Of a stretch of 64,000 nucleotides of DNA, positions 1 through 64,000 are shown in pieces. Below the pieces are notes generated by a model. It did not search any database. It worked only from the letters and a program-made list of their open reading frames with translations, and was not told where the DNA came from. Location of the stretch: the NCBI RefSeq assembly GCF_003182195.1, contig NZ_QGTM01000008.1:1-64000 (forward strand). Direction: 5' to 3'. A program made the position numbers and the translations under genes. Each line of letters opens with the position of its first letter. Positions within the stretch are counted from its first letter, which is position 1. The DNA comes from Halomonas sp. A11-A. Lineage in GTDB: Bacteria; Pseudomonadota; Gammaproteobacteria; Pseudomonadales; Halomonadaceae.

Positions 1-558
1 CCCAAGGCCGAGGTTACGGTCGACTGGTTCCATATCGTGCAGACCTTCACCAAGCGGCTGGACGAAGTGCGCAAGAAGGAGCGCCGGGAGCAGGGACACC
101 CCAAGTCGCTGCGCTGGGCCCTGCTGAAGAGCCTGGACAACGAGAACCTGACACCCAAGCAGCTGGCGGCGCTCGAGGAGCTGGTGGCCGATCAGAGCGC
201 TACCGCCGATGCCTGGGTGATCAAGGAAAAGCTGCGCTGGATCCAGAAGGCCCCGACGCCGCGAGCGGCTCGGTGGCGCATCACGCACTACCTCAAGGTC
301 ATGAAGGCGGCCGTCTCGGCGAAGCCACTGCTGAAGCCGATGGGTAAGGCCCTGGCAACGCTGGAGCGCCATGCCGATGCAGTGGCTAGGCGCTGGATCT
401 CGGGACTGACGAACGCACGACTGGAAGGGATGAACGGCCTGTTCCAGGCGGCAAGGTCACGCGCTCGCGGCTACCGGAACGAGGCCAACTTCATCGCCAT
501 GATCTACCTGATTGGCAGCCCGGTGGGCCTCCTGCTCGATCAGGCCAAATCCACATGA
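1..558 (+). CDS. ISL3-family transposase, C-terminal part (runs off the left edge)
   Basis: The reading frame is open from the first base, so the gene begins before the window and only about 185 residues are visible. The segment VTVDWFHIVQ at the left edge fits the region around the second catalytic Asp of ISL3 DDE transposases. The stretch ARLEGMNGLFQAARSRARGY near residue 145 carries the catalytic Glu and the typical ISL3 C-terminus (IAMIYLIGSPVG). The enzyme would cut and paste its own element. The C-terminal half looks intact. The right inverted repeat of the element should lie in the following AT-rich sequence, but I could not define it without the left end. Confidence 0.85.
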   Translation, partial: PKAEVTVDWFHIVQTFTKRLDEVRKKERREQGHPKSLRWALLKSLDNENLTPKQLAALEELVADQSATADAWVIKEKLRWIQKAPTPRAARWRITHYLKVMKAAVSAKPLLKPMGKALATLERHADAVARRWISGLTNARLEGMNGLFQAARSRARGYRNEANFIAMIYLIGSPVGLLLDQAKST

Positions 559-570
559 AACGACGAAGAA

Positions 571-727
571 CCATTTTTCTGAATGTTACTATCTTTATTA
601 TTTTTATAAAAATAGCTTTAGGGTTTTACGGGCAATCTATTACCAACTTTATTAATTTACAAAGACTATTATCTTATTGATTAATAGGCTTCGGAGAGCA
701 GTAAGTTTCTAACTTTATTTGATTACC
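571..727. other. AT-rich patch between the transposase and the DUF72 gene
   Basis: About 155 bases here are mostly A and T, in sharp contrast with the GC-rich flanks. No ORF or RNA is recognisable. The patch contains in-frame stops that cut off the start of the downstream DUF72 gene, the last being TGA at 720-722. It is probably the non-coding right end of the insertion sequence, or foreign DNA that arrived with it. Confidence 0.6.
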
Positions 728-749
728 ACAGTTCCACCTGGGGCTGCCG

Positions 750-1577
750 ATGTGGGCCAACCCCGACTGGCGCGGCGGCCTCTATCCGCCGCACGGCGGC
801 GGCCTCGAGGAGTACGCCCAGGTGTTCTCCGCCGTGGAGGGCAACACCACCTTCTACAGTGGGGCGCCGCGGGCCGAGAGCGTGGCGGCCTGGGCGTGCC
901 AGGCGCCGCCGGGCTTTCGCTTCTGTTTCAAGCTGCCCGCCGCCCTGACCCACGACAAGCGACTGGCCGGCATCGAGGCCGAGCTCGACGCCTTCCTCGC
1001 GGCGCTCGCCCCACTGCACGATCGCCTGGGGCCGCTGATGGTGCAGCTGCCCCGGGACTTCGGTGCCGAGGAGCTGCCCCGGTTGGAAGCGCTGCTGGGT
1101 CGCTGGCCGGCAGAGATTCCCTGCGCGGTGGAGGTGCGCCACAGCGAATTTTTCCACAAGGGGACGGCGGAGCGCGATCTCAACAGGTTGTTGATAACTC
1201 ATGGCGTGGATCGCGTGATGCTCGACGTGCGGCCGCTCTTCGCCACCCCCGCCGGCGACCATCCCAGCCTGCGCCAGGCCCAGCGCGAGAAGCCAAGACG
1301 CCCATTACACGTGCTTTCCACGGCGGATCGGCCGGTGGTCCGTTTCATCGGTCACCTGGATGGTGAGATCAACGCTCGCTGCTTCGCCCCCTGGATCGAG
1401 CGTCTCTCCCTGTGGATAAAACAGGGGAAAACCCCTTACCTGATGGTGCATACGCCCGACAACCGGCGGGCCCCGGAGTTGGCGCGACGCCTGCATGGGC
1501 GGCTGGTGGAGCGGCTGGCGCTGCCTGCCTTGCCGCCTTTCCCCGGCGAGGCCCAGGCCAGCCTGTTCGGAGGCTGA
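750..1577 (+). CDS. DUF72 (YecE-like) protein, 5' end apparently lost
   Basis: This is a DUF72 family protein with a predicted TIM-barrel fold and unknown function. Family features seen are NTTFYS near residue 32, FCFKLPAALTHDKRL near 58, VEVRHSEFF near 130 and PYLMVHTPDNRRAPELA near the end. In-frame codons before the ATG read QFHLGLP, which looks like native N-terminal DUF72 sequence. They are preceded by an in-frame TGA at 720-722, with no ATG, GTG or TTG between. The original start therefore seems to have been removed by the AT-rich junction near 727. Translation from ATG 750 would lose only about ten residues, so the protein could still fold. There is no clear ribosome site before 750. 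Confidence 0.75.
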   Translation: MWANPDWRGGLYPPHGGGLEEYAQVFSAVEGNTTFYSGAPRAESVAAWACQAPPGFRFCFKLPAALTHDKRLAGIEAELDAFLAALAPLHDRLGPLMVQLPRDFGAEELPRLEALLGRWPAEIPCAVEVRHSEFFHKGTAERDLNRLLITHGVDRVMLDVRPLFATPAGDHPSLRQAQREKPRRPLHVLSTADRPVVRFIGHLDGEINARCFAPWIERLSLWIKQGKTPYLMVHTPDNRRAPELARRLHGRLVERLALPALPPFPGEAQASLFGG

Positions 1578-1915
1578 GGGGGTTCGCCCCATCGCTGAGC
1601 CAGGTCAACGAGATCGGACTGGCCATCAGACGTTTGATCGGATAGTTTTATGGGCCGGAGCGCCCTTACCCTGGATTCTGACTGGATTTGACGCCGAACC
1701 CGCGTCGATCTTGCGATGATCCTGCGTTCCCGCACCCTGCGCTCGACGTCTACCCGCCGGCGGTCGCGGGGTGTAGCGGCAGCGATCCTGCCCGGATCCT
1801 GTCATGCTCTGGATGGCGCCCTGCGACCCATGGCGTCCTGGACGTGGCAATGACAAGCACAAGCCGCCATTGCGCCGGACCGGCCGCTGGCGACACGACC
1901 AAGACAGGGTGACAC
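1578..1915. other. Intergenic region upstream of the NSS transporter
   Basis: No gene or RNA is recognisable in these 338 bases. At 1579-1590 there is a short GGGG-TTCG-CCCC hairpin just after the DUF72 stop, with no T run, so it is at best a weak terminator. A TTGACG at 1688-1693 is -35-like, but no convincing -10 follows. The transporter promoter presumably lies in this region. Confidence 0.4.
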
Positions 1916-3259
1916 ATGTCGAAACTCTCCCACGCTCAGTGGTCATCGAAGATGGCCTTCATCCTGGCAGCCACCGGTTCGGCGGTAGGGCTGGGCAATA
2001 TCTGGCGCTTCTCCTACATGGTAGGTGACAGCGGGGGCGCGGCCTTCGTGCTCGTCTACCTCGCCTGCGTGGCCCTGGTGGGCCTGCCGATCCTGGTCGC
2101 CGAGTGGCTGATCGGCCGCCGTGGCCAGGAGAACCCGATCAACTCCATGCTGGACCTGGCCCGCCAGAGCGGTCGCCTGCCGGCCTGGGCGCTGGTCGGC
2201 GCGAGCGGTGTGCTCGCCGCCTTCCTGATCCTCTCCTTCTATAGCGTGATCGGCGGCTGGTCGCTCTCCTATACCCTGAGTTCGGTTACCGGCGCCTTCT
2301 CCGGGCAGGATGCCGATGCCATCGGCGCCCTCTTCGGCGGCCTGTTGGGCAGCCCAGGCACGCTGACCCTGTGGCACACCGCCTTCATGGCACTGGTGAT
2401 CTTCATCGTCGCCCGCGGTGTGACCAAGGGGCTCGAGGGCGCCGTGCGCACCATGATGCCGGGGCTGGTGCTGCTGCTGATCGTGCTGGTCGGCTACGGC
2501 ATGACCACCGGTCACTTCGGCGAGGCGCTGGCCTTCATGTTCCGCCCCGACTGGAGCGCGGTGACCGGGGGCGTGGTGCTGGCCGCCATGGGGCAGGCCT
2601 TCTTCACCCTCTCCCTGGGCATGGGCATCATGATGGCCTACGGCTCCTACCTGGGCGAGGACGTCAACCTGATCGGCACCGCCCGTACGGTGATCATCCT
2701 CGACACCGTGATCGCGCTGCTGGCGGGCATGGCGATCTTCCCCATCGTCTTCGCCAACGGCATGAGCCCCGCCGATGGGCCCGGGCTGATCTTCGTCAAC
2801 CTGCCGGTGGCCTTCGGCAACATGACCGGCGGTGCCATCCTCGGCCTGATGTTCTTCCTGCTGCTCACCTTCGCGGCGCTGACCTCGGCGATCTCGCTGC
2901 TGGAGCCGGTGGTGGAGCTGGTGGAGGAGCGCACCCCGCTCTCCCGTGTGGCGGCGACCCTGACGAGCGGCGTGGCGGTATGGGCGCTGGGCATCGCGGC
3001 GCTGATGTCGTTCAACGTCTGGGGAGACTTCCTGATCTTCGGCCTGAACATCTTCGACCTGCTGGATACCTTCACCAGCAAGGTGCTGCTGCCCCTGACC
3101 GGCCTCGGGGCGATCCTCTTCGTGGCCTGGTGCCTGGAGCGCCAGAGCGTGGCCAGCGAGCTCGGCCTGGCCGGCGGCACGGAGCGGCTGTGGCACCTGG
3201 TGGCCCGCTATGTGGCGCCCATCGGGGTGATCGTGGTCTTCGTCACCGGCCTGCTCTAG
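1916..3259 (+). CDS. Sodium-dependent transporter of the NSS (SNF) family
   Basis: This is a predicted inner-membrane Na+ symporter for amino acids or related amines. The N-terminus carries the NSS signature: WSSKMAFILAATGSAVGLGN followed by IWRF, the TM1 unwound region that binds Na+ and substrate. About eleven or twelve hydrophobic segments follow over 447 residues, the usual size of bacterial members such as MhsT or TnaT. The start is the ATG 7-8 nt after AGGGTG. The gene stands alone and ends at a strong hairpin. Substrate cannot be read from the sequence; tryptophan, tyrosine and other hydrophobic amino acids are usual for this group. Confidence 0.9.
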   Translation: MSKLSHAQWSSKMAFILAATGSAVGLGNIWRFSYMVGDSGGAAFVLVYLACVALVGLPILVAEWLIGRRGQENPINSMLDLARQSGRLPAWALVGASGVLAAFLILSFYSVIGGWSLSYTLSSVTGAFSGQDADAIGALFGGLLGSPGTLTLWHTAFMALVIFIVARGVTKGLEGAVRTMMPGLVLLLIVLVGYGMTTGHFGEALAFMFRPDWSAVTGGVVLAAMGQAFFTLSLGMGIMMAYGSYLGEDVNLIGTARTVIILDTVIALLAGMAIFPIVFANGMSPADGPGLIFVNLPVAFGNMTGGAILGLMFFLLLTFAALTSAISLLEPVVELVEERTPLSRVAATLTSGVAVWALGIAALMSFNVWGDFLIFGLNIFDLLDTFTSKVLLPLTGLGAILFVAWCLERQSVASELGLAGGTERLWHLVARYVAPIGVIVVFVTGLL

Positions 3260-3290
3260 GCGGGACGATCCGAAGAGGGCAGAAAGCCCT

Positions 3291-3316
3291 GCGAGCCCCG
3301 CCCCGGCGGGGCTCGC
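3291..3316. terminator. Hairpin terminator between convergent genes
   Basis: The arms GCGAGCCCCGCC and GGCGGGGCTCGC are perfect 12-bp complements around a CC loop. They lie between the convergent NSS transporter and the small protein at 3352-3561. The T run is weak on both strands, so this is a candidate bidirectional terminator. Confidence 0.65.
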
Positions 3317-3351
3317 GTCGTTGTGGGGGTGCCCTGGCCGTTGGGCCGGGG

Positions 3352-3561
3352 TCAGTGCATCTCGTCGAGCTCGTCTTCCGGCAGCTCGGCGATGTCACGG
3401 GACAGCTGCTTGAACTCCTCATGGAGCTCGATGCCCCGCCGGGCCCGCAGGTTGCGCTGGGCGGCGGTGCGGCTGCGCTGCTCGTGCTCGACGACTTCCA
3501 TGCTCATGAAGATGTCGAGGAGTTCGCTCTTCAGGGAGGTTAACCGTTCGACATTGCGCAT
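3352..3561 (-). CDS. Small charged protein of unknown function (69 aa)
   Basis: The protein begins MRNVERLTSLKSELLDIFMS and ends in an acidic tail (ELPEDELDEMH). It has no membrane segment or signal peptide. The sequence is highly charged and predicted mostly helical, with RNLRARRGIELHEEFKQLSR in the second half. That half vaguely recalls the PA3496-like small protein family, but I cannot confirm it. The frame stays open for ten more codons upstream, but AAGGAGAG lies 7 nt before the ATG at 3561 and decides the start. The gene faces away from hexR and ends at the shared hairpin. Confidence 0.65.
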   Translation of the reverse strand: MRNVERLTSLKSELLDIFMSMEVVEHEQRSRTAAQRNLRARRGIELHEEFKQLSRDIAELPEDELDEMH

Positions 3562-3809
3562 GATCGACTCTCCTTGGACACTACGCGGCACTGCAAGTCT
3601 TACTATATCTCACTTGACAGAATGATGACGATCAGGGTTTTACGCCACAACGAAGGGTAAACGCTGGCGTTCGGACGGGGTCACCGCTGGCGGCCGGGGC
3701 GGCACCGACATCTTGCGCTGCACAATGCCGGCTCCTTGGGCATACTGTGTCAAACCCGTTACCCGTATCGTCACTGCCCGGGGCGATACCCCCATTCGAG
3801 GAGCTTCCA

Positions 3810-4667
3810 GTGAGCAGCGCCCTTTTCGATGAGATGAGACGCCGCATGGAGCACTTCCGCCGCTCCGAGCAGAAGGTGGCGCGCTTCGTGCTGCGCAACC
3901 CCGAGGAAGTGATCCACATGCGCATCGTCGACCTGGCCACCGAGGCCAAGGTCAGCGAGCCCACGGTGGTGCGCTTCTGCCGCGCCCTGGGCTGCAACGG
4001 CTTCCAGGACTTCAAGCTCAAGCTGGCCCAGATGCTGGCCACCGGCAGCCAGTTCGCCCAGTTCTCCATGAACGACAGCGACTCGGTGGCGGAATTCTCC
4101 CAGAGCATCTTCGATTCCACCGTGGGCACCCTGCTGTCGGTGCGCGACCGCCTCGACAACGAGGCGCTGAGCCAGGCGATCAACGCCCTGGCCATGGCCA
4201 ACCGGGTGGAGTTCTACGGCTTCGGCGCCTCCGGCGCGGTGGCCTTCGACGCCCAGCACAAGTTCTTCCGCCTGCAGATCTCCACCGCGGCCTATGCCGA
4301 CCCGCACATGCAGAACATGTCGGCGGTGACCCTCAAGGAGGGCGACGTGGTGGTGGCGATCTCCCAGACCGGCCGTACCCGGGCGCTGGTGGCCAGCGTG
4401 CGCCTGGCCAGGGAGGCCGGCGCCACGGTGATCGGGCTCTGCCCCAGCGGCTCGCCGCTGGCCGAGGAGGTCACCCTGCCGCTCTATATCGACGTCCACG
4501 AGGACACCGAGATCTACACTCCCATGAGCTCGCGCATCGCCCACCTGGTGCTGGTCGACGTGCTGGCGGTGGGCGTGGCCAAGACCCGCGGTCCCAAGCT
4601 GGCCGAGCAGCTCAAGTCGGTGAAGAAAAGCCTGATTCCGCTGCGCTACCCCGAGGAAGAGGCCTAG
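3810..4667 (+). CDS. hexR: HexR-like RpiR-family transcriptional regulator
   Basis: This is a cytoplasmic regulator of central carbon metabolism. In proteobacteria HexR senses 2-keto-3-deoxy-6-phosphogluconate and represses Entner-Doudoroff and related genes. An N-terminal HTH_6 domain (residues 1-80) contains RRSEQKVARFVLRNPEEVI and VSEPTVVRFCRALGCNGFQD. A C-terminal SIS sugar-phosphate domain carries FGASGAVAFDAQHKFFRL and AISQTGRTR. Two starts are in frame: GTG 3747 and GTG 3810. GAGGAG sits 7 nt before 3810, and the protein from there (285 aa) begins at the same place as E. coli HexR, so 3810 is chosen. The assignment to HexR rather than another RpiR paralogue rests on recognition; no ED genes are adjacent. 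Confidence 0.85.
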   Translation: MSSALFDEMRRRMEHFRRSEQKVARFVLRNPEEVIHMRIVDLATEAKVSEPTVVRFCRALGCNGFQDFKLKLAQMLATGSQFAQFSMNDSDSVAEFSQSIFDSTVGTLLSVRDRLDNEALSQAINALAMANRVEFYGFGASGAVAFDAQHKFFRLQISTAAYADPHMQNMSAVTLKEGDVVVAISQTGRTRALVASVRLAREAGATVIGLCPSGSPLAEEVTLPLYIDVHEDTEIYTPMSSRIAHLVLVDVLAVGVAKTRGPKLAEQLKSVKKSLIPLRYPEEEA

Positions 4668-4759
4668 GCAAAACCAGGCGCGGCGAGGGCAGGCCGAGGA
4701 GGAGAGGCGGGCAATATGCTAAGCTGATCGCCCATTTTCCGAGCAGCGATGCCCTCTCC

Positions 4760-6961
4760 ATGGACGACGTCACGGCGATCCTCGACCACCTCAACACCGC
4801 CCAGCGCGAGGCGGTCAGTGCCCCCCAGGGCAACATGCTGGTGCTGGCCGGTGCCGGCTCCGGCAAGACCCGGGTGCTGGTCCACCGCATCGCCTGGCTG
4901 ATGCAGGCCGAGGGGCTCTCCCCCTATGCCGTGCTCGCCGTGACCTTCACCAACAAGGCGGCCCGCGAGATGCGCACCCGCCTGGAGGCGCTGCTCGGGC
5001 TCTCCCTGCGCCACGTCTGGGTGGGCACCTTCCACTCCACGGCCCACCGCCTGCTGCGCACCCACTGGCAGGATGCCCGGCTGCCCCAGCACTTCCAGAT
5101 CATCGATTCCGATGACCAGCTGCGCCTGATCAAGCGGCTGATCAAGGAGCACGAGATCGATGACGAGCGCTTCCCGCCGCGCCAGGTGCAGAGCTTCATC
5201 TCGGGCTGCAAGGAGGAAGGGCTGCGCCCCCACCAGGTCGACGTCCATGGCGACGCCTACCTGGGGCAGATGGTGGAGCTCTACGAGCGTTACCAGCTCA
5301 CCTGCGAGCGCGGCGGCCTGGTGGACTTCGGCGAGCTCCTGCTGCGCAGCCTCGAACTCCTGCGCGACAACCCCGCCCTGCTGACCCACTACCAGGAGCG
5401 CTTCGCCCACGTGCTGGTGGATGAGTTCCAGGACACCAACACCCTGCAGTACGCCTGGCTGAAGCTGCTCACCGGCATGCGCACGCCGATGACCGTGGTG
5501 GGCGACGACGACCAGTCCATCTACGGCTGGCGCGGCGCCCGGGTGGAGAACATCCGCCGCTTCGAGCAGGAGTTCCCGGAGACGAAGACGGTGCGCCTGG
5601 AGCAGAACTACCGCTCCACCAGCGCCATCCTCGAGGCCGCCAACGCCCTGATCAGCCACAACACCGAGCGCATGGGCAAGGAGCTGTGGACCGACGGCGC
5701 CCGCGGCGAGCCCATCTCCGTCTATGCGGGCTTCAACGACCTGGACGAGTCCCGCTTCATCGTCGACACCATCCGCGAGAAGGTCGACGAGGGCTTCCAT
5801 CGCCGCGAGATCGCCATCCTCTACCGCTCCAACGCCCAGTCCCGGGTGATCGAGGAGACCCTGATCCGCCAGGGCGTGCCCTACCGCATCTACGGCGGGC
5901 ACCGCTTCTACGAGCGCCTGGAGATCAAGAACGCCCTGGCCTACCTGCGCCTGCTGCTCAACCGCGACGACGACGCCTCCCTGGAGCGGGTGATCAACGT
6001 GCCGGCCCGGGGCATCGGCACCCGCACCGTGGAGCTTCTGCGTACCCGGGCCCGGGAGAGCGGCGTCTCGCTGTGGCAGGCGCTGCATGACGGCGTGAGC
6101 GACGGCACCCTCAAGGGGCGCGCCGGCAGCGTCGTGCAGGCCTTCGCCGAGCTGATCGAGCGGCTCGACGACGAGACCGCGGGGCTGGCGCTGCACGAGA
6201 TCATCGATCACGTCATCGAGCGCTCGGGGCTGGTGGAGCACCACCGCAGCGAGAAGGGCGAGAAGGGCCAGGCCCGGGTCGAGAACCTGGAGGAGCTGGT
6301 CAACGCCGCCCGCGCCTTCACCCAGGGCGAGTCCTTCGATCCCCCCGAGGCCGGCGAGGGAGCCGTGGCGCTGGAGGCCTTCCTCTCCGAGGCGGCGCTG
6401 AATGCCGGCGAGCACGAGGCGGACGAGTTCGAGGACAGCGTCCAGCTGATGACTCTGCACTCCGCCAAGGGGCTGGAGTTCCCGGTGGTCTTCATGGCCG
6501 GCGTGGAGGAGGGGCTCTTCCCCCACCGCATGTCGGCGGAGGAGCCGGGGCGCCTGGAGGAGGAGCGCCGGCTCTGCTACGTGGGCCTGACCCGCGCCAT
6601 GAAGAAGCTCTACCTGACCCACGCCGAGATCCGCCGCCTGCACGGCAAGGAGACCTTCCAGCGGGCCTCGCGCTTCCTGCGCGAGCTCCCCGAGCAGTAC
6701 CTGGAGGAGGTGCGCCTGCGCGGCCAGATCAGCCGGCCGGTGACCACCTCGCGCCCCTCGGGGCTGCGCCAGACCGAGGTGAATGGCGGCGCCGACCTGC
6801 CGAGTCTCTCGCTGGGCCAGCGGGTCCACCACCCGGTGTTCGGTGAGGGGGTGATCCTCAACGCCGAGGGGCAGGGCGAGCGCGCCCGGGTGCATGTCAG
6901 CTTCGAGGGCGAGGGCGACAAGTGGCTGGTGCTGGGCTTCGCCAAGCTGACGCCGCTCTGA
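4760..6961 (+). CDS. uvrD: DNA helicase II (UvrD), SF1A 3'-5' helicase
   Basis: UvrD unwinds DNA in nucleotide excision repair, mismatch repair and removal of RecA filaments. The SF1A motifs are in order: Walker A LAGAGSGKT at residues 29-37, motif Ia FTNKAAREMRTRL, DEFQDTN (motif II), VGDDDQSIYGWRGA (motif III), LEQNYRSTS (motif IV), QLMTLHSAKGLEFPVVF (motif V) and RRLCYVGLTRAMKKLYLT (motif VI). A Tudor-like C-terminal segment (HHPVFGEGVIL) is present, as in E. coli UvrD. The length of 733 residues is normal. A second SF1 helicase, Rep, is encoded at 43.2 kb. The ATG at 4760 has a poor ribosome site but matches the family start. I saw no LexA box upstream. Confidence 0.97.
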   Translation: MDDVTAILDHLNTAQREAVSAPQGNMLVLAGAGSGKTRVLVHRIAWLMQAEGLSPYAVLAVTFTNKAAREMRTRLEALLGLSLRHVWVGTFHSTAHRLLRTHWQDARLPQHFQIIDSDDQLRLIKRLIKEHEIDDERFPPRQVQSFISGCKEEGLRPHQVDVHGDAYLGQMVELYERYQLTCERGGLVDFGELLLRSLELLRDNPALLTHYQERFAHVLVDEFQDTNTLQYAWLKLLTGMRTPMTVVGDDDQSIYGWRGARVENIRRFEQEFPETKTVRLEQNYRSTSAILEAANALISHNTERMGKELWTDGARGEPISVYAGFNDLDESRFIVDTIREKVDEGFHRREIAILYRSNAQSRVIEETLIRQGVPYRIYGGHRFYERLEIKNALAYLRLLLNRDDDASLERVINVPARGIGTRTVELLRTRARESGVSLWQALHDGVSDGTLKGRAGSVVQAFAELIERLDDETAGLALHEIIDHVIERSGLVEHHRSEKGEKGQARVENLEELVNAARAFTQGESFDPPEAGEGAVALEAFLSEAALNAGEHEADEFEDSVQLMTLHSAKGLEFPVVFMAGVEEGLFPHRMSAEEPGRLEEERRLCYVGLTRAMKKLYLTHAEIRRLHGKETFQRASRFLRELPEQYLEEVRLRGQISRPVTTSRPSGLRQTEVNGGADLPSLSLGQRVHHPVFGEGVILNAEGQGERARVHVSFEGEGDKWLVLGFAKLTPL

Positions 6962-6966
6962 GGGTC

Positions 6967-6984
6967 GTTGACGATAACGTCAAC
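6967..6984. promoter_or_regulatory. Perfect palindrome, candidate operator upstream of the TRAP binding protein
   Basis: The sequence GTTGACG-ATAA-CGTCAAC is an exact inverted repeat with 7-bp arms, just after the uvrD stop and about 110 nt before the TRAP gene. It includes a TTGACG that could act as a -35. There is no T run, so a regulator site is more likely than a terminator. The binding protein is unknown. Confidence 0.45.
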
Positions 6985-7095
6985 GTCGCGGTCTTGTGGC
7001 CCAATTCGGCCTTGGCGCATACTCGCTGGCGGACACCACCGCGCGTCATCACGCCGCGCGGCCCGATATAACAAGCCTTTCGGAGTCATGCCCTC

Positions 7096-8187
7096 ATGCA
7101 ACGCCGCAACTTCCTGAAGACCCTCGGTGCCGGCGCCGCCGGCGTCGCCGCCGCCCCCTTCGTGGCCACCACCGCCAAGGCCCAGGAGACCATCACCTGG
7201 GACATGGTCACCTCCTGGCCGCGCAACTTTCCGGCGCTCGGCACCGGAGCCAACGAGTTCGCCCAGCGCGTCGAGGCGCTCTCCGGCGGGCGCATGCGCA
7301 TCCGCGTTCACGGTGCTGGCGAGCTGGTACCGGCCATGGAGGTCTTCGACGCCGTGGCCGCCGGCACCGCCGAGATGGGTCACTCCACCGCCTACTACTG
7401 GCGCGGCAAGGTGGCGGCCTCCCAGTTCTTTACCGCGGTCCCCTTCGGCATGAACACCACCGAGACCAACGCCTGGCTCTACCACGGTGGCGGCCAGGAG
7501 CTGTGGGACGAGATCTACGCCAAGCACAACCTCAAGCCCTTCGCGGTGGGCAACACCGGTACCCAGATGGCGGGCTGGTTCAAGAAGGAGATCAACTCCC
7601 TCTCGGACATGCAGGGCATCCGCCTGCGCCTGCCGGGCCTGGCCGGGGAGGCGATGAATCGCATCGGCGTCACCACGGTGACCATGCCCGCCTCCGAGAT
7701 CTTCACCTCCCTGCAGACCGGGGTGCTGGACGCCGCCGACTGGGTGGGCCCCTACAACGACATGGCCCTGGGCCTGCATCAGGTGACCGACTACTACTAC
7801 ACCTCGGTGTGGAACGAGCCCAGCGCGGTGCTCGAGGGCACCGTCAACCTGGATGCCTGGAACGCCCTGCCCGACGACCTCAAGGCGGTGGTGCGCGAGG
7901 CGGCCAAGGCCTCCAACCTCTCCATGATCAGCGAGTTTGCCTACCGCAACGCCCAGGCCCTGGAGACCCTGGTCGAGGAGCACGGTGTCCAGCTGCGCAC
8001 CTTCCCGGAGGACGTCATGCAGGCGCTCTATGATGCCTCCATGGAGGTGGTCCAGGCCCAGGTCGACAGCGATCCGGATTCGAAGAAGGTCTACGACTCC
8101 TACGTGGCCTTCCAGCAGCTGGTACGGCCGTTCAGCGACGTCGGCGAGTACTCCTACCTGAAGGGGCGCGAGGCCGTCGGCGCCTGA
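7096..8187 (+). CDS. TRAP transporter substrate-binding protein (DctP family, orphan)
   Basis: This is a periplasmic binding protein of a TRAP transporter. It has a twin-arginine-type signal (MQRRNFLKTLGAGAAGVAAA, cleavage near AKA-QE), so it is probably exported folded. The mature part shows DctP family features: TSWPRNFPALGTGANEFAQR, the specificity region GIRLRLPGLAGEAMNR, and SLQTGVLDAADWVGPYNDMA. The last of these resembles the TakP subgroup that binds 2-keto or organic acids. The length of 363 residues is typical. No DctQ or DctM gene is adjacent, so its membrane partners must be encoded elsewhere. A strong hairpin follows the stop. Confidence 0.88.
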   Translation: MQRRNFLKTLGAGAAGVAAAPFVATTAKAQETITWDMVTSWPRNFPALGTGANEFAQRVEALSGGRMRIRVHGAGELVPAMEVFDAVAAGTAEMGHSTAYYWRGKVAASQFFTAVPFGMNTTETNAWLYHGGGQELWDEIYAKHNLKPFAVGNTGTQMAGWFKKEINSLSDMQGIRLRLPGLAGEAMNRIGVTTVTMPASEIFTSLQTGVLDAADWVGPYNDMALGLHQVTDYYYTSVWNEPSAVLEGTVNLDAWNALPDDLKAVVREAAKASNLSMISEFAYRNAQALETLVEEHGVQLRTFPEDVMQALYDASMEVVQAQVDSDPDSKKVYDSYVAFQQLVRPFSDVGEYSYLKGREAVGA

Positions 8188-8208
8188 TACCGCGCGTGCG
8201 GAATCGCT

Positions 8209-8236
8209 ATCGGGGGCGCCACTTGGCGCCCCCGAT
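8209..8236. terminator. Hairpin terminator between convergent genes
   Basis: The 13-bp perfect arms ATCGGGGGCGCCA and TGGCGCCCCCGAT flank a 2-nt loop. The hairpin lies between the TRAP binding protein and the convergent thioesterase gene and probably serves both. Confidence 0.7.
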
Positions 8237-8266
8237 GCGTTGCGGCTGACCGGCGAGAGAGACGGC

Positions 8267-8668
8267 CTACTGGTGCACGGCGCGGATGCGGCCCTTGTCG
8301 TCCAGGGCCACCATCACGAAGGTCGCCTCGGTCACCTTGTGCAGCTCCTTGGAGTCACGCTCCTGGGGCTGGCGGATCCACACCTCCACGTCGATGCGGA
8401 TCGAGCTGTGGCCGATCTCGCACACGGTGGTGTAGATGTTGACCATGGAGCCCACGCGCACCGGGCAGAGGAAGTCCATGGCCTCGATGGCCACGGTGGC
8501 GGTGCGGCCATGGGCCTCGCGACCGGCGGCCAGCTCGGCGGCCTGGTCCATGTGGGCCACCAGCCAGCCGCCGGCGATGTCGCCATGCAGATTGGTGTCC
8601 TGGCGGCTGGCCAGCAGTTTCAGGGTGAGATCGCCCCTGGGAGCGGGGATATCGTCGAGGTCTGTCAT
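8267..8668 (-). CDS. Acyl-CoA thioesterase, YciA-like hotdog fold
   Basis: The protein probably hydrolyses acyl-CoA esters in the cytoplasm. It aligns with E. coli YciA along its length: RGDLTLKLLASRQDTNLHGD followed by IAGGWLVAHMDQAAELAA near the N-terminus, then VAIEAMDFLCPVRVGSMV and an IDVEVWI strand. The Asp in the DTNxxGDI region is the usual catalytic position. An upstream TTG (8713) would add 15 unrelated residues. The ATG at 8668 gives 133 aa and matches the family start, so it is preferred. The start codon lies inside the Pho box that serves pstS on the other strand, so PhoB binding could also affect this gene. Confidence 0.85.
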   Translation of the reverse strand: MTDLDDIPAPRGDLTLKLLASRQDTNLHGDIAGGWLVAHMDQAAELAAGREAHGRTATVAIEAMDFLCPVRVGSMVNIYTTVCEIGHSSIRIDVEVWIRQPQERDSKELHKVTEATFVMVALDDKGRIRAVHQ

Positions 8669-8695
8669 GAAAATGTCATCATCCTGGCTTGTTAT
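8662..8695 (+). promoter_or_regulatory. Pho box and -10 for pstS
   Basis: CTGTCAT (8662-8668), a 4-nt spacer GAAA, and ATGTCAT (8673-8679) form the two direct 7-bp repeats spaced 11 bp apart that PhoB binds. A -10-like TGTTAT at 8690-8695 lies about one turn downstream, as in PhoB-activated promoters where the box replaces the -35. The target is the pstS-pstC-pstA-pstB-phoU operon. Confidence 0.8.
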
Positions 8696-8820
8696 TGTGG
8701 CCGTAGGCGACAAGAGGCATACGGATGTCTGAATCGGGGGTCATGGTATATGCAGTGGCCGCCGCCCACCAGCGTGGCCCCGTGGCCCGCCAGAGGGGCG
8801 GTAGAGACGGCGGCAGGCGG

Positions 8821-9771
8821 ATGACCTGGCGGCAGCGGGCGGCGATGGGCTGGCTGGCGCTGCTGCTGCTGTGGGCGCCGGGTCTGGCCCAGGCGGACGC
8901 CGACGAGGTGGCCGGCACCCTGGGGGCCGTGGGCTCCGATACCCTGGCAGGGCTGATGCTGCACTGGGGGGAGGCCCTGGCCGAGCAGTACCCGGCGGTA
9001 CGCCTGCAGCTGCAGGCCAGCGGTTCGTCCAGCGCTCCCACGGCGCTGATCGCCGGTACCACCCGCCTGGGCCCCATGTCGCGCCCCATGAGCGAGGCCG
9101 AGCGGGCGGCCTTCGTGGCGCGCCACGGCTATCCGCCGCTGGAGCTCGAGGTGGCCCGGGATGCCCTGGCGGTGGTGGTGCATCGCCACAATCCGCTGGA
9201 GAGCCTGACCCTGGCCGAGCTGGATGCGCTCTTTTCGGACACCCTGCGCTGCGGTGGCGAGGCCCCCATCGAGCGCTGGTCACAGCTCGGCAGCGGCCTG
9301 CCCGAAGGGCGCGTGCGGCTGCATGGCCGCAACGTGGCCTCCGGCACCCATGACCTCTTTCGCCTGCGCGGCCTGTGCGGGGGGCGCTTTCGGCTCGACG
9401 TCAACGAGCATCCCGGCTCGGCCGCGGTGGTGGCGGCGGTAGCGGCGGAGCCCGGCGCCATCGGCTATGCCGGGCTCAACCACCTGACGCCGGCGGTGCG
9501 CGCCGTTGCCCGGCGCGACAGCGAGAGCGGCGAGCTCCACCCGCCCAGCGCCATGATGGTGAGCCGCGGCGACTATCCGCTGTCGCGCAGCCTCTATGTC
9601 TATGTCAACCGGCCGCCGGGGGCGACCCTGCCCGGGCCCGAGCGCGCCTTCCTCGAGCTGGTGCTCTCCGACGCCGGCCAGGCGGTAGTGAAAGAGCTCG
9701 GCTTCGTGCCCCTGACCCCGGCCGAGCGTGAGCGCCAGAGGCGCCGTCTCGAGGGCCATGGAGGCCGCTGA
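8821..9771 (+). CDS. pstS: Phosphate-binding protein of the Pst transporter (PstS family)
   Basis: This is a periplasmic binding protein that delivers phosphate to the PstCAB permease. The signal peptide MTWRQRAAMGWLALLLLWAP is followed by a likely cleavage site at AQA-DA. Substrate-contact motifs of the PBP_like_2 (PstS) fold are visible: GAVGSDTLAGLM near the mature start, QASGSSSAPTALI and GRNVASGTHDLF. The frame is open back to ATG 8725, but that start gives a 32-residue leader before the signal peptide, so ATG 8821 is preferred (316 aa). The pstC gene follows after a 75-nt gap holding a second Pho box. Confidence 0.88.
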   Translation: MTWRQRAAMGWLALLLLWAPGLAQADADEVAGTLGAVGSDTLAGLMLHWGEALAEQYPAVRLQLQASGSSSAPTALIAGTTRLGPMSRPMSEAERAAFVARHGYPPLELEVARDALAVVVHRHNPLESLTLAELDALFSDTLRCGGEAPIERWSQLGSGLPEGRVRLHGRNVASGTHDLFRLRGLCGGRFRLDVNEHPGSAAVVAAVAAEPGAIGYAGLNHLTPAVRAVARRDSESGELHPPSAMMVSRGDYPLSRSLYVYVNRPPGATLPGPERAFLELVLSDAGQAVVKELGFVPLTPAERERQRRRLEGHGGR

Positions 9772-9773
9772 GG

Positions 9774-9815
9774 CTGTCACCCAACTGTCATCAGGATGTC
9801 GTAAAGTGTTGTCAT
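9774..9815 (+). promoter_or_regulatory. Tandem Pho boxes inside the pst operon
   Basis: Three 7-bp direct repeats start 11 bp apart: CTGTCAC at 9774, CTGTCAT at 9785 and ATGTCGT at 9796. A fourth, looser copy (TTGTCAT at 9809) follows. TAAAGT at 9802-9807 lies 10 nt after the second repeat, as expected for a PhoB-dependent -10. This would give pstCAB-phoU its own PhoB-activated promoter, separate from that of pstS. Confidence 0.75.
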
Positions 9816-9846
9816 CACCCTTGCCGATGATCGACCGGGAGCGGCC

Positions 9847-11034
9847 ATGATCGACCCTTTGCCGCCCAGGGCCCAGCCGCGCCACCAGTGGTGGCGGCGC
9901 CTGCGGGACCGCCTGGCGACCCTGCTGATCACGGCCGGCGGCATCGGCGTGGTGGCGGCGGTGCTCGCCATCGGCCTCTTCCTGGCCCTGGAGGTGGCGC
10001 CGCTGTTTCTCGAGGCGGACTCGGGCGTCGGCTGGCGCGAGCTGTGGCAGCCCCGCTGGCAGCCCGGCACCCTGCCCGGGGAGCCCCCCCTGTTTGGCCT
10101 GCAGCCGCTGGCCTGGGGCACCCTCAAGGCGGCCTTCTGGGCGCTGCTGTTCGCCGTGCCGCTGGCGCTGGGCGCGGCCATCCACTCGGCCCTCTACATG
10201 CCGCCGCGGCTGCGCAGCCGCCTCAAGCCGACCCTGGAGTTGATGGAGGCGATGCCCGGCGTGGTGGTCGGCTTCGTTGCCGGCCTGGTACTGGCCCCCT
10301 GGGTGGAGCGCCACCTGGCCGGCGCCCTGGCGCTGGTGGCGGTGCTGCCGGGGGGGCTGCTGCTCGCCGGCCTGGCCTGGACACGCCTGCCGGCGCCCTG
10401 GCGGCGTCGGCTTCCCCAGGGCTGGGCCGGGCTGTGGCTGATCCCCTGGCTGGCGCTGCTGGCGGGTCTGGCGCTGTGGCTCTCGCCCTGGCTCGAGTCG
10501 CTGCTGTTCGGCGGTGACCTGCGCGGCTGGCTGGAGGCGCACTTCGGGCTCGGCTATGCCTCGCGCAACGCGCTGATCGTCGGCCTGGCCATGGGCTTCG
10601 CGGTCATTCCCGGCATCTATGCCCTGGCCGAGGATGCACTCTCCGGGGTGCCGGCGAGCCTGGGCGAGGGCGCCCAGGCGCTGGGCGCGACCCGCTGGCA
10701 GAGCCTGTGGAAGGTGGTGCTGCCTGCGGCGGCCCCCGGGGTGTTCAGCGCGGTGATGATCGGCGCCGGCCGCGCCGTGGGCGAGACCATGATCGTGCTG
10801 ATGGCCAGCGGCAACACCGCGCTGATGACCCTGAGCCCCCTGGAGGGGATGCGTTCCCTGGCCGCCACCATCGCCATCGAGCTGCCCGAGGCGGTGCCGG
10901 GCGGGGTCCACTACCGGCTGCTGTTCCTGGCGGCGCTGGCGCTGTTCGTGTTCACCTTCCTGGTCAACACCCTGGCGGAGCTGGTGCGCGCCCGGCTGCG
11001 CCGCCGCTACCGGCGACTGGAAGGGTTGTCATGA
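9847..11034 (+). CDS. pstC: Phosphate ABC transporter permease PstC
   Basis: PstC is one of the two inner-membrane permease subunits of the high-affinity phosphate importer. The protein has 395 residues with an N-terminal membrane segment, a short periplasmic loop and a C-terminal permease domain. The EAA loop is at ALGEGA-type sequence (SLGEGAQALGATRWQSLWKV), followed by AGRAVGETMIVLMASGN. It is longer than E. coli PstC (319) but much shorter than the large Pseudomonas-type PstC. The stop overlaps the pstA start by ATGA, indicating coupled translation. Confidence 0.92.
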   Translation: MIDPLPPRAQPRHQWWRRLRDRLATLLITAGGIGVVAAVLAIGLFLALEVAPLFLEADSGVGWRELWQPRWQPGTLPGEPPLFGLQPLAWGTLKAAFWALLFAVPLALGAAIHSALYMPPRLRSRLKPTLELMEAMPGVVVGFVAGLVLAPWVERHLAGALALVAVLPGGLLLAGLAWTRLPAPWRRRLPQGWAGLWLIPWLALLAGLALWLSPWLESLLFGGDLRGWLEAHFGLGYASRNALIVGLAMGFAVIPGIYALAEDALSGVPASLGEGAQALGATRWQSLWKVVLPAAAPGVFSAVMIGAGRAVGETMIVLMASGNTALMTLSPLEGMRSLAATIAIELPEAVPGGVHYRLLFLAALALFVFTFLVNTLAELVRARLRRRYRRLEGLS

Positions 11035-12569
11035 TCGGCCCCGGGCGCGCTCGCCTGCCCCGCGGCGAGGGGCCCTGGCCCTGGCTCGCCGCCGGGAGCG
11101 TGGCCCTCTCGCTGCTGCTGCTGGTGGGGCTGTTGACCCTGCTGGCGGCGCGGGGCATGGGGCACTTCTGGCCGTCTCCCCTCACCCTGGTGACCCTGGA
11201 GGATGGCCGCCAGCTGGTCGGCCAGGCGGTGCGTGAGGAGCGTCTCGCCCACGCCGAGGGACGCGAACGGCTCTACCTGACCGCCAACCGCGACCTGGAC
11301 GGCGCGATCTGGACCTGGGTGGCGGTGGAGGAGATCGTCGCGGAGAGCCGTCCTCACGATCTGGTGGTGCTGGAGCGCACCCGCTGGGGCAGCTTTCAGG
11401 GGCGCCTGCTGGCACTGGAGAGTGCCGAGGGACGCGTCGAGGGAGAGGCCGCCTGGTCCGCCCTGCAGGCGCGCCTCGAGGAGCTCGCCGCCTTGCGGTC
11501 GGAGCGGGAGCGGCTGCGCGACGAGACGGTGGTGCCGCTGGTGCGGCGCCTGGAGCGGGAGCCGGAGGTCCGGGGGGAGCTGGCCCGGGCCAATGCGCGG
11601 ATCCGCGAGCTCCAGGCGCGCATGGAGGGCGATACCCTGTGGCTCGAGAGCGTGGATGGCCGCCGCCTCGAACAGCCCCTGGCCCAGGTGCTGCGCGCCT
11701 GGCGGCCCAACGCCATGTCGACGCCCCAGAAGCTGGCGGCATGGGGGCAGGGGGTGTGGCGCTTCCTCTCCGAGGGGCCCCGGGCAGCCAACAGCGCCGG
11801 CGGCGTCTGGCCGGCGATCTTCGGTACCGTGCTGATGGTGCTGCTGATGTCGGTGGTGGTGACCCCCTTCGGCGTGCTGGCGGCCATCTACCTCAATGAG
11901 GTGGCCCATCAGGGGCGCTTCACCCGGCTGGTGCGCATCGCGGTGCGTAACCTGGCCGGGGTGCCCTCCATCGTCTACGGGGTGTTCGGGCTGGGGGTCT
12001 TCGTCTACGGCATCGGCGGCACCCTCGACGAGTGGTTCTTCGCCGATCAGCTGCCCTCGCCCACCTTCGGCACCGGCGGGCTGCTGTGGGCCTCCCTGAC
12101 ACTGGCGCTGCTGACCCTGCCGGTGGTGATCGTGGCCACCGAGGAGGGGCTGGCGCGGGTGCCGGACCACCAGCGCGAGGGGGCCCTGGCGCTGGGCGCC
12201 ACCCGGGTGGAGATGCTGACCCGAGTGGTGCTGCCGATGACCGCGCCGGCCATGCTCACCGGGGTGATCCTGGCCGTGGCACGGGCCGCCGGCGAGGTGG
12301 CGCCGCTGATGCTGGTGGGGGTCGCCAAGCTGGCGCCCCAGGTGCCGGTGGACGGTGAGTTTCCCTTCCTGCATCTTGAGCGGAAGTTCATGCATCTGGG
12401 CTACCACATCTACGACGTGGCCTTCCACGGCGGCGATGTCCAGGCGGCGCTGCCGCTGGTCTACGCCACCGCGCTGCTGCTGGTGCTGGTGATCCTGGTG
12501 CTTAACCTGACTGCAATATTCCTGCGCCATCATCTAAGAGCGCGTCACGGGGCCCTGCCGCGCCGCTAG
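11031..12569 (+). CDS. pstA: Phosphate ABC transporter permease PstA, long form
   Basis: This is the second permease subunit of the Pst importer. It starts at the ATG overlapping the pstC stop, with the frame open further upstream inside pstC. At 512 residues it belongs to the long form seen in Pseudomonas, against 296 in E. coli. One membrane segment near residues 20-45 is followed by a large periplasmic insert with a charged coiled-coil (about residues 140-195, rich in Glu, Arg and Leu). The permease core then begins near residue 260. The EAA motif is in [20 protein letters not shown], followed by [12 protein letters not shown]. The function of the insert is unknown. Confidence 0.92.
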
Positions 12570-12597
12570 CGGCAGCGCCCGAGGAGTGAGGAACCCG

Positions 12598-13413
12598 ATG
12601 TCCGTCTTCCCGTCGCCACGGTCCGCTGCCGGCGGCCCGATCATCGACTTCGACCCGGCCGCCTGCTGCCTGGAGATCGAGGGGCTGAGCCTGGCCTACG
12701 GGGAGACGCCGGCGCTGCGCGAGCTCTCGCTGCGCGTGCCGCGCCAGCGGGTCACCGCCTTCATCGGGCCCTCGGGGTGCGGGAAGTCGACGCTGCTGCG
12801 GGCCCTCAACCGGCTCCACGACCTCAACGACGAGGTGCGGCTCGCCGGGCGGATTCGCCTCGAGGGGCAGGATATTCACGCCCCCGAGGTGGAGGTGGCG
12901 GAGCTGCGCCGGCGGGTCGGCATGGTGTTCCAGGCGCCCAACCCCTTCCCGATGTCGATCTACGACAACGTCGCCTTCGGGCTGCGGCTGCAGGGGGGGA
13001 TCCGCAAACGCCAGCTGGACGACATCGTCGAGTGGGCGCTGCAATCGGCGGCGCTGTGGGATGAGGTGAAGGATCGCCTGAGGAGTTCGGCCTGGGCGCT
13101 CTCCGGCGGCCAGCAGCAGCGCCTGGTGATCGCCCGCACCCTGGCGGTGCGCCCCGAGGTGCTGCTGCTCGACGAGCCGGCCTCGGCGCTGGATCCGATC
13201 TCGACGCTGAAGATCGAGGAGCTGATCCGCAACCTGAAGTCACAGCTGACCCTGGTGCTGGTCACCCACAACATGCAGCAGGCGGCGCGGGTCTCCGACT
13301 ACACCGCCTTCCTGCAGGAGGGCGAGCTGGTGGAGTACGGCCCCACCGACAGGCTCTTCACCAATCCGCGCCTCGTGCGCACCGAGAACTACATCACCGG
13401 GCGCATGGCCTGA
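12598..13413 (+). CDS. pstB: Phosphate ABC transporter ATP-binding protein PstB
   Basis: PstB powers phosphate import by ATP hydrolysis. Walker A is [17 protein letters not shown] near residue 58; the Q-loop is [20 protein letters not shown], a PstB hallmark. The signature is [16 protein letters not shown], Walker B is [13 protein letters not shown], and the switch His is in [17 protein letters not shown] at 12586 is possible, but AGTGAGG 6 nt before the ATG at 12598 fits better, giving 271 aa. The gene lies 28 nt after pstA and 23 nt before phoU. Confidence 0.96.
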
Positions 13414-13436
13414 CGGCCGGCCCCAAGGAGAGTCCC

Positions 13437-14165
13437 ATGGACATCACCAGCGATATCCACAGCCGCCACATCTCGCGGCAGTTCAACCAGGAGCTCGAGG
13501 AGCTCAAGACCCACCTGATGGCCATGGGCGGCCTGGTGGAGAAGCAGCTCCAGGAGGCGGTGGCCGCACTGCTCGAGGGGGACTCCGACCTGGCCCGCCG
13601 GGTGGTGGAGAACGATCGCGCGGTCAACGACATGCAGATCAAGATCGACGAGGAGTGCACCCAGGTGCTGGCGCGCCGCCAGCCGGCGGCCTCGGACCTA
13701 CGCCTGGTGCTGGCGGTGATCCGCGCCGCCTCCGATCTGGAGCGCATCGGCGACGAGGCGAGCAAGATCGCCCGCAACGCCGCCGACCTGATCGCCGCCG
13801 ATAACGGCACCCGCGGCTTCGTCGAGGTGCGCATGATCAGCGAGCACGTGCGGCGCATGGTGCGCGATGCCCTGACCTCCTTCGCCCGCTTCGATACCGA
13901 GCTGGCGCTGAAGCTGGTGCATGAGGACGAGGAGGTGGACGAGGAGTACCGCAGCGCCATGCGCTCGCTGATGACCTTCATGATGGAGGATGCCCGCTCG
14001 ATCTCGCCGATCCTCAGCCTGATGTGGATCCTGCGCGCCCTGGAGCGCATCGGCGACCACGCCAACAACCTGGCCGAATATGTGGTGTATCTGGTCAAGG
14101 GGCTGGATATCCGCCACACCGACCCCGAGGACCTCGACGAGCAGGCAATCACCCGCAAGGGTTGA
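13437..14165 (+). CDS. phoU: Phosphate signalling accessory protein PhoU
   Basis: PhoU is a cytoplasmic protein that links the Pst transporter to PhoR and keeps the Pho regulon off when phosphate is plentiful. The 242-residue sequence has two three-helix repeats. Each contains the metal-binding ERIGDxxxxI/L pattern: DLERIGDEASKIARN near residue 102 and ALERIGDHANNLAEY near 203. AAGGAGAG lies 6 nt before the ATG. It is the last gene of the pst operon; a palindromic repeat follows it. Confidence 0.96.
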   Translation: MDITSDIHSRHISRQFNQELEELKTHLMAMGGLVEKQLQEAVAALLEGDSDLARRVVENDRAVNDMQIKIDEECTQVLARRQPAASDLRLVLAVIRAASDLERIGDEASKIARNAADLIAADNGTRGFVEVRMISEHVRRMVRDALTSFARFDTELALKLVHEDEEVDEEYRSAMRSLMTFMMEDARSISPILSLMWILRALERIGDHANNLAEYVVYLVKGLDIRHTDPEDLDEQAITRKG

Positions 14166-14223
14166 CCCCACCCCACCTTTGGTAGTCAATGTCGCAGGCC
14201 AACGCTCTATTGGAGCCGCGATG

Positions 14224-14333
14224 AGGGGCGCCGGGGGCAGGTCGAAGAGGAGGTCCGTGGACCAGGGATGGTCTAGGTAGCCCCCAGGGAGGGGTTCATG
14301 GCGCCTCCTCGCAGACCTGTCGCCGGATCAGCC
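14224..14333 (+). repeat. Palindromic dispersed repeat, copy A (about 110 bp)
   Basis: This stretch matches the reverse complement of 18122-18230 with only one 1-nt gap and scattered substitutions. The two ends of the element are imperfect inverted repeats of about 23 nt, for example GCCGGGGACAAGCC at one end of copy B and GGCTTGTCGCCGG at the other. A stem-loop around a roughly 50-nt centre is therefore likely. It sits after phoU and runs up to just before cysZ. Its centre contains GGGAGGGGTTCATGG, which looks like a ribosome site plus ATG (14298) but belongs to the repeat. Element size and TIRs suggest a REP- or MITE-like unit with no coding content. Confidence 0.8.
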
Positions 14334-14372
14334 CCGAAGATCCCTTTCGACGAGACTGCCTCAGCGCCCACC

Positions 14373-15104
14373 ATGCTCGATGCTATCACCGCCCTGGCCC
14401 GGGGCACCCGCCTGGCCTACTCCCGCGGCCTGCGCCGCTATGTCTTCGTGCCCATTGTCATCAACCTGCTGGTCTACGCCGCCATGCTGCGCTACGTGCT
14501 GGCCAACTTCGGCGGCTGGCTGGAGGGCTGGATGGCGCAGGTGCCGGGGTGGCTGGCCTGGCTGGAGTGGCTGATCTGGCCGCTGTTCGTGATCAGCCTG
14601 GTGGTGATCGTCTTCTTCACCTTCACCCTGGTGACCCACCTGATCGCGGCCCCCTTCTATGGCTTCCTGGCGGCGAAGGTGGAGCGGGTGGCCACCGGCC
14701 GGCCGCCGCTGGACGACCGCGGCCTGGCGAAGACCGCCGTGGATGCCCTGGGGCGGGAACTGGTCAAGCTGGCCTACATCGCGCCGCGGGCCCTGCTGCT
14801 CCTGCTGATCAGCTGGGTTCCCGGCGTGAACCTCGCCGCCCCGCTGCTCTGGGCGCTCTTCTCGGCCTGGGTGATGGCGATCGCCTACCTGGACTACCCC
14901 ATGGACAACAACAAGGTGAGCTTCGCCGAGATGCGACGGCGGCTGGCGGCACGCTGGTGGCCGAGCCTCAGCTACGGCGGCTGCGTGACCCTGGTAACCT
15001 GGATTCCCCTGGCCAACCTCTTCCTGCTGCCCGGCGCGGTGTCCGGCGCGGTGCTGATGTGGGACCGCCACTACCGGGAGCCGGCGGTCTCAGAGGCTCG
15101 CTGA
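14373..15104 (+). CDS. cysZ: CysZ / EI24-family inner-membrane protein (sulfate permease type)
   Basis: CysZ mediates sulfate entry for cysteine synthesis in E. coli. This protein aligns well with it: ALARGTRLAYSRGLRRYVFV at the N-terminus, LVTHLIAAPFYGFLAAKVE, a Leu-rich membrane pair, and IAYLDYPMDNNKVSFAEMRR near residue 175. Four or more hydrophobic segments are visible in 243 residues. An in-frame ATG at 14298 has a better-looking ribosome site, but both lie inside the dispersed repeat, and the extra 25 residues match nothing in CysZ. The ATG at 14373 fits the family start. The 3' end overlaps phoR on the opposite strand by 15 bp. Confidence 0.85.
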   Translation: MLDAITALARGTRLAYSRGLRRYVFVPIVINLLVYAAMLRYVLANFGGWLEGWMAQVPGWLAWLEWLIWPLFVISLVVIVFFTFTLVTHLIAAPFYGFLAAKVERVATGRPPLDDRGLAKTAVDALGRELVKLAYIAPRALLLLLISWVPGVNLAAPLLWALFSAWVMAIAYLDYPMDNNKVSFAEMRRRLAARWWPSLSYGGCVTLVTWIPLANLFLLPGAVSGAVLMWDRHYREPAVSEAR

Positions 15105-16406
15105 GGACTTCTCGGCGGCCTCAGCCGCGAGTCGCTCGGCGGGGAACAGGCAGCGGAAGCGGGCGCCCTGGCCCGGGCGGGAGTCGATCTCCAGGCGGGC
15201 GTCGTGGCGCAGCAGCACATGCTTGACGATGGCGAGGCCAAGCCCGGTGCCGCCGGTGGCGGCGCTGCGCCCCTTGTCGACCCGGTAGAAGCGCTCGGTC
15301 AGCCGCGGCAGGTGCACCGGATCGATGCCCTCGCCGTTGTCCTCCACCTCCAGGCAGGCGCCGTCGCCGTGGGGCCGCCAGCGCAGCACGATGCGGCTGC
15401 CCTCGGGGGTGTAGCGCACCGCGTTGAAGGCCAGGTTGGAGAGGGCGCTGTGGATCTCCTGCTCGCTGCCGAGCAGTGACCTGGGTTCCACCAGCTCCAC
15501 CTCGACGGTGTGGCGGCCGGCGGAGAGGGCCGTCGCGTCGCGCTGCACGCTGCCCAGCAGGGCGTCCATGCCCAGCGGGGTGTGGTCCTCGCCGCCGCGG
15601 TCGATCTCAAGGCGCGACAGCAGCAGCAGGTCGCTGACCAGGTTCTGCATGCGGCTGGTCTGCTCCTGCATACTGGGCAGCCCCCGGGCGAAGCGCGGCG
15701 GCAGCTGGTCGGCGTAGGTGGCGTAGGTCTCCAGGTAGCCGGCCAGCACGGTGAGCGGGGTACGCAGCTCGTGGGAGACATTGGCCACGAAGTCGCGGCG
15801 CATCTCCTCCAGGCGGTGCAGGCGGGTGATGTCGCGGGCCATCAGCAGCCGCTCGTCATCGCCGTAGAGGGTGATCTGGAACTGCAGCACCATCTGCTCG
15901 TCGATGGGCGAGGGCAGCGTCAGCGGCTCGCGGTAGTCGCGGGCATGGAAGTAGTCGATGAAGCGCGGATCGCGCAGCAGGTTGGTGATGTGGTGGCCGC
16001 GGTCATGGGCGGCGTTGAGCCCCAGCATGCGCTCGGCGGCGCTGTTCCACCACTCCATGTCGCCGTGGCGGTCGAGCATCACCACGCTGTCGCGCATCGC
16101 CTCGGAGGACTCCTGGATGCGCTTGATGATCCCGAGCAGCCGCTCCTGGGTGTGGCGCTGCCCCTTCTGGTAGCGGTAGAGACGGTCGAACAGCTCGCCC
16201 CACACGCCCGTGGTGGCGGGAGGCTCGGCCTGGGGGGTGAGGGTCAGCCAGCGGTGGAGGCGGTAGAGCTGGCGCAGATGAAAGCCCAGGCAGGCCGCGA
16301 GGCCGAGGGCCAGGCCCGCCCAGGCATGAGACAGCAGCCATCCCACCAGCAGGCCGATGCCGGCCAGCAGCAGAAGTCGCCATAGCTCCCGCCTCCAGAG
16401 GCCCAC
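15090..16406 (-). CDS. phoR: Phosphate regulon sensor kinase PhoR
   Basis: This is a membrane-bound histidine kinase that phosphorylates PhoB when phosphate is scarce. In order: two N-terminal membrane segments (LLLLAGIGLLVGWLL, AGLALGLAACLGF), a basic linker, a PAS domain with VVMLDRHGDMEWWNSAAERM, the HisKA box FVANVSHELRTPLTVLAGYL with the phosphorylated His, and an ATPase domain with LSNLAFNAVRYTPEG (N box) and VEDNGEGID plus GTGLGLAIVKHVL (G boxes). It has 438 residues and starts with GTG one base after the phoB stop, so the two are co-translated. Its 3' end overlaps that of cysZ. Confidence 0.95.
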   Translation of the reverse strand: MGLWRRELWRLLLLAGIGLLVGWLLSHAWAGLALGLAACLGFHLRQLYRLHRWLTLTPQAEPPATTGVWGELFDRLYRYQKGQRHTQERLLGIIKRIQESSEAMRDSVVMLDRHGDMEWWNSAAERMLGLNAAHDRGHHITNLLRDPRFIDYFHARDYREPLTLPSPIDEQMVLQFQITLYGDDERLLMARDITRLHRLEEMRRDFVANVSHELRTPLTVLAGYLETYATYADQLPPRFARGLPSMQEQTSRMQNLVSDLLLLSRLEIDRGGEDHTPLGMDALLGSVQRDATALSAGRHTVEVELVEPRSLLGSEQEIHSALSNLAFNAVRYTPEGSRIVLRWRPHGDGACLEVEDNGEGIDPVHLPRLTERFYRVDKGRSAATGGTGLGLAIVKHVLLRHDARLEIDSRPGQGARFRCLFPAERLAAEAAEKSSASL

Positions 16407-16407
16407 G

Positions 16408-17097
<690 letters not shown>

Positions 17098-17147
17098 CCG
17101 GAAGCCTCGGCACAGTGACGGATCGATGACGATCTCACCATGCCAGT

Positions 17148-17165
17148 ATGACACTCGCATGACAG
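17148..17165 (-). promoter_or_regulatory. Pho box upstream of phoB
   Basis: On the minus strand CTGTCAT, a 4-nt spacer GCGA and GTGTCAT make two repeats 11 bp apart, about 50 nt before the phoB ATG. This implies that phoBR is activated by PhoB-P. It lies between the ubiA stop and phoB, so phoBR does not depend only on the ubiA promoter. Confidence 0.75.
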
Positions 17166-17178
17166 GACCGCCCGCCTG

Positions 17179-18072
17179 TCATGCGCCGGCGGCCGGCCAC
17201 AGGCTGAGGGCGATGCCGGCGAACACCAGCAGGCCCGACCAGTGGTTGTTGAGGAAGGCCTGGAAGCAGGGATCGCGCTCGCGCTCGCGGATCAGGAACT
17301 GCTGGTGCACGAAGGTGGCCGCCATGCCGGCCAGGCCCAGCCAGAAGAAGCCGCCGAAGCCCAGACGCAGCCCCGCCCAGGCCAGCAGCAGCAGGGTCAG
17401 GCCCTGCAGCAGGCCGATCATCAGCCGGTCGGCGCGGCCGAAGAGCACGGCGGTGGACTTGATGCCGATCTTGAGGTCGTCGTCGCGGTCGACCATGGCG
17501 TACTGGGTATCGTAGGCCACGGTCCAGGCGACGTTGGCGGCGAACAGCAGCCAGGCCTCGAAGGGCACATGGCCCAGCACCGCGCCGAAGGCCATGGGGA
17601 TGGCCCAGGAGAAGGCGGCGCCCAGGAAGAGCTGGGGCAGGTGGGTGTAACGCTTCATGAAGGGGTAGATGAAGGCCAGCGCCACCCCCACCAAGGAGAG
17701 CATCACGGTGAAGAGGTTGGTGAAGAGCACCAGCACGAAGGCGGCCATCACCAGGATCAGGAACAGCGCCTGGGCCTCGCCCTCGCTGATCCGCCCGGTG
17801 GCCAGGGGGCGCAGCCGGGTGCGCTTGACGTGGCCGTCGAAGTGGCGGTCGGCGTAGTCGTTGACCACGCAGCCGGCAGCGCGCATCAGGTAGACCCCGG
17901 CGATGAAGATCAGCAGCACGCGGCGGCCGGGGGTGCCCTCGGCGGCCACCCACAGCGCCCACAGGGTGGGCCACATCACCAGCCAGGTGCCGATGGGGCG
18001 GTTCAGGCGCATCAGCTGCAGGAAGTCGGGCACCCGGGCGAGGCCCGTGGGGCGCATCAGGGAACGGTCCAT
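17179..18072 (-). CDS. ubiA: 4-hydroxybenzoate octaprenyltransferase UbiA
   Basis: This membrane enzyme joins a polyprenyl chain to 4-hydroxybenzoate in ubiquinone synthesis. The two Asp-rich motifs that bind Mg-diphosphate are present: [15 protein letters not shown] near residue 80 and [12 protein letters not shown] near 195. About eight or nine membrane segments fit the family. The frame is open to 18138, but GAGGTAG 5 nt before the ATG at 18072, and the conserved N-terminus ([12 protein letters not shown]), support 297 aa. It follows ubiC with a dispersed repeat in between. Confidence 0.95.
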
Positions 18073-18121
18073 CTCTACCTCGTAAGAATGTTCTTTATTG
18101 GCAGACGGTGTTAAGCGGCGG

Positions 18122-18230
18122 GACTGTTCCGGCGACAAGCCTGCGAGGAGGCGCTGTGAATACTTCCTTGTACGCTACCGACGCCATCCCTGGCGTAGGA
18201 CCTCCTCTTCGGCTTGTCCCCGGCGCCCCG
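18122..18230 (-). repeat. Palindromic dispersed repeat, copy B (109 bp)
   Basis: This is the inverted copy of 14224-14333. Its ends, CCGGCGACAAGCCTGCGAGG and (as read from the other side) CCGGGGACAAGCCGAAGAGG, match at about 19 of 23 positions over the full arm. The element can therefore fold back on itself. It fills most of the gap between ubiC and ubiA and may affect transcription between them. Confidence 0.8.
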
Positions 18231-18259
18231 CCCGTCGGCATCGGAGACTGGCCCAGAGC

Positions 18260-18859
18260 CTAGCGCGAAGGGAGACCGAGGTCATCCGCCATGGCATCCA
18301 GGAACCACTCCTGCACCAGCACCCGGAAGTCGCCGCGGCGAAACACCGAGCGGCGCCCCCAGGGCCCCGTGGCGGCGTGGAAGCCGGCGGGGGCGGAGGT
18401 CACCTCGATCTCGCCGCGCTCGAGGCCCGGCTGGCGGAACAGCCAGGAGCCCAGCGAGCGCTCGCCCAGGTGGGCCAACTCGTGTTCCGGCAGGCCCGAG
18501 AGCGGCGCCACCGAGCGCGCCACCACCCAGGGGTGCTCCCCCAGGCAGAGCGCCACCTCGCGCAGCCAGGCGCGCTGGCCGGGGGCGATGCCCAGCGCCC
18601 TGGCCTCGTCGCGGCGGGGCGTGCCGAGGCGCTGGTCGAGCAGCCGGACGCGGAAGGGGCGCGGGGCACCGGCCTCGGTGAGGCGCAGGGTCAGGGAGTC
18701 CCGGGAGCCGACCCAGCGGTGCCAGGCGGGGCTCATGGCCGGCCGGGAGGCGGCCAGGGGGATCCAGTGCGCCAGGGCGCAGATGTCGGCAGGTGGCAGG
18801 TCGGACACCGTCGGGCTCCGCGTCGCTTCAGGGGCGGCTAGTGTAACATGCGGTGCCAT
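18260..18859 (-). CDS. ubiC: Chorismate--pyruvate lyase UbiC
   Basis: UbiC removes pyruvate from chorismate to give 4-hydroxybenzoate, the substrate of UbiA encoded just downstream. Family features are DSLTLRLTEA near residue 50, the central WLREVALCLGEHPWVVARSV segment with the conserved Arg, LAHLGERSLGSWLF, and RRSVFRRGDFRVLVQEWFLD near the C-terminus, with the conserved Glu. The 199 residues include about 25 unconserved N-terminal ones. The ATG at 18859 has AGGGGTGGGG before it. The frame extends far upstream on the minus strand, but that part is the shadow of the divergent reductase. Confidence 0.88.
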   Translation of the reverse strand: MAPHVTLAAPEATRSPTVSDLPPADICALAHWIPLAASRPAMSPAWHRWVGSRDSLTLRLTEAGAPRPFRVRLLDQRLGTPRRDEARALGIAPGQRAWLREVALCLGEHPWVVARSVAPLSGLPEHELAHLGERSLGSWLFRQPGLERGEIEVTSAPAGFHAATGPWGRRSVFRRGDFRVLVQEWFLDAMADDLGLPSR

Positions 18860-18883
18860 CCCCACCCCTGAGCGAGGAGGCCC

Positions 18884-20044
18884 ATGAGCGCTCCCCTGAC
18901 CATCATCGGCTCCGGCATGGCCGGCATCGGCCTGCTCCGCCAGCTGCGGGCCCTGGACGCCGAACGCCCCGTGACCCTGATCACCGCTGACGGCGGCGAT
19001 GACTACGCCAAGCCGCTGCTCTCCACCGGCTTCGCCAAGCGACTGCCGCCGGATCGCCTGGCAGCGCGCAGCGCCCTGCGGGTCGCCGACGAGCTGTGCG
19101 CCGTGGTGCGCACCCATACCCGGGTCGAGGCCATCGATACGGCAGCGCGCACCCTGCGGATCGGCGCCGAGCGGCTGCCCTGGGGCGAGCTGGTGCTGGC
19201 CACCGGGGCGGCGCCGGCCGTGCCCTTTACGGTGCCCGAGGCCGTGGCCGGGCGGGTCTTCAGCGTCAACGATCTGGACGACTATCGGGTCTTCCACGGG
19301 GCGCTCGAGGCGCTGGGTCGGCCGGCGCGGGTGGCGATCATCGGTGCCGGGCTGGTGGGCTGCGAGTTCGCCAACGACCTGCTGGCGGGCGGCCACGAGG
19401 TGAGCCTGGTGGCCCCCGAGGCCGCGCCCCTGCCGCGGCTGCTGCCGGTGCCCCTCGGGCGGGCCCTGGGGGAGGCCTTCGAGGAGGCCGGCATGGTACT
19501 GGCGCTGGGCACCGGCCTGACGGGCCTGGCGGAGGTCGGGGCGGCCGTGGGGGTCAGCCTGGACGACGGCAGCCGCCTGGAGGCCGACCTGGTGCTGGTG
19601 GCCACCGGTCTCAGGCCCCGCACCGCCCTGGCCGAGGCGGCGGGCCTCGCGGTCAGCGCCGCCGGCATCCACACCGACCGCTGCCTGGCCACCTCGGTGC
19701 CCGGCATCCACGCCCTGGGCGACGTGGCCTGCGTCGACGGGGTGAATGCCATGTACGTGCAGCCCTTGCAGGCGAGCGCCAAGGCGCTGGCGAGGACCCT
19801 GACCGGCATGCCCACCCCGGTCGCCTACGGCCCCTGGCCGGTGGTGGTCAAGACGCCGCTGCTGCCGGTGGTGGCCCTGCCGCCGACCCGCCCGCCGGCG
19901 CGCTGGCGCATCGAGGGGGAGGCGGGGGATTTCACCGCCCTGGCGGAATCGGAAGACGGTCGTTTGATCGGATTTGCGTTGACAGGGGCCTGTGTCCGTC
20001 GGAAAGTTGAACTGGCGCGGGTTGCGCCGCCGTTGCTAGGCTAG
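18884..20044 (+). CDS. Rubredoxin-NAD(+) reductase-like flavoprotein
   Basis: This is an FAD- and NAD(P)H-binding oxidoreductase of the pyridine nucleotide-disulfide class without the redox disulfide. It resembles RubB/AlkT, which pass electrons to rubredoxin. The FAD motif is GSGMAGIGLLRQLRAL at residue 10; the NAD motif is VAIIGAGLVGCEFANDLLAG near 150. The second FAD contact is IHALGDVACVDG near 280. The protein has 386 residues, the usual size. No rubredoxin gene lies nearby. The start is 24 nt from the divergent ubiC start, with GAGGAGG as ribosome site, and TAACAT at 18844-18849 could be its -10 inside ubiC. Confidence 0.85.
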   Translation: MSAPLTIIGSGMAGIGLLRQLRALDAERPVTLITADGGDDYAKPLLSTGFAKRLPPDRLAARSALRVADELCAVVRTHTRVEAIDTAARTLRIGAERLPWGELVLATGAAPAVPFTVPEAVAGRVFSVNDLDDYRVFHGALEALGRPARVAIIGAGLVGCEFANDLLAGGHEVSLVAPEAAPLPRLLPVPLGRALGEAFEEAGMVLALGTGLTGLAEVGAAVGVSLDDGSRLEADLVLVATGLRPRTALAEAAGLAVSAAGIHTDRCLATSVPGIHALGDVACVDGVNAMYVQPLQASAKALARTLTGMPTPVAYGPWPVVVKTPLLPVVALPPTRPPARWRIEGEAGDFTALAESEDGRLIGFALTGACVRRKVELARVAPPLLG

Positions 20045-20109
20045 ATCTTCGACAGAACAAGACCCCGGCGACAGGCGCCCGGGGAGTATGCCAATACCAG
20101 GAGGGCAGT

Positions 20110-20385
20110 ATGCGTAAGCCAGAACTCGCCGCGGCGATTGCCGAGCGTGCCGATCTTTCCAAGGACAAGGCGAGCCAGGTGCTCAACGTGATCCTCGACG
20201 AGATCACCGGTAGCGTGGCCCAGGGACAGGATGTGTCGCTGATCGGCTTCGGCACCTTCACCGTGCGTGAGCGTGCGGCGCGCACCGGCAAGAACCCCCA
20301 GACCGGCCAGCCGCTGACCATCCCGGCCAGCAAGACGGTGGCCTTCAAGCCGGGCAAGGGCCTCAAGGACGCGGTGGCCAAGTAA
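20110..20385 (+). CDS. hupB: DNA-binding protein HU
   Basis: HU is a small nucleoid protein that bends DNA without strong sequence preference. The 91 residues show the whole HU fold: KPELAAAIAERADLSKDKAS at the start, VSLIGFGTFTVRERAARTGK with the beta arm RTGKNPQTGQPLTIPASKTV, and FKPGKGLKDAV at the end. GAGG precedes the ATG. The gene stands alone with its own likely promoter, and a small hairpin follows. It could be hupA or hupB; the symbol is by general resemblance. Confidence 0.93.
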   Translation: MRKPELAAAIAERADLSKDKASQVLNVILDEITGSVAQGQDVSLIGFGTFTVRERAARTGKNPQTGQPLTIPASKTVAFKPGKGLKDAVAK

Positions 20386-20403
20386 GACACAGCAAGGCGC
20401 CAG

Positions 20404-20425
20404 GCGGCCCGCTGCGGTGGGCCGC
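20404..20425 (+). terminator. Possible terminator of the HU gene
   Basis: GCGGCCC and GGGCCGC pair around an 8-nt loop, 18 nt after the HU stop. No T run follows, so this is a weak call. Confidence 0.35.
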
Positions 20426-20470
20426 GGCGGCCTTCCCCTCCATGGATTCGGATTCGGTGGCGAGATCGAA

Positions 20471-20827
20471 ATGAAGCTGCGACTGATGCTCTGGCTGCTG
20501 GCCTTCCTGCTCAAGCGCGCCCTGCGCCGCAAGGCCCGCTTCCGCGAGCTGCTGACCGAGATGCGCGGCCTCGATTGGGGCATCGCCACCGAAGACCTCG
20601 CCATCGCCCGCCACTACCGGATGACCCCCCGCGGTATCCAGTCCGGGCGCGGCCTGCCGGTGGACCTCGACCTGGAGCTGCGCTTCGAGGACGAGGCCAC
20701 CGCGCTCCAGGTGCTCAGGAAACCCACCCAGCAGGCCTTCCTCGATGGCATGATGGCAGGCACCGTGCGTCTGGTCGGTGATTCCGCCGATCTGCAGAAG
20801 CTCCAGAAGCTCCTCCGGCACCTCTGA
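20471..20827 (+). CDS. Unknown small protein with an N-terminal hydrophobic helix
   Basis: The 118-residue protein starts with a short hydrophobic stretch (LRLMLWLLAFLLKRAL), followed by Arg-rich sequence, so it is probably anchored at the cytoplasmic face of the membrane. The C-terminal half, with QQAFLDGMMAGTVRLVGDSA and a final KLQKLLRHL helix, resembles the SCP2 sterol-carrier fold, but this is only an impression. It lies between HU and the convergent recG. The ATG at 20471 follows GAGAT; the upstream in-frame extension is not convincing. No function can be given. Confidence 0.65.
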   Translation: MKLRLMLWLLAFLLKRALRRKARFRELLTEMRGLDWGIATEDLAIARHYRMTPRGIQSGRGLPVDLDLELRFEDEATALQVLRKPTQQAFLDGMMAGTVRLVGDSADLQKLQKLLRHL

Positions 20828-20881
20828 TCCACCTCTGACCTCTCACCCTCGCCTCGCTGCCCGGCTCCTGGGTCGTGAGGG

Positions 20882-22963
20882 TTACACCTGCCCGTAGCGG
20901 CCCGCCTCCTCGCCCAGCCAGCGCCTGACCAGCGGCCGGCTCGCCTCCGGGTGGATGGCCAGCAGCGCCTCGGCCAGCGGAGCGACGCGCTCCAGCAGGT
21001 CGGCGTCGCGCTCCAGGTCGGCGATCTTCATCTGGGCCAGGCCCGTCTGGCGGGTGCCCAGCACCTCGCCGGGGCCGCGCAGCTCGAGGTCCTTCTCGGC
21101 GATGCGAAAGCCGTCGTTGGTCTCGCGCATCACCGCCAGGCGCTCCTTGGAGTGGGCGGAGAGCGGCGGGTGATAGAGCAGCACGCAGAAGCTCGCGGTG
21201 GAGCCGCGCCCCACCCGGCCGCGCAGCTGGTGCAGCTGGGAGAGCCCAAGCCTCTCGGGGTTCTCGATGATCATCAGGCTGGCGTTGGGCACGTCGACCC
21301 CCACCTCGATCACCGTGGTGGCCACCAGCAGGTCCAGCTCGCCGGCCTTGAAGGCGTCCATCACCGTGGCCTTCTCGGCGGCCTTCATGCGCCCGTGCAC
21401 CAGGCCGATGGCCAGTTCCGGCAGAGCCTCGGTGAGCTCGTCCCGGGTCGCCTCGGCGGCCTGGCACTCCAGCACCTCGGACTCCTCGATCAGGGTGCAG
21501 ACCCAGTAGGCCTGTCGCCCCTCGGCGCAGGCGTGGCGGATGCGTGCCACCACCTCGGGGCGCCGCTCGTCGGGCATCGCCACCGTCTTCACCGGGGTGC
21601 GCCCGGGGGGCAGCTCGTCGATGATCGAGACGTCGAGGTCGGCGTAGGCGCTCATCGCCAGGGTGCGGGGAATGGGGGTCGCGGTCATCACCAGCTGGTG
21701 GGGCGTCAGGCCCCCGGCCTCGCCCTTCTCCCGCAGGGCCAGGCGCTGGTGCACCCCGAAGCGATGCTGCTCGTCGACGATGGCCAGGCCCAGGCGCTGG
21801 AAGTGCACGTCGCCCTGGAAGAGGGCATGGGTGCCCACCACCATGCGCGCGCGGCCGTCCTGGATGGCCGCCTTGGTGTCCAGGCGCGCCTTGCCCTTGA
21901 GCTTGCCGGAGAGCCAGGCCACCTCGATGCCCAGCGGTTCGAACCAGGCCCGGAAGGCACGGTAGTGCTGCTCGGCGAGGATCTCGGTGGGCGCCATCAT
22001 CGCCGCCTGGCAGTCGCCGGCGATGGCGGAGAGCGCGGCCATGGCGGCCACCACCGTCTTGCCGGAGCCCACGTCGCCCTGCACCAGGCGCAGCATGGGC
22101 ACCTCCCGGGCCAGGTCAGCGCCGATCTCGTCGAGCACCCGGCGCTGGGCGCCGGTCAGCGAGAAGGGCAGCTGGGTCAGGAAGCGCGCCTGCAGGCCGC
22201 GCCCGGAGGGCAGCGCCGGGGCGCCATCCTCCTGGATGCGCAGGCGCACCGCCTGCAGGCTCAGGCGGTGGGCCAGCAGCTCCTCCAGGGCCAGGCGGCG
22301 GCTGGCGGGGTGGCGGCCGCTGGCCAGGGCCTCGGCATCCACCTCCGGCGTCGGCTGGTGCAGCACGTGCAGGCAGTGGTGCAGCTCGGGCAGGCGGAAG
22401 CGGGCGCGCAGGTCCTCGGTGATCCAGTCCGGCAGCGCCTCGGGATGGGCCTCGAGCAGGGCCAGGGCCTGCTCGATCAGCGCCCGCAGGCGGGTCTGGT
22501 GGAGCCCCTCGGTGGCTGGGTAGATGGGGGTCAGGTGATCCTCCACAGGCGGGGCGTCGGCCTTGAGCAGGCGATACTCGGGGTGGTAGAGCTCGAGCCC
22601 GGTAGCCCCGGCGCGGGCCTCGCCGAAGCAGCGCAGCCAGCTGCCGGGCTGGAACTGCTGCTGCTGGGCCGGCGAGAAGTGGAAGAAGCGCAGGCTGAGC
22701 AGTCCCGAGCCGTCGCGCAGCCGCACCAGCAGGCTGCGGCGGCGCCCGCGCACCACCTCGGCGGCGACCACCTCGCCCTCCACCACCGCCTCGTGGCCGG
22801 CGCGCAGGGTGCCGATGGGGGTGATGCGGGTGCGGTCCTGGTAGCGCAGCGGCAGGTGGAAGAGCAGGTCGGCCACGCTCTCGAGGCGCAGCCGGGCCAG
22901 CTTCAGGGCCAGCGCCTCGCCAACCCCCTTGAGCGATGTGACCGGCGCGTCGAGTGCATTCAT
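20882..22963 (-). CDS. recG: ATP-dependent DNA helicase RecG
   Basis: RecG remodels stalled replication forks and branched recombination intermediates. An N-terminal wedge/OB domain comes first (SLKGVGEALALKLARLRL, LPLRYQDRT, GSWLRCFGEAR). Walker A follows at LVQGDVGSGKTVVAAMAAL near residue 292, the DEQH box at LAIVDEQHRFGVHQR, and helicase motifs TATPIPRTLAM, VHGRMKAAEKATVM and ENPERLGLSQLHQLRGRVGR. The 693 residues are the usual length. The start overlaps the oxyR stop (ATGA), so recG is the second gene of an oxyR-recG operon, an arrangement also known in Pseudomonas. Confidence 0.97.
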   Translation of the reverse strand: MNALDAPVTSLKGVGEALALKLARLRLESVADLLFHLPLRYQDRTRITPIGTLRAGHEAVVEGEVVAAEVVRGRRRSLLVRLRDGSGLLSLRFFHFSPAQQQQFQPGSWLRCFGEARAGATGLELYHPEYRLLKADAPPVEDHLTPIYPATEGLHQTRLRALIEQALALLEAHPEALPDWITEDLRARFRLPELHHCLHVLHQPTPEVDAEALASGRHPASRRLALEELLAHRLSLQAVRLRIQEDGAPALPSGRGLQARFLTQLPFSLTGAQRRVLDEIGADLAREVPMLRLVQGDVGSGKTVVAAMAALSAIAGDCQAAMMAPTEILAEQHYRAFRAWFEPLGIEVAWLSGKLKGKARLDTKAAIQDGRARMVVGTHALFQGDVHFQRLGLAIVDEQHRFGVHQRLALREKGEAGGLTPHQLVMTATPIPRTLAMSAYADLDVSIIDELPPGRTPVKTVAMPDERRPEVVARIRHACAEGRQAYWVCTLIEESEVLECQAAEATRDELTEALPELAIGLVHGRMKAAEKATVMDAFKAGELDLLVATTVIEVGVDVPNASLMIIENPERLGLSQLHQLRGRVGRGSTASFCVLLYHPPLSAHSKERLAVMRETNDGFRIAEKDLELRGPGEVLGTRQTGLAQMKIADLERDADLLERVAPLAEALLAIHPEASRPLVRRWLGEEAGRYGQV

Positions 22964-23880
22964 GCCGGCATGGGGTCGGCCTCGCGGCAGCGGGCGATGG
23001 CCTCGGTCACGGCGTCGATCGCCTTGGGCCGCGGGAAGCTGGCCCGCCAGGCGATGGCCACGGTGCGCGAGGGTGCGGGGGGAGCGAAGGGGCGGCTGAC
23101 CAGCAGGCCGCTCTCGTAGTGGACGGTGCCGATGGCCGAGCGGGGCAGCACGGTGATGCCCAGCTTGGAGGCCACCATGTGGCGGATGGTCTCCAGCGAC
23201 CCCCCTTCGGCGGTGAGGGTGTTGTTGGGGCTGGCCAGCTTCTGGCTGATGGCCGGGCAGGCCTCGAGGATCTGGTCGCGGAAGCAGTGCCCCTCGCCGA
23301 GCAGCAGCAGCCGCTCCTTGAGCAGCTCCTCCTTGTGGACGACCTCGCGCTCGGCCCAGGGGTGGTCGGCGGGCAGCAGCACCTCGAAGGCCTCCTCGTA
23401 GAGCGCCTTGGTCAGCACGTCGGTCTCGGTGAAGGGCAGCGCCACGATGATGGCGTCCAGCTCGCCGCTTCTCAGCTTGCGGCGCAGGTTGCCGGTGAAG
23501 CCTTCCTCGATGTAGAGCGGCATCTGCGGCGCGCCGCGGCGCAGCTCGGGCACCAGGTGCGGGAAGAGGTAGGGGCCGATGGTGTAGATGGCGCCGAGCC
23601 GCAGGGGACTGGCCAGCTGGTCCTTGCCGGCGTTGGCCAGCTCCTTGATCACGCTGGTCTGCTCCAGCACCCGCTGGGCCTGCTCGACGATCTTCTCGCC
23701 CAGCGGCGTCACCTGGACGGTGGACTTGGAGCGCTCGAAGAGGGCCACGCCCAGCTCCTCCTCGAGCTTCTTCACCGCCACGGAGAGGGTCGGCTGGGAA
23801 ACGAAGCAGCGCTCGGCGGCGCGTCCGAAGTGGCGCTCCTGGGCGAGTGTCACGATGTAGCGGAGTTCTGTTAGAGTCAT
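22960..23880 (-). CDS. oxyR: Hydrogen peroxide sensor OxyR, LysR family
   Basis: OxyR activates peroxide defence genes when a disulfide forms between two cysteines. Those cysteines are seen at residues 199 and 208 (GHCFRDQILEAC), the same numbers as in E. coli. The N-terminal HTH covers MTLTELRYIVTLAQERHFGR and RCFVSQPTLSVAVKKLEEEL. The protein has 306 residues. The open frame extends upstream to 24108, but the ATG at 23880 is the family start. Likely targets in the window are ahpC/ahpF at 60.5 kb. An ATAG-N7-TTAT motif upstream of oxyR suggests autoregulation. Confidence 0.95.
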   Translation of the reverse strand: MTLTELRYIVTLAQERHFGRAAERCFVSQPTLSVAVKKLEEELGVALFERSKSTVQVTPLGEKIVEQAQRVLEQTSVIKELANAGKDQLASPLRLGAIYTIGPYLFPHLVPELRRGAPQMPLYIEEGFTGNLRRKLRSGELDAIIVALPFTETDVLTKALYEEAFEVLLPADHPWAEREVVHKEELLKERLLLLGEGHCFRDQILEACPAISQKLASPNNTLTAEGGSLETIRHMVASKLGITVLPRSAIGTVHYESGLLVSRPFAPPAPSRTVAIAWRASFPRPKAIDAVTEAIARCREADPMPA

Positions 23881-23915
23881 CGTGGTTGCCTTGCAGGCAT
23901 CCTCTTGAAATTCCA

Positions 23916-23930
23916 ATAGGGACTTTTTAT
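23916..23930. promoter_or_regulatory. OxyR-like half site upstream of oxyR
   Basis: ATAG, 7 nt, then TTAT fits one half of the OxyR recognition pattern (ATAG-N7-CTAT). The same ATAG-N7-TTAT spacing occurs upstream of ahpC. The second half of the site is poorly conserved here. Confidence 0.35.
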
Positions 23931-23947
23931 CAGGGGGCAGGGAAAAG

Positions 23948-24820
23948 GTGAAGACAACAACGCTGATTCTAGGCTGTGGGGATATCGGGATCGGGCTTGG
24001 CCAGCGGCTCAAGGCGGCCGGCCAGCGGGTAGTAGGCGTGCGCCGCAACGTGGCCGCGCTGGAGGGCAGCGGCCTCGAGGCCGCCGGTGCGGACCTCACC
24101 GATCCCACCAGTCTCGCCGCCCTGCCCGATGCCGACGTGCTGGTCTACGTGGCCAGCGCCGACCACTTCGAGGAGGAGGCCTACCGCGCCGCCTACCCCG
24201 CGGGGCTCAAGGCGGTGCTGGAGGAGTTCGGCGCCCGCAAGAAGACGCCGAAGCGGGTCTTCTTCGTCTCCTCCACCAGCGTCTACCCCCAGCAGGCCGG
24301 TGAGGAGGTGGACGAGGCGAGCCCGGCCGAGCCCACCGGCTTCGCCGGCGCCCTGATGCGCGAGGCCGAGCAGGCGCTGCTCGACCATCCCCTGCCCGGC
24401 ACCGCGGTGCGCTTCTCGGGCATCTATGGCCCCGGCCGCGATCGGCTGATCCGCCAGGTGAGCGAGGGGCGCATCGCCCCGGAAAGCCCCGCGATGTACA
24501 CCAACCGCATCCACCGCGACGACTGCGTCGGGGTACTGGCCCATCTGATCGAGCGCAGCCTGGCTGACGAGCCCGTCGACGACCTCTACCTGGCCAGCGA
24601 CTGTGAGCCGGCGCCGCTCCACGAGGTGATGACCTGGCTGGCGAAGCAGCTCAAGGTGGAGGCCACCGAGACCATCCAGTCGCCGCTGCGCCGCCGCGCC
24701 AGCAAGCGCTGCGACAACTCTCGGCTGCTGGAGAGCGGCTACGAGTTCCGCTACCCCAGCTACCGCGAGGGCTATGCCCAGGTGCTCAGGGAGGGTGGCT
24801 TCCTGCCCGAAAAGGCCTGA
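23948..24820 (+). CDS. NAD(P)-dependent epimerase/dehydratase-like protein (SDR family)
   Basis: This is an extended short-chain dehydrogenase fold protein of 290 residues, similar to the YeeZ group; the substrate is unknown. The nucleotide-binding motif is LILGCGDIGIGLGQRLKAAG at the N-terminus. VFFVSSTSVYPQQAGEEVDE in the middle carries the Ser-Thr-Ser-x-Tyr pattern seen in nucleotide-sugar epimerases. RFSGIYGPGRDRL and NRIHRDDCVGVL follow, as in the family. The usual YxxxK pair is not obvious (FAGALMREAE at that place). It starts with GTG at 23948 after AGGGA and is divergent from oxyR by 67 nt, so it may be OxyR-linked. Confidence 0.8.
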   Translation: MKTTTLILGCGDIGIGLGQRLKAAGQRVVGVRRNVAALEGSGLEAAGADLTDPTSLAALPDADVLVYVASADHFEEEAYRAAYPAGLKAVLEEFGARKKTPKRVFFVSSTSVYPQQAGEEVDEASPAEPTGFAGALMREAEQALLDHPLPGTAVRFSGIYGPGRDRLIRQVSEGRIAPESPAMYTNRIHRDDCVGVLAHLIERSLADEPVDDLYLASDCEPAPLHEVMTWLAKQLKVEATETIQSPLRRRASKRCDNSRLLESGYEFRYPSYREGYAQVLREGGFLPEKA

Positions 24821-24864
24821 TCGCCATGGGGCCACGCGGTCGCTTGATCCCTGGCGGGCTGGGG

Positions 24865-25368
24865 TTACAGTGGGAAGCGGTAGCCCAGCGTCAGGGTCTC
24901 GAAGCCGTCATTCGGCCGCTTGATCCCGCCGTTGGAGTAGTGGGTCAGCGCCAGGGAGAGCTCCCCGCCGGCCCAGGGCATCCCCACCGCCAGGCGGTCC
25001 TCGAACTGGAAGGCGGTGGAGAGGTTGCGCGCCTCCACCCGGGTCTTGAGGAAGAGGGCGCCACCGATGCCCCCCTCCACGAAGAGCTCGCGCTCGCCGG
25101 GGAAGGTCCAGCGCAGCGCCGGCGACAGCAGCAGGGCGGCGTTGTCGTCCTGCTGTTCGCCGGAGAGCAGCAGCAGGCCGGTGGCCAGTCGCAGGTCCAG
25201 CCTGGGGTGCAGGCTGGTCAGCGGAACGAGGCGGTCGACCTCCATCTTGAGGGCGATCGTGGATTCACTGGTGGCGCCAACGGCGACTTGAAGATCGGCC
25301 ATGGCCGGGCTGCCGGCCAGCAGCAGCGTTAGGGCGGCGCAGGCCGCCCGATGCGACACGAGAGACAT
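24865..25368 (-). CDS. pagL: Lipid A 3-O-deacylase PagL-like outer membrane enzyme
   Basis: PagL removes the 3-O acyl chain of lipid A at the outer membrane. A signal peptide (AACAALTLLLAGSPAMA, cut near residue 24) leads into a small beta-barrel with alternating strands and a C-terminal Phe/Leu (YRFPL). The catalytic triad spacing of Pseudomonas PagL (His126, Ser128, Glu140) is reproduced at His143, Ser145 and Glu157 in THYSNGGIKRPNDGFE. The 167 residues fit the family. It lies downstream of ridA and a 57-codon ORF on the same strand. Confidence 0.88.
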   Translation of the reverse strand: MSLVSHRAACAALTLLLAGSPAMADLQVAVGATSESTIALKMEVDRLVPLTSLHPRLDLRLATGLLLLSGEQQDDNAALLLSPALRWTFPGERELFVEGGIGGALFLKTRVEARNLSTAFQFEDRLAVGMPWAGGELSLALTHYSNGGIKRPNDGFETLTLGYRFPL

Positions 25369-25396
25369 TCCCTTCCCCCTCCATGACCCGGATGGC

Positions 25397-25570
25397 TCAG
25401 CTGGCCCGAGTGTGCGCCATAGACGCGTAGCGCACCCCCTGGCCGTCGTTGATCGAATGAATCAGCGTCACCTGATTATAGGCCCACTCGAGCTCCACGT
25501 CCGGCAGGTCGTCGGCCTGGAGCCGCTCGCGCAGCCCCGGCGGCGGCATCTGCGCCAGGAAGAGCCGCAT
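25397..25570 (-). CDS. Small ORF of unknown function (57 aa)
   Basis: The ORF runs from an ATG 7 nt after the ridA stop to a TGA 28 nt before pagL. The product begins MRLFLAQMPPPGLRERLQAD and continues with LPDVELEWAYNQVTLIHSIN and a C-terminal MAHTRAS. Codon use is GC-rich at third positions, like the neighbours, and the position in the ridA-pagL run supports a real gene. There is no clear ribosome site, so translation may be coupled to ridA. No family is recognised. Confidence 0.5.
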   Translation of the reverse strand: MRLFLAQMPPPGLRERLQADDLPDVELEWAYNQVTLIHSINDGQGVRYASMAHTRAS

Positions 25571-25577
25571 GGGGCTT

Positions 25578-25967
25578 TCAGTCGCCGATGACCATCACGG
25601 CTTCCGCCTCGAACTGCGCGCCCTTGGGCAGCGCCTTCACGCCCACCGCGGCGCGGGCCGGGTAGGGCTTGGCGAAGAACTCCTCCATCACCTTGTTGAC
25701 CACGGCGAAGTTGTCCAGGTCGACCAGGTAGAGGTTGAGCTTGACGATCTCGCCCAGGGAGCCCGCGGCCTCCTCGCAGACGGCCTTGAGGTTGGTGAAG
25801 ACCTGGCGGGCCTGGGCCTCGAAGTCGTCGGAGACGAGCTCCATGGTGGCCGGGTCCAGGGGAATCTGGCCGGAGAGGTAGATGGTGTTGCCGGCCTTGA
25901 TGGCCTGGGAGTAGGGGCCGATGGCGGCGGGGGCCTGGTCGGTGTTGATCACGGCCTTGTTGCTCAT
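25578..25967 (-). CDS. ridA: RidA family enamine/imine deaminase
   Basis: RidA hydrolyses reactive 2-aminoacrylate and other enamines released by PLP enzymes. The 129-residue protein has the full YjgF/RidA fold: [20 protein letters not shown] at the start, [20 protein letters not shown], and [20 protein letters not shown] followed by EAVMV. It includes the catalytic Arg in PARAAV. It lies between spoT and a small ORF on the same strand, as in Pseudomonas where a ridA gene follows spoT. A second, more distant RidA protein is encoded at 50.4 kb. Confidence 0.95.
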
Positions 25968-26037
25968 GGTGTGCTCCGTCGGTTGGTTGCTGCTCGGGAT
26001 AATCGAAAATGGCCCGGCCCGCCCCGGCCGGGAAAGC

Positions 26038-28170
26038 TCAGTTGCCGAGTCGGGTGATGCGCCCGACGTGGGAGAGGTTGCGCAGCCGCTTGATGATGCG
26101 CGCCAGGTGCACGCGGTTGCGGACCGCCAGGGTCAGGTTGACCGTGGCCAGGCGCGCGTCGCGCTCCTCGATGCCGATGCGCTCGATGTTGGCATCGGCG
26201 TCGGTGACCACGCCGGCCAGCTCAGCCACCAGGCCGCGACGGCTCTCCACCTCCAGGCGCAGCGCCACGGGGAAGTCCTCGGCGATGTCGTCGGACCACT
26301 CCAGGGCAAACAGCTTGTCCGGGTCGTTCCTGAGTTCGCCCAGGTTACGGCACTCGGCGCGATGCACCACGATGCCCTTGCCCACCGAGAGATGGCCGAT
26401 GACGGTATCGCCGGGCAACGGGTGGCAGCAGCGGGCGAATTTGATCACCATGCCTTCGGCGCCGCTGATCAGGATGGGGCCATGGGCACGCGGCTCGCCT
26501 TTGTCCGCGGGGCGCTCGCCGTGCTGCAGGTCGAGCAGGCGGCGCGCCACCACATGGGCGACCCGGGTGCCCAGGCCGATGGATTCCAGTAGGACATCCT
26601 CGTTCTTCAGGCCGAGCTCGCCCAGCAGCGCGGCCAGCGGCCCCTCGGGGAGCTCCTCAAGGCTGGTCTCGAACTCCGCCAGGGACTTGTTGAGCAGCCG
26701 CCGGCCCAGCTGCACCGCCTCGGTATGCTGCTGGTGCTTGAGGGCGTGGCGGATCGCCGAGCGCGCCTTGGCGGTGGCCACGAAGTTGAGCCAGCTGAGG
26801 TTGGGACGCGCCCCCGGAGCGGTGATGATCTCCAGTGTCTGGCCGCTCTCCAGCCGGGTGGAGAGCGGGGCCAGGTGGCGGTCGATGCGACAGGCGATGG
26901 TGCTGTTGCCGATATCGGTATGCACCGAATAGGCGAAGTCGATCACCGTGGCGCCCTGGGGCAGCTCCATGATGTCGCCCTTGGGCGTGAACACGTAGAT
27001 ATCGTCCGGGAAGAGGTCGTTCTTGACGTGCTCGATGAACTCCAGGGAGTCGCCGGCATGGCGCTGCATCTCCAGCAGCCCCTTGATCCAGGAGCGGGCC
27101 CGGGCGTGGCTGCCCTCGGCGATGGGGTGCTGGGTCTGGCCGGCCTTGTAGAGCCAGTGGGCGGCGATGCCGTTGTTGGCCATGGCCTCCATCTCGCGGG
27201 TGCGGATCTGCACCTCGATGGGCATGCCATTGGCGCCGAACAGGGTGGTGTGCAGGCTCTGGTAGCCGTTGGCCTTGGGGATGGCGATGTAGTCCTTGAA
27301 GCGCCCCGGCACCGGCTTGTAGAGGTTGTGCACCACGCCCAGGATGCGATAGCAGCTGTCGACGTCCTCGGTGATGATGCGGAAGCCGAAGACGTCCATG
27401 ATCTCGTTGAACGACTTGCGCTGGTCGCGCATCTTCTTGTAGATCGACAGCAGGTGCTTCTGGCGGCCGACCACGGTACCGGCCAGCCCCTCGTCATCGA
27501 GGCTCTGCTGCAGGGTGTTCTGGATCTGGCGGATCGCCGAGCGGCGGTTCCCCCGGGCGCTGGAGACGGCGCGCTTGATGCGCTCGGCGCGCATGGGGTG
27601 CAGCGCCTGGAAGGAGAGGTCCTCCAGCTCCACGCGGATGGTGTTGATGCCCAGGCGGCTGGCGATGCGGGCGTAGATCTCCAGGGTCTCGCGGGCGATG
27701 CGGCGCTTCTTCTCCGGGCGCAGCGCCCCCAGGGTACGCATGTTGTGCAGGCGGTCGGCCAGCTTGACGATGATGACCCGGATGTCCCGGGACATCGCCA
27801 GCACCATCTTCTGGAAGTTCTCGGCCTGGGCAACCGCCTTGTCCTCGAAGGCGATCTGGGTCAGCTTGGAGACCCCGTCGACGAGCTCCGCCACCGGCTT
27901 GCCGAACTGCTCGGCCAGCGCCTCCTTGCCGACCCCGGTATCCTCGATGACGTCGTGCAGCATGGCCGCCATTAGGCTCTGATGGTCCATGTGCATGTTG
28001 GCGAGGATATTGGCGACGGCGAGGGGGTGGGTGACATAGGGCTCGCCGGAGCGCCGGCGCTGGCCGTCGTGGGCCTGCTCGGCATAGTAGAAGGCGCGCT
28101 TGACCTGCTGGATCTCGCTCTGGGGAAGGTAGCCGCCGAGACGGTCGGCCAGGTCATCGATGGTGAACAT
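26038..28170 (-). CDS. spoT: Bifunctional (p)ppGpp synthetase/hydrolase SpoT
   Basis: SpoT makes and degrades the stringent-response alarmone (p)ppGpp. Both catalytic domains look intact. The HD hydrolase domain has HPLAVANIL and [14 protein letters not shown] near residues 47-75 and [13 protein letters not shown] near 138. The synthetase domain has [20 protein letters not shown] and [20 protein letters not shown] near 300. A TGS domain ([20 protein letters not shown]) and a C-terminal ACT domain follow. The 710 residues match SpoT rather than RelA, whose HD motif is degenerate. The operon order on the minus strand is gmk, rpoZ, spoT, ridA. Confidence 0.96.
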
Positions 28171-28236
28171 GCGGCGCGCCCTGATTCCTGCGTGAGTGTC
28201 CTGACAAGGATGACGGCGCCGCGGCGCCGTCTTGGA

Positions 28237-28497
28237 TCACTCCTCGCCGGCGCCGCCGAAGTAGGGCTCGCGCACCGGACGCACGGCGGGCTCGACCGGC
28301 TCGTCGAGGACGCTTTCGTCAACCAGGCCGGCGGCGATCTCGCGCAGGGCGACCACGGTGGGCTTGTCGTTCTCCCAGGGCAGCAGGGCATCGCGGGAGC
28401 CGCGTGCCAGCTGACGTGCGCGCTGGGCGGCGATCATCACCAGCTTGAAGCGGTTCTCGACATGTTCCAGACAATCTTCGACTGTGACTCGCGCCAT
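28237..28497 (-). CDS. rpoZ: RNA polymerase omega subunit
   Basis: Omega helps RNA polymerase assembly and is part of the ppGpp-binding site, which fits its place next to spoT. The N-terminus [20 protein letters not shown] continues with the family pattern [13 protein letters not shown] and [13 protein letters not shown]. The C-terminus is an acidic tail ([16 protein letters not shown]). AGGAAGG lies 6-7 nt before ATG 28497; the upstream open frame is not part of the gene. The length is 86 residues. Confidence 0.95.
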
Positions 28498-28610
28498 GGG
28501 GGGTGCCTTCCTGTAAAGCCTGCGGGAACCCGGCGCTGCACACGCGGTGGGCGTGTGGACGGATTCCACCTATGGGTAGACCGGATAGGTTACTCGACTG
28601 CCGGTTACCC

Positions 28611-30300
<1,690 letters not shown>

Positions 30301-30342
30301 GGCTCTCTCCGGCGGGTTTCTGTCAACTGGAAGGTTACATGA

Positions 30343-30360
30343 ATTCAATCAATCATGAAT
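30343..30360. promoter_or_regulatory. Inverted repeat, candidate LysR-type operator
   Basis: ATTCA and TGAAT form a perfect inverted repeat around 8 nt and contain a T-N11-A core, the usual LysR box. It lies between the divergent LysR gene and the aminotransferase in an AT-richer stretch. Confidence 0.45.
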
Positions 30361-30454
30361 TTAACTGACGCATGGCGTTGCCTAGTCTGAAGGCAGGACT
30401 CACGGCTCGATCCACAACGAGATCTACAACGACAAGGTTCCGCGAGGCAACGTC

Positions 30455-31798
30455 ATGACCGCACAAGCCTTTCCCTATGCCGCCGGGCTCTCCACCGAGC
30501 AGCTCGACGCCTACTGGATGCCCTACACGGGTAACCGCCAGTTCAAACGCGACCCGCGCATCATCGTCGGCGCCGACGGCAGCTACTTCACCGATGACCA
30601 GGGGCGGCGCATCTTCGATGGACTCTCGGGGCTCTGGACCTGCGGCGCAGGCCACGGCCGCCCGGAGATCACCGAGGCCGTCAGCCGGCAGCTGCGCCAG
30701 CTCGACTACGCCCCGGCCTTCCAGTTTGGCCACCCGAAGGCCTTCGAGCTCGCCCACCGCCTCCGCGAGCTGACCCCGCAGGGGCTGGATCACGTCTTCT
30801 TCACCGGCTCCGGCTCGGAGAGCGCCGATACGGCGCTCAAGATCGCTCGCGCCTACTGGCGCAAGAAGGGCAAGCCGACCAAGACCAAGCTGATCGGCCG
30901 CGCCAAGGGCTACCACGGGGTCAACTTCGGCGGCATCAGCGTGGGCGGGATCGGGCCCAACCGCGCCCCGTTCGGCCAGGGCATCGACGCCGACCATCTG
31001 CCCCATACCCTGATGGCCGAGAACGCCTTCACCCGCGGCATGCCCGAGCGCGGCGCAGAGAAGGCCGAAGAGCTGCTCGAGCTGATCGCCCTGCACGACG
31101 CCTCCAATATCGCCGCGGTGATTGTCGAACCCCTGGCCGGCTCCGCCGGGGTGATTCCTCCCCCGAAGGGCTACCTCAAGCGCCTGCGGGAGATCTGCGA
31201 TCAGCATGAGATCCTGCTGATCTTCGACGAGGTGATCACCGGCCTGGGGCGCATGGGCGCCATGACCGGCGCCGAGGAGTTCGGCGTCACGCCCGATATC
31301 CTGAACGTGGCCAAGCAGCTCACCAACGGCGCGGTGCCCATGGGCGGGGTCATCGTCCAGGGCGAGATCTACCACACCTTCATGGAGCAGGGCGGCCCCG
31401 ACTACATGCTCGAGCTGCCCCATGGCTACACCTACTCCGGCCACCCGGTGGCCTGTGCCGCGGCCCTGGCGTCCCTCGACGTGCTGGAGAATGACCGCCT
31501 GGTCGAGCGGGTCAGGCAGATCAGCCCGGTCTTCGAGGAGGCCCTGCACGGTCTCAAGGGCACCCGCTATATCAGCGATATTCGCAACTACGGGCTGGCC
31601 GGTGCCCTGCAGATCGAGGCCTACCCCGGCGAGCCGGCGCGGCGCCCCTTCGAGATCGCCATGAAGTGCTGGGAGAAGGGCTTCTACGTGCGCTACGGCG
31701 GCGACACCATCCAGCTCGGCCTGCCGTTCATCGTCGAGCGCGAGGAGATCGATCGCCTGGTCAATGCCCTGGGTGAGGCGATAGGCGAGCTGGACTGA
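30455..31798 (+). CDS. Class III aminotransferase, omega-amino acid--pyruvate type
   Basis: This PLP enzyme probably moves the amino group of beta-alanine or another omega-amino acid (or amine) to pyruvate. It resembles Pseudomonas omega-amino acid:pyruvate transaminase: AYWMPYTGNRQFKRDPRIIV near the start, FTGSGSESADTALKIARAYW, KGYHGVNFGGISVGGI, and LIFDEVITGLGRMGAM. The PLP Lys is residue 287 (LNVAKQLTNG). The 447 residues are full length. No malonate-semialdehyde dehydrogenase gene follows, unlike many such loci, so it stands alone with its LysR regulator. Confidence 0.88.
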   Translation: MTAQAFPYAAGLSTEQLDAYWMPYTGNRQFKRDPRIIVGADGSYFTDDQGRRIFDGLSGLWTCGAGHGRPEITEAVSRQLRQLDYAPAFQFGHPKAFELAHRLRELTPQGLDHVFFTGSGSESADTALKIARAYWRKKGKPTKTKLIGRAKGYHGVNFGGISVGGIGPNRAPFGQGIDADHLPHTLMAENAFTRGMPERGAEKAEELLELIALHDASNIAAVIVEPLAGSAGVIPPPKGYLKRLREICDQHEILLIFDEVITGLGRMGAMTGAEEFGVTPDILNVAKQLTNGAVPMGGVIVQGEIYHTFMEQGGPDYMLELPHGYTYSGHPVACAAALASLDVLENDRLVERVRQISPVFEEALHGLKGTRYISDIRNYGLAGALQIEAYPGEPARRPFEIAMKCWEKGFYVRYGGDTIQLGLPFIVEREEIDRLVNALGEAIGELD

Positions 31799-31845
31799 AC
31801 CGGGCCGCCCCTCCAGGCAGACCCCTTCCCGCCAGACCCCTTCGC

Positions 31846-31882
31846 CACCCCGCCTCGCCTGACTAGCAGGCGTGGCGGGGTG
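31846..31882. terminator. Strong hairpin terminator between convergent genes
   Basis: The 16-nt arms CACCCCGCCTCGCCTG and CAGGCGTGGCGGGGTG pair at 15 of 16 positions around loop ACTAG. It separates the aminotransferase gene from the convergent GntR gene. Confidence 0.65.
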
Positions 31883-31935
31883 TGTCGAGATGGCCGGAGT
31901 AGCCGGTGGCGCGGCACTGGCCGCCCCCCACCGCC

Positions 31936-32595
31936 CTACTGGCAGGCTCCCAGCGCCACCTGGTAGGAGCGCTGGATATGATCCTCCATCAGCGCCTGGG
32001 CAGCGGCCACTTTCCCCGCCAGTGCCAGCTCCACCAGCTGGTCATGCTGCTGGTTGAGCTGATCGCGCACCTGTGGGGCCGGCGGGGCCAGGCGCCGGTA
32101 GCGATCGAACTGGTCATGCAGCTGCTCGATGAAGCGCAGCAGCCAGGCCGAGCCGCAGGGGGCCAGCAGGGTGCGATGGAACTTGCCGTGCAGCCGCTCC
32201 CACTCCTCGACCGGCTGCGCGGTCTCATCGGCTCGCCTGAGCCGATGCGCGGCGGCCAGCAGTTCCGACTCCCACTCCGCATTGCCGCGCTCGATGGCCC
32301 GCTTCAGCGCCATCACCTCCAGTTCGCGACGCATCTCGGCGATATCGTCCAGCTCGTCCCGGTTCAGGCCCGGCACGCGAAACCCGCGCTGGTTCTCCTG
32401 GATCAGCAGCCCATAGGCCGCCAGGCGGTTGAGGGCCTCGCGCAGCGGGCTGAGCCCCACCTCGTAGTGCTCCTTCAGGGCGCTGATCGCGACCTTCTCC
32501 CCGGCCTTGAAGCGCCCGTTGACGAGGTCCTGGCGCAGGGTGTCATAGATGAGGCTGGACCTTGTCGTCCCGCCCTTGCGCTTGGGTGCTCCCAT
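31936..32595 (-). CDS. GntR-family regulator, FCD subfamily
   Basis: The N-terminal winged helix (residues 10-75) has SLIYDTLRQDLVNGRFKAGE and YEVGLSPLREALNRLAAYGL. The C-terminal FCD domain has IAEMRRELEVMALKRAIERG, the metal-ligand Asp/Arg region, HGKFHRTLLAPCGSAWLLRF, and QQHDQLVELALAG with the conserved His. The 219 residues are normal. GGGAGGGGGT lies before the ATG. It is divergent from the chrA-TTT-GGT operon and shares an AT-rich promoter region with a perfect palindrome, so it probably represses that operon until an organic-acid-like ligand binds. The ligand is unknown. Confidence 0.88.
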   Translation of the reverse strand: MGAPKRKGGTTRSSLIYDTLRQDLVNGRFKAGEKVAISALKEHYEVGLSPLREALNRLAAYGLLIQENQRGFRVPGLNRDELDDIAEMRRELEVMALKRAIERGNAEWESELLAAAHRLRRADETAQPVEEWERLHGKFHRTLLAPCGSAWLLRFIEQLHDQFDRYRRLAPPAPQVRDQLNQQHDQLVELALAGKVAAAQALMEDHIQRSYQVALGACQ

Positions 32596-32665
32596 ACCCC
32601 CTCCCGTTTTTCGCTCCGTGAATGGCCTGCGTCATCACGGGTTGACGCCGCTTCGGACGCCGACC

Positions 32666-32683
32666 TATAGTCGAAACTATAAT
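32666..32683. promoter_or_regulatory. Palindrome overlapping a perfect -10, between GntR and chrA
   Basis: TATAGT-CGAA-ACTATA is an exact inverted repeat (32666-32681), and its right arm overlaps TATAAT at 32678-32683. The surroundings (32660-32725) are AT-rich. This is a likely promoter and GntR operator for the chrA-TTT-GGT operon; no good -35 is visible 17 nt upstream, which fits an activated or weak promoter. Confidence 0.5.
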
Positions 32684-32761
32684 CGATTTTTTAAATTCAG
32701 CACGATTCAAGAGAATTTAATCTATGGTTGGTACCGGCACCGATCTGGAGATTCGACACCC

Positions 32762-33334
32762 ATGACCGCCCAGCGCAAGGCGCCGCTGGGCGCCCTCTTC
32801 TGGTCCTTCACCCGCATCGGCCTGCTCGGCTTCGGCGGTGGTCCCGCCATGATACCCCTGGTGCAGCAGGAGGTGGTCAAGCGCCACGCCTGGATGACGG
32901 ACGAGGAGTTCGCCGATGTGCTGGCCATCGGCAACACCCTGCCCGGCCCCATCGCCACCAAGATGCCGGGCTATATCGGCTACCGCGTCGCCGGCCTGGC
33001 CGGCTGCATCATCGCGGTCGGTGCGGTGATCGTGCCCATGATCCTGGCCATGATCCTGCTGCTCGGGGTCTTCAGCCGCTATCGCGACGTGGCCTGGATC
33101 CATGGCATGGGACAGGCGGTGGTGCCGGTGGTGATGGTGATGCTGGCCCAGCTGACCCTGGACTTCTGGAACAAGTCGCGCCTGGCGCTGGGCTGGGCCA
33201 TCAGCCTGGCCATGGCGGCCGTCGCCGGCGGCCTGATCTACGGCCTGGGCCTGCACCCCGGCTGGGTGATCGGTGCCCTGCTGATCACGGCCCTGCTGCG
33301 GCCGGGCCAGAAGGCCACGGAGGCGAGCTCATGA
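32762..33334 (+). CDS. chrA: Chromate transport protein, first half-size subunit (CHR family)
   Basis: This is a membrane protein of the chromate ion transporter superfamily, short-chain type, which works as a pair with the next gene. The 190 residues have about six hydrophobic segments and the family motif LLGFGGGPAMIPLVQQEVVK, followed by LAIGNTLPGPIATKMPGYIG. The ATG at 32762 is in frame with a longer ORF, but the family start fits here; GGAGA lies 12 nt before it. The stop overlaps the next start (ATGA). Despite the name, members in catabolic operons may carry other anions; the neighbours here (TTT and GGT genes) suggest an organic anion. Confidence 0.82.
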   Translation: MTAQRKAPLGALFWSFTRIGLLGFGGGPAMIPLVQQEVVKRHAWMTDEEFADVLAIGNTLPGPIATKMPGYIGYRVAGLAGCIIAVGAVIVPMILAMILLLGVFSRYRDVAWIHGMGQAVVPVVMVMLAQLTLDFWNKSRLALGWAISLAMAAVAGGLIYGLGLHPGWVIGALLITALLRPGQKATEASS

Positions 33335-33861
33335 TCTACTGGGAGCTGTTTCTCGCCTTCTTCATCCCCAACATCATCGGCTACGGCGGCGGGCCGGCGA
33401 TCATTCCGCTGATCGAGGCGGAGGTGGTCGGACGCTACGGCTGGATGAGCGCCCAGGCATTCGCCGAGACCCTGGCCCTGGGCAACGCCCTGCCGAGCCC
33501 CATCGCCACCAAGATGGCCGGCCAGGTCGGCTACGAAGTGGCCGGGGCGGGGGGCGCCCTGGTGGCCGTGCTCGCCACGGTGGTGCCGTCGCTGCTGCTG
33601 ATGCTGGGCGCCCTGGGCCTGCTCTATCGCCACCGGGAGTCGCCCCGGGTCAAGCGCATGAGCCAGTGGGTCCGTCCGGTCATCGCCCTGATGATGGGCT
33701 GGCTGACCCTCGGCTTCTTCCTGGAGGGCGTCGACGGCGCCGGCCTGCTCCACACCCTGGTGATCGGCATCGCCGCCGCCGTTGCCCTGCTTCGCTTCCG
33801 CGCCCACCCCGCCTTCGTGGTGCTGGGGGCGCTCGTCTATGGAGGACTCTTCCTCGGCTGA
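33331..33861 (+). CDS. chrA: Chromate transport protein, second half-size subunit (CHR family)
   Basis: This is the partner of the previous gene; the two together equal one full-length ChrA. The 176 residues repeat the same motif, IIGYGGGPAIIPLIEAEVVG and LALGNALPSPIATKMAGQVG, about 20 residues from the start. About six membrane segments follow. Translation is coupled by the ATGA overlap. A 134-nt gap with no obvious terminator leads to the TctC-like gene on the same strand. Confidence 0.82.
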   Translation: MIYWELFLAFFIPNIIGYGGGPAIIPLIEAEVVGRYGWMSAQAFAETLALGNALPSPIATKMAGQVGYEVAGAGGALVAVLATVVPSLLLMLGALGLLYRHRESPRVKRMSQWVRPVIALMMGWLTLGFFLEGVDGAGLLHTLVIGIAAAVALLRFRAHPAFVVLGALVYGGLFLG

Positions 33862-33995
33862 TGACCTCGGCCCCGACCCGAACGACCCGCCCGGTACGCC
33901 GGGCCCATAACAAGACCCCAAGCGGGAGCACGCGCTCGCACCAGCGCCGCCTCGAGCGGCGACTGCACCAGACCACAACAGCAAAGGTGTCCGAC

Positions 33996-34883
33996 ATGAC
34001 GCGTTCCAGACTGACCCAGACCTTCGCCGCCATTGGCCTCGCTGCCGGCCTCGCCCTCACCGGTACGGCCCAGGCCGACTACCCCGAACAGGACATCCGC
34101 CTGGTCATCCCCTACGGCCCGGGCGGCGCCACCGACATCATCTTCCGCCTCATCTCCCAGGAGGCCGAGGGCCACCTCGGCACCTCGATCGTGCCGGTCA
34201 ACATGGCCGGCGCCGGGGCTACCCTGGGCTCCCGGAACGTCAAGGATGCCCGCCCAGACGGCTACACGCTGCTGGGCAGCCACGACACCATCGCCCTCTC
34301 CAAGCTGGCGGGCACCGTCGACTACTCCTACGACGCCTTCGAGCCCGTCGCCCTGCTGACCCAGACGATCAACATCCCGGCGGCCCACGCCAACCACCCG
34401 GTGCAGTCCGCCGACGAGATCGCCGACTACATCCGTGAGAACCCCGGCCGGGTGCGGATCAGCATGATCCCGAGCTCCACGGACCACTTCTTCTGGGTGC
34501 AGTTCTTCGACGCCGCCGGCATCGACATGGCCGACGTGCGCCTGGTGGGCTACCCGGACACCGGCGAGCAGGTCTCGGCGCTGCTGGCCGAGGAGATCGA
34601 CTTCGCCATGTTCAACCTGCCCTCCGGCGGCGCCTTCTTCGAGGACGGCATCTTCCGCCCGCTGGGCGTGGCGCATCCCGAGCGCCTCGACGGCCTGCCG
34701 GAGGTGGCGACCCTGCGCGAGCTCGGCATCGAGATGGATCACTCCACCAGCCGCGGCATCTTCGCCCCCAAGGGGACGCCTCAGGAGATCCTCGACACCC
34801 TCGCCGAGGCCTACCAGGCCTTCCTGGACGAGAACGAGGCCGCCCTGAGTGCCGCGGCCGAGAACATCGACTTCCAGAACTGA
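33996..34883 (+). CDS. Tripartite tricarboxylate transporter binding protein (TctC/Bug family)
   Basis: This is a periplasmic binding protein for the TctA/TctB permease encoded next. The signal peptide (AAIGLAAGLALTGTAQA) is cut near residue 27. The Bug fold motifs are RLVIPYGPGGATDIIFRLIS and VNMAGAGATLGSRNVKDARP followed by DGYTLLGSHD. Bug proteins bind carboxylates without charge contacts by a Gly/Ala-rich loop, which is present. The 295 residues are somewhat short for the family (about 320), because the C-terminal helices end early at ENIDFQN. The ligand is unknown. Confidence 0.88.
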   Translation: MTRSRLTQTFAAIGLAAGLALTGTAQADYPEQDIRLVIPYGPGGATDIIFRLISQEAEGHLGTSIVPVNMAGAGATLGSRNVKDARPDGYTLLGSHDTIALSKLAGTVDYSYDAFEPVALLTQTINIPAAHANHPVQSADEIADYIRENPGRVRISMIPSSTDHFFWVQFFDAAGIDMADVRLVGYPDTGEQVSALLAEEIDFAMFNLPSGGAFFEDGIFRPLGVAHPERLDGLPEVATLRELGIEMDHSTSRGIFAPKGTPQEILDTLAEAYQAFLDENEAALSAAAENIDFQN

Positions 34884-34929
34884 GCCCGTGGTGGTGCCGT
34901 CGTCCGGCGGCGCCACCGGAGAGACGCCC

Positions 34930-35400
34930 ATGTTGACCCTGACCAAGGACCGCGCCCTGGCCCTGGTGATGCTGGTGATCGCTGGCATCATGCTGGCGGA
35001 GACGCGCCACATCCGTCCGCCGACCAGCTGGCAGCCCTACGGCTCGGCGCTGTTCCCCCGCATCCTGCTGGTGGTGATCGGCCTGCTGGCCCTGCTGATC
35101 CTGATCCGCTCGCTGTTCCAGGGCGCCCCCCCGCGCGAGGCGCCGAGACGCTCCTTCCGGGAGTGGCTCGCCCACCATCGCATCGTGCTGTCGCTGTTCG
35201 CCCTGTTCGGTGCCTATGCGCTGTTGCTGCCGCTGCTGGGCTACATCATCAGCACCCTGGCCTTCATGGTCAGCGCCCTGGCGCTGCTGCTGGGCGTAGA
35301 CCACTGGCGCAAGTGGGCCCTCAATCTCGGGGTGAGCTTCACCCTGGTGCCCCTCGTCTACGTGATCTTCCGTTACGGCCTGCGGGTCTGGCTGCCCTGA
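34930..35400 (+). CDS. Tripartite tricarboxylate transporter small membrane subunit (TctB)
   Basis: This 156-residue membrane protein has four hydrophobic segments (LALVMLVIAGIMLA, ILLVVIGLLALLILI, ALFGAYALLLPLLGYI and VSFTLVPLVYVIFRYG). The conserved SALFPRILLVVIGLLALLIL block identifies it as TctB. The ATG at 34930 has GGAGAG upstream; the frame is open further back but without a signal. It sits between the binding protein and TctA genes, the standard order. Confidence 0.86.
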   Translation: MLTLTKDRALALVMLVIAGIMLAETRHIRPPTSWQPYGSALFPRILLVVIGLLALLILIRSLFQGAPPREAPRRSFREWLAHHRIVLSLFALFGAYALLLPLLGYIISTLAFMVSALALLLGVDHWRKWALNLGVSFTLVPLVYVIFRYGLRVWLP

Positions 35401-35417
35401 ACGATCTGGAGTGACCC

Positions 35418-36935
35418 ATGGCGGACTTCTTTCTTCAAGCGCTCGGCCAGGTCAGCAGCCCCTCGGTGCTGCTGCTGATCCTGGTCGGCGTGCTCTTCGG
35501 CATCATCGGCGGAAGCATCCCCGGCTTCACCGTCACCATGGCCATCCTGGTGGTCTTCCCCTTCACCTTCGCCATGGACCCGGTGAGCGGTGTCTCGCTG
35601 ATGGTCGGCGTCTTCGTCGGCGGCTACTCGGGCGGGATTGTCTCGGGGGTGATGCTCGGCATCCCCGGCACCCCCTCCTCGATCACCACCGTCTACGACG
35701 GCTACCCGATGGCCCAGAACGGCCAGCCCGGTCGGGCGCTCGGCATCGGGGTCGCGGCCTCGTTTCTCGGCACCCTGATCAGCGTGGCGGTGCTGGTCTT
35801 CTTCGGCCCGCTGATCGCCAGTTTCAGCATGAACTTCCGCCCCTGGGAGATCACCGCGCTGATCATCTTCGCCCTCACCCTGGTGGCGGGGCTCTCCAAC
35901 GGCGCCCTGCTCAAGGGGCTGCTGGCGGCGGCCCTGGGGCTCCTGATCACCACGGTGGGCTATGACCGCAACAGCAACCTGCGCTTCGACTTCGGCATCC
36001 CGGCGCTGAGCTCCGGCTTCGAGATCCTACCGGTGATGATCGGCATCTTCGCCTTCTCCCAACTGCTGGGAAATCTCGAGAAGCTGCGCGACGACCCCCA
36101 GGGGGCGGGCCGAAACGTCGACACCAACGTGGCTATCCCCTACGGCACCATCCTCAAGGACATGGCGGGACAGAAGCTCAACACCCTGCGCTCCTCGCTG
36201 ATCGGCAGCCTGGTGGGCGCCCTGCCCGGCACCGGCGGCACCGTGGCCAACTTCATCAGCTACGACCAGGCCAAGAAGTTCTCGCGCCACCCGGAGCGCT
36301 TCGGCAAGGGCACCCCGGACGGCATCGTGGCCTCGGAGGCCTCCAACAGCGCGGTGGCCGGCGGCGCCTTCGTGCCCACTCTGGCGCTGGGGATTCCCGG
36401 CGACCTGCCCATGGCGATCATGATGGGCGTGCTGATCCTGCACGGCATCACCCCGGGGCCGCTGATGTTCGAGCAGAACCCGGTGCTGGTGGGTGCCATC
36501 TACGCCAGCCTGCTGATCGGCGCGGTGGTGATGGTGCTCTGCCAGCTGATGCTGGTGCGCTGGTTCGCCAAGATCTCGCTGATCCCTCAGCAGGTCCTGG
36601 TGCCGGTGGTGCTGATGCTCTGCGCCATCGGCGCCTACGCGCTGAACAACAACCTCTTCGACATCTGGGTGCTGTTCATTTTCGGCCTGCTCGGCTACCT
36701 GCTGTGGAAGGCCGAGGTGCCGCTGACGCCGCTGATCCTCGGCGTGGTGCTGGGCAACAACCTCGAGCGCCAGCTGTTCCGGGCCCTCGAGCTCGACGAC
36801 AGCTGGATGACCTTCCTGACGCGACCGCTCTCGGCGCTGTTCCTGGCCCTGGCCGTGGCGTCGATCGTCTTCTCGCTCTACCAGGACCGCAAGATCCAAC
36901 GCAACCGACTCAAGGCCCAGCAGGGCGACGCCTGA
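35418..36935 (+). CDS. Tripartite tricarboxylate transporter large permease (TctA)
   Basis: This is the main membrane component of the TTT transporter; it imports carboxylates with a cation gradient. The 505 residues have about twelve membrane segments. Family motifs are GIIGGSIPGFTVTMAILVVF near residue 30, SGGIVSGVMLGIPGTPSSIT near 75, and the repeated GALPGTGGTVANFISYDQAK near 265. FVPTLALGIPGDLPMAIMMG follows. The gene lies 17 nt after tctB and 20 nt before the GGT gene. Confidence 0.92.
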   Translation: MADFFLQALGQVSSPSVLLLILVGVLFGIIGGSIPGFTVTMAILVVFPFTFAMDPVSGVSLMVGVFVGGYSGGIVSGVMLGIPGTPSSITTVYDGYPMAQNGQPGRALGIGVAASFLGTLISVAVLVFFGPLIASFSMNFRPWEITALIIFALTLVAGLSNGALLKGLLAAALGLLITTVGYDRNSNLRFDFGIPALSSGFEILPVMIGIFAFSQLLGNLEKLRDDPQGAGRNVDTNVAIPYGTILKDMAGQKLNTLRSSLIGSLVGALPGTGGTVANFISYDQAKKFSRHPERFGKGTPDGIVASEASNSAVAGGAFVPTLALGIPGDLPMAIMMGVLILHGITPGPLMFEQNPVLVGAIYASLLIGAVVMVLCQLMLVRWFAKISLIPQQVLVPVVLMLCAIGAYALNNNLFDIWVLFIFGLLGYLLWKAEVPLTPLILGVVLGNNLERQLFRALELDDSWMTFLTRPLSALFLALAVASIVFSLYQDRKIQRNRLKAQQGDA

Positions 36936-36955
36936 CCCGACTCAAGGAGCTTTCG

Positions 36956-38563
36956 ATGCAACACGATGCGCTTTACTACCCCAGCCCCTCGCGCCGCATG
37001 GCCGCCTTCGGCACCCGCGGCATGGTCGCCACCTCCCAGCCGGTGGCCGCCCAGGTGGGCATGAGCATCCTCCAGCGGGGTGGCAACGCCGTGGATGCCG
37101 CCATCGCCTCGGCCGCGGCGCTGACCGTGGCGGAGCCCACCTCCAACGGCATCGGCAGCGATGTCTTCGCGATCGTCTGGCTGGACGGCAAGCTGCACGG
37201 CCTCAACGCCAGCGGTCCGGCGCCCCAGGCGGCCACCATCGAGGCCATGCAGGCCCTGGGGCATGAAAGCATGCCCAACCACGGCCTGCTGCCGGTCACC
37301 GTGCCCGGCGCCCCGGCCGCCTGGGCGGCGCTCTCCGAGCGCTTCGGCCGGCTACCCTTCGCCGAGCTGCTGGCACCGGCCATCGCCCTGGCCGAGGAGG
37401 GGTATGCGGTCACCCCGGTGATCCACCAGATGTGGGAGGAGGCCTTCCACACCTACGCCGCCTATGGCGATGCCAGCTTCGCGCCCTGGTTCGATACCTT
37501 CGCCCCCGAGGGGCGCGCCCCGCGGCCGGGCGAGCGCTGGGCGGCGCCGGACCACGCCCTGACCCTGCGCCGCATCGCCGAGACCCAGGCGCGGGACTTC
37601 TACGAGGGCGAGCTGGCCGAGCGCATCGATGCCTTCTCCCGCGAGCACGGCGGGCTCTTGCGCAAGGAAGACCTGGCGAGCTTCGCACCGGAGTGGGTCG
37701 ACCCGATCAGCGTGCGCTACCAGGGTCATGACATCTGGGAGATTCCGCCCAACGGCAGCGGCCTGATCGTGCTGCAGGCGCTGGGCATGCTGGAGCGGCT
37801 GGGGCCGGAGGGACGCGACCCGGTGGAGACCCTGCACCGGCGCATCGAGGCCACCAAGCTGGCCTACGTGGACGGCTTCGCCCATATCACCGAGCAGGGG
37901 GCCATGCGCCCGAGCGTCGAGCAGATGCTCGCCGACGACTACCTCAAGGCCCGCGCCGGGCTGATCGGCTTTGATGCCCTCGACCCGGTCCACGGCAACC
38001 CGCTCAGCGGCGGCACCGTGTATCTCGCCACCGCCGACGGCGAGGGCAACATGGTGTCGTTCATCCAGAGCAACTTCAAAGGCTTTGGCTCGGGCATCGT
38101 GGTCCCCGGCACCGGCATCAGCCTGCAGAACCGCGGCTGGTCCTTCTCGCTGGACCCCGAGCACCCCAACGCCCTGGCCCCGGGCAAGCGCACCTACCAC
38201 ACCATCATCCCAGGCTTCATCACCAAGGACGGCGAGGCGGTGGGCCCCTTCGGGGTGATGGGCGGCTACATGCAGCCCCAGGGGCACGTGCAGGTGGTGA
38301 CCAGCATGCTGCAGGACCACCTCAACCCCCAGGCGGCCCTCGACATGCCGCGCTGGAAGTGGACCAAGGGCCGCACCGTGGAGGTCGAGCCCCACTTCCC
38401 CGACCACCTCGCCCAGGCGCTGGCCCGGCGCGGCCACCACATCGTCAAGGTGGCCGACACCATCAGCTTCGGCCGCGGCCAGATCATCCTGCGCGACCAC
38501 GACACCGGCGTGCTGAGCGGCGGCACCGAACCGCGCACCGACGGCGCCGTGCTGCCCTGGTAG
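36956..38563 (+). CDS. Gamma-glutamyltransferase family protein, apparently cytoplasmic
   Basis: This is an Ntn-hydrolase of the GGT family, which cleaves itself and then acts on gamma-glutamyl or related amide bonds. The 535 residues have the family N-terminus GMVATSQPVAAQVGMSILQR and GGNAVDAAIASAAALTVAEP. The nucleophile is Thr354 in PLSGGTVYLATAD, though the usual Thr-Thr-His is Thr-Val-Tyr here. GVMGGYMQPQGHVQVVTSML follows. There is no signal peptide, unlike periplasmic GGT. AAGGAG lies 6 nt before the ATG. As the last gene of the TTT operon it may process the imported compound. Confidence 0.88.
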   Translation: MQHDALYYPSPSRRMAAFGTRGMVATSQPVAAQVGMSILQRGGNAVDAAIASAAALTVAEPTSNGIGSDVFAIVWLDGKLHGLNASGPAPQAATIEAMQALGHESMPNHGLLPVTVPGAPAAWAALSERFGRLPFAELLAPAIALAEEGYAVTPVIHQMWEEAFHTYAAYGDASFAPWFDTFAPEGRAPRPGERWAAPDHALTLRRIAETQARDFYEGELAERIDAFSREHGGLLRKEDLASFAPEWVDPISVRYQGHDIWEIPPNGSGLIVLQALGMLERLGPEGRDPVETLHRRIEATKLAYVDGFAHITEQGAMRPSVEQMLADDYLKARAGLIGFDALDPVHGNPLSGGTVYLATADGEGNMVSFIQSNFKGFGSGIVVPGTGISLQNRGWSFSLDPEHPNALAPGKRTYHTIIPGFITKDGEAVGPFGVMGGYMQPQGHVQVVTSMLQDHLNPQAALDMPRWKWTKGRTVEVEPHFPDHLAQALARRGHHIVKVADTISFGRGQIILRDHDTGVLSGGTEPRTDGAVLPW

Positions 38564-38570
38564 CGGGACC

Positions 38571-38600
38571 GGCCGGCTCTCCTGACGGGGAGAGCCGGCC
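38571..38600. terminator. Hairpin terminator between convergent genes
   Basis: GGCCGGCTCTCC and GGAGAGCCGGCC are perfect 12-bp arms around 6 nt. It lies 7 nt after the GGT stop and 11 nt before the yicC stop on the other strand and marks the right edge of the accessory block. Confidence 0.7.
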
Positions 38601-38611
38601 GAGGCCAGGCC

Positions 38612-39475
38612 TCACTCGATGTTCTGGATCTGCTCCCTCATCTGCTCGATCAGCACCTTGAGCTCCACCGCGCAGCGGGTGGTGCTGGCCACCACCGACT
38701 TCGAGGAGAGGGTGTTGGCCTCGCGGTTGAGCTCCTGCATCAGGAAGTCCAGGCGCCGGCCCACCGGGCCCTTCTGCTTGAGCTGGCGCTCCACCTCGGC
38801 CACATGGGTGGCCAGGCGGTCGAGCTCCTCGTCCACGTCGGCCTTCTGGGCCAGCAGGGTCAGTTCGGCCTCCAGGCGCTGGGGGTCGAGCTCGCTCTTC
38901 ACCGCCTCCAGGCGCTCCAGCAGCAGGCTGCGCTGGCGCTCCCGTATCTGCGGCAGCAGGCTGCGCACTTCGGCCACCAGGGCCTCGATGGCGACGAGCC
39001 GCTCGCGGATCAGGGCGGCGAGCTTCTCGCCCTCTCGGGCGCGACCGGCCACCAGGTCATCCAGGGCGGCCTGAAACAGGGCCAGCGCCGCGGCCTTGAC
39101 GCTCTCGGGGTCGGGGCCGCGGCTCTCCAGCACGCCGGGGTAGTCGAGCAGCGCCAGGGCATCGGGCGGGGTGGCATCGGCCACGGCCTGGCGCACCTCG
39201 CCCAGGACGCGGGCGAGCTCCGCCAGCCGCGTCGCGTTCACGCTGAGGCCCTCGGCCGCCCCGGCGGCCTCGAAGCGCAGGCTCACCTCCACCTTGCCGC
39301 GGGCCAGCCGGCCGCGCAGCGCCTCGCGGAAGGCCGGCTCCAGGTCGCGCAGGCTCTCCGGCAGGCGGAAGTGGGGCTCCAGGTAGCGCTGGTTCACCGA
39401 GCGCAGCTCGAGCTGCAGGCTGCCCCAGTCGGCGGTGTGCTCCTGGCGGGCGAAGGCGGTCATGCTGTGGACCAT
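38612..39475 (-). CDS. yicC: YicC family endoribonuclease
   Basis: YicC proteins are endoribonucleases implicated in small-RNA decay. The 287-residue protein has the conserved start MVHSMTAFARQEHTADWGSL and LELRSVNQRYLEPHFRLPES, and a C-terminal RRLDFLMQELNREANTLSSK segment with the conserved Glu residues. The end AVELKVLIEQMREQIQNIE is near identical in the family. It is divergent from rph, as in Pseudomonas and E. coli. Confidence 0.93.
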   Translation of the reverse strand: MVHSMTAFARQEHTADWGSLQLELRSVNQRYLEPHFRLPESLRDLEPAFREALRGRLARGKVEVSLRFEAAGAAEGLSVNATRLAELARVLGEVRQAVADATPPDALALLDYPGVLESRGPDPESVKAAALALFQAALDDLVAGRAREGEKLAALIRERLVAIEALVAEVRSLLPQIRERQRSLLLERLEAVKSELDPQRLEAELTLLAQKADVDEELDRLATHVAEVERQLKQKGPVGRRLDFLMQELNREANTLSSKSVVASTTRCAVELKVLIEQMREQIQNIE

Positions 39476-39622
39476 GGCGAGGACTCCGGGGTGACGCGGA
39501 TGAACGGACAGAAGTGTCGGATAGGCCGAGTGTACCCGATTCGCCGATGCGGCTGCCCAAGGGTGTAGAATGGCCGCCAGCCATGATTCCCGTGCGTTTC
39601 AGACCCGACCCAAAGAGGTGAT

Positions 39623-40360
39623 ATGTCCACTCCGTTTCGACGCCCCAGCGGCCGTGCGCCCGAGCAGCCCCGCGAGATCCGCCTGACCCGCGACTACACC
39701 CGCCACGCCGAGGGGTCGGTGCTGGTGGAGTTCGGCGACACCAAGGTGCTGTGCAACGCCAGCGTCGAGCCCGGCGTGCCGCGCTGGCTGCGCGGCAAGG
39801 GCCAGGGCTGGGTGACCGCCGAGTACGGCATGCTGCCCCGCGCCACCCACACCCGCGGCGGTCGCGAGGCGGTCCGCGGCAAGCAGGGCGGCCGCACCCT
39901 GGAAATCCAGCGCCTGATCGGCCGCTCGCTGCGGGCGTCGCTCAACCTCAAGAAGCTCGGCGAGTTCACCATCACCGTGGACTGCGACGTCATCCAGGCC
40001 GATGGCGGCACCCGCACCGCCTCCATCACCGGTGGCTGCGTGGCGCTGGTGGACGCCATCCGCTACCTGCAGCGCAAGAAGCTGATCAAGAGCGACCCCT
40101 TCGTGCAGCTGGTGAGCTCGGTCTCCGTGGGGCTCTTCAAGGGGGTGCCGGTGGTGGATCTGGACTACCCCGAGGACAGCGGGGCGGATACCGACATGAA
40201 CGTGGTGATGGCCGAGGACGGCAGCCTGATCGAGGTGCAGGGCACCGCCGAGAAGGGCACCTTCAGCCGCGCCGAACTCAACGCCATGCTGGAGCTGGCC
40301 GAGAACGCGGGTAACCAGCTCTTCGACCACCAGCGCGAGGCGCTGGGCATTCCGCGGTAA
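39623..40360 (+). CDS. rph: Ribonuclease PH
   Basis: RNase PH trims tRNA 3' ends phosphorolytically. The 245-residue protein has [39 protein letters not shown], the phosphate-binding [40 protein letters not shown], and the catalytic region with [30 protein letters not shown] lies just before the ATG. Upstream is yicC in divergent orientation; downstream is a convergent crc-like gene with a hairpin between. Confidence 0.96.
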
Positions 40361-40400
40361 GCAGGAAGCGAAGGGCGCCGGGCAAGGTCCCCCAACGCAT

Positions 40401-40425
40401 CACGCCGGCCATGGTGGCCGGCGTG
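40401..40425. terminator. Hairpin terminator between rph and the crc-like gene
   Basis: CACGCCGGCCA and TGGCCGGCGTG are perfect 11-bp arms with a TGG loop, placed between the convergent stops. Confidence 0.65.
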
Positions 40426-40464
40426 CTGCGTTCCGGTGAACCGGAACGGCGACGGGGAAGGGCG

Positions 40465-41232
40465 TCAGATCGGCAGGTCGTACTCGACGATCAGCGGGGC
40501 GAACTCCGAGAAGGTGGCGTCGTAGTCGACCCAGGCGTCCACCACATGGCGGCGGAAGTTGGGGCCCACCACCTGGTAATCGATGCGCCAGCCCTCCTGG
40601 CGGGAGCGCGGCACCTCCTGGTCGAGCTTGGGCCACCAGGTGTATTCGCCGGCGTCGCGGTTGATCTCGCGGAAGCAGTCGATGAAGCCGGTGGGGCCGA
40701 AGACCTGATCCATCCAGGCGCGCTCCTCGGGCTTGAAGCCGGGGGTGTCCTGGTTGTCGGCCCAGTTCTCCAGGTCGATGGTCTTGTGGGCGATATGCCA
40801 GGTGCCGCAGATGATGTACTCGCGGCGCTTGCGAGCCATCTTGCTCAGGTACTCCTGATACTGGGCCATGAAGGCCTCCTTGGCGGCGAAATCGCTGCCG
40901 TCGGGCATCAGGAAGCTGGCGATGCTGAAGCGGTCGTAGTCGGCCTGCAGGAAGCGCGCCTCATGGTCGCACTGGGGGAAGCCCAGCCCGTACATGATGG
41001 CCTTGGGAATCTTCCGGCAGTAGATCCCCACCCCGGAGAAGCCGTCCTGCTCGGCGTCGAGGAAGTAGCCCTCGTAGCCTTCCGGGTAGAGGATGCTGTC
41101 GTCCAGCTCGAAGCTCTTGGCCTTGAGGTTCTGGACGCAGACGACATCGGCATCCTGGCTGGCCAGCCAGTCGAGAAAGCCTCGACCGACGGCCTCGCGG
41201 ATGCCGTTGACATTGACTGTTGCTATTTTCAT
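40465..41232 (-). CDS. crc: Crc-like protein: exonuclease III fold with a degenerate active site
   Basis: The protein (255 aa) belongs to the endonuclease/exonuclease/phosphatase fold. Many automatic pipelines would name it exodeoxyribonuclease III, but key catalytic residues are replaced. The Glu34 equivalent is Asn35 (VCVQNLKAK). The GDxN motif is GTWH (Thr144, His146), and the final SDHAP His is Phe244 (SEFAP). Asn7 and Asp218 remain. Pseudomonas Crc shows the same kind of loss and shares KRREYI-CG, PGF--ERAWxDxVFG and GWRxDYQV blocks. Crc works with Hfq to repress catabolic mRNAs. The rph-crc-pyrE neighbourhood is also the Pseudomonas one, which supports orthology. Confidence 0.78.
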   Translation of the reverse strand: MKIATVNVNGIREAVGRGFLDWLASQDADVVCVQNLKAKSFELDDSILYPEGYEGYFLDAEQDGFSGVGIYCRKIPKAIMYGLGFPQCDHEARFLQADYDRFSIASFLMPDGSDFAAKEAFMAQYQEYLSKMARKRREYIICGTWHIAHKTIDLENWADNQDTPGFKPEERAWMDQVFGPTGFIDCFREINRDAGEYTWWPKLDQEVPRSRQEGWRIDYQVVGPNFRRHVVDAWVDYDATFSEFAPLIVEYDLPI

Positions 41233-41324
41233 ACGTGGTCCCTTTACCGTCGCGCGTGTATGATACCCGACGTTTCGACGTTTGGGTAAATGGCTACGGC
41301 CAATAAAGGTGATAGGAGCCAGCG

Positions 41325-42005
41325 GTGGAGCATTCCGGCACGCCTGCGCTGCAGGACTACCAGCGTGAATTCATCGAGTTCGCCATCGAGCAGGGGGTGT
41401 TGCGCTTCGGCGAGTTCACCCTGAAGTCGGGTCGGGTCAGCCCCTACTTCTTCAACGCCGGGCTGTTCCGCACTGGCGGTGCCCTGGCGAGGCTGGGGCG
41501 CTTCTATGCCCGCGCCATCGTCGACCGTGCCCCGGCCTTCGACGTGCTCTTCGGCCCCGCCTACAAGGGCATTCCGCTGGCCGCCACCGCGGCCGTCGCC
41601 CTGGCCGACCATCACGGCCGCGACCTGCCCTACGCCTTCAACCGCAAGGAGGCCAAGGCTCACGGCGAAGGTGGCAATATCGTCGGCGCCGAGCTTTCCG
41701 GTAATATCCTGATCATCGATGACGTGATCACCGCCGGCACCGCCATCCGCGAGGTGATGACGTTGATCGAGGCGGCCGGTGCCGAGGCCGCCGGCGTGAT
41801 CATCGCGCTCGACCGCCAGGAGCGCGGCACGGGCGAGCAAAGCGCCATCCAGGAGGTCGAGCAGACCTACGGCATGCCGGTGGTCAGCATCGTGACGCTG
41901 GACATGGTCCTGGCCTATCTTGAAGAGCAGGCTGGCGATGCGCTGCGCGGCCATGCCGCCGCCATTCGCGACTACCGGGCACGCTACGGCGTCTCGGCCG
42001 ACTGA
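41325..42005 (+). CDS. pyrE: Orotate phosphoribosyltransferase
   Basis: PyrE makes orotidine monophosphate from orotate and PRPP in pyrimidine synthesis. The 226 residues show [50 protein letters not shown], and the PRPP-binding loop [33 protein letters not shown] is the flexible catalytic loop. The start codon is GTG with TAGGAG 6-8 nt upstream. It is divergent from the crc-like gene by 92 nt. Confidence 0.96.
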
Positions 42006-42071
42006 AAGCGACCGCACCAGCAGGCAAGGGTGAAGCTCGCCATAGAGCGGGCCACTGACAAGGAGAGCGAG

Positions 42072-42626
42072 ATGAAAAAGACACTGACGCTGCTGACCGG
42101 CCTGGCCCTGCTGGGCACCGCGGGGATCGCCCAGGCGGCCAGCTTGGATCTCAACCTGGGGCCCGATGCGGTGCAGTTCGAGGCCGCCGGTGAGGTGGTG
42201 GACGGCATCAGCCTGGGTGGCGGCGTGGTCCACAGCGAGTATCGCGAGGACGCCACGGTGTTCCACGCCCAGCTGATGGGCGCCAACCATACCCGTGACC
42301 ACGAGGTGGGCGTGGGCGCGCGCTGGACCCAGTACGACACCGACTACGGCAAGGGCGGTGGCCTGGGGCTGGGCGGCTACGGCTATGTCTACCTGCCCAA
42401 CCTGCCCGAGGTCTCCCTGGGCGGCTACGGCTTCTATACCCCCGGCGTGGTATCCAGCCGCGACCTGGAAGACGGCTACGAGATCGGCGTGCGCGCCCGC
42501 TACGCCTTCACCCCCAACGTGGATGGCTACCTGGGCCTGCGCCAGCTGGGCGCCGACTTCGACAACGACGCCGGCACCCGCACCCTGGATCGCGGTGCCC
42601 AGGTTGGCGTGCGCCTGCGCTTCTGA
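42072..42626 (+). CDS. yfaZ: YfaZ family outer membrane protein
   Basis: This is a small predicted outer-membrane beta-barrel of unknown role. A signal peptide (MKKTLTLLTGLALLGTAGIA, cut after AQA) precedes about eight amphipathic strands. GVGARWTQYDTDYGKGGGLG and YGYVYLPNLPEVSLGGYGFY in the middle, and the C-terminal VGVRLRF with terminal Phe, are features of the YfaZ group. GGAGAG precedes the ATG. It lies 66 nt after pyrE and ends at a strong hairpin. Confidence 0.82.
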   Translation: MKKTLTLLTGLALLGTAGIAQAASLDLNLGPDAVQFEAAGEVVDGISLGGGVVHSEYREDATVFHAQLMGANHTRDHEVGVGARWTQYDTDYGKGGGLGLGGYGYVYLPNLPEVSLGGYGFYTPGVVSSRDLEDGYEIGVRARYAFTPNVDGYLGLRQLGADFDNDAGTRTLDRGAQVGVRLRF

Positions 42627-42657
42627 CCGCTCCCGCCGCCTGCCGCCGCCGATGATC

Positions 42658-42680
42658 GCGGGCCCCGTCACGGGGCCCGC
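42658..42680 (+). terminator. Hairpin terminator after yfaZ
   Basis: GCGGGCCCCG and CGGGGCCCGC are perfect 10-bp arms with a TCA loop, 31 nt after the yfaZ stop. CTGCGTTCC follows, so the T run is weak. Confidence 0.65.
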
Positions 42681-42713
42681 CTGCGTTCCACCGGGGCCCC
42701 TACCGGAACCACC

Positions 42714-43201
42714 ATGCTCGATGTCGTCCTCTACCAGCCCGAGATCCCGCCCAACACCGGCAACCTGATCCGGCTCTGTGCCAACACCGGCTTTCGCCTG
42801 CACCTGATCGAGCCGCTGGGCTTCGTGCTGGACGACAAGCGCCTGCGCCGCGCCGGGCTCGACTACCACGAGTGGGCAGCGGTGCGGGTGCACCCCGACT
42901 GGGAGGCCTACCTCGAGGCGGCCGCACCGGCGCGGGTATTCGCCGTGTCGACCCGGGGCCGCACCGGCTATCATGAGCCCGCCTATGGCGAGGGCGATGC
43001 CCTGGTGTTCGGCCCCGAGACCCGCGGCCTGCCCCAGGCGATGCTCGATGCCCTGCCCGAGCCCCAGCGGCTGCGCATCCCCATGCGCGAGGAGAGCCGC
43101 AGCCTGAATCTCTCCAACGCTTGCGCGGTGCTGGTCTACGAGGCCTGGCGACAGCTGGGCTTTCCCGGCGCTGCCGCGGTGGACTCTGTGAGGCCCGTGC
43201 G

Positions 43202-43205
<4 letters not shown>
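42714..43205 (+). CDS. trmL: tRNA (cytidine(34)-2'-O)-methyltransferase TrmL
   Basis: TrmL methylates the wobble base of certain tRNA-Leu species. This SPOUT-family protein (163 aa) has the knot motifs intact: [20 protein letters not shown] at the start, [32 protein letters not shown] and [20 protein letters not shown]. The stop overlaps the rep start by ATGA, so the two are probably co-translated. Confidence 0.94.
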
Positions 43206-45248
<2,043 letters not shown>

Positions 45249-45265
<17 letters not shown>

Positions 45266-45362
45266 GGGCTCTTTACTCGGCAGAGGGCTCTCTGCTGGGC
45301 CGAGGGCTCTCTGCTGGGCCGAGGGCTCTACTGTTAAGCTGAAGACTCTCTACACAGCTGAA
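45249..45362 (+). repeat. Six 19-bp tandem repeats beginning at the rep stop codon
   Basis: The unit GCTCTCTGCTGGGCCGAGG is repeated with a strict 19-nt period at 45249, 45268, 45287, 45306, 45325 and 45344. The two middle units are identical; the outer ones are degenerate. Unit 1 is the native end of rep (encoding RSLLG and the stop). A partial seventh unit may follow at 45363. It lies directly before the rep terminator. Confidence 0.85.
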
Positions 45363-45383
45363 GGCTCTTGTCCACCAGCACAA

Positions 45384-45407
45384 ACGGGGCGCCATCTGGC
45401 GCCCCGT
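45384..45407. terminator. Hairpin terminator between rep and cytochrome c
   Basis: ACGGGGCGCCA and TGGCGCCCCGT are perfect 11-bp arms with a TC loop between convergent genes. CATTTTCC follows on the plus strand. Confidence 0.7.
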
Positions 45408-45435
45408 CGTCACTTCATTTTCCTGCAAGTGCGGC

Positions 45436-46233
45436 TTACTTGACGGGCTCGACCAGGAAGTCCACGGCGGCACGCACCTCGTCGTCGGACAGGTTGGTGT
45501 GCCCGCCCTTGGGCGGCATGGCGCCGATGCCGTTGATGGCGTGGTCGTACAGGGTCTCGATATCCTGATCGATGCGGCCCTCCCACTCACCAGCCTCGCC
45601 ACGGCGCGGAGCGCCGGCGGCACCGGTCATGTGGCACGCCATGCAGGCCTGGTTGTAGATCGCCTCGCCGTCGATGCCGGCATGGGAGGGAGCGTTGCCA
45701 TTGGCATCCTCCTCGGTGGCCTCGGCAGCCTCTTCGGCCGGGGCTTCCTTGGCGGGCGCTTCTTCCGCCGCGCCGCCCAGTTCCGGCACGTCCATCACCG
45801 GCTCGAGCAGGTAGGCGGTGGCCGCGGCGACCTCGTCATCGGAGAGGTTGGGGTTGCCGCCACGGGCCGGCATGGCATTGAAGCCGTTGATGGAGTGGTC
45901 GAGCAGCGTATCCCAGCCCTGGTCGATGCGTGCGCTCCAGGCGCCTTCGTCGCCGCGTACCGGGGCACCGGCGGCACCGGTCTCGTGACAGGCCATGCAG
46001 ACGCGGTTGTAGATGGCGCCGCCGTCGATGCTGTCGGCGCCGTTGCCGTTGGCCGCCGGGGCAGCGTCCGCAGAGGCCGCGGTACCGCAGTCCTCGCCCT
46101 GCAGGCAGAGCTGGCCCGCCGGCTTGAGACGCTCGGCGATGGCGTCACGGTCGACGTTGGCCTGGGCGGTAGCCATGCCGGCGGACAGGCCCAGGGTGGC
46201 CAGGCACCCCATGATAAGTTTGCTGGATTTCAC
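45436..46233 (-). CDS. Di-domain c5-type cytochrome c, exported
   Basis: This is a periplasmic electron carrier with two class I c-type domains. A signal peptide (LIMGCLATLGLSAGMATA) precedes a short Cys pair (LCLQGEDCG). Domain 1 has heme site CMACHETG and axial Met in NAMPARGG. Domain 2 has CMACHMTG and GAMPPKGG. The two are near copies, joined by an Ala/Glu-rich flexible linker of about 35 residues. Three GTG codons lie in a row; the one at 46233 has AGAGGTG 6 nt upstream and is chosen (265 aa). A rep-cytochrome c5 (cycB-like) neighbourhood is also known in Pseudomonas. Confidence 0.85.
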   Translation of the reverse strand: MKSSKLIMGCLATLGLSAGMATAQANVDRDAIAERLKPAGQLCLQGEDCGTAASADAAPAANGNGADSIDGGAIYNRVCMACHETGAAGAPVRGDEGAWSARIDQGWDTLLDHSINGFNAMPARGGNPNLSDDEVAAATAYLLEPVMDVPELGGAAEEAPAKEAPAEEAAEATEEDANGNAPSHAGIDGEAIYNQACMACHMTGAAGAPRRGEAGEWEGRIDQDIETLYDHAINGIGAMPPKGGHTNLSDDEVRAAVDFLVEPVK

Positions 46234-46332
46234 TCTCACCACCTCTTGACGGTCCTGTAGAAGTTGTTCGCGGCGCAGGCCCGGTTGCCGATGCGGCCGG
46301 AAGACGCCATGACGCGTATTTTAGTGCGGTTC

Positions 46333-46361
46333 AGTATACCGGCATCCCCGGCGGCTGGAAA
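46333..46361 (-). promoter_or_regulatory. Candidate promoter of the cytochrome c gene
   Basis: On the minus strand TTTCCA, 17 nt, TATACT resemble -35 and -10 elements, 100 nt before the GTG start. The -10 matches five of six consensus bases. Confidence 0.45.
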
Positions 46362-46416
46362 ATGCTGCCCCCCCGCCATTCGCATGAGAGGCCCCGGCGA
46401 CGCGGCCGGCCCGCGC

Positions 46417-46445
46417 TGGACAGGCGCCGGCGAGGCGGTTAGGAT
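46417..46445 (+). promoter_or_regulatory. Promoter of tRNA-Arg
   Basis: TGGACA, exactly 17 nt, then TAGGAT, placed about 32 nt before the mature tRNA 5' end. Spacing and position suit a stable-RNA promoter. Confidence 0.6.
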
Positions 46446-46477
46446 GACGACCGCCTGGTGTCGGCACCGGGCACTGC

Positions 46478-46554
46478 GCGCCCGTAGCTCAGCTGGATAG
46501 AGTACTGCCCTCCGAAGGCAGGGGTCACAGGTTCGAATCCTGTCGGGCGCGCCA
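46478..46554 (+). tRNA. tRNA-Arg (anticodon CCG)
   Basis: The 77-nt cloverleaf has a 7-bp acceptor stem (GCGCCCG with CGGGCGC), a D-arm starting GCTCAGCTGGATAG, an anticodon stem CTGCC/GGCAG with loop CTCCGAA (anticodon CCG, reading CGG), the T-loop GGTTCGAATCC, and an encoded CCA end. It has its own promoter upstream and terminator downstream. Confidence 0.97.
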
Positions 46555-46561
46555 CGAATTC

Positions 46562-46590
46562 AAGGGCCTGCGACATCGTCGCAGGCCCTT
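46562..46590. terminator. Terminator of tRNA-Arg
   Basis: AAGGGCCTGCGAC and GTCGCAGGCCCTT are perfect 13-bp arms with an ATC loop, followed by TCGCTTTTCC. It may also stop the amide cluster arriving from the other side. Confidence 0.8.
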
Positions 46591-46625
46591 TCGCTTTTCC
46601 GGGGCCGGGCTGTTGATGCCGATCC

Positions 46626-47573
46626 CTACTCGAAGACGATCCGTGGCAGATAGAAGGAGACCACCCAGTTGGGCGCATCCACGATCTCGCTGATGCGCAG
46701 GTCGCCGCACACCGAGCAGAGCATGTAGGCCTGTTCGGCCGGCATGTTCCGAGACTTGCCCAGCCAGTCGATGGCCCCTTCCACCGCCTGGCGTGCCCCT
46801 GTCATCAGGTCGGGCCCGATGCCCGTGAACACCTCATAGCCGGCGCCGTCCAGATGGCGCGTCACGGGCCCGGGTGTGCTGAAGCGGGGCATGGCCAGGG
46901 GCGTGTCCTTGATCAGGTCCAGGGTGACGCTGGCCGTCATCGCGCTTTCGATGGCGGTGCCGCAGACTTCGCCGTCGCCCTGGGCGGCATGCGTATCCCC
47001 GATCGAGAACAGCCCCCCGACGACTTCCACGGGCAGATAGAGCGTGCTGCCGGCGCTTAGGTCGCGAATGTCGAGATTTCCGCCGACGCGCCTCGGCGGC
47101 ACGATGGAGTGGGTGCCCGCGGCGGCGGGGGCCAGCCCGATGGTGCCGGCGAATGGTTTCATGGGGATTCGTGCCTGGCTTGCGTAGGCGGCAGGTGTCC
47201 GAGTGGTGGTGTCGTAGTCCCAGAGGAAGAGCGCCGGGGACGTGAACTGATCGTGCAGCAGTCCGAATCCGGGGATGATGGCGGTCCAGCCGAACCCGGA
47301 GGGGCGGAACTCGTTGATCGTCACCTTGAGGATGTCGCCCGGTTGCGCACCATCGACAAAGATGGGGCCGGTCACCGGGTTGAGGTGCTCGAACGGCATG
47401 GTCGCCACGTCCGCCGCCTTCGACTCTCGGGTGAAGTAACCGCCGGAGGCATCCTGGCACTCGAAGGAGAGGGTGGTTCCGGGTGCCACCGTCTCGACGG
47501 GGGCGTAGGCAGGATTCCAGCCGTGATGGCAGTGCTGGCCATGGATCGTCTTGATGGGCGTCGGATGGGCCAT
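46626..47573 (-). CDS. Acetamidase/formamidase family protein
   Basis: This is a predicted amide hydrolase of the FmdA_AmdA family, which releases ammonia from formamide, acetamide or similar small amides. The 315 residues show [73 protein letters not shown], and [20 protein letters not shown], all family hallmarks with the metal-binding His and Asp. GGAGAT precedes the ATG. It is the last gene of the amide cluster, 28 nt after an amidase gene. Confidence 0.88.
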
Positions 47574-47601
47574 GGTGGCATCTCCTTTCTGTGGGAATGA
47601 C

Positions 47602-48867
47602 TCAGGGCATCAGGGCGCTGGCGATACTCAGCAGCCGCTGATCCTGATAGCGGTCGGCGATCAGCTGCACACCGACAGGCAGCCCCTGAGGCGTCCAGTG
47701 AAGTGGCAGGTTCACGCAGGGCACCCCCAGCAGGGTCCAGACTCGCGAGTAGATCGGGTCGCCGGTGCTGGCGAGGCCTTCCGGGGCCACGCCCGGGGCG
47801 CTGGGGGCAAGCAGCACGTCGAAGCGCATGGCAAGCTGTTGCGACAGCGTGAGCCTGGCCCGGTCGACGGCCTGCCGAGACGTCCAGCAATCCGCCAGAG
47901 ACAAGCGCAGCCCCTCGTCCAGCAGTGCGATCAGGGCCGGGCTCATCGATGCTTCGAAGCGCTCACGCTCACTGGCCAGGGCGTCTGCGGCCTCGTAGGC
48001 CAGGATGACCTGCTGGTGGGCCACGAGCTCATCGAATGACGCGCCCAGCTCGGCGGTACCGATATCGGCGCCAAGGGCGGCCATCTTCTCACCGGCGCCT
48101 TTCAGGGCGGTGGCGGTCTCCGGCGACGGCGAATGTGTGCTGGGCACCTGGCAGAGGCCGACGCGGACCCCGTCGAGCCGCGTCAGGGTGCGGATCGGGG
48201 GACTGCCGGTGAGAGCCCTGAACAGCGTGCGGCTGTCCTCCAGGTGCCTCGTGAACCAGCCCAGAGTGTCCAGTGATGGGGCGAGTGCCTTCACCCCGGC
48301 GACGCTCAGCGTGCCGTGGGTGGGCTTGAAGCCGACAACGCCACAGTAGCTGGCCGGGCGGATGATGCTGCCCACGGTCTGGGTGCCCAGCGCCACGGGC
48401 ACCATGCCGGCGGCGACGGCGGCCGCCGAGCCGCTCGAGGAGCCGCCCGGGGTGCGTGTCGGATCGTGGGGGTTGCGGGTCTTGCTGGGCTGGAAGTAGG
48501 CATACTCGGTCGACACCGTCTTGCCCATGGGCAGGGCGCCGAGGCGCGTCAGCTGGGTGACGATGGCCGCGTCCATATCAGCGCGGTCGACCCGGTGATA
48601 GTCTCGGGTCCCCCATGTGGTGGGCAGTTGGGTTGTGTTGATGATGTCCTTGATGCCCACCGGGACGCCGCCAAGGGGCGCGTGAGGGGGGCCGCCATCA
48701 TGCACGGCTATGGCGGGCTCGGAGGCCAGGCACTCCCAGGCCTGGATGGTGGGATCCTGGGCTTCGATGCGCTCCCGGCAGGCCCGCCACCAGTCGAGAG
48801 GCGAGAACTCGCCGCGGGCGAGTCCGCGCTGAAAGCCTGCCAGGGTCATCCGGGTCCAATCGGTCAT
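47602..48867 (-). CDS. Amidase signature family hydrolase (first of two)
   Basis: This is a predicted amidase with the Ser-cisSer-Lys triad. The Lys lies in GVPVGIKDIINTT near residue 75. The amidase signature is RTPGGSSSGSAAAVAAGMVP near 145, and SIIRPASYCGVVGFKPTHG holds the nucleophile region. The 421 residues are compact for the family (450-500). It lies 66 nt after the second amidase and may be translated from the same mRNA. The substrate is unknown. Confidence 0.88.
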   Translation of the reverse strand: MTDWTRMTLAGFQRGLARGEFSPLDWWRACRERIEAQDPTIQAWECLASEPAIAVHDGGPPHAPLGGVPVGIKDIINTTQLPTTWGTRDYHRVDRADMDAAIVTQLTRLGALPMGKTVSTEYAYFQPSKTRNPHDPTRTPGGSSSGSAAAVAAGMVPVALGTQTVGSIIRPASYCGVVGFKPTHGTLSVAGVKALAPSLDTLGWFTRHLEDSRTLFRALTGSPPIRTLTRLDGVRVGLCQVPSTHSPSPETATALKGAGEKMAALGADIGTAELGASFDELVAHQQVILAYEAADALASERERFEASMSPALIALLDEGLRLSLADCWTSRQAVDRARLTLSQQLAMRFDVLLAPSAPGVAPEGLASTGDPIYSRVWTLLGVPCVNLPLHWTPQGLPVGVQLIADRYQDQRLLSIASALMP

Positions 48868-48933
48868 GTGCCTTCCACTCCTGACTGACCTGCTGCGTGA
48901 GGGGGGACGTGAGCGTGCTGGCCCGAAGTGGGA

Positions 48934-50334
48934 TCAGGGGGCCGGCGGTTCCCCGAGAAGGTCGAGGCCGGTCCCCAGCTGCTCCTCGATGGCCTGGCCG
49001 ATGGCCAGCAGCCGGGCGTCCTGCCAGGGGCCGGCCAGCACCTGCAGTCCGACCGGCATGCCGGCACTGTCCTTGCCGACCGGCAGGGTCAATCCGCAGA
49101 GCCCCATGAAGTTGGCGATCACCGTGTTGCGCAGCGCCTGCATGTTGGCACGGGCGTAGGCGCCCTCGGGGAGCAGACTCTCCAGGGTGGGGGGCGTGAT
49201 CGCTACGGTGGGAGTGAGCAGGGCGTCCACGTCGGCCAGGCGCGTCGCGGCGGCGACAGTCAGCTTGTCGATGATGGCGCGGCGGCGGACGTACTCCCAG
49301 GCCGGCATGTCGTCCGCGGCCTTGACTCGTGCAGCGACATTGGGGTCCAGGGTCTCGATCATCTCGGGCAGCTCGGTCTTGAGGAAGGCCGCCAGTTCGG
49401 CTGCGGCCAGCCCCCCTTGCTGGAACAGGGTGTACGCCTCGTCGGTATGGGGCAGGTCGAGGGTTACCACGCGGGCTCCGGCCGCCTCGAGCCGGCGGAT
49501 GGCCGCCTCGACGGCTTCGGCAATCCCCGGGCTGCAGTCTTCCCAGAAGAAGGTGCTGGGCACGCCGAAGGTCAGATCGGCCAGCGCGGGCGGCGCCGGA
49601 ACGCGGGTGGCCCGGCCCGTCAGGGCGCCGTCTAGCGCATCGAAGGTGAAAGCCAGGTCGTCCACTCGGTGAGCCAGCAGCCCCGGGGTGTCCAGGGTGC
49701 TGGAAAGGGGCACGATCTGCTGCGTCGACCAGCGGCCGGCGGTGGTCTTGAGTCCCGCGACCCCGGTCATGGAGGCGGGAATACGCACCGAACCGGCGGT
49801 ATCGGTGCCGAGGGCAAGACTGGCGGTGCCTCCCACCAGTGACACCCCGGCGCCGGCGCTGGAGCCACCCGGCGTCCGGTGGTGCTGGCGGTCCCAGGGG
49901 TTGCGAGGCGCGCCCCAATGGGCATTAGTGCCGAGACCGCCGAAGGCGAACTCCACCGTGTGGGTCTTGCCCATCACGCTCGGCAGCTGGGCAAGCAGAG
50001 TTGCGACCATGGGGCCGGGCTGTTCCCACGCCCGGGGCAGCCGCCGCGACGAGCCGGCGTAGGTCGGCAGTCCCGGTACCGCATAGATGTCCTTGATGGA
50101 GACGGGAATGCCCATCAGGGCACCGGTATCCCCGCCCTGGTGGATCACCGCATCGGTGGCCCGGGCGAAGGCCAGCGCGGCCTTGCCGGTCCAGGTCAGG
50201 TAGGCATGGTCATGTTCGCCGCGGGCCTGGTGGGCCGCCAAGGAGGCCTCGGCCAGGCGGGTGGCAGTGAGCGAGCCGCTGCGCAGTCCGGCGTAAAGTT
50301 CGCGGAGCGGACGCTTCAGGGGGGAGTCGGTCAT
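48934..50334 (-). CDS. Amidase signature family hydrolase (second of two)
   Basis: The 466-residue amidase has the catalytic Lys in GIPVSIKDIYAVPGL near residue 78, a signature TPGGSSAGAGVSLVGGTASL near 150, and DTAGSVRIPASMTGVAGLKT with the nucleophile Ser region. It differs clearly from the neighbouring amidase (GGSSAGA versus GGSSSGS), so the two are not a recent duplication and probably act on different amides. It lies 17 nt after the RidA gene. Confidence 0.88.
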   Translation of the reverse strand: MTDSPLKRPLRELYAGLRSGSLTATRLAEASLAAHQARGEHDHAYLTWTGKAALAFARATDAVIHQGGDTGALMGIPVSIKDIYAVPGLPTYAGSSRRLPRAWEQPGPMVATLLAQLPSVMGKTHTVEFAFGGLGTNAHWGAPRNPWDRQHHRTPGGSSAGAGVSLVGGTASLALGTDTAGSVRIPASMTGVAGLKTTAGRWSTQQIVPLSSTLDTPGLLAHRVDDLAFTFDALDGALTGRATRVPAPPALADLTFGVPSTFFWEDCSPGIAEAVEAAIRRLEAAGARVVTLDLPHTDEAYTLFQQGGLAAAELAAFLKTELPEMIETLDPNVAARVKAADDMPAWEYVRRRAIIDKLTVAAATRLADVDALLTPTVAITPPTLESLLPEGAYARANMQALRNTVIANFMGLCGLTLPVGKDSAGMPVGLQVLAGPWQDARLLAIGQAIEEQLGTGLDLLGEPPAP

Positions 50335-50351
50335 GGCTGACTTCCTTTTGA

Positions 50352-50822
50352 TCAGTCGCGGATCTCGAAGATCGCTTCGACTTCGACGGCGGCGTTGCCG
50401 GGCAGGGTGGCAACCCCGATGGCGGTGCGGGCATGGCGCCCGTTCTCGCCGAACAGCGTGATGAACAGCTCCGAGGCGCCGTTGATCACCAGCGGCACGT
50501 CGTGGAACCCGGGTGCCACGTTGACGAAGCCGTTCATGCGCACGCAGCGCACGACCCGGCTCATGTCGCCGCCCACCGCATCGCTGAGCGAGGCCAGCAG
50601 GTTGAGGGCACAGGCCTGCGCGGCCAGCTTGCCGGTCTCGAGGTCGAACTCGGCACCCACCTTGCCGGGGTAGAGGACCTCGCCGCCCTGCTCGCAGATC
50701 TGGCCAGCAAGGAACAGCTGGTTGCCCAGCCGTGACCAGGGCAGGAAGGCGCCTCGGGGGCGCGGGATGGCGGGCAGGGTGAGGCCTTGTGCGGCCACGG
50801 CCGCTTCAATGGTCTGGGTCAT
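50352..50822 (-). CDS. RidA/YjgF family protein of the amide cluster
   Basis: This 156-residue protein is a divergent RidA (LPWSRLGNQLFLAGQICEQG near the start, AAQACALNLLASLSDAVGGD, RHARTAIGVATLPGNAAVEV at the end). The Arg of the RidA active site is kept in HARTAIG. Members of this group are often found in catabolic operons and hydrolyse an enamine, aminoacrylate-type or ureido intermediate. Start candidates are ATG 50831 and ATG 50822; the second has AAGGA at better spacing and is 1 nt from the previous stop. Confidence 0.88.
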   Translation of the reverse strand: MTQTIEAAVAAQGLTLPAIPRPRGAFLPWSRLGNQLFLAGQICEQGGEVLYPGKVGAEFDLETGKLAAQACALNLLASLSDAVGGDMSRVVRCVRMNGFVNVAPGFHDVPLVINGASELFITLFGENGRHARTAIGVATLPGNAAVEVEAIFEIRD

Positions 50823-50823
50823 A

Positions 50824-52089
50824 TCAATCATTCCTTGTCTTGAGCAGCTGCTCGACGGCATGAGCCAGGGTGCGGACGGCAACCACGGCGTCGGCGCGCT
50901 CGATCTGTTCATCGGGGTGGTGGCTGATGCCCGCGCGGCAGGGAGTGAAGAGCATTGCCGTGGGGCAGAGGTGGGCGAGATGGATGGCGTCGTGAAAGGC
51001 TCCGGACACCAGTCGCGGGGCCTTTGGCCAGTGCGCCTCGACGGCCTCGTCAAGCACGGCGACCAGAGCGTCATCGAAGGCTACCGGGGCCACCCGCGAG
51101 GTGGCCTGCAGGCTGGCTATGCAGCCGGACCACTGCCGCTGCGCCAGCTGTCGGAAGGCCGTGTCCAGCGCCTCCAGCACCTTCGGGTCGGGGTGGCGAA
51201 GGTCGATGGTGAAGCGGGCCCGCTGGGGGATGGTGTTCACCGAGTTGGGCGACAGCGCGAACTTGCCGATGGTGAAGCGCACCTGATCGTCGTGGGCCGC
51301 CACGGCTGCCTTCAGGGCGCCGACCAGGGCGTGGGCGCCCATGAAGGCATCGCGACGCGACGCCTCCGGCGTGGTGCCCGCATGGTTGGCCTGACCGTCG
51401 ACCTCGACTTCGTACCAGTGGACGCCCTGGATGCCGGTGACGACACACACCGGCGCGCCCTGTTCCTCCAGCACGGGGCCCTGCTCGATATGCAGCTCAA
51501 GGAAGGCATGGGGCACGACCGGCGCGGAGCGAAAGTGAGCGCCGCGGGCCTCCAGCAGCGCCAGGCAGTCGGCCAGCGCCGCCTGGAAGGTGACCCCCTC
51601 ATCGTCCTGTGCGGCGAGGATCGTCTCGGCGTCGCGCCGGCCGGCGAACCAGGATGAGCCGGAGGCGCCAGGGGTGAAGCGTGCCCCCTCCTCGTTGGTC
51701 CAGGAGACCACCTCGACCGGTCGAGCATGGGTGACCTCTTGCTCGGCTAGGGCGCGCAGTATGGCAAGGCCGGCCACCACGCCCAGGGTGCCGTCATAGG
51801 CCCCGGCGTTGGGCTGGCTATCGAGATGGCTGCCGATCAGCAGCGGGGCGAGGGTCGGATCCTGCCCCTCTCGGCGCAGGAAGACATTGCCCATGGCGTC
51901 GTAGTGGGCGCTGCACCCCAGCGCCTCGCCTTGCGCCATCAGCCACCGCCGGGCGTGGTTGTCCTGATCGCCCAGTGCCAGGCGGCGGATGCCGCGAGGG
52001 GAGAGGGCGCCGATCCGGGCCTGGGCCTCGACATCCTTCCAGAAGCGGTCGCCATCGACCGCGCTGGCCAGGAATGCACTCGCTTGCAT
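50824..52089 (-). CDS. M20-family Zn-dependent amidohydrolase (AllC/HyuC-like)
   Basis: The enzyme resembles allantoate amidohydrolase, N-carbamoyl-L-amino acid hydrolase and beta-ureidopropionase, which remove ureido or carbamoyl groups. The metal site is visible: GSHLDSQPNAGAYDGTLGVV near residue 87 (His and Asp), TNEEGARFTPGASGSSWFAG near 130 (Glu), LELHIEQGPVLEEQG near 195 (His), and GVHWYEVEVDGQANHAGTTP in the dimerisation domain. The last His lies in AGISHHPDE near the end. The 421 residues are full length. It lies 11 nt after the TRAP permease gene. Confidence 0.88.
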   Translation of the reverse strand: MQASAFLASAVDGDRFWKDVEAQARIGALSPRGIRRLALGDQDNHARRWLMAQGEALGCSAHYDAMGNVFLRREGQDPTLAPLLIGSHLDSQPNAGAYDGTLGVVAGLAILRALAEQEVTHARPVEVVSWTNEEGARFTPGASGSSWFAGRRDAETILAAQDDEGVTFQAALADCLALLEARGAHFRSAPVVPHAFLELHIEQGPVLEEQGAPVCVVTGIQGVHWYEVEVDGQANHAGTTPEASRRDAFMGAHALVGALKAAVAAHDDQVRFTIGKFALSPNSVNTIPQRARFTIDLRHPDPKVLEALDTAFRQLAQRQWSGCIASLQATSRVAPVAFDDALVAVLDEAVEAHWPKAPRLVSGAFHDAIHLAHLCPTAMLFTPCRAGISHHPDEQIERADAVVAVRTLAHAVEQLLKTRND

Positions 52090-52100
52090 GGTCGGTCTCC

Positions 52101-53375
52101 TCAGTAGAGCAGCGATGGTAGCCAGGTGCTGATCCAGGGCACGTAGGTGATGACCATCAGGGCGATCAGCATGATCAGGATCAGCGGCAGGCAGGCCTTG
52201 AAGACCTCCTGCAGCGACATCTTCGAGATCGCCATGGCCACGAACAGGTTCAGGCCGACGGGCGGGGTGATCATGCCGACGGAGAAGTTGACCAGGGTGA
52301 TGACGCCGAAGTGGACGGGATCCACGCCGACCTGGGCGGCAATCGGCTGCAGCAGCGGCGACAGGACGATGATGGCCGAGGCGCTGTCGAGGAAGAAGCC
52401 GGCAACGATCATCACCACGTTGAACAGCGCCATCACCAATAAGGGGTCGTCGGTAAGAGAGAACACCTGCCCCGCCAGCTGGGTTGGGGTGCCGGTAATG
52501 GCCAGCAGCCATGAGAAGGCCGAGGCCCCGGCGGTGATCAGCAGCAGCGTGGCCGAGATCAGGCCGGAGCTGCGCAGGGTGCCGAGCAGGTCCCGGAAAT
52601 CGATGCTGCGATAGACCACCATGCCGACGAACAGCCCGTACATGCAGGCCACCGCCGCCGATTCGGTCGGGGTGAAGATGCCGCTGTAGATCCCGCCAAG
52701 GAGGATGAACGGCAGGCCCAGGCCCCAGGCGGCTGACTTGAATGCCGTGCCGATTTCGCGGTGGGACGGGAATGGCGAACGCTGATAGCCCTTGAACGAG
52801 GCGTAGACAATGCAGTAGGCGATCAGCAGCGAGCCGATCAGGATGGCCGGCAGCAGGCCGGCTGCGAACAGCCGGCCGACCGAGGTGCCGGTCACCGACC
52901 CATAGATGATCAGTGCGATGCTGGGCGGCACGATGGGCCCCAGGGTGCCCGCGGTGGCAATCAGGCCGATGGCGAAGCGCTTGTCGTAGCCGGCCGCCAC
53001 CAGGGCAGGGAACATGATCGTGCCGATGGCCACTACCGTGGCGGGGCTGGATCCGGAAATTGCCCCGAAGAACAGGCAGGAGAGCACGGTGGCCGCCGCC
53101 AAGCCTCCCGGTACCCAGCCCACCAGCGCCTTGGCCAGGTTGATGAGCCGGTCCGACAGTCCGCCGATGCGCATCAGCTCGGCGGCCAGGATGAAGAAGG
53201 GGATGGCCATCAGAGAGAAGTTGTTCATCCCGGTGAACATGCGCATCGGCACGATCACCGGGTTGGTGGTGCCGAAGAACTCGATGGCCAGGATGACGGA
53301 GAAGGCCAGCGCCGCGAAGATCGGCAGCCCCAGCAGCAGCACCGCGAAGAAGATGGGAAGAAGTGCCGTGATCAT
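52101..53375 (-). CDS. TRAP transporter large permease subunit (DctM)
   Basis: This is the main membrane subunit of a TRAP importer. The 424 residues have about twelve hydrophobic segments and the family patterns LLGLPIFAALAFSVILAIEF, AIPFFILAAELMRIGGL, FGAISGSSPATVVAIGTIMF and GMITPPVGLNLFVAMAISKM. It belongs to the two-subunit Q-M type with the next upstream gene, 15 nt away. Confidence 0.93.
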   Translation of the reverse strand: MITALLPIFFAVLLLGLPIFAALAFSVILAIEFFGTTNPVIVPMRMFTGMNNFSLMAIPFFILAAELMRIGGLSDRLINLAKALVGWVPGGLAAATVLSCLFFGAISGSSPATVVAIGTIMFPALVAAGYDKRFAIGLIATAGTLGPIVPPSIALIIYGSVTGTSVGRLFAAGLLPAILIGSLLIAYCIVYASFKGYQRSPFPSHREIGTAFKSAAWGLGLPFILLGGIYSGIFTPTESAAVACMYGLFVGMVVYRSIDFRDLLGTLRSSGLISATLLLITAGASAFSWLLAITGTPTQLAGQVFSLTDDPLLVMALFNVVMIVAGFFLDSASAIIVLSPLLQPIAAQVGVDPVHFGVITLVNFSVGMITPPVGLNLFVAMAISKMSLQEVFKACLPLILIMLIALMVITYVPWISTWLPSLLY

Positions 53376-53390
53376 GAGGGTCTCCAGTCG

Positions 53391-53912
53391 TTAGACGAGC
53401 TTGTCTTTCTCGGCGGCGAGCTCTTCGGCGAGAGTGACCGGCGGCTTGGTCCAGGCCTCATGGATGACCCACAGGTAACGCAGGATCAGCAATATGCCCG
53501 ACACACCGATTGGCAGGTAGAACCAGGCCATGGGCAGACGCAGGGCGGCCGTAAGCTGTCCGCGCCCCAGCGTGTTGAAGTAGAGCTGGAAACCGTAGTA
53601 GGCCAGGAAGCCGGCGAAGGCGATGCCCAGCACGGCGGCGATGATATGCAGCCAGCGGTTGATGGCGGGGGGCACAAAGGCGTTCAGCACGTCGACGGAG
53701 ATATGCACGCCGTGCCTGACCCCCATGCTGGCCCCCACGAAGCTCATGCAGATGATGGAGTAGATGACGACTTCCTCGGCCCAGAACAGCGAGCCATTGA
53801 AGCCGTAGCGATAGACGACCTGGATGGTGGTGATGATGGTCGCGATCGACATGAACGCGACCATCGCCACACTCTCCAGGAAATCAATCACCTTGTTGAG
53901 TGCTTCAAACAT
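53391..53912 (-). CDS. TRAP transporter small permease subunit (DctQ)
   Basis: The 173-residue membrane protein has four hydrophobic segments (VAMVAFMSIATIITTIQVVY, VIYSIICMSFVGASMGV, WLHIIAAVLGIAFAGFLAYY, and YLPIGVSGILLILRYLWVI) and RHGVHISVDVLNAF, a DctQ hallmark. It sits between the binding protein and DctM genes, the usual order. Confidence 0.9.
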   Translation of the reverse strand: MFEALNKVIDFLESVAMVAFMSIATIITTIQVVYRYGFNGSLFWAEEVVIYSIICMSFVGASMGVRHGVHISVDVLNAFVPPAINRWLHIIAAVLGIAFAGFLAYYGFQLYFNTLGRGQLTAALRLPMAWFYLPIGVSGILLILRYLWVIHEAWTKPPVTLAEELAAEKDKLV

Positions 53913-53956
53913 GGTGAGTGCACCGGGTTAGAGTGACATCGAAGAGGGTGGCAGGA

Positions 53957-54958
53957 TCAGTACTCGATACCCACCGCGTCATAGACCTTGTGCAGGAGCT
54001 CGGTGGTGACCACGCTCTCGTACTCCTCATGCACCGGCATGCTGGCCTCGATGAAGGCCTCGCGCGCCTCGGGGGTGATCTCGTTGATCGCAATCTCGTC
54101 CTGGATGGCGGCCAAGATCGTCTCTTCGTCCTGCAGGGTCAGCTCGCGTGAGGCGGTGCGCCCGTTGTCGAAGGCTTCCAGCATTACCGCCTGCAGATCC
54201 TCGGGCAGGGAGTCCCAGGAGTCCTGATTGATCACCGCCGCGTAGGCGTGGTAGGCGTGGTTGGTCAGCGACAGGTAGTCCTGCACTTCGTGGAAGCGCA
54301 TGGTGTAGATATTGGCCAGCGGGTTCTCCTGGCCGTCGACGACGCCCTGCTGCAGGCCGTTGTAGACCTCGGAGAAGGCCATGGGGGTGGCGTTGGCGCC
54401 GAAGTTCTGATAGGTGGAAATGATGATCGGTGCCTGCATGGTGCGCATGCGAATGCCATCGAGGTCCTCGGGGCCATGGATGGGCCTGATGTTGTTGGTC
54501 ATGTGGCGGAAGCCGGCGCCCCAGAAGTTCACGCCATACATGTTATGTCCGCTGAGGGTGTCCAGAATCTCGCGCCCCACGTCGCCATCCAGGGTCGACA
54601 CCATGGTGTCGTAGTCGGCGATCAGGAAGGGCAGGTCGAGGATCTGCATGCGCGGCTCGAAGTTGCCGAGTGTTGCGGTGGGCGGGATGCCGATATCGAC
54701 CAGGCCCATCTGGATCTGCTCGATGATCTCCACGTCGCCGCCGACCTGGGCCGCGGGCAGCACGTTGATCTGGATGCGTCCCTCGGACTTCTCCTCGACC
54801 TCCTCCTTGAAGCGAAGTGCTGCCTGTCCGTTGGGCGTATCCTCGATCAGGACGTGGGCGAAGCTGAAGGTGTACTCGGCGGCCTGGGCCTGGCTCATGC
54901 CGAAGGACGCGGCGGCAATCGCCGCCACCAGTGACACCTTGGTCAGTTTGCTCTTCAT
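53957..54958 (-). CDS. TRAP transporter substrate-binding protein (DctP)
   Basis: This is the periplasmic receptor for the TRAP importer of the amide cluster. A signal peptide (KVSLVAAIAAASFGMSQAQA) is cut before AEYTFSFAH. The mature protein has DctP features: RIQINVLPAAQVGGDVEIIE, LDGIRMRTMQAPIIISTYQN with the ligand-binding Arg, and FSEVYNGLQQGVVDGQENPL. The 333 residues are typical. The ATG at 54958 follows AAGGTG and matches the family; the frame extends 3 codons upstream. The ligand is unknown but probably a carboxylated amide or ureide. Confidence 0.9.
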   Translation of the reverse strand: MKSKLTKVSLVAAIAAASFGMSQAQAAEYTFSFAHVLIEDTPNGQAALRFKEEVEEKSEGRIQINVLPAAQVGGDVEIIEQIQMGLVDIGIPPTATLGNFEPRMQILDLPFLIADYDTMVSTLDGDVGREILDTLSGHNMYGVNFWGAGFRHMTNNIRPIHGPEDLDGIRMRTMQAPIIISTYQNFGANATPMAFSEVYNGLQQGVVDGQENPLANIYTMRFHEVQDYLSLTNHAYHAYAAVINQDSWDSLPEDLQAVMLEAFDNGRTASRELTLQDEETILAAIQDEIAINEITPEAREAFIEASMPVHEEYESVVTTELLHKVYDAVGIEY

Positions 54959-55071
54959 TGTCAGCACCTTGTTGGGTTGTTGGTGTGCATCTTCGCGTGA
55001 CGATCGACACCGGGGGAGCCCGGCGTCACCCGCACTCGGTACGGGCCCTTTCAGCCTGACGCGGACAGGCG

Positions 55072-55093
55072 GAGCATGTTGCCGGCCATGCTC
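55072..55093 (-). terminator. Possible hairpin after the asparaginase stop
   Basis: GAGCATG and CATGCTC are 7-bp arms around 8 nt, overlapping the asparaginase stop. There is no T run. It could reduce read-through into the TRAP genes. Confidence 0.25.
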
Positions 55094-56096
55094 AGGCCGT
55101 CAGGGTTCGTAGTTGCGCGCCGACCTCGCCGTTCGCTGAGGCGAGGAGGGCCGACAGGGCAAGCCTGGCCTTGCGGGCGCTCAGGTCGTGTACGGCGATG
55201 ACGCCGGTCTCCTCCAGGCTCGCCAGGCTGCCCACGAACTCGTAGCTGGCGTGGACCGGCCCGCTGGGGCAGCTGCTGACGATCGCCACCGGGGTGCCTT
55301 GCGCGGTAATGCGCGTGATGACGTCCAGCCAGTCTGGAGGAACGTGGCCGCGCCCCAGGCCGTCGATCACCAGGCCGGCGGCGCCCCCGGCAACGGCAGC
55401 CTCCAGCAGGGTGGGCGAGGCATCCAGATAAGCAGGCAGGATGTCGACCCTCGGCAGCGTGGCGTCGGCGGGAAGCTCCAGGCCCACGGAGCGAGTGGGA
55501 TGCATCGCGATGGTCACTCTCGCCCCGTCGACATAGCCGAGCGGACCGGCCTCGGGCGCGGCAAAGCCGTTCACCTGAAAGCTGCTGACCTTGCGCACCT
55601 GCCGGGCAGAGAAGATCGACTGGTTGAACACCACCAGAGGGCCGAGGCCGCGGGCCTTGTCGCTCGCGGCGACCATCACGGCGTCGGCGATATTGCGAAA
55701 GGCATCCGTCCCGGGTTCATGGGGGGCGCGCTGCGAGCCGGTCAGCACGACAGCGGGGGAGGCCGACAGGGTGATGTCGAGGAAGTAGGCGGTCTCCTCG
55801 AGGGTGTCGGTGCCATGGGTGATGACGACGCCCGCCACGTCGGAGCACTCGGCCAGGGTCAGGCACTCCCGGCGCAGGCTCATCAGGTCGTCGCGGGTAA
55901 TGGCATTACTGGGCTTCTGGAGCAGGGAGCGGACCTCGACGTCGATGGCCGCGCCCTCCGGCAGCGAAACCTGGCTCATCAGCACGTCACCCTGCAGTGC
56001 ACCCGACCGATTCCGGCCGGAATCATCCAGGCTGCTGGCGATGGTGCCGCCGGTGGTGATAACCACCACCCGAGTGCTTGTCCTGACTCTTGTCAT
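55092..56096 (-). CDS. Type I/II asparaginase family protein
   Basis: The enzyme hydrolyses L-asparagine or a related beta-amide to release ammonia. Both catalytic regions are visible: VVVITTGGTIASSLDDSG near the start and VVITHGTDTLEETAYFLDIT near residue 90, plus VLTGSQRAPHEPGTDAFRNI. There is no signal peptide, so it is cytoplasmic. Two ATGs are possible (56117 and 56096); the second has GGTGA a few nt upstream and gives 334 aa. It lies 134 nt upstream of the TRAP binding protein on the same strand, divergent from a GntR gene. Confidence 0.87.
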   Translation of the reverse strand: MTRVRTSTRVVVITTGGTIASSLDDSGRNRSGALQGDVLMSQVSLPEGAAIDVEVRSLLQKPSNAITRDDLMSLRRECLTLAECSDVAGVVITHGTDTLEETAYFLDITLSASPAVVLTGSQRAPHEPGTDAFRNIADAVMVAASDKARGLGPLVVFNQSIFSARQVRKVSSFQVNGFAAPEAGPLGYVDGARVTIAMHPTRSVGLELPADATLPRVDILPAYLDASPTLLEAAVAGGAAGLVIDGLGRGHVPPDWLDVITRITAQGTPVAIVSSCPSGPVHASYEFVGSLASLEETGVIAVHDLSARKARLALSALLASANGEVGAQLRTLTA

Positions 56097-56156
56097 TGTT
56101 GTCACCGTGTCGGGCATGGGGGCTTGGGCCCGTGATGCCGTTTCAGTGGTCAGGCA

Positions 56157-56175
56157 TCAGATGTCTGTTGTCTGA
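56157..56175. promoter_or_regulatory. Inverted repeat, candidate GntR operator
   Basis: TCAGA and TCTGA lie 9 nt apart (TCAGATGTCTGTTGTCTGA) in the gap between the divergent asparaginase and GntR genes. Similar TGTCTGA-type elements are typical of FCD-type GntR regulators, but this is weak evidence alone. Confidence 0.4.
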
Positions 56176-56299
56176 ACCCATGCTAGACTCGATTTCGAGC
56201 CGCCTGCAAGCGGGAAATGACAGGACGTCCAAATTTTTCGGCATCGACAAAGAATATTTCGCTTCGATGCGGCACGCCACGCCAACACGAGACGCCAGC

Positions 56300-57031
56300 A
56301 TGAGCCTGAAACGCCAGCCCACACTGCCGCTCACGTCCATGGAGAGCTTCGGCAGCTCCATCGACCGCAGCTCCGTCGCCCTGCAGCTACTGGAGCGTAT
56401 CAAGGAGGCTCTGATCCGCGGTGAACTCCAGCCGGGCGATTACCTGCCGTCGGAGACCGAGCTGACCCAGACCCTGGGGATCGGCAAGTCGAGCGTCCGC
56501 GAGGCCATCAAGATGCTCCAGGCCATCGGCATCGTGGAGGTCAAGCGGGGGCAGGGCACCATGATCTGCCGCGAGCCGGGCGCCCCCCTGGTGGACCCGA
56601 TGGCCTTTGGGATGATCCTGGCGCGGGGCATGACGCGCGACGTGCTCGAGTTTCGCAAGATGTTCGAGCCCGCTTATACCCTGCAGGCCATGCATAATGC
56701 GCGTCCAGAGGACCATGCCCGCATCCAGCGGACCATCGAGGACATGGCCTCGGCAATTGCCAACGGGGAGCAGACGGCGCGCCACGATGCCGCCTTCCAC
56801 AGGGCCATCCTCCATGCGACCCACAACCCCATGACTATCCGTGTGGGTGAGACTCTGATTCAGCTGACGGAGGCGGCCTTGGAAACCTCCATGCAAACCC
56901 TGCCCGAGGTCGCCCTTAAGGATCACCGAGCGATCTACGCCGCCTTCCAGGCGGGCGACGAAGAGGCGGTGAAGGCGGCCATCACTGTCAGCAGCGAGAG
57001 CTGGGAGACCAACCTGACCTACGTCGACTGA
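56300..57031 (+). CDS. GntR-family regulator, FCD subfamily (of the amide cluster)
   Basis: The winged helix covers about residues 15-85: SSVALQLLERIKEALIRGEL, QPGDYLPSETELTQTLGIGK and SSVREAIKMLQAIGIVEVKR, followed by GQGTMI. The FCD domain follows with LEFRKMFEPAYTLQAMHNAR and HDAAFHRAILHATHNPMTI and a final DHRAIYAAFQAGD with the conserved His. The open frame begins at 56090, but that part overlaps the asparaginase start. ATG 56300 gives 243 residues; ATG 56270 and 56339 are also possible since none has a good ribosome site. It probably controls the divergent asparaginase and the TRAP/amidase genes. Confidence 0.85.
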   Translation: MSLKRQPTLPLTSMESFGSSIDRSSVALQLLERIKEALIRGELQPGDYLPSETELTQTLGIGKSSVREAIKMLQAIGIVEVKRGQGTMICREPGAPLVDPMAFGMILARGMTRDVLEFRKMFEPAYTLQAMHNARPEDHARIQRTIEDMASAIANGEQTARHDAAFHRAILHATHNPMTIRVGETLIQLTEAALETSMQTLPEVALKDHRAIYAAFQAGDEEAVKAAITVSSESWETNLTYVD

Positions 57032-57067
57032 TCTGAGAGCCGGCTGCCCCGCGCCACGCCCGCCCGG

Positions 57068-57275
57068 CTAACCGTCGGCGATGCGATCCCGTCCCGCGGT
57101 CTTGGCCGCATAGAGCGCCCGGTCGGCGCGTTCCAGCATCGCCTGAGGGGGGCACCGGGCCGGAAGTCGGTCAGTCCGCTGCTGGCGGTGACCCTCAGCC
57201 CCACCCAGTCATGGGTCCGGATTGCCTCGAGCAGCCGCTGCATGGCGCTGCGGGCCGCCGCGATAGTGGGGTGGC
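57068..57275 (-). pseudogene. C-terminal fragment of a GGDEF (diguanylate cyclase) gene, frameshifted
   Basis: On the minus strand the segment encodes MQRLLEAIRTHDWVGLRVTA and SSGLTDFRPG, then continues in another frame with QAMLERADRALYAAKTAGRD and RIADG before a stop at 57068-57070. Together these are the last 60 or so residues of a GGDEF domain (SxG and ADxALYxAK motifs). The active-site GGDEF itself is missing, and a frameshift near 57145 splits what is left. The fragment abuts a truncated hydrolase gene, so a deletion probably joined the two. Confidence 0.75.
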
Positions 57276-57658
57276 TCATCCAGGTAGCGAGCCGAGCTGC
57301 AGATCAGGCACAGCTTGTCGAAGGTGCCGGGGCGCAGCAAGGAAGCCATCAAGCTGATGGTGCCGCCGATGGAGTGCCCCACCATCATCGCCCTCTCGAG
57401 CTGGAGCTCCTCGCACAGGGCGGGCACGTCCTCGGCATGGCCCGCGGGGGTGCCGTGGCGGTGAGGATCGAAGGCGGCGGGGTCGGCGGCGCCGAAGCCG
57501 GGCAGGTCGAGCAGGATCAGCTGGTAGTCGGGCTCCAGGCGCGGCAGCAGGCGGCTCTACACCGTCTGGTCACAGCCGAAGCCGTGGAGCATCACCACCG
57601 GGATGGCACCGCGCCCATGCCGGGTCACATTGAGTCGCTGGGTCAGGTTGCAGGTCAT
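57276..57658 (-). pseudogene. Truncated RsbQ-like alpha/beta hydrolase with an amber stop
   Basis: Reading from ATG 57658 gives MTCNLTQRLNVTRHGRGAIP, then VVMLHGFGCDQTV and an in-frame TAG at 57557-57559, where the family usually has Trp. The same frame continues with SRLLPRLEPDYQLILLDLPG, the nucleophile elbow MMVGHSIGGTISLMASLLRP, and ICSSARYLDE. It then runs into GGDEF sequence at about 57275, so the C-terminal third is lost. RsbQ-type hydrolases often sit beside PAS/GGDEF regulators, which suggests the two fragments were neighbours before a deletion. Confidence 0.75.
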
Positions 57659-57916
57659 GCTCGGGTCTGGTGGCGTGGCTCTCGCTCTCAGGGTAGCGCA
57701 TCGGCAGCGTTGACTTCTCCTCGGCCCGGCGCCAGCCGTGGCGCGCCGAAAGAATTGCAACTTCCGGGCGGCAAGAACAGAAAGAATGGGTGGCCGAAAT
57801 GCCGGGTGGCCCCCTCGGTCAGCCCGGGGCGCCTCTGTTATCGTCTCGTTGCATATCGACGCTTCCGGCATCCGGCCGGAAGCCCTGCAAGTGACCCCAA
57901 CACGAGGAGGCCGCAG

Positions 57917-59110
57917 ATGGCAGGCAACACCCCCGATGCATCCCTTCCCGCCACCATGTCGGCCATGCTGCTGACCGGACACGGCGACGTCGACCGGCTG
58001 GTCTACCGCGATGATGTGCCGGTGCCCCGGCCGGGGCCGGGCGAGGTGCTGGTGCGGGTCACCGCCACCGCCAAGAACAACACCGACCGCAAGGCCCGGG
58101 AGGGACTCTACCCGGTGAAGAAGGGTCAGGTGACGTCGTTCGCCATGGGCGGCGAGCCGACCCTGACCTTCCCGCGTATCCAGGGCGCCGATATCGCCGG
58201 GCGCGTGGCGGCGGTGGGTGAGGGGGTCGATCCGGCCCGGATCGGCGAGCGCGGCCTGCTCGACTTCAACCTCTATGCCGACGCCCGCCGCGACATCAAC
58301 TTGACCCCGGACTACTACGGCCACGGCGCCGACGGCGGCTTCGCCGAGTATGTGGCGGTGCCCGCGGACCAGTTCCACCACGTGCCCAACCCGGAACTGC
58401 GTGACGCCGAGCTCGCCGCCATGGGCATGTGCTCCTACCAGACCGCCTACCATATGATGACCTCGGCGAAGGTCGCCGCCGGCGAGCGGGTGCTGGTGAC
58501 CGGCGCCAGCGGCGGGGTGGGCACGGCGCTGATCCAGCTCTGCCGCATCGTCGGGGCGATTCCCTATGCGGTGAGCCAGCCGGAGAAGGCCGAGGCGCTC
58601 AAGGCGCTGGGTGCCGAGGCGGTGATCGACCGCGGCGACCTGGAGAGCTTCGTCGAGCGGGTACTCGCCGCTACCGGCGGCGCCCCCATCGATGCGGTGA
58701 TGGACCTCGTCGGCGGCGAGATGACCGATCTGTTCATCGACACCATGATCCACGACATGAAGACCCGGACCAGCTACCCGCGGCTCTCCATTGCCGGGGC
58801 CAGCGGCGGCAACCTCTCCGAGATCATGTGGACACGCATCTACCTCTACCAGGTGCAGATCTTCGGCGTCTCCCACGGCACCCGGGAGGAGGCCGAGCAG
58901 TTGATCGCCTGGATCCGCTCCGGCGAGCTCAGGCCGGTGCTGCATGCCGCCTTCCCGCTTTCCGCGCTGCACGAGGCCGAACGCTACTTCGTCAACCGCG
59001 GCAGCAACTTCCTGGGCAAGATCGTCATCGTCCCCGACAGCCAGTGGGAGGAGCACGGTGCTCCCTTCGCCCTGGCTTCCCCCTCCGCCCGCCAGGAGCC
59101 GCGCCCATGA
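57917..59110 (+). CDS. Quinone-oxidoreductase-like MDR family protein
   Basis: This is a medium-chain dehydrogenase/reductase of 397 residues. The GroES-like N-terminal half has YRDDVPVPRPGPGEVLVRVT, NTDRKAREGLYP, and FPRIQGADIAGRVAAVGEG. The nucleotide-binding half has VLVTGASGGVGTALIQLCRI and ALGAEAVIDRG. The zinc-ligand Cys residues of alcohol dehydrogenases are absent, as in quinone oxidoreductases. GAGGAGG precedes the ATG. The stop overlaps the next start (ATGA), so it probably works with the proline-racemase-like protein, but no joint pathway is known to me. Confidence 0.85.
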   Translation: MAGNTPDASLPATMSAMLLTGHGDVDRLVYRDDVPVPRPGPGEVLVRVTATAKNNTDRKAREGLYPVKKGQVTSFAMGGEPTLTFPRIQGADIAGRVAAVGEGVDPARIGERGLLDFNLYADARRDINLTPDYYGHGADGGFAEYVAVPADQFHHVPNPELRDAELAAMGMCSYQTAYHMMTSAKVAAGERVLVTGASGGVGTALIQLCRIVGAIPYAVSQPEKAEALKALGAEAVIDRGDLESFVERVLAATGGAPIDAVMDLVGGEMTDLFIDTMIHDMKTRTSYPRLSIAGASGGNLSEIMWTRIYLYQVQIFGVSHGTREEAEQLIAWIRSGELRPVLHAAFPLSALHEAERYFVNRGSNFLGKIVIVPDSQWEEHGAPFALASPSARQEPRP

Positions 59111-60147
59111 GCCGCCCGCTGACCTTCCAGATGATGGACACCCACGCCGGCGGCGACGTCAGCCGCATCGTCCTCGGCGGCATCGCACCGCTGCCCGGCG
59201 ATACCGTGCGCGACCAGATGCACTACCTGCGTGACGATGCCGACGGCCTGCGCAAGCTGCTGCTCTTCGAGCCCTACGGCATCCCCGAGATGTCGGTGGA
59301 CCTGATCGTGCCGGCCACCGACCCCGAGGCCGCCGCCGGCTACATCATCATGGAGGTGATGGGCTACCCCATCTATTCGGGCTCCAACACCATCTGCACC
59401 GCTACCGCGGTGCTGGAGGCCGGCATCGTGCCCAAGCGGGAGGGAGTGCAGCACTTCACCCTCGAGGCCCCGGCGGGCCGGGTCCAGATCGAGGCCCGGG
59501 TGGAGAACGGCGTGGTGGAGGCGATCACCTGCGAGGGGCTGCCCAGCTACATCGACACCTACCGCGCCTCTCTCCAGGTGCCGGGGCTGGGCGAGGTCAC
59601 CTACAGCGTGGCCTACAGCGGCGGCTTCTACGCCCTGGTGGACGCCACCGAGCTCGGCTTCTCGCTGGTGCGGGAGGAGGAGCGCGCCCTGGCCGAGTGC
59701 GCCCACAAGATCGTCGAGGCGATCCAGGCCGAGCGAGGCTTCTCCCACTACACCCTGGGCGACGTGGGGCCCCTGCCCTTCCTGCACTTCATGGGGCCGG
59801 TGGAGCAGGTGGCGGAGGGTTACTACCGCTCCCGCTCCACCACCTATGTGCACCCGGGGGTGATCTGCCGCAGTACCACCGGCACCGGCACCTCGGCGCG
59901 CCTGGCGCTGATGCACCACGAGGGGCGCATCCGCCCCGGCGACCGCCTGGAGACCGTCTCCCTGCGCGAGACCGGCTTCATCGGCACCTTCACCGGCACT
60001 CACCAGGAGGGGGCGCACACCGTGGTGGAGAACACCATCACCGGGAAGGCTTTTGTGCTGGGCCATACCGAGGTGGTGGTCAACTGCGACGACCCCCTGG
60101 TGGCCTGCGACGGCCTTCACCATATCCTGACTGCCCGCCACGGCTGA
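59107..60147 (+). CDS. Proline racemase superfamily protein with Ser/Thr at the catalytic positions
   Basis: The 346-residue protein has the proline racemase fold (MMDTHAGGDVSRIV, GYIIMEVMGYPIYSGSNTIC, THQEGAHTVVENTITGKAF). Proline racemase and 4-hydroxyproline epimerase use two residues at about 91 and 256; the described pairs are Cys/Cys, Ser/Cys and, for trans-3-hydroxyproline dehydratase, Cys/Thr. Here they are Ser91 (YSGSNTIC) and Thr258 (CRSTTGTGTSA). The Asp that binds the amine (DRSPCGTG in ordinary members) is Cys254. It is therefore probably not a racemase and may act on another substrate. It is translationally coupled to the upstream oxidoreductase. Confidence 0.85.
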   Translation: MSRPLTFQMMDTHAGGDVSRIVLGGIAPLPGDTVRDQMHYLRDDADGLRKLLLFEPYGIPEMSVDLIVPATDPEAAAGYIIMEVMGYPIYSGSNTICTATAVLEAGIVPKREGVQHFTLEAPAGRVQIEARVENGVVEAITCEGLPSYIDTYRASLQVPGLGEVTYSVAYSGGFYALVDATELGFSLVREEERALAECAHKIVEAIQAERGFSHYTLGDVGPLPFLHFMGPVEQVAEGYYRSRSTTYVHPGVICRSTTGTGTSARLALMHHEGRIRPGDRLETVSLRETGFIGTFTGTHQEGAHTVVENTITGKAFVLGHTEVVVNCDDPLVACDGLHHILTARHG

Positions 60148-60310
60148 GGCGCACGCAAGCCGCCAAGCCAGGGGGTGCCGGGGACAAGCCCCGAGCAATC
60201 CTTGACCCCGCCACCTAGACTCGGTCGGTAGGCCCGCCAGCCCCTTGAGCCCCCGCGCGAAAGGGGGCAGGCTGGCGCTCATCCCTCACGCTTTCGCCCC
60301 GGAGGCTTCC

Positions 60311-60382
60311 ATGGCCATCACCAACTTTGCCGATCTGCTCGGCGAGGCTCGCCTGCAGCCCGAGGCCGTCCAGATCGGCTGA
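60311..60382 (+). pseudogene. Gene stub: N-terminus of a small 'ribonucleotide reductase subunit alpha'-like protein
   Basis: GGAGG lies 5 nt before the ATG, and 23 codons follow (MAITNFADLLGEARLQPEAV then QIG) before a stop. The first 18 residues closely recall the N-terminus of a small family that databases call 'ribonucleotide reductase subunit alpha', which continues QPEPQRLLFVF. No continuation is found in any frame, so this looks like a 5' remnant after a deletion. A short leader peptide for ahpC is the alternative. Confidence 0.45.
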
Positions 60383-60401
60383 CATCGGGGTGTCATCACC
60401 C

Positions 60402-60438
60402 ATAGGGTTGAATTATCAGCTCGATGCCACCATTCAAT
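60402..60438. promoter_or_regulatory. Candidate OxyR binding site for ahpC
   Basis: ATAG, 7 nt, TTAT, 7 nt, ATGC, 7 nt, CAAT approximates the four-block OxyR pattern ATAG-N7-CTAT repeated. The blocks match 4, 3, 2 and 3 of 4 bases. It ends 82 nt before the ahpC start, a sensible distance, and ahpC is a classic OxyR target. Confidence 0.45.
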
Positions 60439-60520
60439 TTACGCTATCGGCGGATGCGGGCTACCATCTCTCCCGTATTCCGATCACCCCTCATACCAAA
60501 GTCGAAAGGATCATTCTCGA

Positions 60521-61084
60521 ATGTCCCTGATCAACACCGAAGTCAAGCCGTTCAATGCCACCGCCTTCCACAACGGTGAGTTCGTCGAGATCTCCGAAGA
60601 GAACATGAAGGGCAAGTGGTCCGTCGTGATCTTCATGCCGGCCGCCTTCACCTTCAACTGCCCGACCGAGGTCGAGGACGCTGCCGACCACTACGAGGAG
60701 TTCCAGAAGGCCGGTGCCGAGGTCTACATCGTCACCACCGACACCCACTTCTCCCACAAGGTGTGGCACGAGACCTCCCCGGCGGTGGGCAAGGCCAAGT
60801 TCCCGCTGGTCGGCGACCCGACCCACCAGCTGACCCGCGCCTTCGGTGTGCACATCGAAGAAGCCGGCCTGGCCCTGCGCGGCACCTTCGTGATCGACCC
60901 GGACGGCGTGATCAAGACCATGGAGGTCCACGACAACGCCATCGCCCGCGACGTCACCGAGAGCCTGCGCAAGCTGAAGGCCGCCCAGTACGTTCGCAAC
61001 AACCCGAACGAAGTCTGCCCGGCCAAGTGGAAGGAAGGCGAAGCGACCCTGGCTCCTTCCCTGGACCTGGTCGGCAAGATCTAA
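60521..61084 (+). CDS. ahpC: Alkyl hydroperoxide reductase peroxiredoxin subunit AhpC
   Basis: AhpC reduces hydrogen peroxide and organic peroxides. It is a typical 2-Cys peroxiredoxin of 187 residues: peroxidatic Cys47 in FTFNCPTEVED, resolving Cys166 in EVCPAKWKEG, with VIDPDGVIKTMEVHDNAIAR between. The start MSLINTEVKPFNATAFHNGE matches E. coli AhpC. AAAGGA lies before the ATG. It is reduced by AhpF, encoded downstream after a palindromic element and a hairpin. Confidence 0.97.
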   Translation: MSLINTEVKPFNATAFHNGEFVEISEENMKGKWSVVIFMPAAFTFNCPTEVEDAADHYEEFQKAGAEVYIVTTDTHFSHKVWHETSPAVGKAKFPLVGDPTHQLTRAFGVHIEEAGLALRGTFVIDPDGVIKTMEVHDNAIARDVTESLRKLKAAQYVRNNPNEVCPAKWKEGEATLAPSLDLVGKI

Positions 61085-61121
61085 AGGAAACGCTGATTCA
61101 TTGCTGCGCTCGATATCTTGA

Positions 61122-61188
61122 CCACCGGCGGTGCTCGAAATCCTCACCTAGTAACGCATAGGCTCCGGTTTCTGTGCTCCGGCGGTGG
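61122..61188. repeat. Palindromic intergenic element between ahpC and ahpF
   Basis: CCACCGGCGGTGCTCGAAAT at the left and TTTCTGTGCTCCGGCGGTGG at the right are imperfect inverted repeats (about 16 of 22 pairs) around a loop including CACCTAGTAACGCATAGG. Together with flanks of about 30 nt it looks like a REP-type unit, which could stabilise ahpC mRNA and reduce ahpF expression. I saw no second copy in the window. Confidence 0.55.
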
Positions 61189-61272
61189 CCAACCTCTCTT
61201 CGCTCGCGACATGAATCCCCTGTTTCCTGAGCGGTGTTGTCCCAAGGCCCTGCCCCGGGCCTCGCTGCTCCC

Positions 61273-61296
61273 CACCCGGGCAGTCCTGCCCGGGTG
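61273..61296 (+). terminator. Hairpin between ahpC and ahpF
   Basis: CACCCGGGCA and TGCCCGGGTG are perfect 10-bp arms with a GTCC loop, followed by TTCCTACTCC. It could end part of the ahpC transcripts and so set the ahpC:ahpF ratio. Confidence 0.55.
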
Positions 61297-61392
61297 TTCC
61301 TACTCCCTCACAAGATCGCCCTCGCGACGCCCCGCGGCGCTCGTACGGCCCCCTTGTGACCCTGTTTCGCGAACATGAAGGAAACCGCTGTC

Positions 61393-62949
61393 ATGTTGGA
61401 CGACAATCTGAAAAGCCAGCTCAAAGCCTATCTGGAGAAGGTCACCCAGCCGTTCGAGATCGTCGCTTCCCTCGATGACGGCGCCAAGTCTCAGGAGCTG
61501 CACGGTCTGCTGACCGATATTGCCGGCCTGAGCGACAAGATTTCCCTCGAGCTCGATGGCCAGGACGCGCGCCGTCCTTCCTTCGCGCTCAACCGTGGCG
61601 GGGAGGCGACCGGTGTGGTCTTCGCCGGCATCCCCATGGGCCACGAGTTCACCTCCCTGGTGCTGGCGCTGCTGCAGGTGGGCGGCCATCCGCCCAAGGT
61701 CAGCTTTGATGTGATCGAGCAGATCAAGGGACTCGAGGGTCCGCTTCACTTCGAGACCTACTACTCGCTCTCCTGCCAGAACTGCCCGGACGTGGTCCAG
61801 GCGCTGAACCTCATGGCGGTGCTCAACCCGGGCGTCAGCCACGTGGCCATCGACGGCGCCCTGTTCCAGGACGAGGTGGAGCAGCGCCAGGTGATGTCGG
61901 TGCCCAGCATCTACCTCAACGGCGAGCCCTTCGATCAGGGGCGCATGAGCCTGGAGCAGATCCTGGCCAAGGTGGATACCGGCGCCGCCAAGCGCGAGGC
62001 CGCCAAGCTCAACGACAAGGCCGCCTTCGACGTGCTGGTGGTGGGCGGTGGCCCGGCCGGCGCCGCGGCGGCGGTCTATGCCGCGCGCAAGGGTATCCGC
62101 ACCGGCGTTGCCGCCGAGCGCTTCGGCGGCCAGGTGCTCGACACCATGGCCATCGAGAACTTCATCTCCGTCTCCCACACCGAGGGCCCCAAGCTGGCCG
62201 CGGCGCTGGAGGAGCACGTCAAGGAGTATGAGGTCGACATCATGAACCTGCAGCGTGCAGTCAAGCTGGTGCCGGCGGCCCAGCCGGGCGGCGAGCACGA
62301 GGTGCAGTTCGAGTCCGGGGCGAGCCTCAAGAGCAAGACCCTGATCCTGGCCACCGGCGCCCGCTGGCGCGAGATGAACGTGCCCGGCGAGGCCGACTAC
62401 CGCAACAAGGGCGTGGCCTACTGCCCCCACTGCGACGGCCCGCTGTTCAAGGGCAAGCGCGTGGCGGTGATCGGCGGCGGTAACTCCGGCGTCGAGGCGG
62501 CCATCGACCTGGCCGGCATCGTCGGCCATGTGACCCTGATCGAGTTCATGGACGAGATGCGCGCCGATGCCGTGCTCCAGAAGAAGCTCAAGAGCCTGCC
62601 CAACGTCGACATCATCCTCGGCGCCCGCACCACCGAGGTGAACGGCGACGGTGCCCGCGTCAACGGCCTCACCTATGAGGAGCGCGCCAGCGGCGAGATC
62701 AAGCGCCTCGACCTGGAAGGCATCTTCGTGCAGATCGGCCTGGTGCCCAACACCGAGTGGCTCAAGGGTTCCCCGGTGGAGCTCTCCGAGCGCGGCGAGA
62801 TCATCACCGACGCCCACGGCACCACCAGCGTGCCCGGCATCTTCGCCGCCGGCGACGTGACCACCGTGCCCTACAAGCAGATCATCATCGCCATGGGCGA
62901 GGGGTCCAAGGCGGCGCTGGGCGCCTTCGACCACCTGATCCGCAGCTGA
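61393..62949 (+). CDS. ahpF: Alkyl hydroperoxide reductase flavoprotein subunit AhpF
   Basis: AhpF uses NAD(P)H and FAD to re-reduce AhpC. The N-terminal thioredoxin-like domain has [20 protein letters not shown] (CxxC near residue 125). The thioredoxin-reductase-like part has the FAD motif [20 protein letters not shown], the redox pair [15 protein letters not shown]-type sequence (CPHC near residue 340), the NAD motif [20 protein letters not shown], and [20 protein letters not shown]. The start [17 protein letters not shown] equals E. coli MLDTNMKTQL, so ATG 61393 is chosen (518 aa); ATG 61375 overlaps the AAGGA ribosome site. Confidence 0.96.
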
Positions 62950-62954
62950 TCGGC

Positions 62955-62980
62955 GGGGCCGGGCTCTTCTTCCCGGCCCC
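62955..62980 (+). terminator. Hairpin terminator after ahpF (first)
   Basis: GGGGCCGGG and CCCGGCCCC pair around CTCTTCTT, 5 nt after the ahpF stop. Confidence 0.6.
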
Positions 62981-62993
62981 CGCCCGTCACAGC

Positions 62994-63026
62994 GACGCCC
63001 CCGCAGGCCTGGCCTGCGGGGGCGTC
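62994..63026. terminator. Hairpin terminator after ahpF (second, stronger)
   Basis: GACGCCCCCGCAGGC and GCCTGCGGGGGCGTC are perfect 15-bp arms with a CTG loop, followed by GTCGTTTGC. It lies between ahpF and the convergent DUF6164-like gene and probably works in both directions. Confidence 0.75.
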
Positions 63027-63066
63027 GTCGTTTGCATGGTTTGGCGTGTTGCCAGGTGTTGGCCGA

Positions 63067-63435
63067 TCAGCGAGAGATCAGCCAGAGGAAGGGCAGCAGG
63101 GTGAGGGCCAGGATCCCCGCCACCGCCATGGCCACCAGCAGCATGCGGATGGGGTGATGGCGCAGGCGCGTCCACAGGGTCGGCGCCTCGCCGCGCTCGG
63201 CCAGGTCGTCGCGCTCCTGGCGAACCCGCTCGGTGAGGCCCTGCTGGTAGGCGTCGAGGGCCTCCCGGGCCGCTTCGAACTGGCCCTCGTCGCGCAGCCA
63301 GATGGCCGCCACGCCGAGGCCCCAGAAGCCGGCCCGGGTCTCGTAGGTGTCGAAGCCGTGCGCCTCGAGCAGCGCCCGCACCTCCTCGGCCTCGGCGTCG
63401 GGCACGTTGCCCAGCCGGAACAGCAGTCTTGCCAC
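63067..63435 (-). CDS. DUF6164-like small membrane protein
   Basis: The 122-residue protein has a cytoplasmic N-terminal domain (MARLLFRLGNVPDAEAEEVR, FDTYETRAGFWGLGVAAIWL followed by RDEGQFEAAREALDAYQ) like proteins of DUF6164 (by recall). A single C-terminal membrane segment (LLVAMAVAGILALTLLPFLW) anchors it. No function is known. It is downstream of the cyclophilin gene on the same strand, 22 nt away, and probably shares its transcript. Confidence 0.8.
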   Translation of the reverse strand: MARLLFRLGNVPDAEAEEVRALLEAHGFDTYETRAGFWGLGVAAIWLRDEGQFEAAREALDAYQQGLTERVRQERDDLAERGEAPTLWTRLRHHPIRMLLVAMAVAGILALTLLPFLWLISR

Positions 63436-63457
63436 GATGCTCTCCTGTCGGGCCGGC

Positions 63458-64000
63458 TCAGGGCAGCTCGGCGCGCTCGATCACCACGGGCTCGCGGGGC
63501 ACGTCCTGGAAGGGGCCGCGGCTGCCGGTGGGCACGCGGCGGATGGCGTCGACCACCTCCATGCCCTCCACCACCTGGCCGAATACCGCATAGCCCCAGG
63601 TCTGGCCCGACTGCGGGCTGGCGTGGTCGAGGAAGCCGTTGTCGGCGACGTTGATGAAGAACTGGGCGGTGGCGGAGTGGGGGTCACCGGTGCGCGCCAT
63701 GGCCAGGGTGCCGCGGCGGTTCTTCAGGCCGTTGTCGGCCTCGTTGGTGATCGGGTCGCGGGTCGCCTTCTGGCGCATCTCCTCGTCGAAGCCGCCGCCC
63801 TGGATCATGAAGCCGTCGATCACCCGGTGGAAGATGGTGCCGTCATAGTGGCCCTCCTGCACATAGGTGAGGAAGTTGTTGACGCTCTCCGGGGCCTCGG
63901 CCTGGAACAGCGCGATGCCGATGGCACCGTGGCTGGTGTGCAGGATGACATCGGGTGCGGCCTGTTCGGCCTGGGCCGTGGTGACGGCGAGGCCGAGGGG
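63458..64000 (-). CDS. ppiA: Periplasmic peptidyl-prolyl cis-trans isomerase (cyclophilin), 5' end outside the window
   Basis: This is a cyclophilin that speeds proline isomerisation during folding in the periplasm. The frame is open to the right edge, where [11 protein letters not shown] looks like the end of a signal peptide. The cyclophilin core follows: [38 protein letters not shown] with the catalytic Arg and Phe, and [17 protein letters not shown] and [18 protein letters not shown]. About 180 codons are visible, so only the first part of the signal peptide is missing. Confidence 0.92.

Follow-up and report, generated by a model that had tools for sequence, protein, structure and literature searches.

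Within the 64,000 nucleotides of Halomonas sp. A11-A DNA that we analyzed (contig NZ_QGTM01000008.1; hereafter, the window), ten neighboring genes encode a TRAP importer, several amide hydrolases, and a divergent regulator. The locus raises the question of what the importer brings in and whether the hydrolases act on it in one pathway. An initial annotation regarded it as an undescribed cluster that removes several amide or carbamoyl nitrogens stepwise from one imported compound. In Pfam and NCBIfam profile searches, all ten genes are present, have open frames, and belong to the families given in Table 1. The eight minus-strand genes downstream of the asparaginase gene are indeed tightly spaced, with refined gaps from 1 nt (M20 to Rid) to 66 nt (Ami1 to Ami2); the asparaginase-DctP gap is 133 nt. 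The 1-nt gap applies to a Rid start at 50822; Rid could alternatively begin at an ATG at 50831. DctP starts at ATG 54958.

Table 1. Features of the amide hydrolase cluster (window coordinates)
Feature	Position	Strand	Basis
GntR-family regulator, FCD subgroup, divergent	56300..57031	+	PF00392, PF07729; complete in 29/34 relatives
Putative operon promoter, conserved CTTGC element then TAGCAT	56180..56210	-	Columns conserved, 29 aligned gaps
Putative GntR operator, AGACATCTGATGCCT	56152..56166	-	One mismatch to AGACATC[A/T]GATGTCT
L-asparaginase-like enzyme, predicted cytosolic	55092..56096 (open frame to 56117)	-	PF00710, PF17763
DctP, TRAP solute-binding protein	53957..54958	-	PF03480; TIGR00787 above cut-off
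DctQ, TRAP small permease	53391..53912	-	PF04290
DctM, TRAP large permease	52101..53375	-	PF06808; TIGR00786 above cut-off
M20 hydantoinase/carbamoylase-family amidohydrolase, accessory	50824..52089	-	TIGR01879
Rid-family protein, PF14588 type, RidA-type arginine	50352..50822	-	Pfam, alignment
Ami1, amidase-signature enzyme, core	48934..50334	-	PF01425; nearest NCBIfam PRK07056, below its cut-off
Ami2, malonamidase E2-like amidase, accessory	47602..48867	-	PDB matches, active-site alignment
FmdA/AmdA-family protein, apparently recent addition	46626..47573	-	PF03069

We found 46 related loci with Ami1, and the 34 with enough upstream sequence are the base of our counts. The regulator and DctPQM are each complete in 29 of the 34 relatives (the importer is lost in five), asparaginase is present in 28, and 28 loci share the co-linear order of GntR followed by Asn-DctP-DctQ-DctM-(M20)-(Rid)-Ami1-(Ami2). 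This co-linearity exceeds chance. Rid occurs in 25 relatives, M20 in 20 (19 inside the cluster and one 8 kb away), and Ami2 in 13. Among the 34 relatives, FmdA is intact in L042 and broken by an internal deletion in L041. The fewest gain and loss changes on the Ami1 tree, a quick tree with long outgroup branches that was used solely for these counts, are four for M20, five for Rid, and three for Ami2. One relative, L047, has the whole core minus asparaginase and keeps the importer, Rid, Ami1, and Ami2. In two more distant records, the importer and Ami1 occur with the other hydrolases absent: L134 (identity to the cluster of 74% for DctP, 73% for DctQ, 83% for DctM, and 65% for Ami1) and Gemmobacter L104 (58%, 45%, 71%, and 55%, respectively), which also has Rid (42%). 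The core is GntR, the importer, asparaginase, and Ami1, which are mostly retained together, and M20, Rid, Ami2, and FmdA are variable. The coming and going of M20, Rid, Ami2, and FmdA across the relatives speaks against a fixed stepwise pathway, and FmdA, which outside the window occurs in just two of the 34 relatives, is not supported as a member of the set.

Beyond the set, neighboring genes vary by species, and we rejected them as pathway parts. A threonate/erythronate operon adjoins the cluster in Vreelandella-type loci, which we take as plain adjacency.

The palindrome AGACATC(A/T)GATGTCT lies behind the conserved promoter in all 29 of 29 gaps with no more than one mismatch (perfect in 24 loci, one mismatch in 5). 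Mononucleotide shuffles reached one mismatch in 0 of 2900 cases, the consensus being derived from the same gaps. The CTTGC/TAGCAT candidate promoter was not among the listed matches of a sigma-70 consensus scan. When eight genomes were searched for the operator with one mismatch allowed, each had at most two sites. A perfect copy is located at the cluster in G003, G009, G013, and G015 and about 4.5 kb from Ami1 in G109, and a one-mismatch copy is located at the cluster in G000; in the same search, G181 has no site at the cluster and G204 has none anywhere. One extra one-mismatch site is present in each of G000, G003, G009, G109, and G181. Two of these five were inspected and lie in or beside unrelated genes, and we discarded the idea of a wider regulon. 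A reversed control pattern matched in one of the eight genomes. The cluster is, judging by these conserved elements, probably one co-regulated operon under the divergent GntR. We hypothesize that GntR represses the operon from the palindrome just downstream of the promoter, a site whose conservation is observed, and that it would be released upon binding the cargo or its product.

The binding protein and the small and large permeases all score over their Pfam cut-offs, and TIGR00787 and TIGR00786 agree in identifying a TRAP importer. DctP residue R172 is invariant (17/17); we take this arginine to have the carboxylate role seen in the TRAP binding-protein family. A comparison of the DctP model with the PDB returned, among the matches listed, 50 TRAP-type entries (Z 26-29). 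With a mean pLDDT of 69.5, this AlphaFold model was set aside for ligand inference, as no cargo was readable from it.

Asparaginase residues T25, T103, D104, and K176 are invariant (12/12), and the protein scores below the cut-offs of the type II model TIGR00520 (181.1 bits, cut-off 314.3) and the type I model TIGR00519 (121.8 bits, cut-off 260.5). Its frame opens at 56117, and the ATG at 56096, 14 residues ahead of the catalytic motif, agrees better with the orthologues: the ATG precedes TGGTIAS by 10 residues in 22 of 27 loci and by 14 in the other 5. In 11 of the 27 loci there is no in-frame start further upstream. Alternative starts that would lengthen the protein exist in several loci; L069, for example, has ATG at 23-31 residues and GTG at 80. 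The start-site positions in the 27 loci do not indicate an export signal. Since a signal peptide would not fit in 11 of these loci, import of the intact amide is probable.

The head of the operon is already in print: the available text of PMC5843318 presents GntR-asparaginase-DctPQM as the Halomonas "type II asparaginase" (ansB) cluster, published in 2017. In 27 of 29 loci, the primers of PMC5843318 have correctly oriented sites in GntR and asparaginase, separated by 538-672 nt. As that paper describes, the two isolates that yielded the GntR-ansB amplicon, H23 and H28, can grow with 1 mM asparagine, or with 0.1 mM plus ammonium, and have inducible asparaginase activity; isolate H2, without amplification, also grew on low asparagine, and the authors considered the primers not universal. 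The description of the cluster as new is thus not supported for these five genes; for the amidases, M20, Rid, and FmdA, no paper was among the results listed in our literature searches. Our results call the published picture into question: the Halomonas asparaginase encoded beside DctPQM looks cytosolic, and the importer probably takes up the amide itself rather than aspartate, the product.

Ami1 and Ami2 are both amidase-signature enzymes with PF01425 and a Lys-Ser-Ser triad, which in Ami1 (K81, S158, S182) is invariant (18/18). The Ami1 structure model (pLDDT 92.2) resembles the 2dc0 amidase, GatA, biuret hydrolase, and malonamidase E2 all at Z 46-50, and we abandoned it as a guide to substrate. 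For Ami2, the best PDB matches are malonamidase E2 entries; its K73, S143, S167, and R170 align with K62, S131, S155, and R158 of that enzyme and are invariant (5/5), and the titles of malonamidase E2 entries name mutants of these four residues. Ami2-like genes (45-55%) occur without adjoining cluster genes in L029-L031, of which L031 has a distant TRAP importer. FmdA has PF03069 and scores 143.1 bits against the formamidase equivalog NF045496 (cut-off 500).

Our results uphold the view of a conserved cluster for amide catabolism, probably co-regulated, that combines a TRAP importer, a divergent GntR, and hydrolases with intact catalytic motifs. We tentatively propose, with a probability somewhat short of even, that this GntR-controlled operon imports a short carboxylic acid bearing amide nitrogen and deamidates it in the cytosol. 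DctPQM would bring the compound in, as its family, the invariant DctP arginine, and its linkage suggest. Cytosolic hydrolases would then release ammonia, with asparaginase and Ami1 as the near-constant enzymes and M20, Ami2, and FmdA, whose presence and absence are observed, as add-ons that may widen the range in some species; Rid may hydrolyze an imine side product. The most likely cargo class would be asparagine together with short dicarboxylates in half-amide or carbamoylated form, presumably yielding aspartate, malonate, or similar acids plus ammonia. The main cargo may be something other than asparagine, given that L047 retains the importer, Rid, Ami1, and Ami2 without the asparaginase.

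Could one ureide or N-carbamoyl compound instead lose its amide and carbamoyl nitrogens stepwise, with M20 as the key enzyme? M20 is a cluster member in 19 of the 34 relatives, scores 368.6 bits against the hydantoinase/carbamoylase family TIGR01879 (cut-off 204), and has metal-site motifs (GSH, NEEG, LHIEQG, SHHP) that are invariant (5/5). It falls, however, below the allantoate-amidohydrolase cut-offs (TIGR03176, 229.7 against 597.75; NF006775, 312.5 against 479; NF006770, 257.3 against 372), and M20, Ami2, Rid, and FmdA are dispensable among the relatives. An allantoin-type role is not supported in view of the rest of the genome, where genes for PuuE allantoinase, ureidoglycine aminohydrolase, and ureidoglycolate lyase score over cut-offs and another M20 passes an allantoate-amidohydrolase equivalog cut-off that the window M20 fails. 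By Pfam, the ten genes include no cyclic amidohydrolase, a further point against this model; the comparison with the Rut, hydantoin, and creatinine gene sets covered these ten genes. Nor do they include a PLP enzyme or amine oxidase, which argues against RidA clearing an enamine made here. Rid does keep R132, whose alignment column holds an arginine in all four proteins compared, the others being the genome's own RidA and two further Rid proteins (4/4), presumably Arg105. The active-site arginine is the criterion for imine-hydrolyzing Rid proteins (RidA, Rid1-3) in the accessible part of PMC4433059. The ureide reading is therefore weakened, and we consider it improbable. It is also unlikely that the operon serves general nitrogen scavenging, with unrelated amide hydrolases under one regulator acting on their own substrates and sharing no pathway. 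The module-like gains and losses and the rarity of FmdA agree with scavenging, but the single conserved operator, and a core of importer, asparaginase, and Ami1 that hardly varies, indicate cargo of one common class.

Some relatives of Ami1 could point to a different substrate. Over strict limits, they occur in 5/293, 12/398, 4/369, and 19/385 genomes (the first three including the source genome). In 20 neighborhoods of such relatives (44-61% identity; 18 genomes of the 385-genome search and 2 of the 369, with G1097 left out), no importer or Rid relative was found at E <= 1e-6, and an M20 relative (34%) is present in one. Among 14 further stretches, the cluster importer occurs only in L134, and L123 and L126 have distant TRAP genes. 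The nearest relatives on plasmids outside Halomonas lie near the end of aromatic meta-cleavage operons on four beta-proteobacterial plasmids (~54%, full-length), and a truncated one (59%) lies near the end of another such operon in L136. Furthermore, pCNB has a Rid-family gene, and the Gemmobacter Rid-Ami1-DctPQM set adjoins protocatechuate genes. Ami1 and Rid could thus act on an unsaturated or enamine dicarboxylate from aromatic ring cleavage (2-aminomuconate-like or an amide), with the importer taking up such an acid and asparaginase a passenger. The 2-aminomuconate deaminase AmnE is, we assume, a Rid-family protein. AmnE is the subject of PMC6742747, judging by the available portion. Yet the amidases of the four plasmids amount to a single protein (461-462 of 462 residues identical) and so count as one event plus L136, the cluster importer is absent there, and the amidase has no assigned role in these operons. 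In addition, we saw no ring-cleavage gene next to the cluster in the Halomonas loci that we inspected, and Ami1 keeps its amidase triad; we rate this origin of the substrate as rather unlikely. The 462-residue pCNB amidase was not equated with CnbZ, which we take to be a 30-kDa deaminase. Something of a long shot is that the importer-Ami1-Rid trio of Halomonadaceae, found in Gemmobacter without asparaginase, is an uncharacterized pathway devoted to some unusual amide or enamine dicarboxylate from the environment, and that the full halophile set may even take an amidated osmolyte. One example may be N-carbamoyl-L-glutamine 1-amide, reported from Ectothiorhodospira marismortui (PMC1224877, as far as available), whose carbamoyl, alpha-amide, and side-chain amide groups may match M20, an amidase, and asparaginase; this compound has no carboxylate, which speaks against a TRAP importer for it.

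We thus retain import and cytosolic deamidation of a short amide-bearing acid as our working explanation. The analysis also provides a defined core and a candidate operator that is conserved across the loci. A half-amide or amidated osmolyte as cargo would mean an added nitrogen source for halophiles; with asparagine as cargo, this would be an ordinary nutrient operon with extra hydrolases.

Known systems resemble the cluster in part. The full-length amidase in the meta-cleavage operons of pCNB, pI2, and related plasmids is a relative of Ami1, but the cluster's other nine genes have no relatives in these stretches at E <= 1e-5. The window M20 shares family and metal-site motifs with allantoate amidohydrolase and N-carbamoyl amino acid hydrolase (TIGR01879), differing in scoring below the equivalog cut-offs. 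Rid, of the PF14588 type, keeps the arginine of Rid-family imine hydrolases in an operon without an imine-forming enzyme by Pfam. Malonamidase E2 of Bradyrhizobium is the closest solved relative of Ami2 and shares its catalytic residues and the R158 equivalent, although whole-length similarity is moderate. Finally, the ansB cluster of PMC5843318 matches the operon head; in the available text, the enzyme is treated as cell-surface and the importer is tied to aspartate, whereas 11 of the 27 loci here leave no room for a signal peptide, and sections 4 and 5 do not name the amidases, M20, Rid, and FmdA that the window cluster carries.

The operon, which lies on contig C8 of the 3.33-Mb genome, is real, conserved and in part already described. 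All ten genes are present in the families that the initial annotation had given, namely GntR, asparaginase, DctP, DctQ, DctM, an M20 enzyme of the hydantoinase/carbamoylase family, a PF14588-type Rid protein, two amidase-signature enzymes (Ami1 and Ami2) and an FmdA/AmdA protein; their start sites were refined. A scan of genome contigs by Ami1 alignment yielded 46 distinct loci, with Halomonas campaniensis Ami1 the closest among named records (93%). Gene counts were taken in 34 of these loci, while 12 were set aside as short upstream contigs (L043, L051, L057, and L062), as relatives at about 45 to 50% without the cluster (L075 and L077 to L081, six loci) or as very distant (L084 and L085). 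The set-aside loci include an Ami2-like gene in L078 (35%) and a DctM-like gene in L080 (27%).

Positions of the features discussed
Sequence	Coordinates	Feature
Window	46626-57031	Whole cluster
Window	48934-50334	Ami1
Window	47602-48867	Ami2
Window	57917-60147	Gene pair beyond GntR
L041	12762-13189	FmdA of Halomonas campaniensis
L046	12674-20436	Threonate/erythronate operon
L047	13868-19985	Importer and enzyme set of Billgrantia endophytica
L061	9629-9975	Deletion, GntR to Rid
L051	375-721	Deletion, GntR to Rid
L185 (own genome, C9)	4879-9241	Allantoin genes
L189 (own genome, C12)	6986-14852	Second amide cluster

The proposal that the genes form one set held for the core, which is co-linear in 28 of the 34 loci, and failed for M20, Rid, Ami2 and FmdA, which vary among these relatives. 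Counting a gene as complete at ≥85% query coverage and ≥42% identity within 9.9 kb of Ami1, with frame breaks tolerated, we found complete GntR, DctP, DctQ and DctM in 29 loci each, asparaginase in 28, Rid in 25, M20 in 20 (19 in the cluster; that of L047 is about 8 kb off, in another operon), Ami2 in 13 and FmdA in one. The importer is absent from L052, L056, L058, L061 and L064, and in L083, where frames are broken, the M20 match falls below the counting filter. On a quick Ami1 tree, M20 needs at least 4 changes, Rid 5 and Ami2 3, with L047 coded as lacking M20 and L058, whose M20 is partial, as having it. The outer hydrolase set is thus variable. FmdA is intact in L042 and absent from 32 of the 34 relatives.

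The Halomonas campaniensis FmdA (L041) lacks its middle (codons 69 to 237), and a tRNA-Arg lies close by, as in the window. Two Vreelandella species (L061 and L051) share an identical deletion that starts inside GntR and reaches into the last Rid codons, with Ami1 intact; L056 retains a GntR end and an intact Ami1. L053, a Pseudomonas record, clusters with Modicisalibacter on the Ami1 tree, reflecting either transfer or a mislabelled record. Next after the cluster, several Vreelandella-type loci carry a threonate/erythronate operon that includes a separate TRAP importer; gene families were tested for this operon in L046 only. A nearby set in Billgrantia endophytica (L047) comprises an importer that appears by eye to be of the amino-acid ABC type, an M20 enzyme and a member of the agmatinase family, which may form a guanidino-compound route. 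Two genes lie beyond GntR in the window: one resembles an oxidoreductase gene by eye, and the other belongs to the proline-racemase family, its best match, below cut-off, being trans-3-hydroxy-L-proline dehydratase; relatives of this pair sit at the opposite side of the cluster in L050.

In L134, from another family of the same order, a LysR-family gene is followed by DctP, DctQ, DctM and Ami1, with none of the remaining cluster genes found within 19 kb. A Gemmobacter fulvus plasmid groups a LysR gene, Rid, Ami1 (55.1% to that of the window) and DctPQM; asparaginase, M20, Ami2 and FmdA were not found within 21 kb, and the sole GntR match is weak (28%, residues 8 to 89, in an annotated aminotransferase-family gene). 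Because of these two arrangements, the importer and Ami1 form the oldest link discernible. This link is not universal, since neither an importer nor a Rid of the cluster type was found around Ami1's more distant relatives (20 neighbourhoods). Three alphaproteobacterial genomes (L172, L173, and L175) each carry three tandem Ami1-like amidases.

The GntR-operon gap was extracted from the window and from 28 relatives. These gaps share a conserved element resembling a promoter and, behind it, AGACATC[A/T]GATGTCT, which is perfect in 24 of the 29 gaps and has one mismatch in five, including the window. None of 2,900 mononucleotide shuffles came within one mismatch of this consensus, which was derived from the same 29 mutually related gaps. 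Searches of eight genomes, allowing one mismatch, gave at most two sites per genome. The simplest reading of the sequence would be one regulator for one operon, acting via this putative operator.

The role of the operon is most likely the import and hydrolysis of an amide-bearing acid, and asparagine and dicarboxylate half-amides are, tentatively, our best guess at the cargo. Asparaginase residues T25, T103, D104 and K176 are invariant in 12 of 12 sequences, and its nearest profile matches are the 7c8q/8h4d asparaginase group (334 to 342 bits; next, 199). The initial annotation had favored stepwise removal of amide or carbamoyl nitrogens from one imported compound. The M20 motifs GSH, NEEG, LHIEQG and SHHP, which we take to be the metal ligands, are all intact, and the enzyme reaches no allantoate-amidohydrolase cut-off among those listed. 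Elsewhere, the genome carries PuuE allantoinase, ureidoglycine aminohydrolase and AllA, plus two further M20 enzymes, of which that on contig C14 exceeds an allantoate-amidohydrolase equivalog cut-off (495.6 versus 479). Therefore, the allantoin pathway can run without the window cluster; other ureides are possible substrates. The allantoin genes on C9, close to a contig end, include a racemase-like gene (by eye). The second amide cluster, on C12, encodes a carbon-nitrogen hydrolase, an M20 enzyme and diaminopropionate ammonia-lyase, adjoined, by eye, by an apparent TRAP importer and an RpiR-type regulator.

The main lead against the plain asparagine reading is a link of Ami1, whose K81, S158 and S182 are conserved in 18 of 18 sequences, to aromatic degradation. 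Its best plasmid matches outside Halomonas are the Gemmobacter gene and an "amidase" (53.7 to 53.9%) close to the end of meta-cleavage operons carried by pCNB, pI2, an Achromobacter plasmid and a Burkholderia plasmid. The four copies of this amidase are one protein, and a truncated relative of 273 codons ends a similar operon in L136. Rid has an arginine in common with the genome's own RidA; according to PMC4433059, this arginine marks subfamilies predicted to hydrolyse imines.

The asparagine reading meets published work at the head of the operon. According to PMC5843318, Halomonas "type II" asparaginase genes are flanked by DctPQM, with a divergent GntR ahead of them; the enzyme is placed at the cell surface and the importer is assigned to aspartate and other C4-dicarboxylates. 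In the same study, growth on 1 mM asparagine was seen for isolates H23 and H28 (region amplified) and for H2 (not amplified), and not for H3 and H27. The published primers fit the window at 2 and 3 mismatches and would give a product of 619 nt there (about 600 bp in the paper). Across the 29 loci, the forward primer has 0 to 3 mismatches versus 5 to 7 in 18 control loci, a clean separation, whereas the reverse primer ranges overlap (1 to 5 versus 4 to 6). Sites in correct orientation, spaced by 538 to 672 nt, occur in 27 of the 29 loci, the pair failing in L047, which lacks asparaginase, and L069. In 22 of 27 loci the asparaginase has an ATG 10 residues upstream of its TGGTIAS motif; in the remaining five, including the window, the distance is 14 residues. 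Of the 27 loci, 11 have no in-frame ATG, GTG or TTG any further upstream, and longer alternative starts exist in some loci. Our literature searches turned up no paper on the amidase-M20-Rid segment, of which the portions consulted of PMC5843318 and PMC3187862 make no mention. Among solved structures, Ami2 is best matched by malonamidase E2 entries, and its K73, S143, S167 and R170 align with K62, S131, S155 and R158 of that enzyme.
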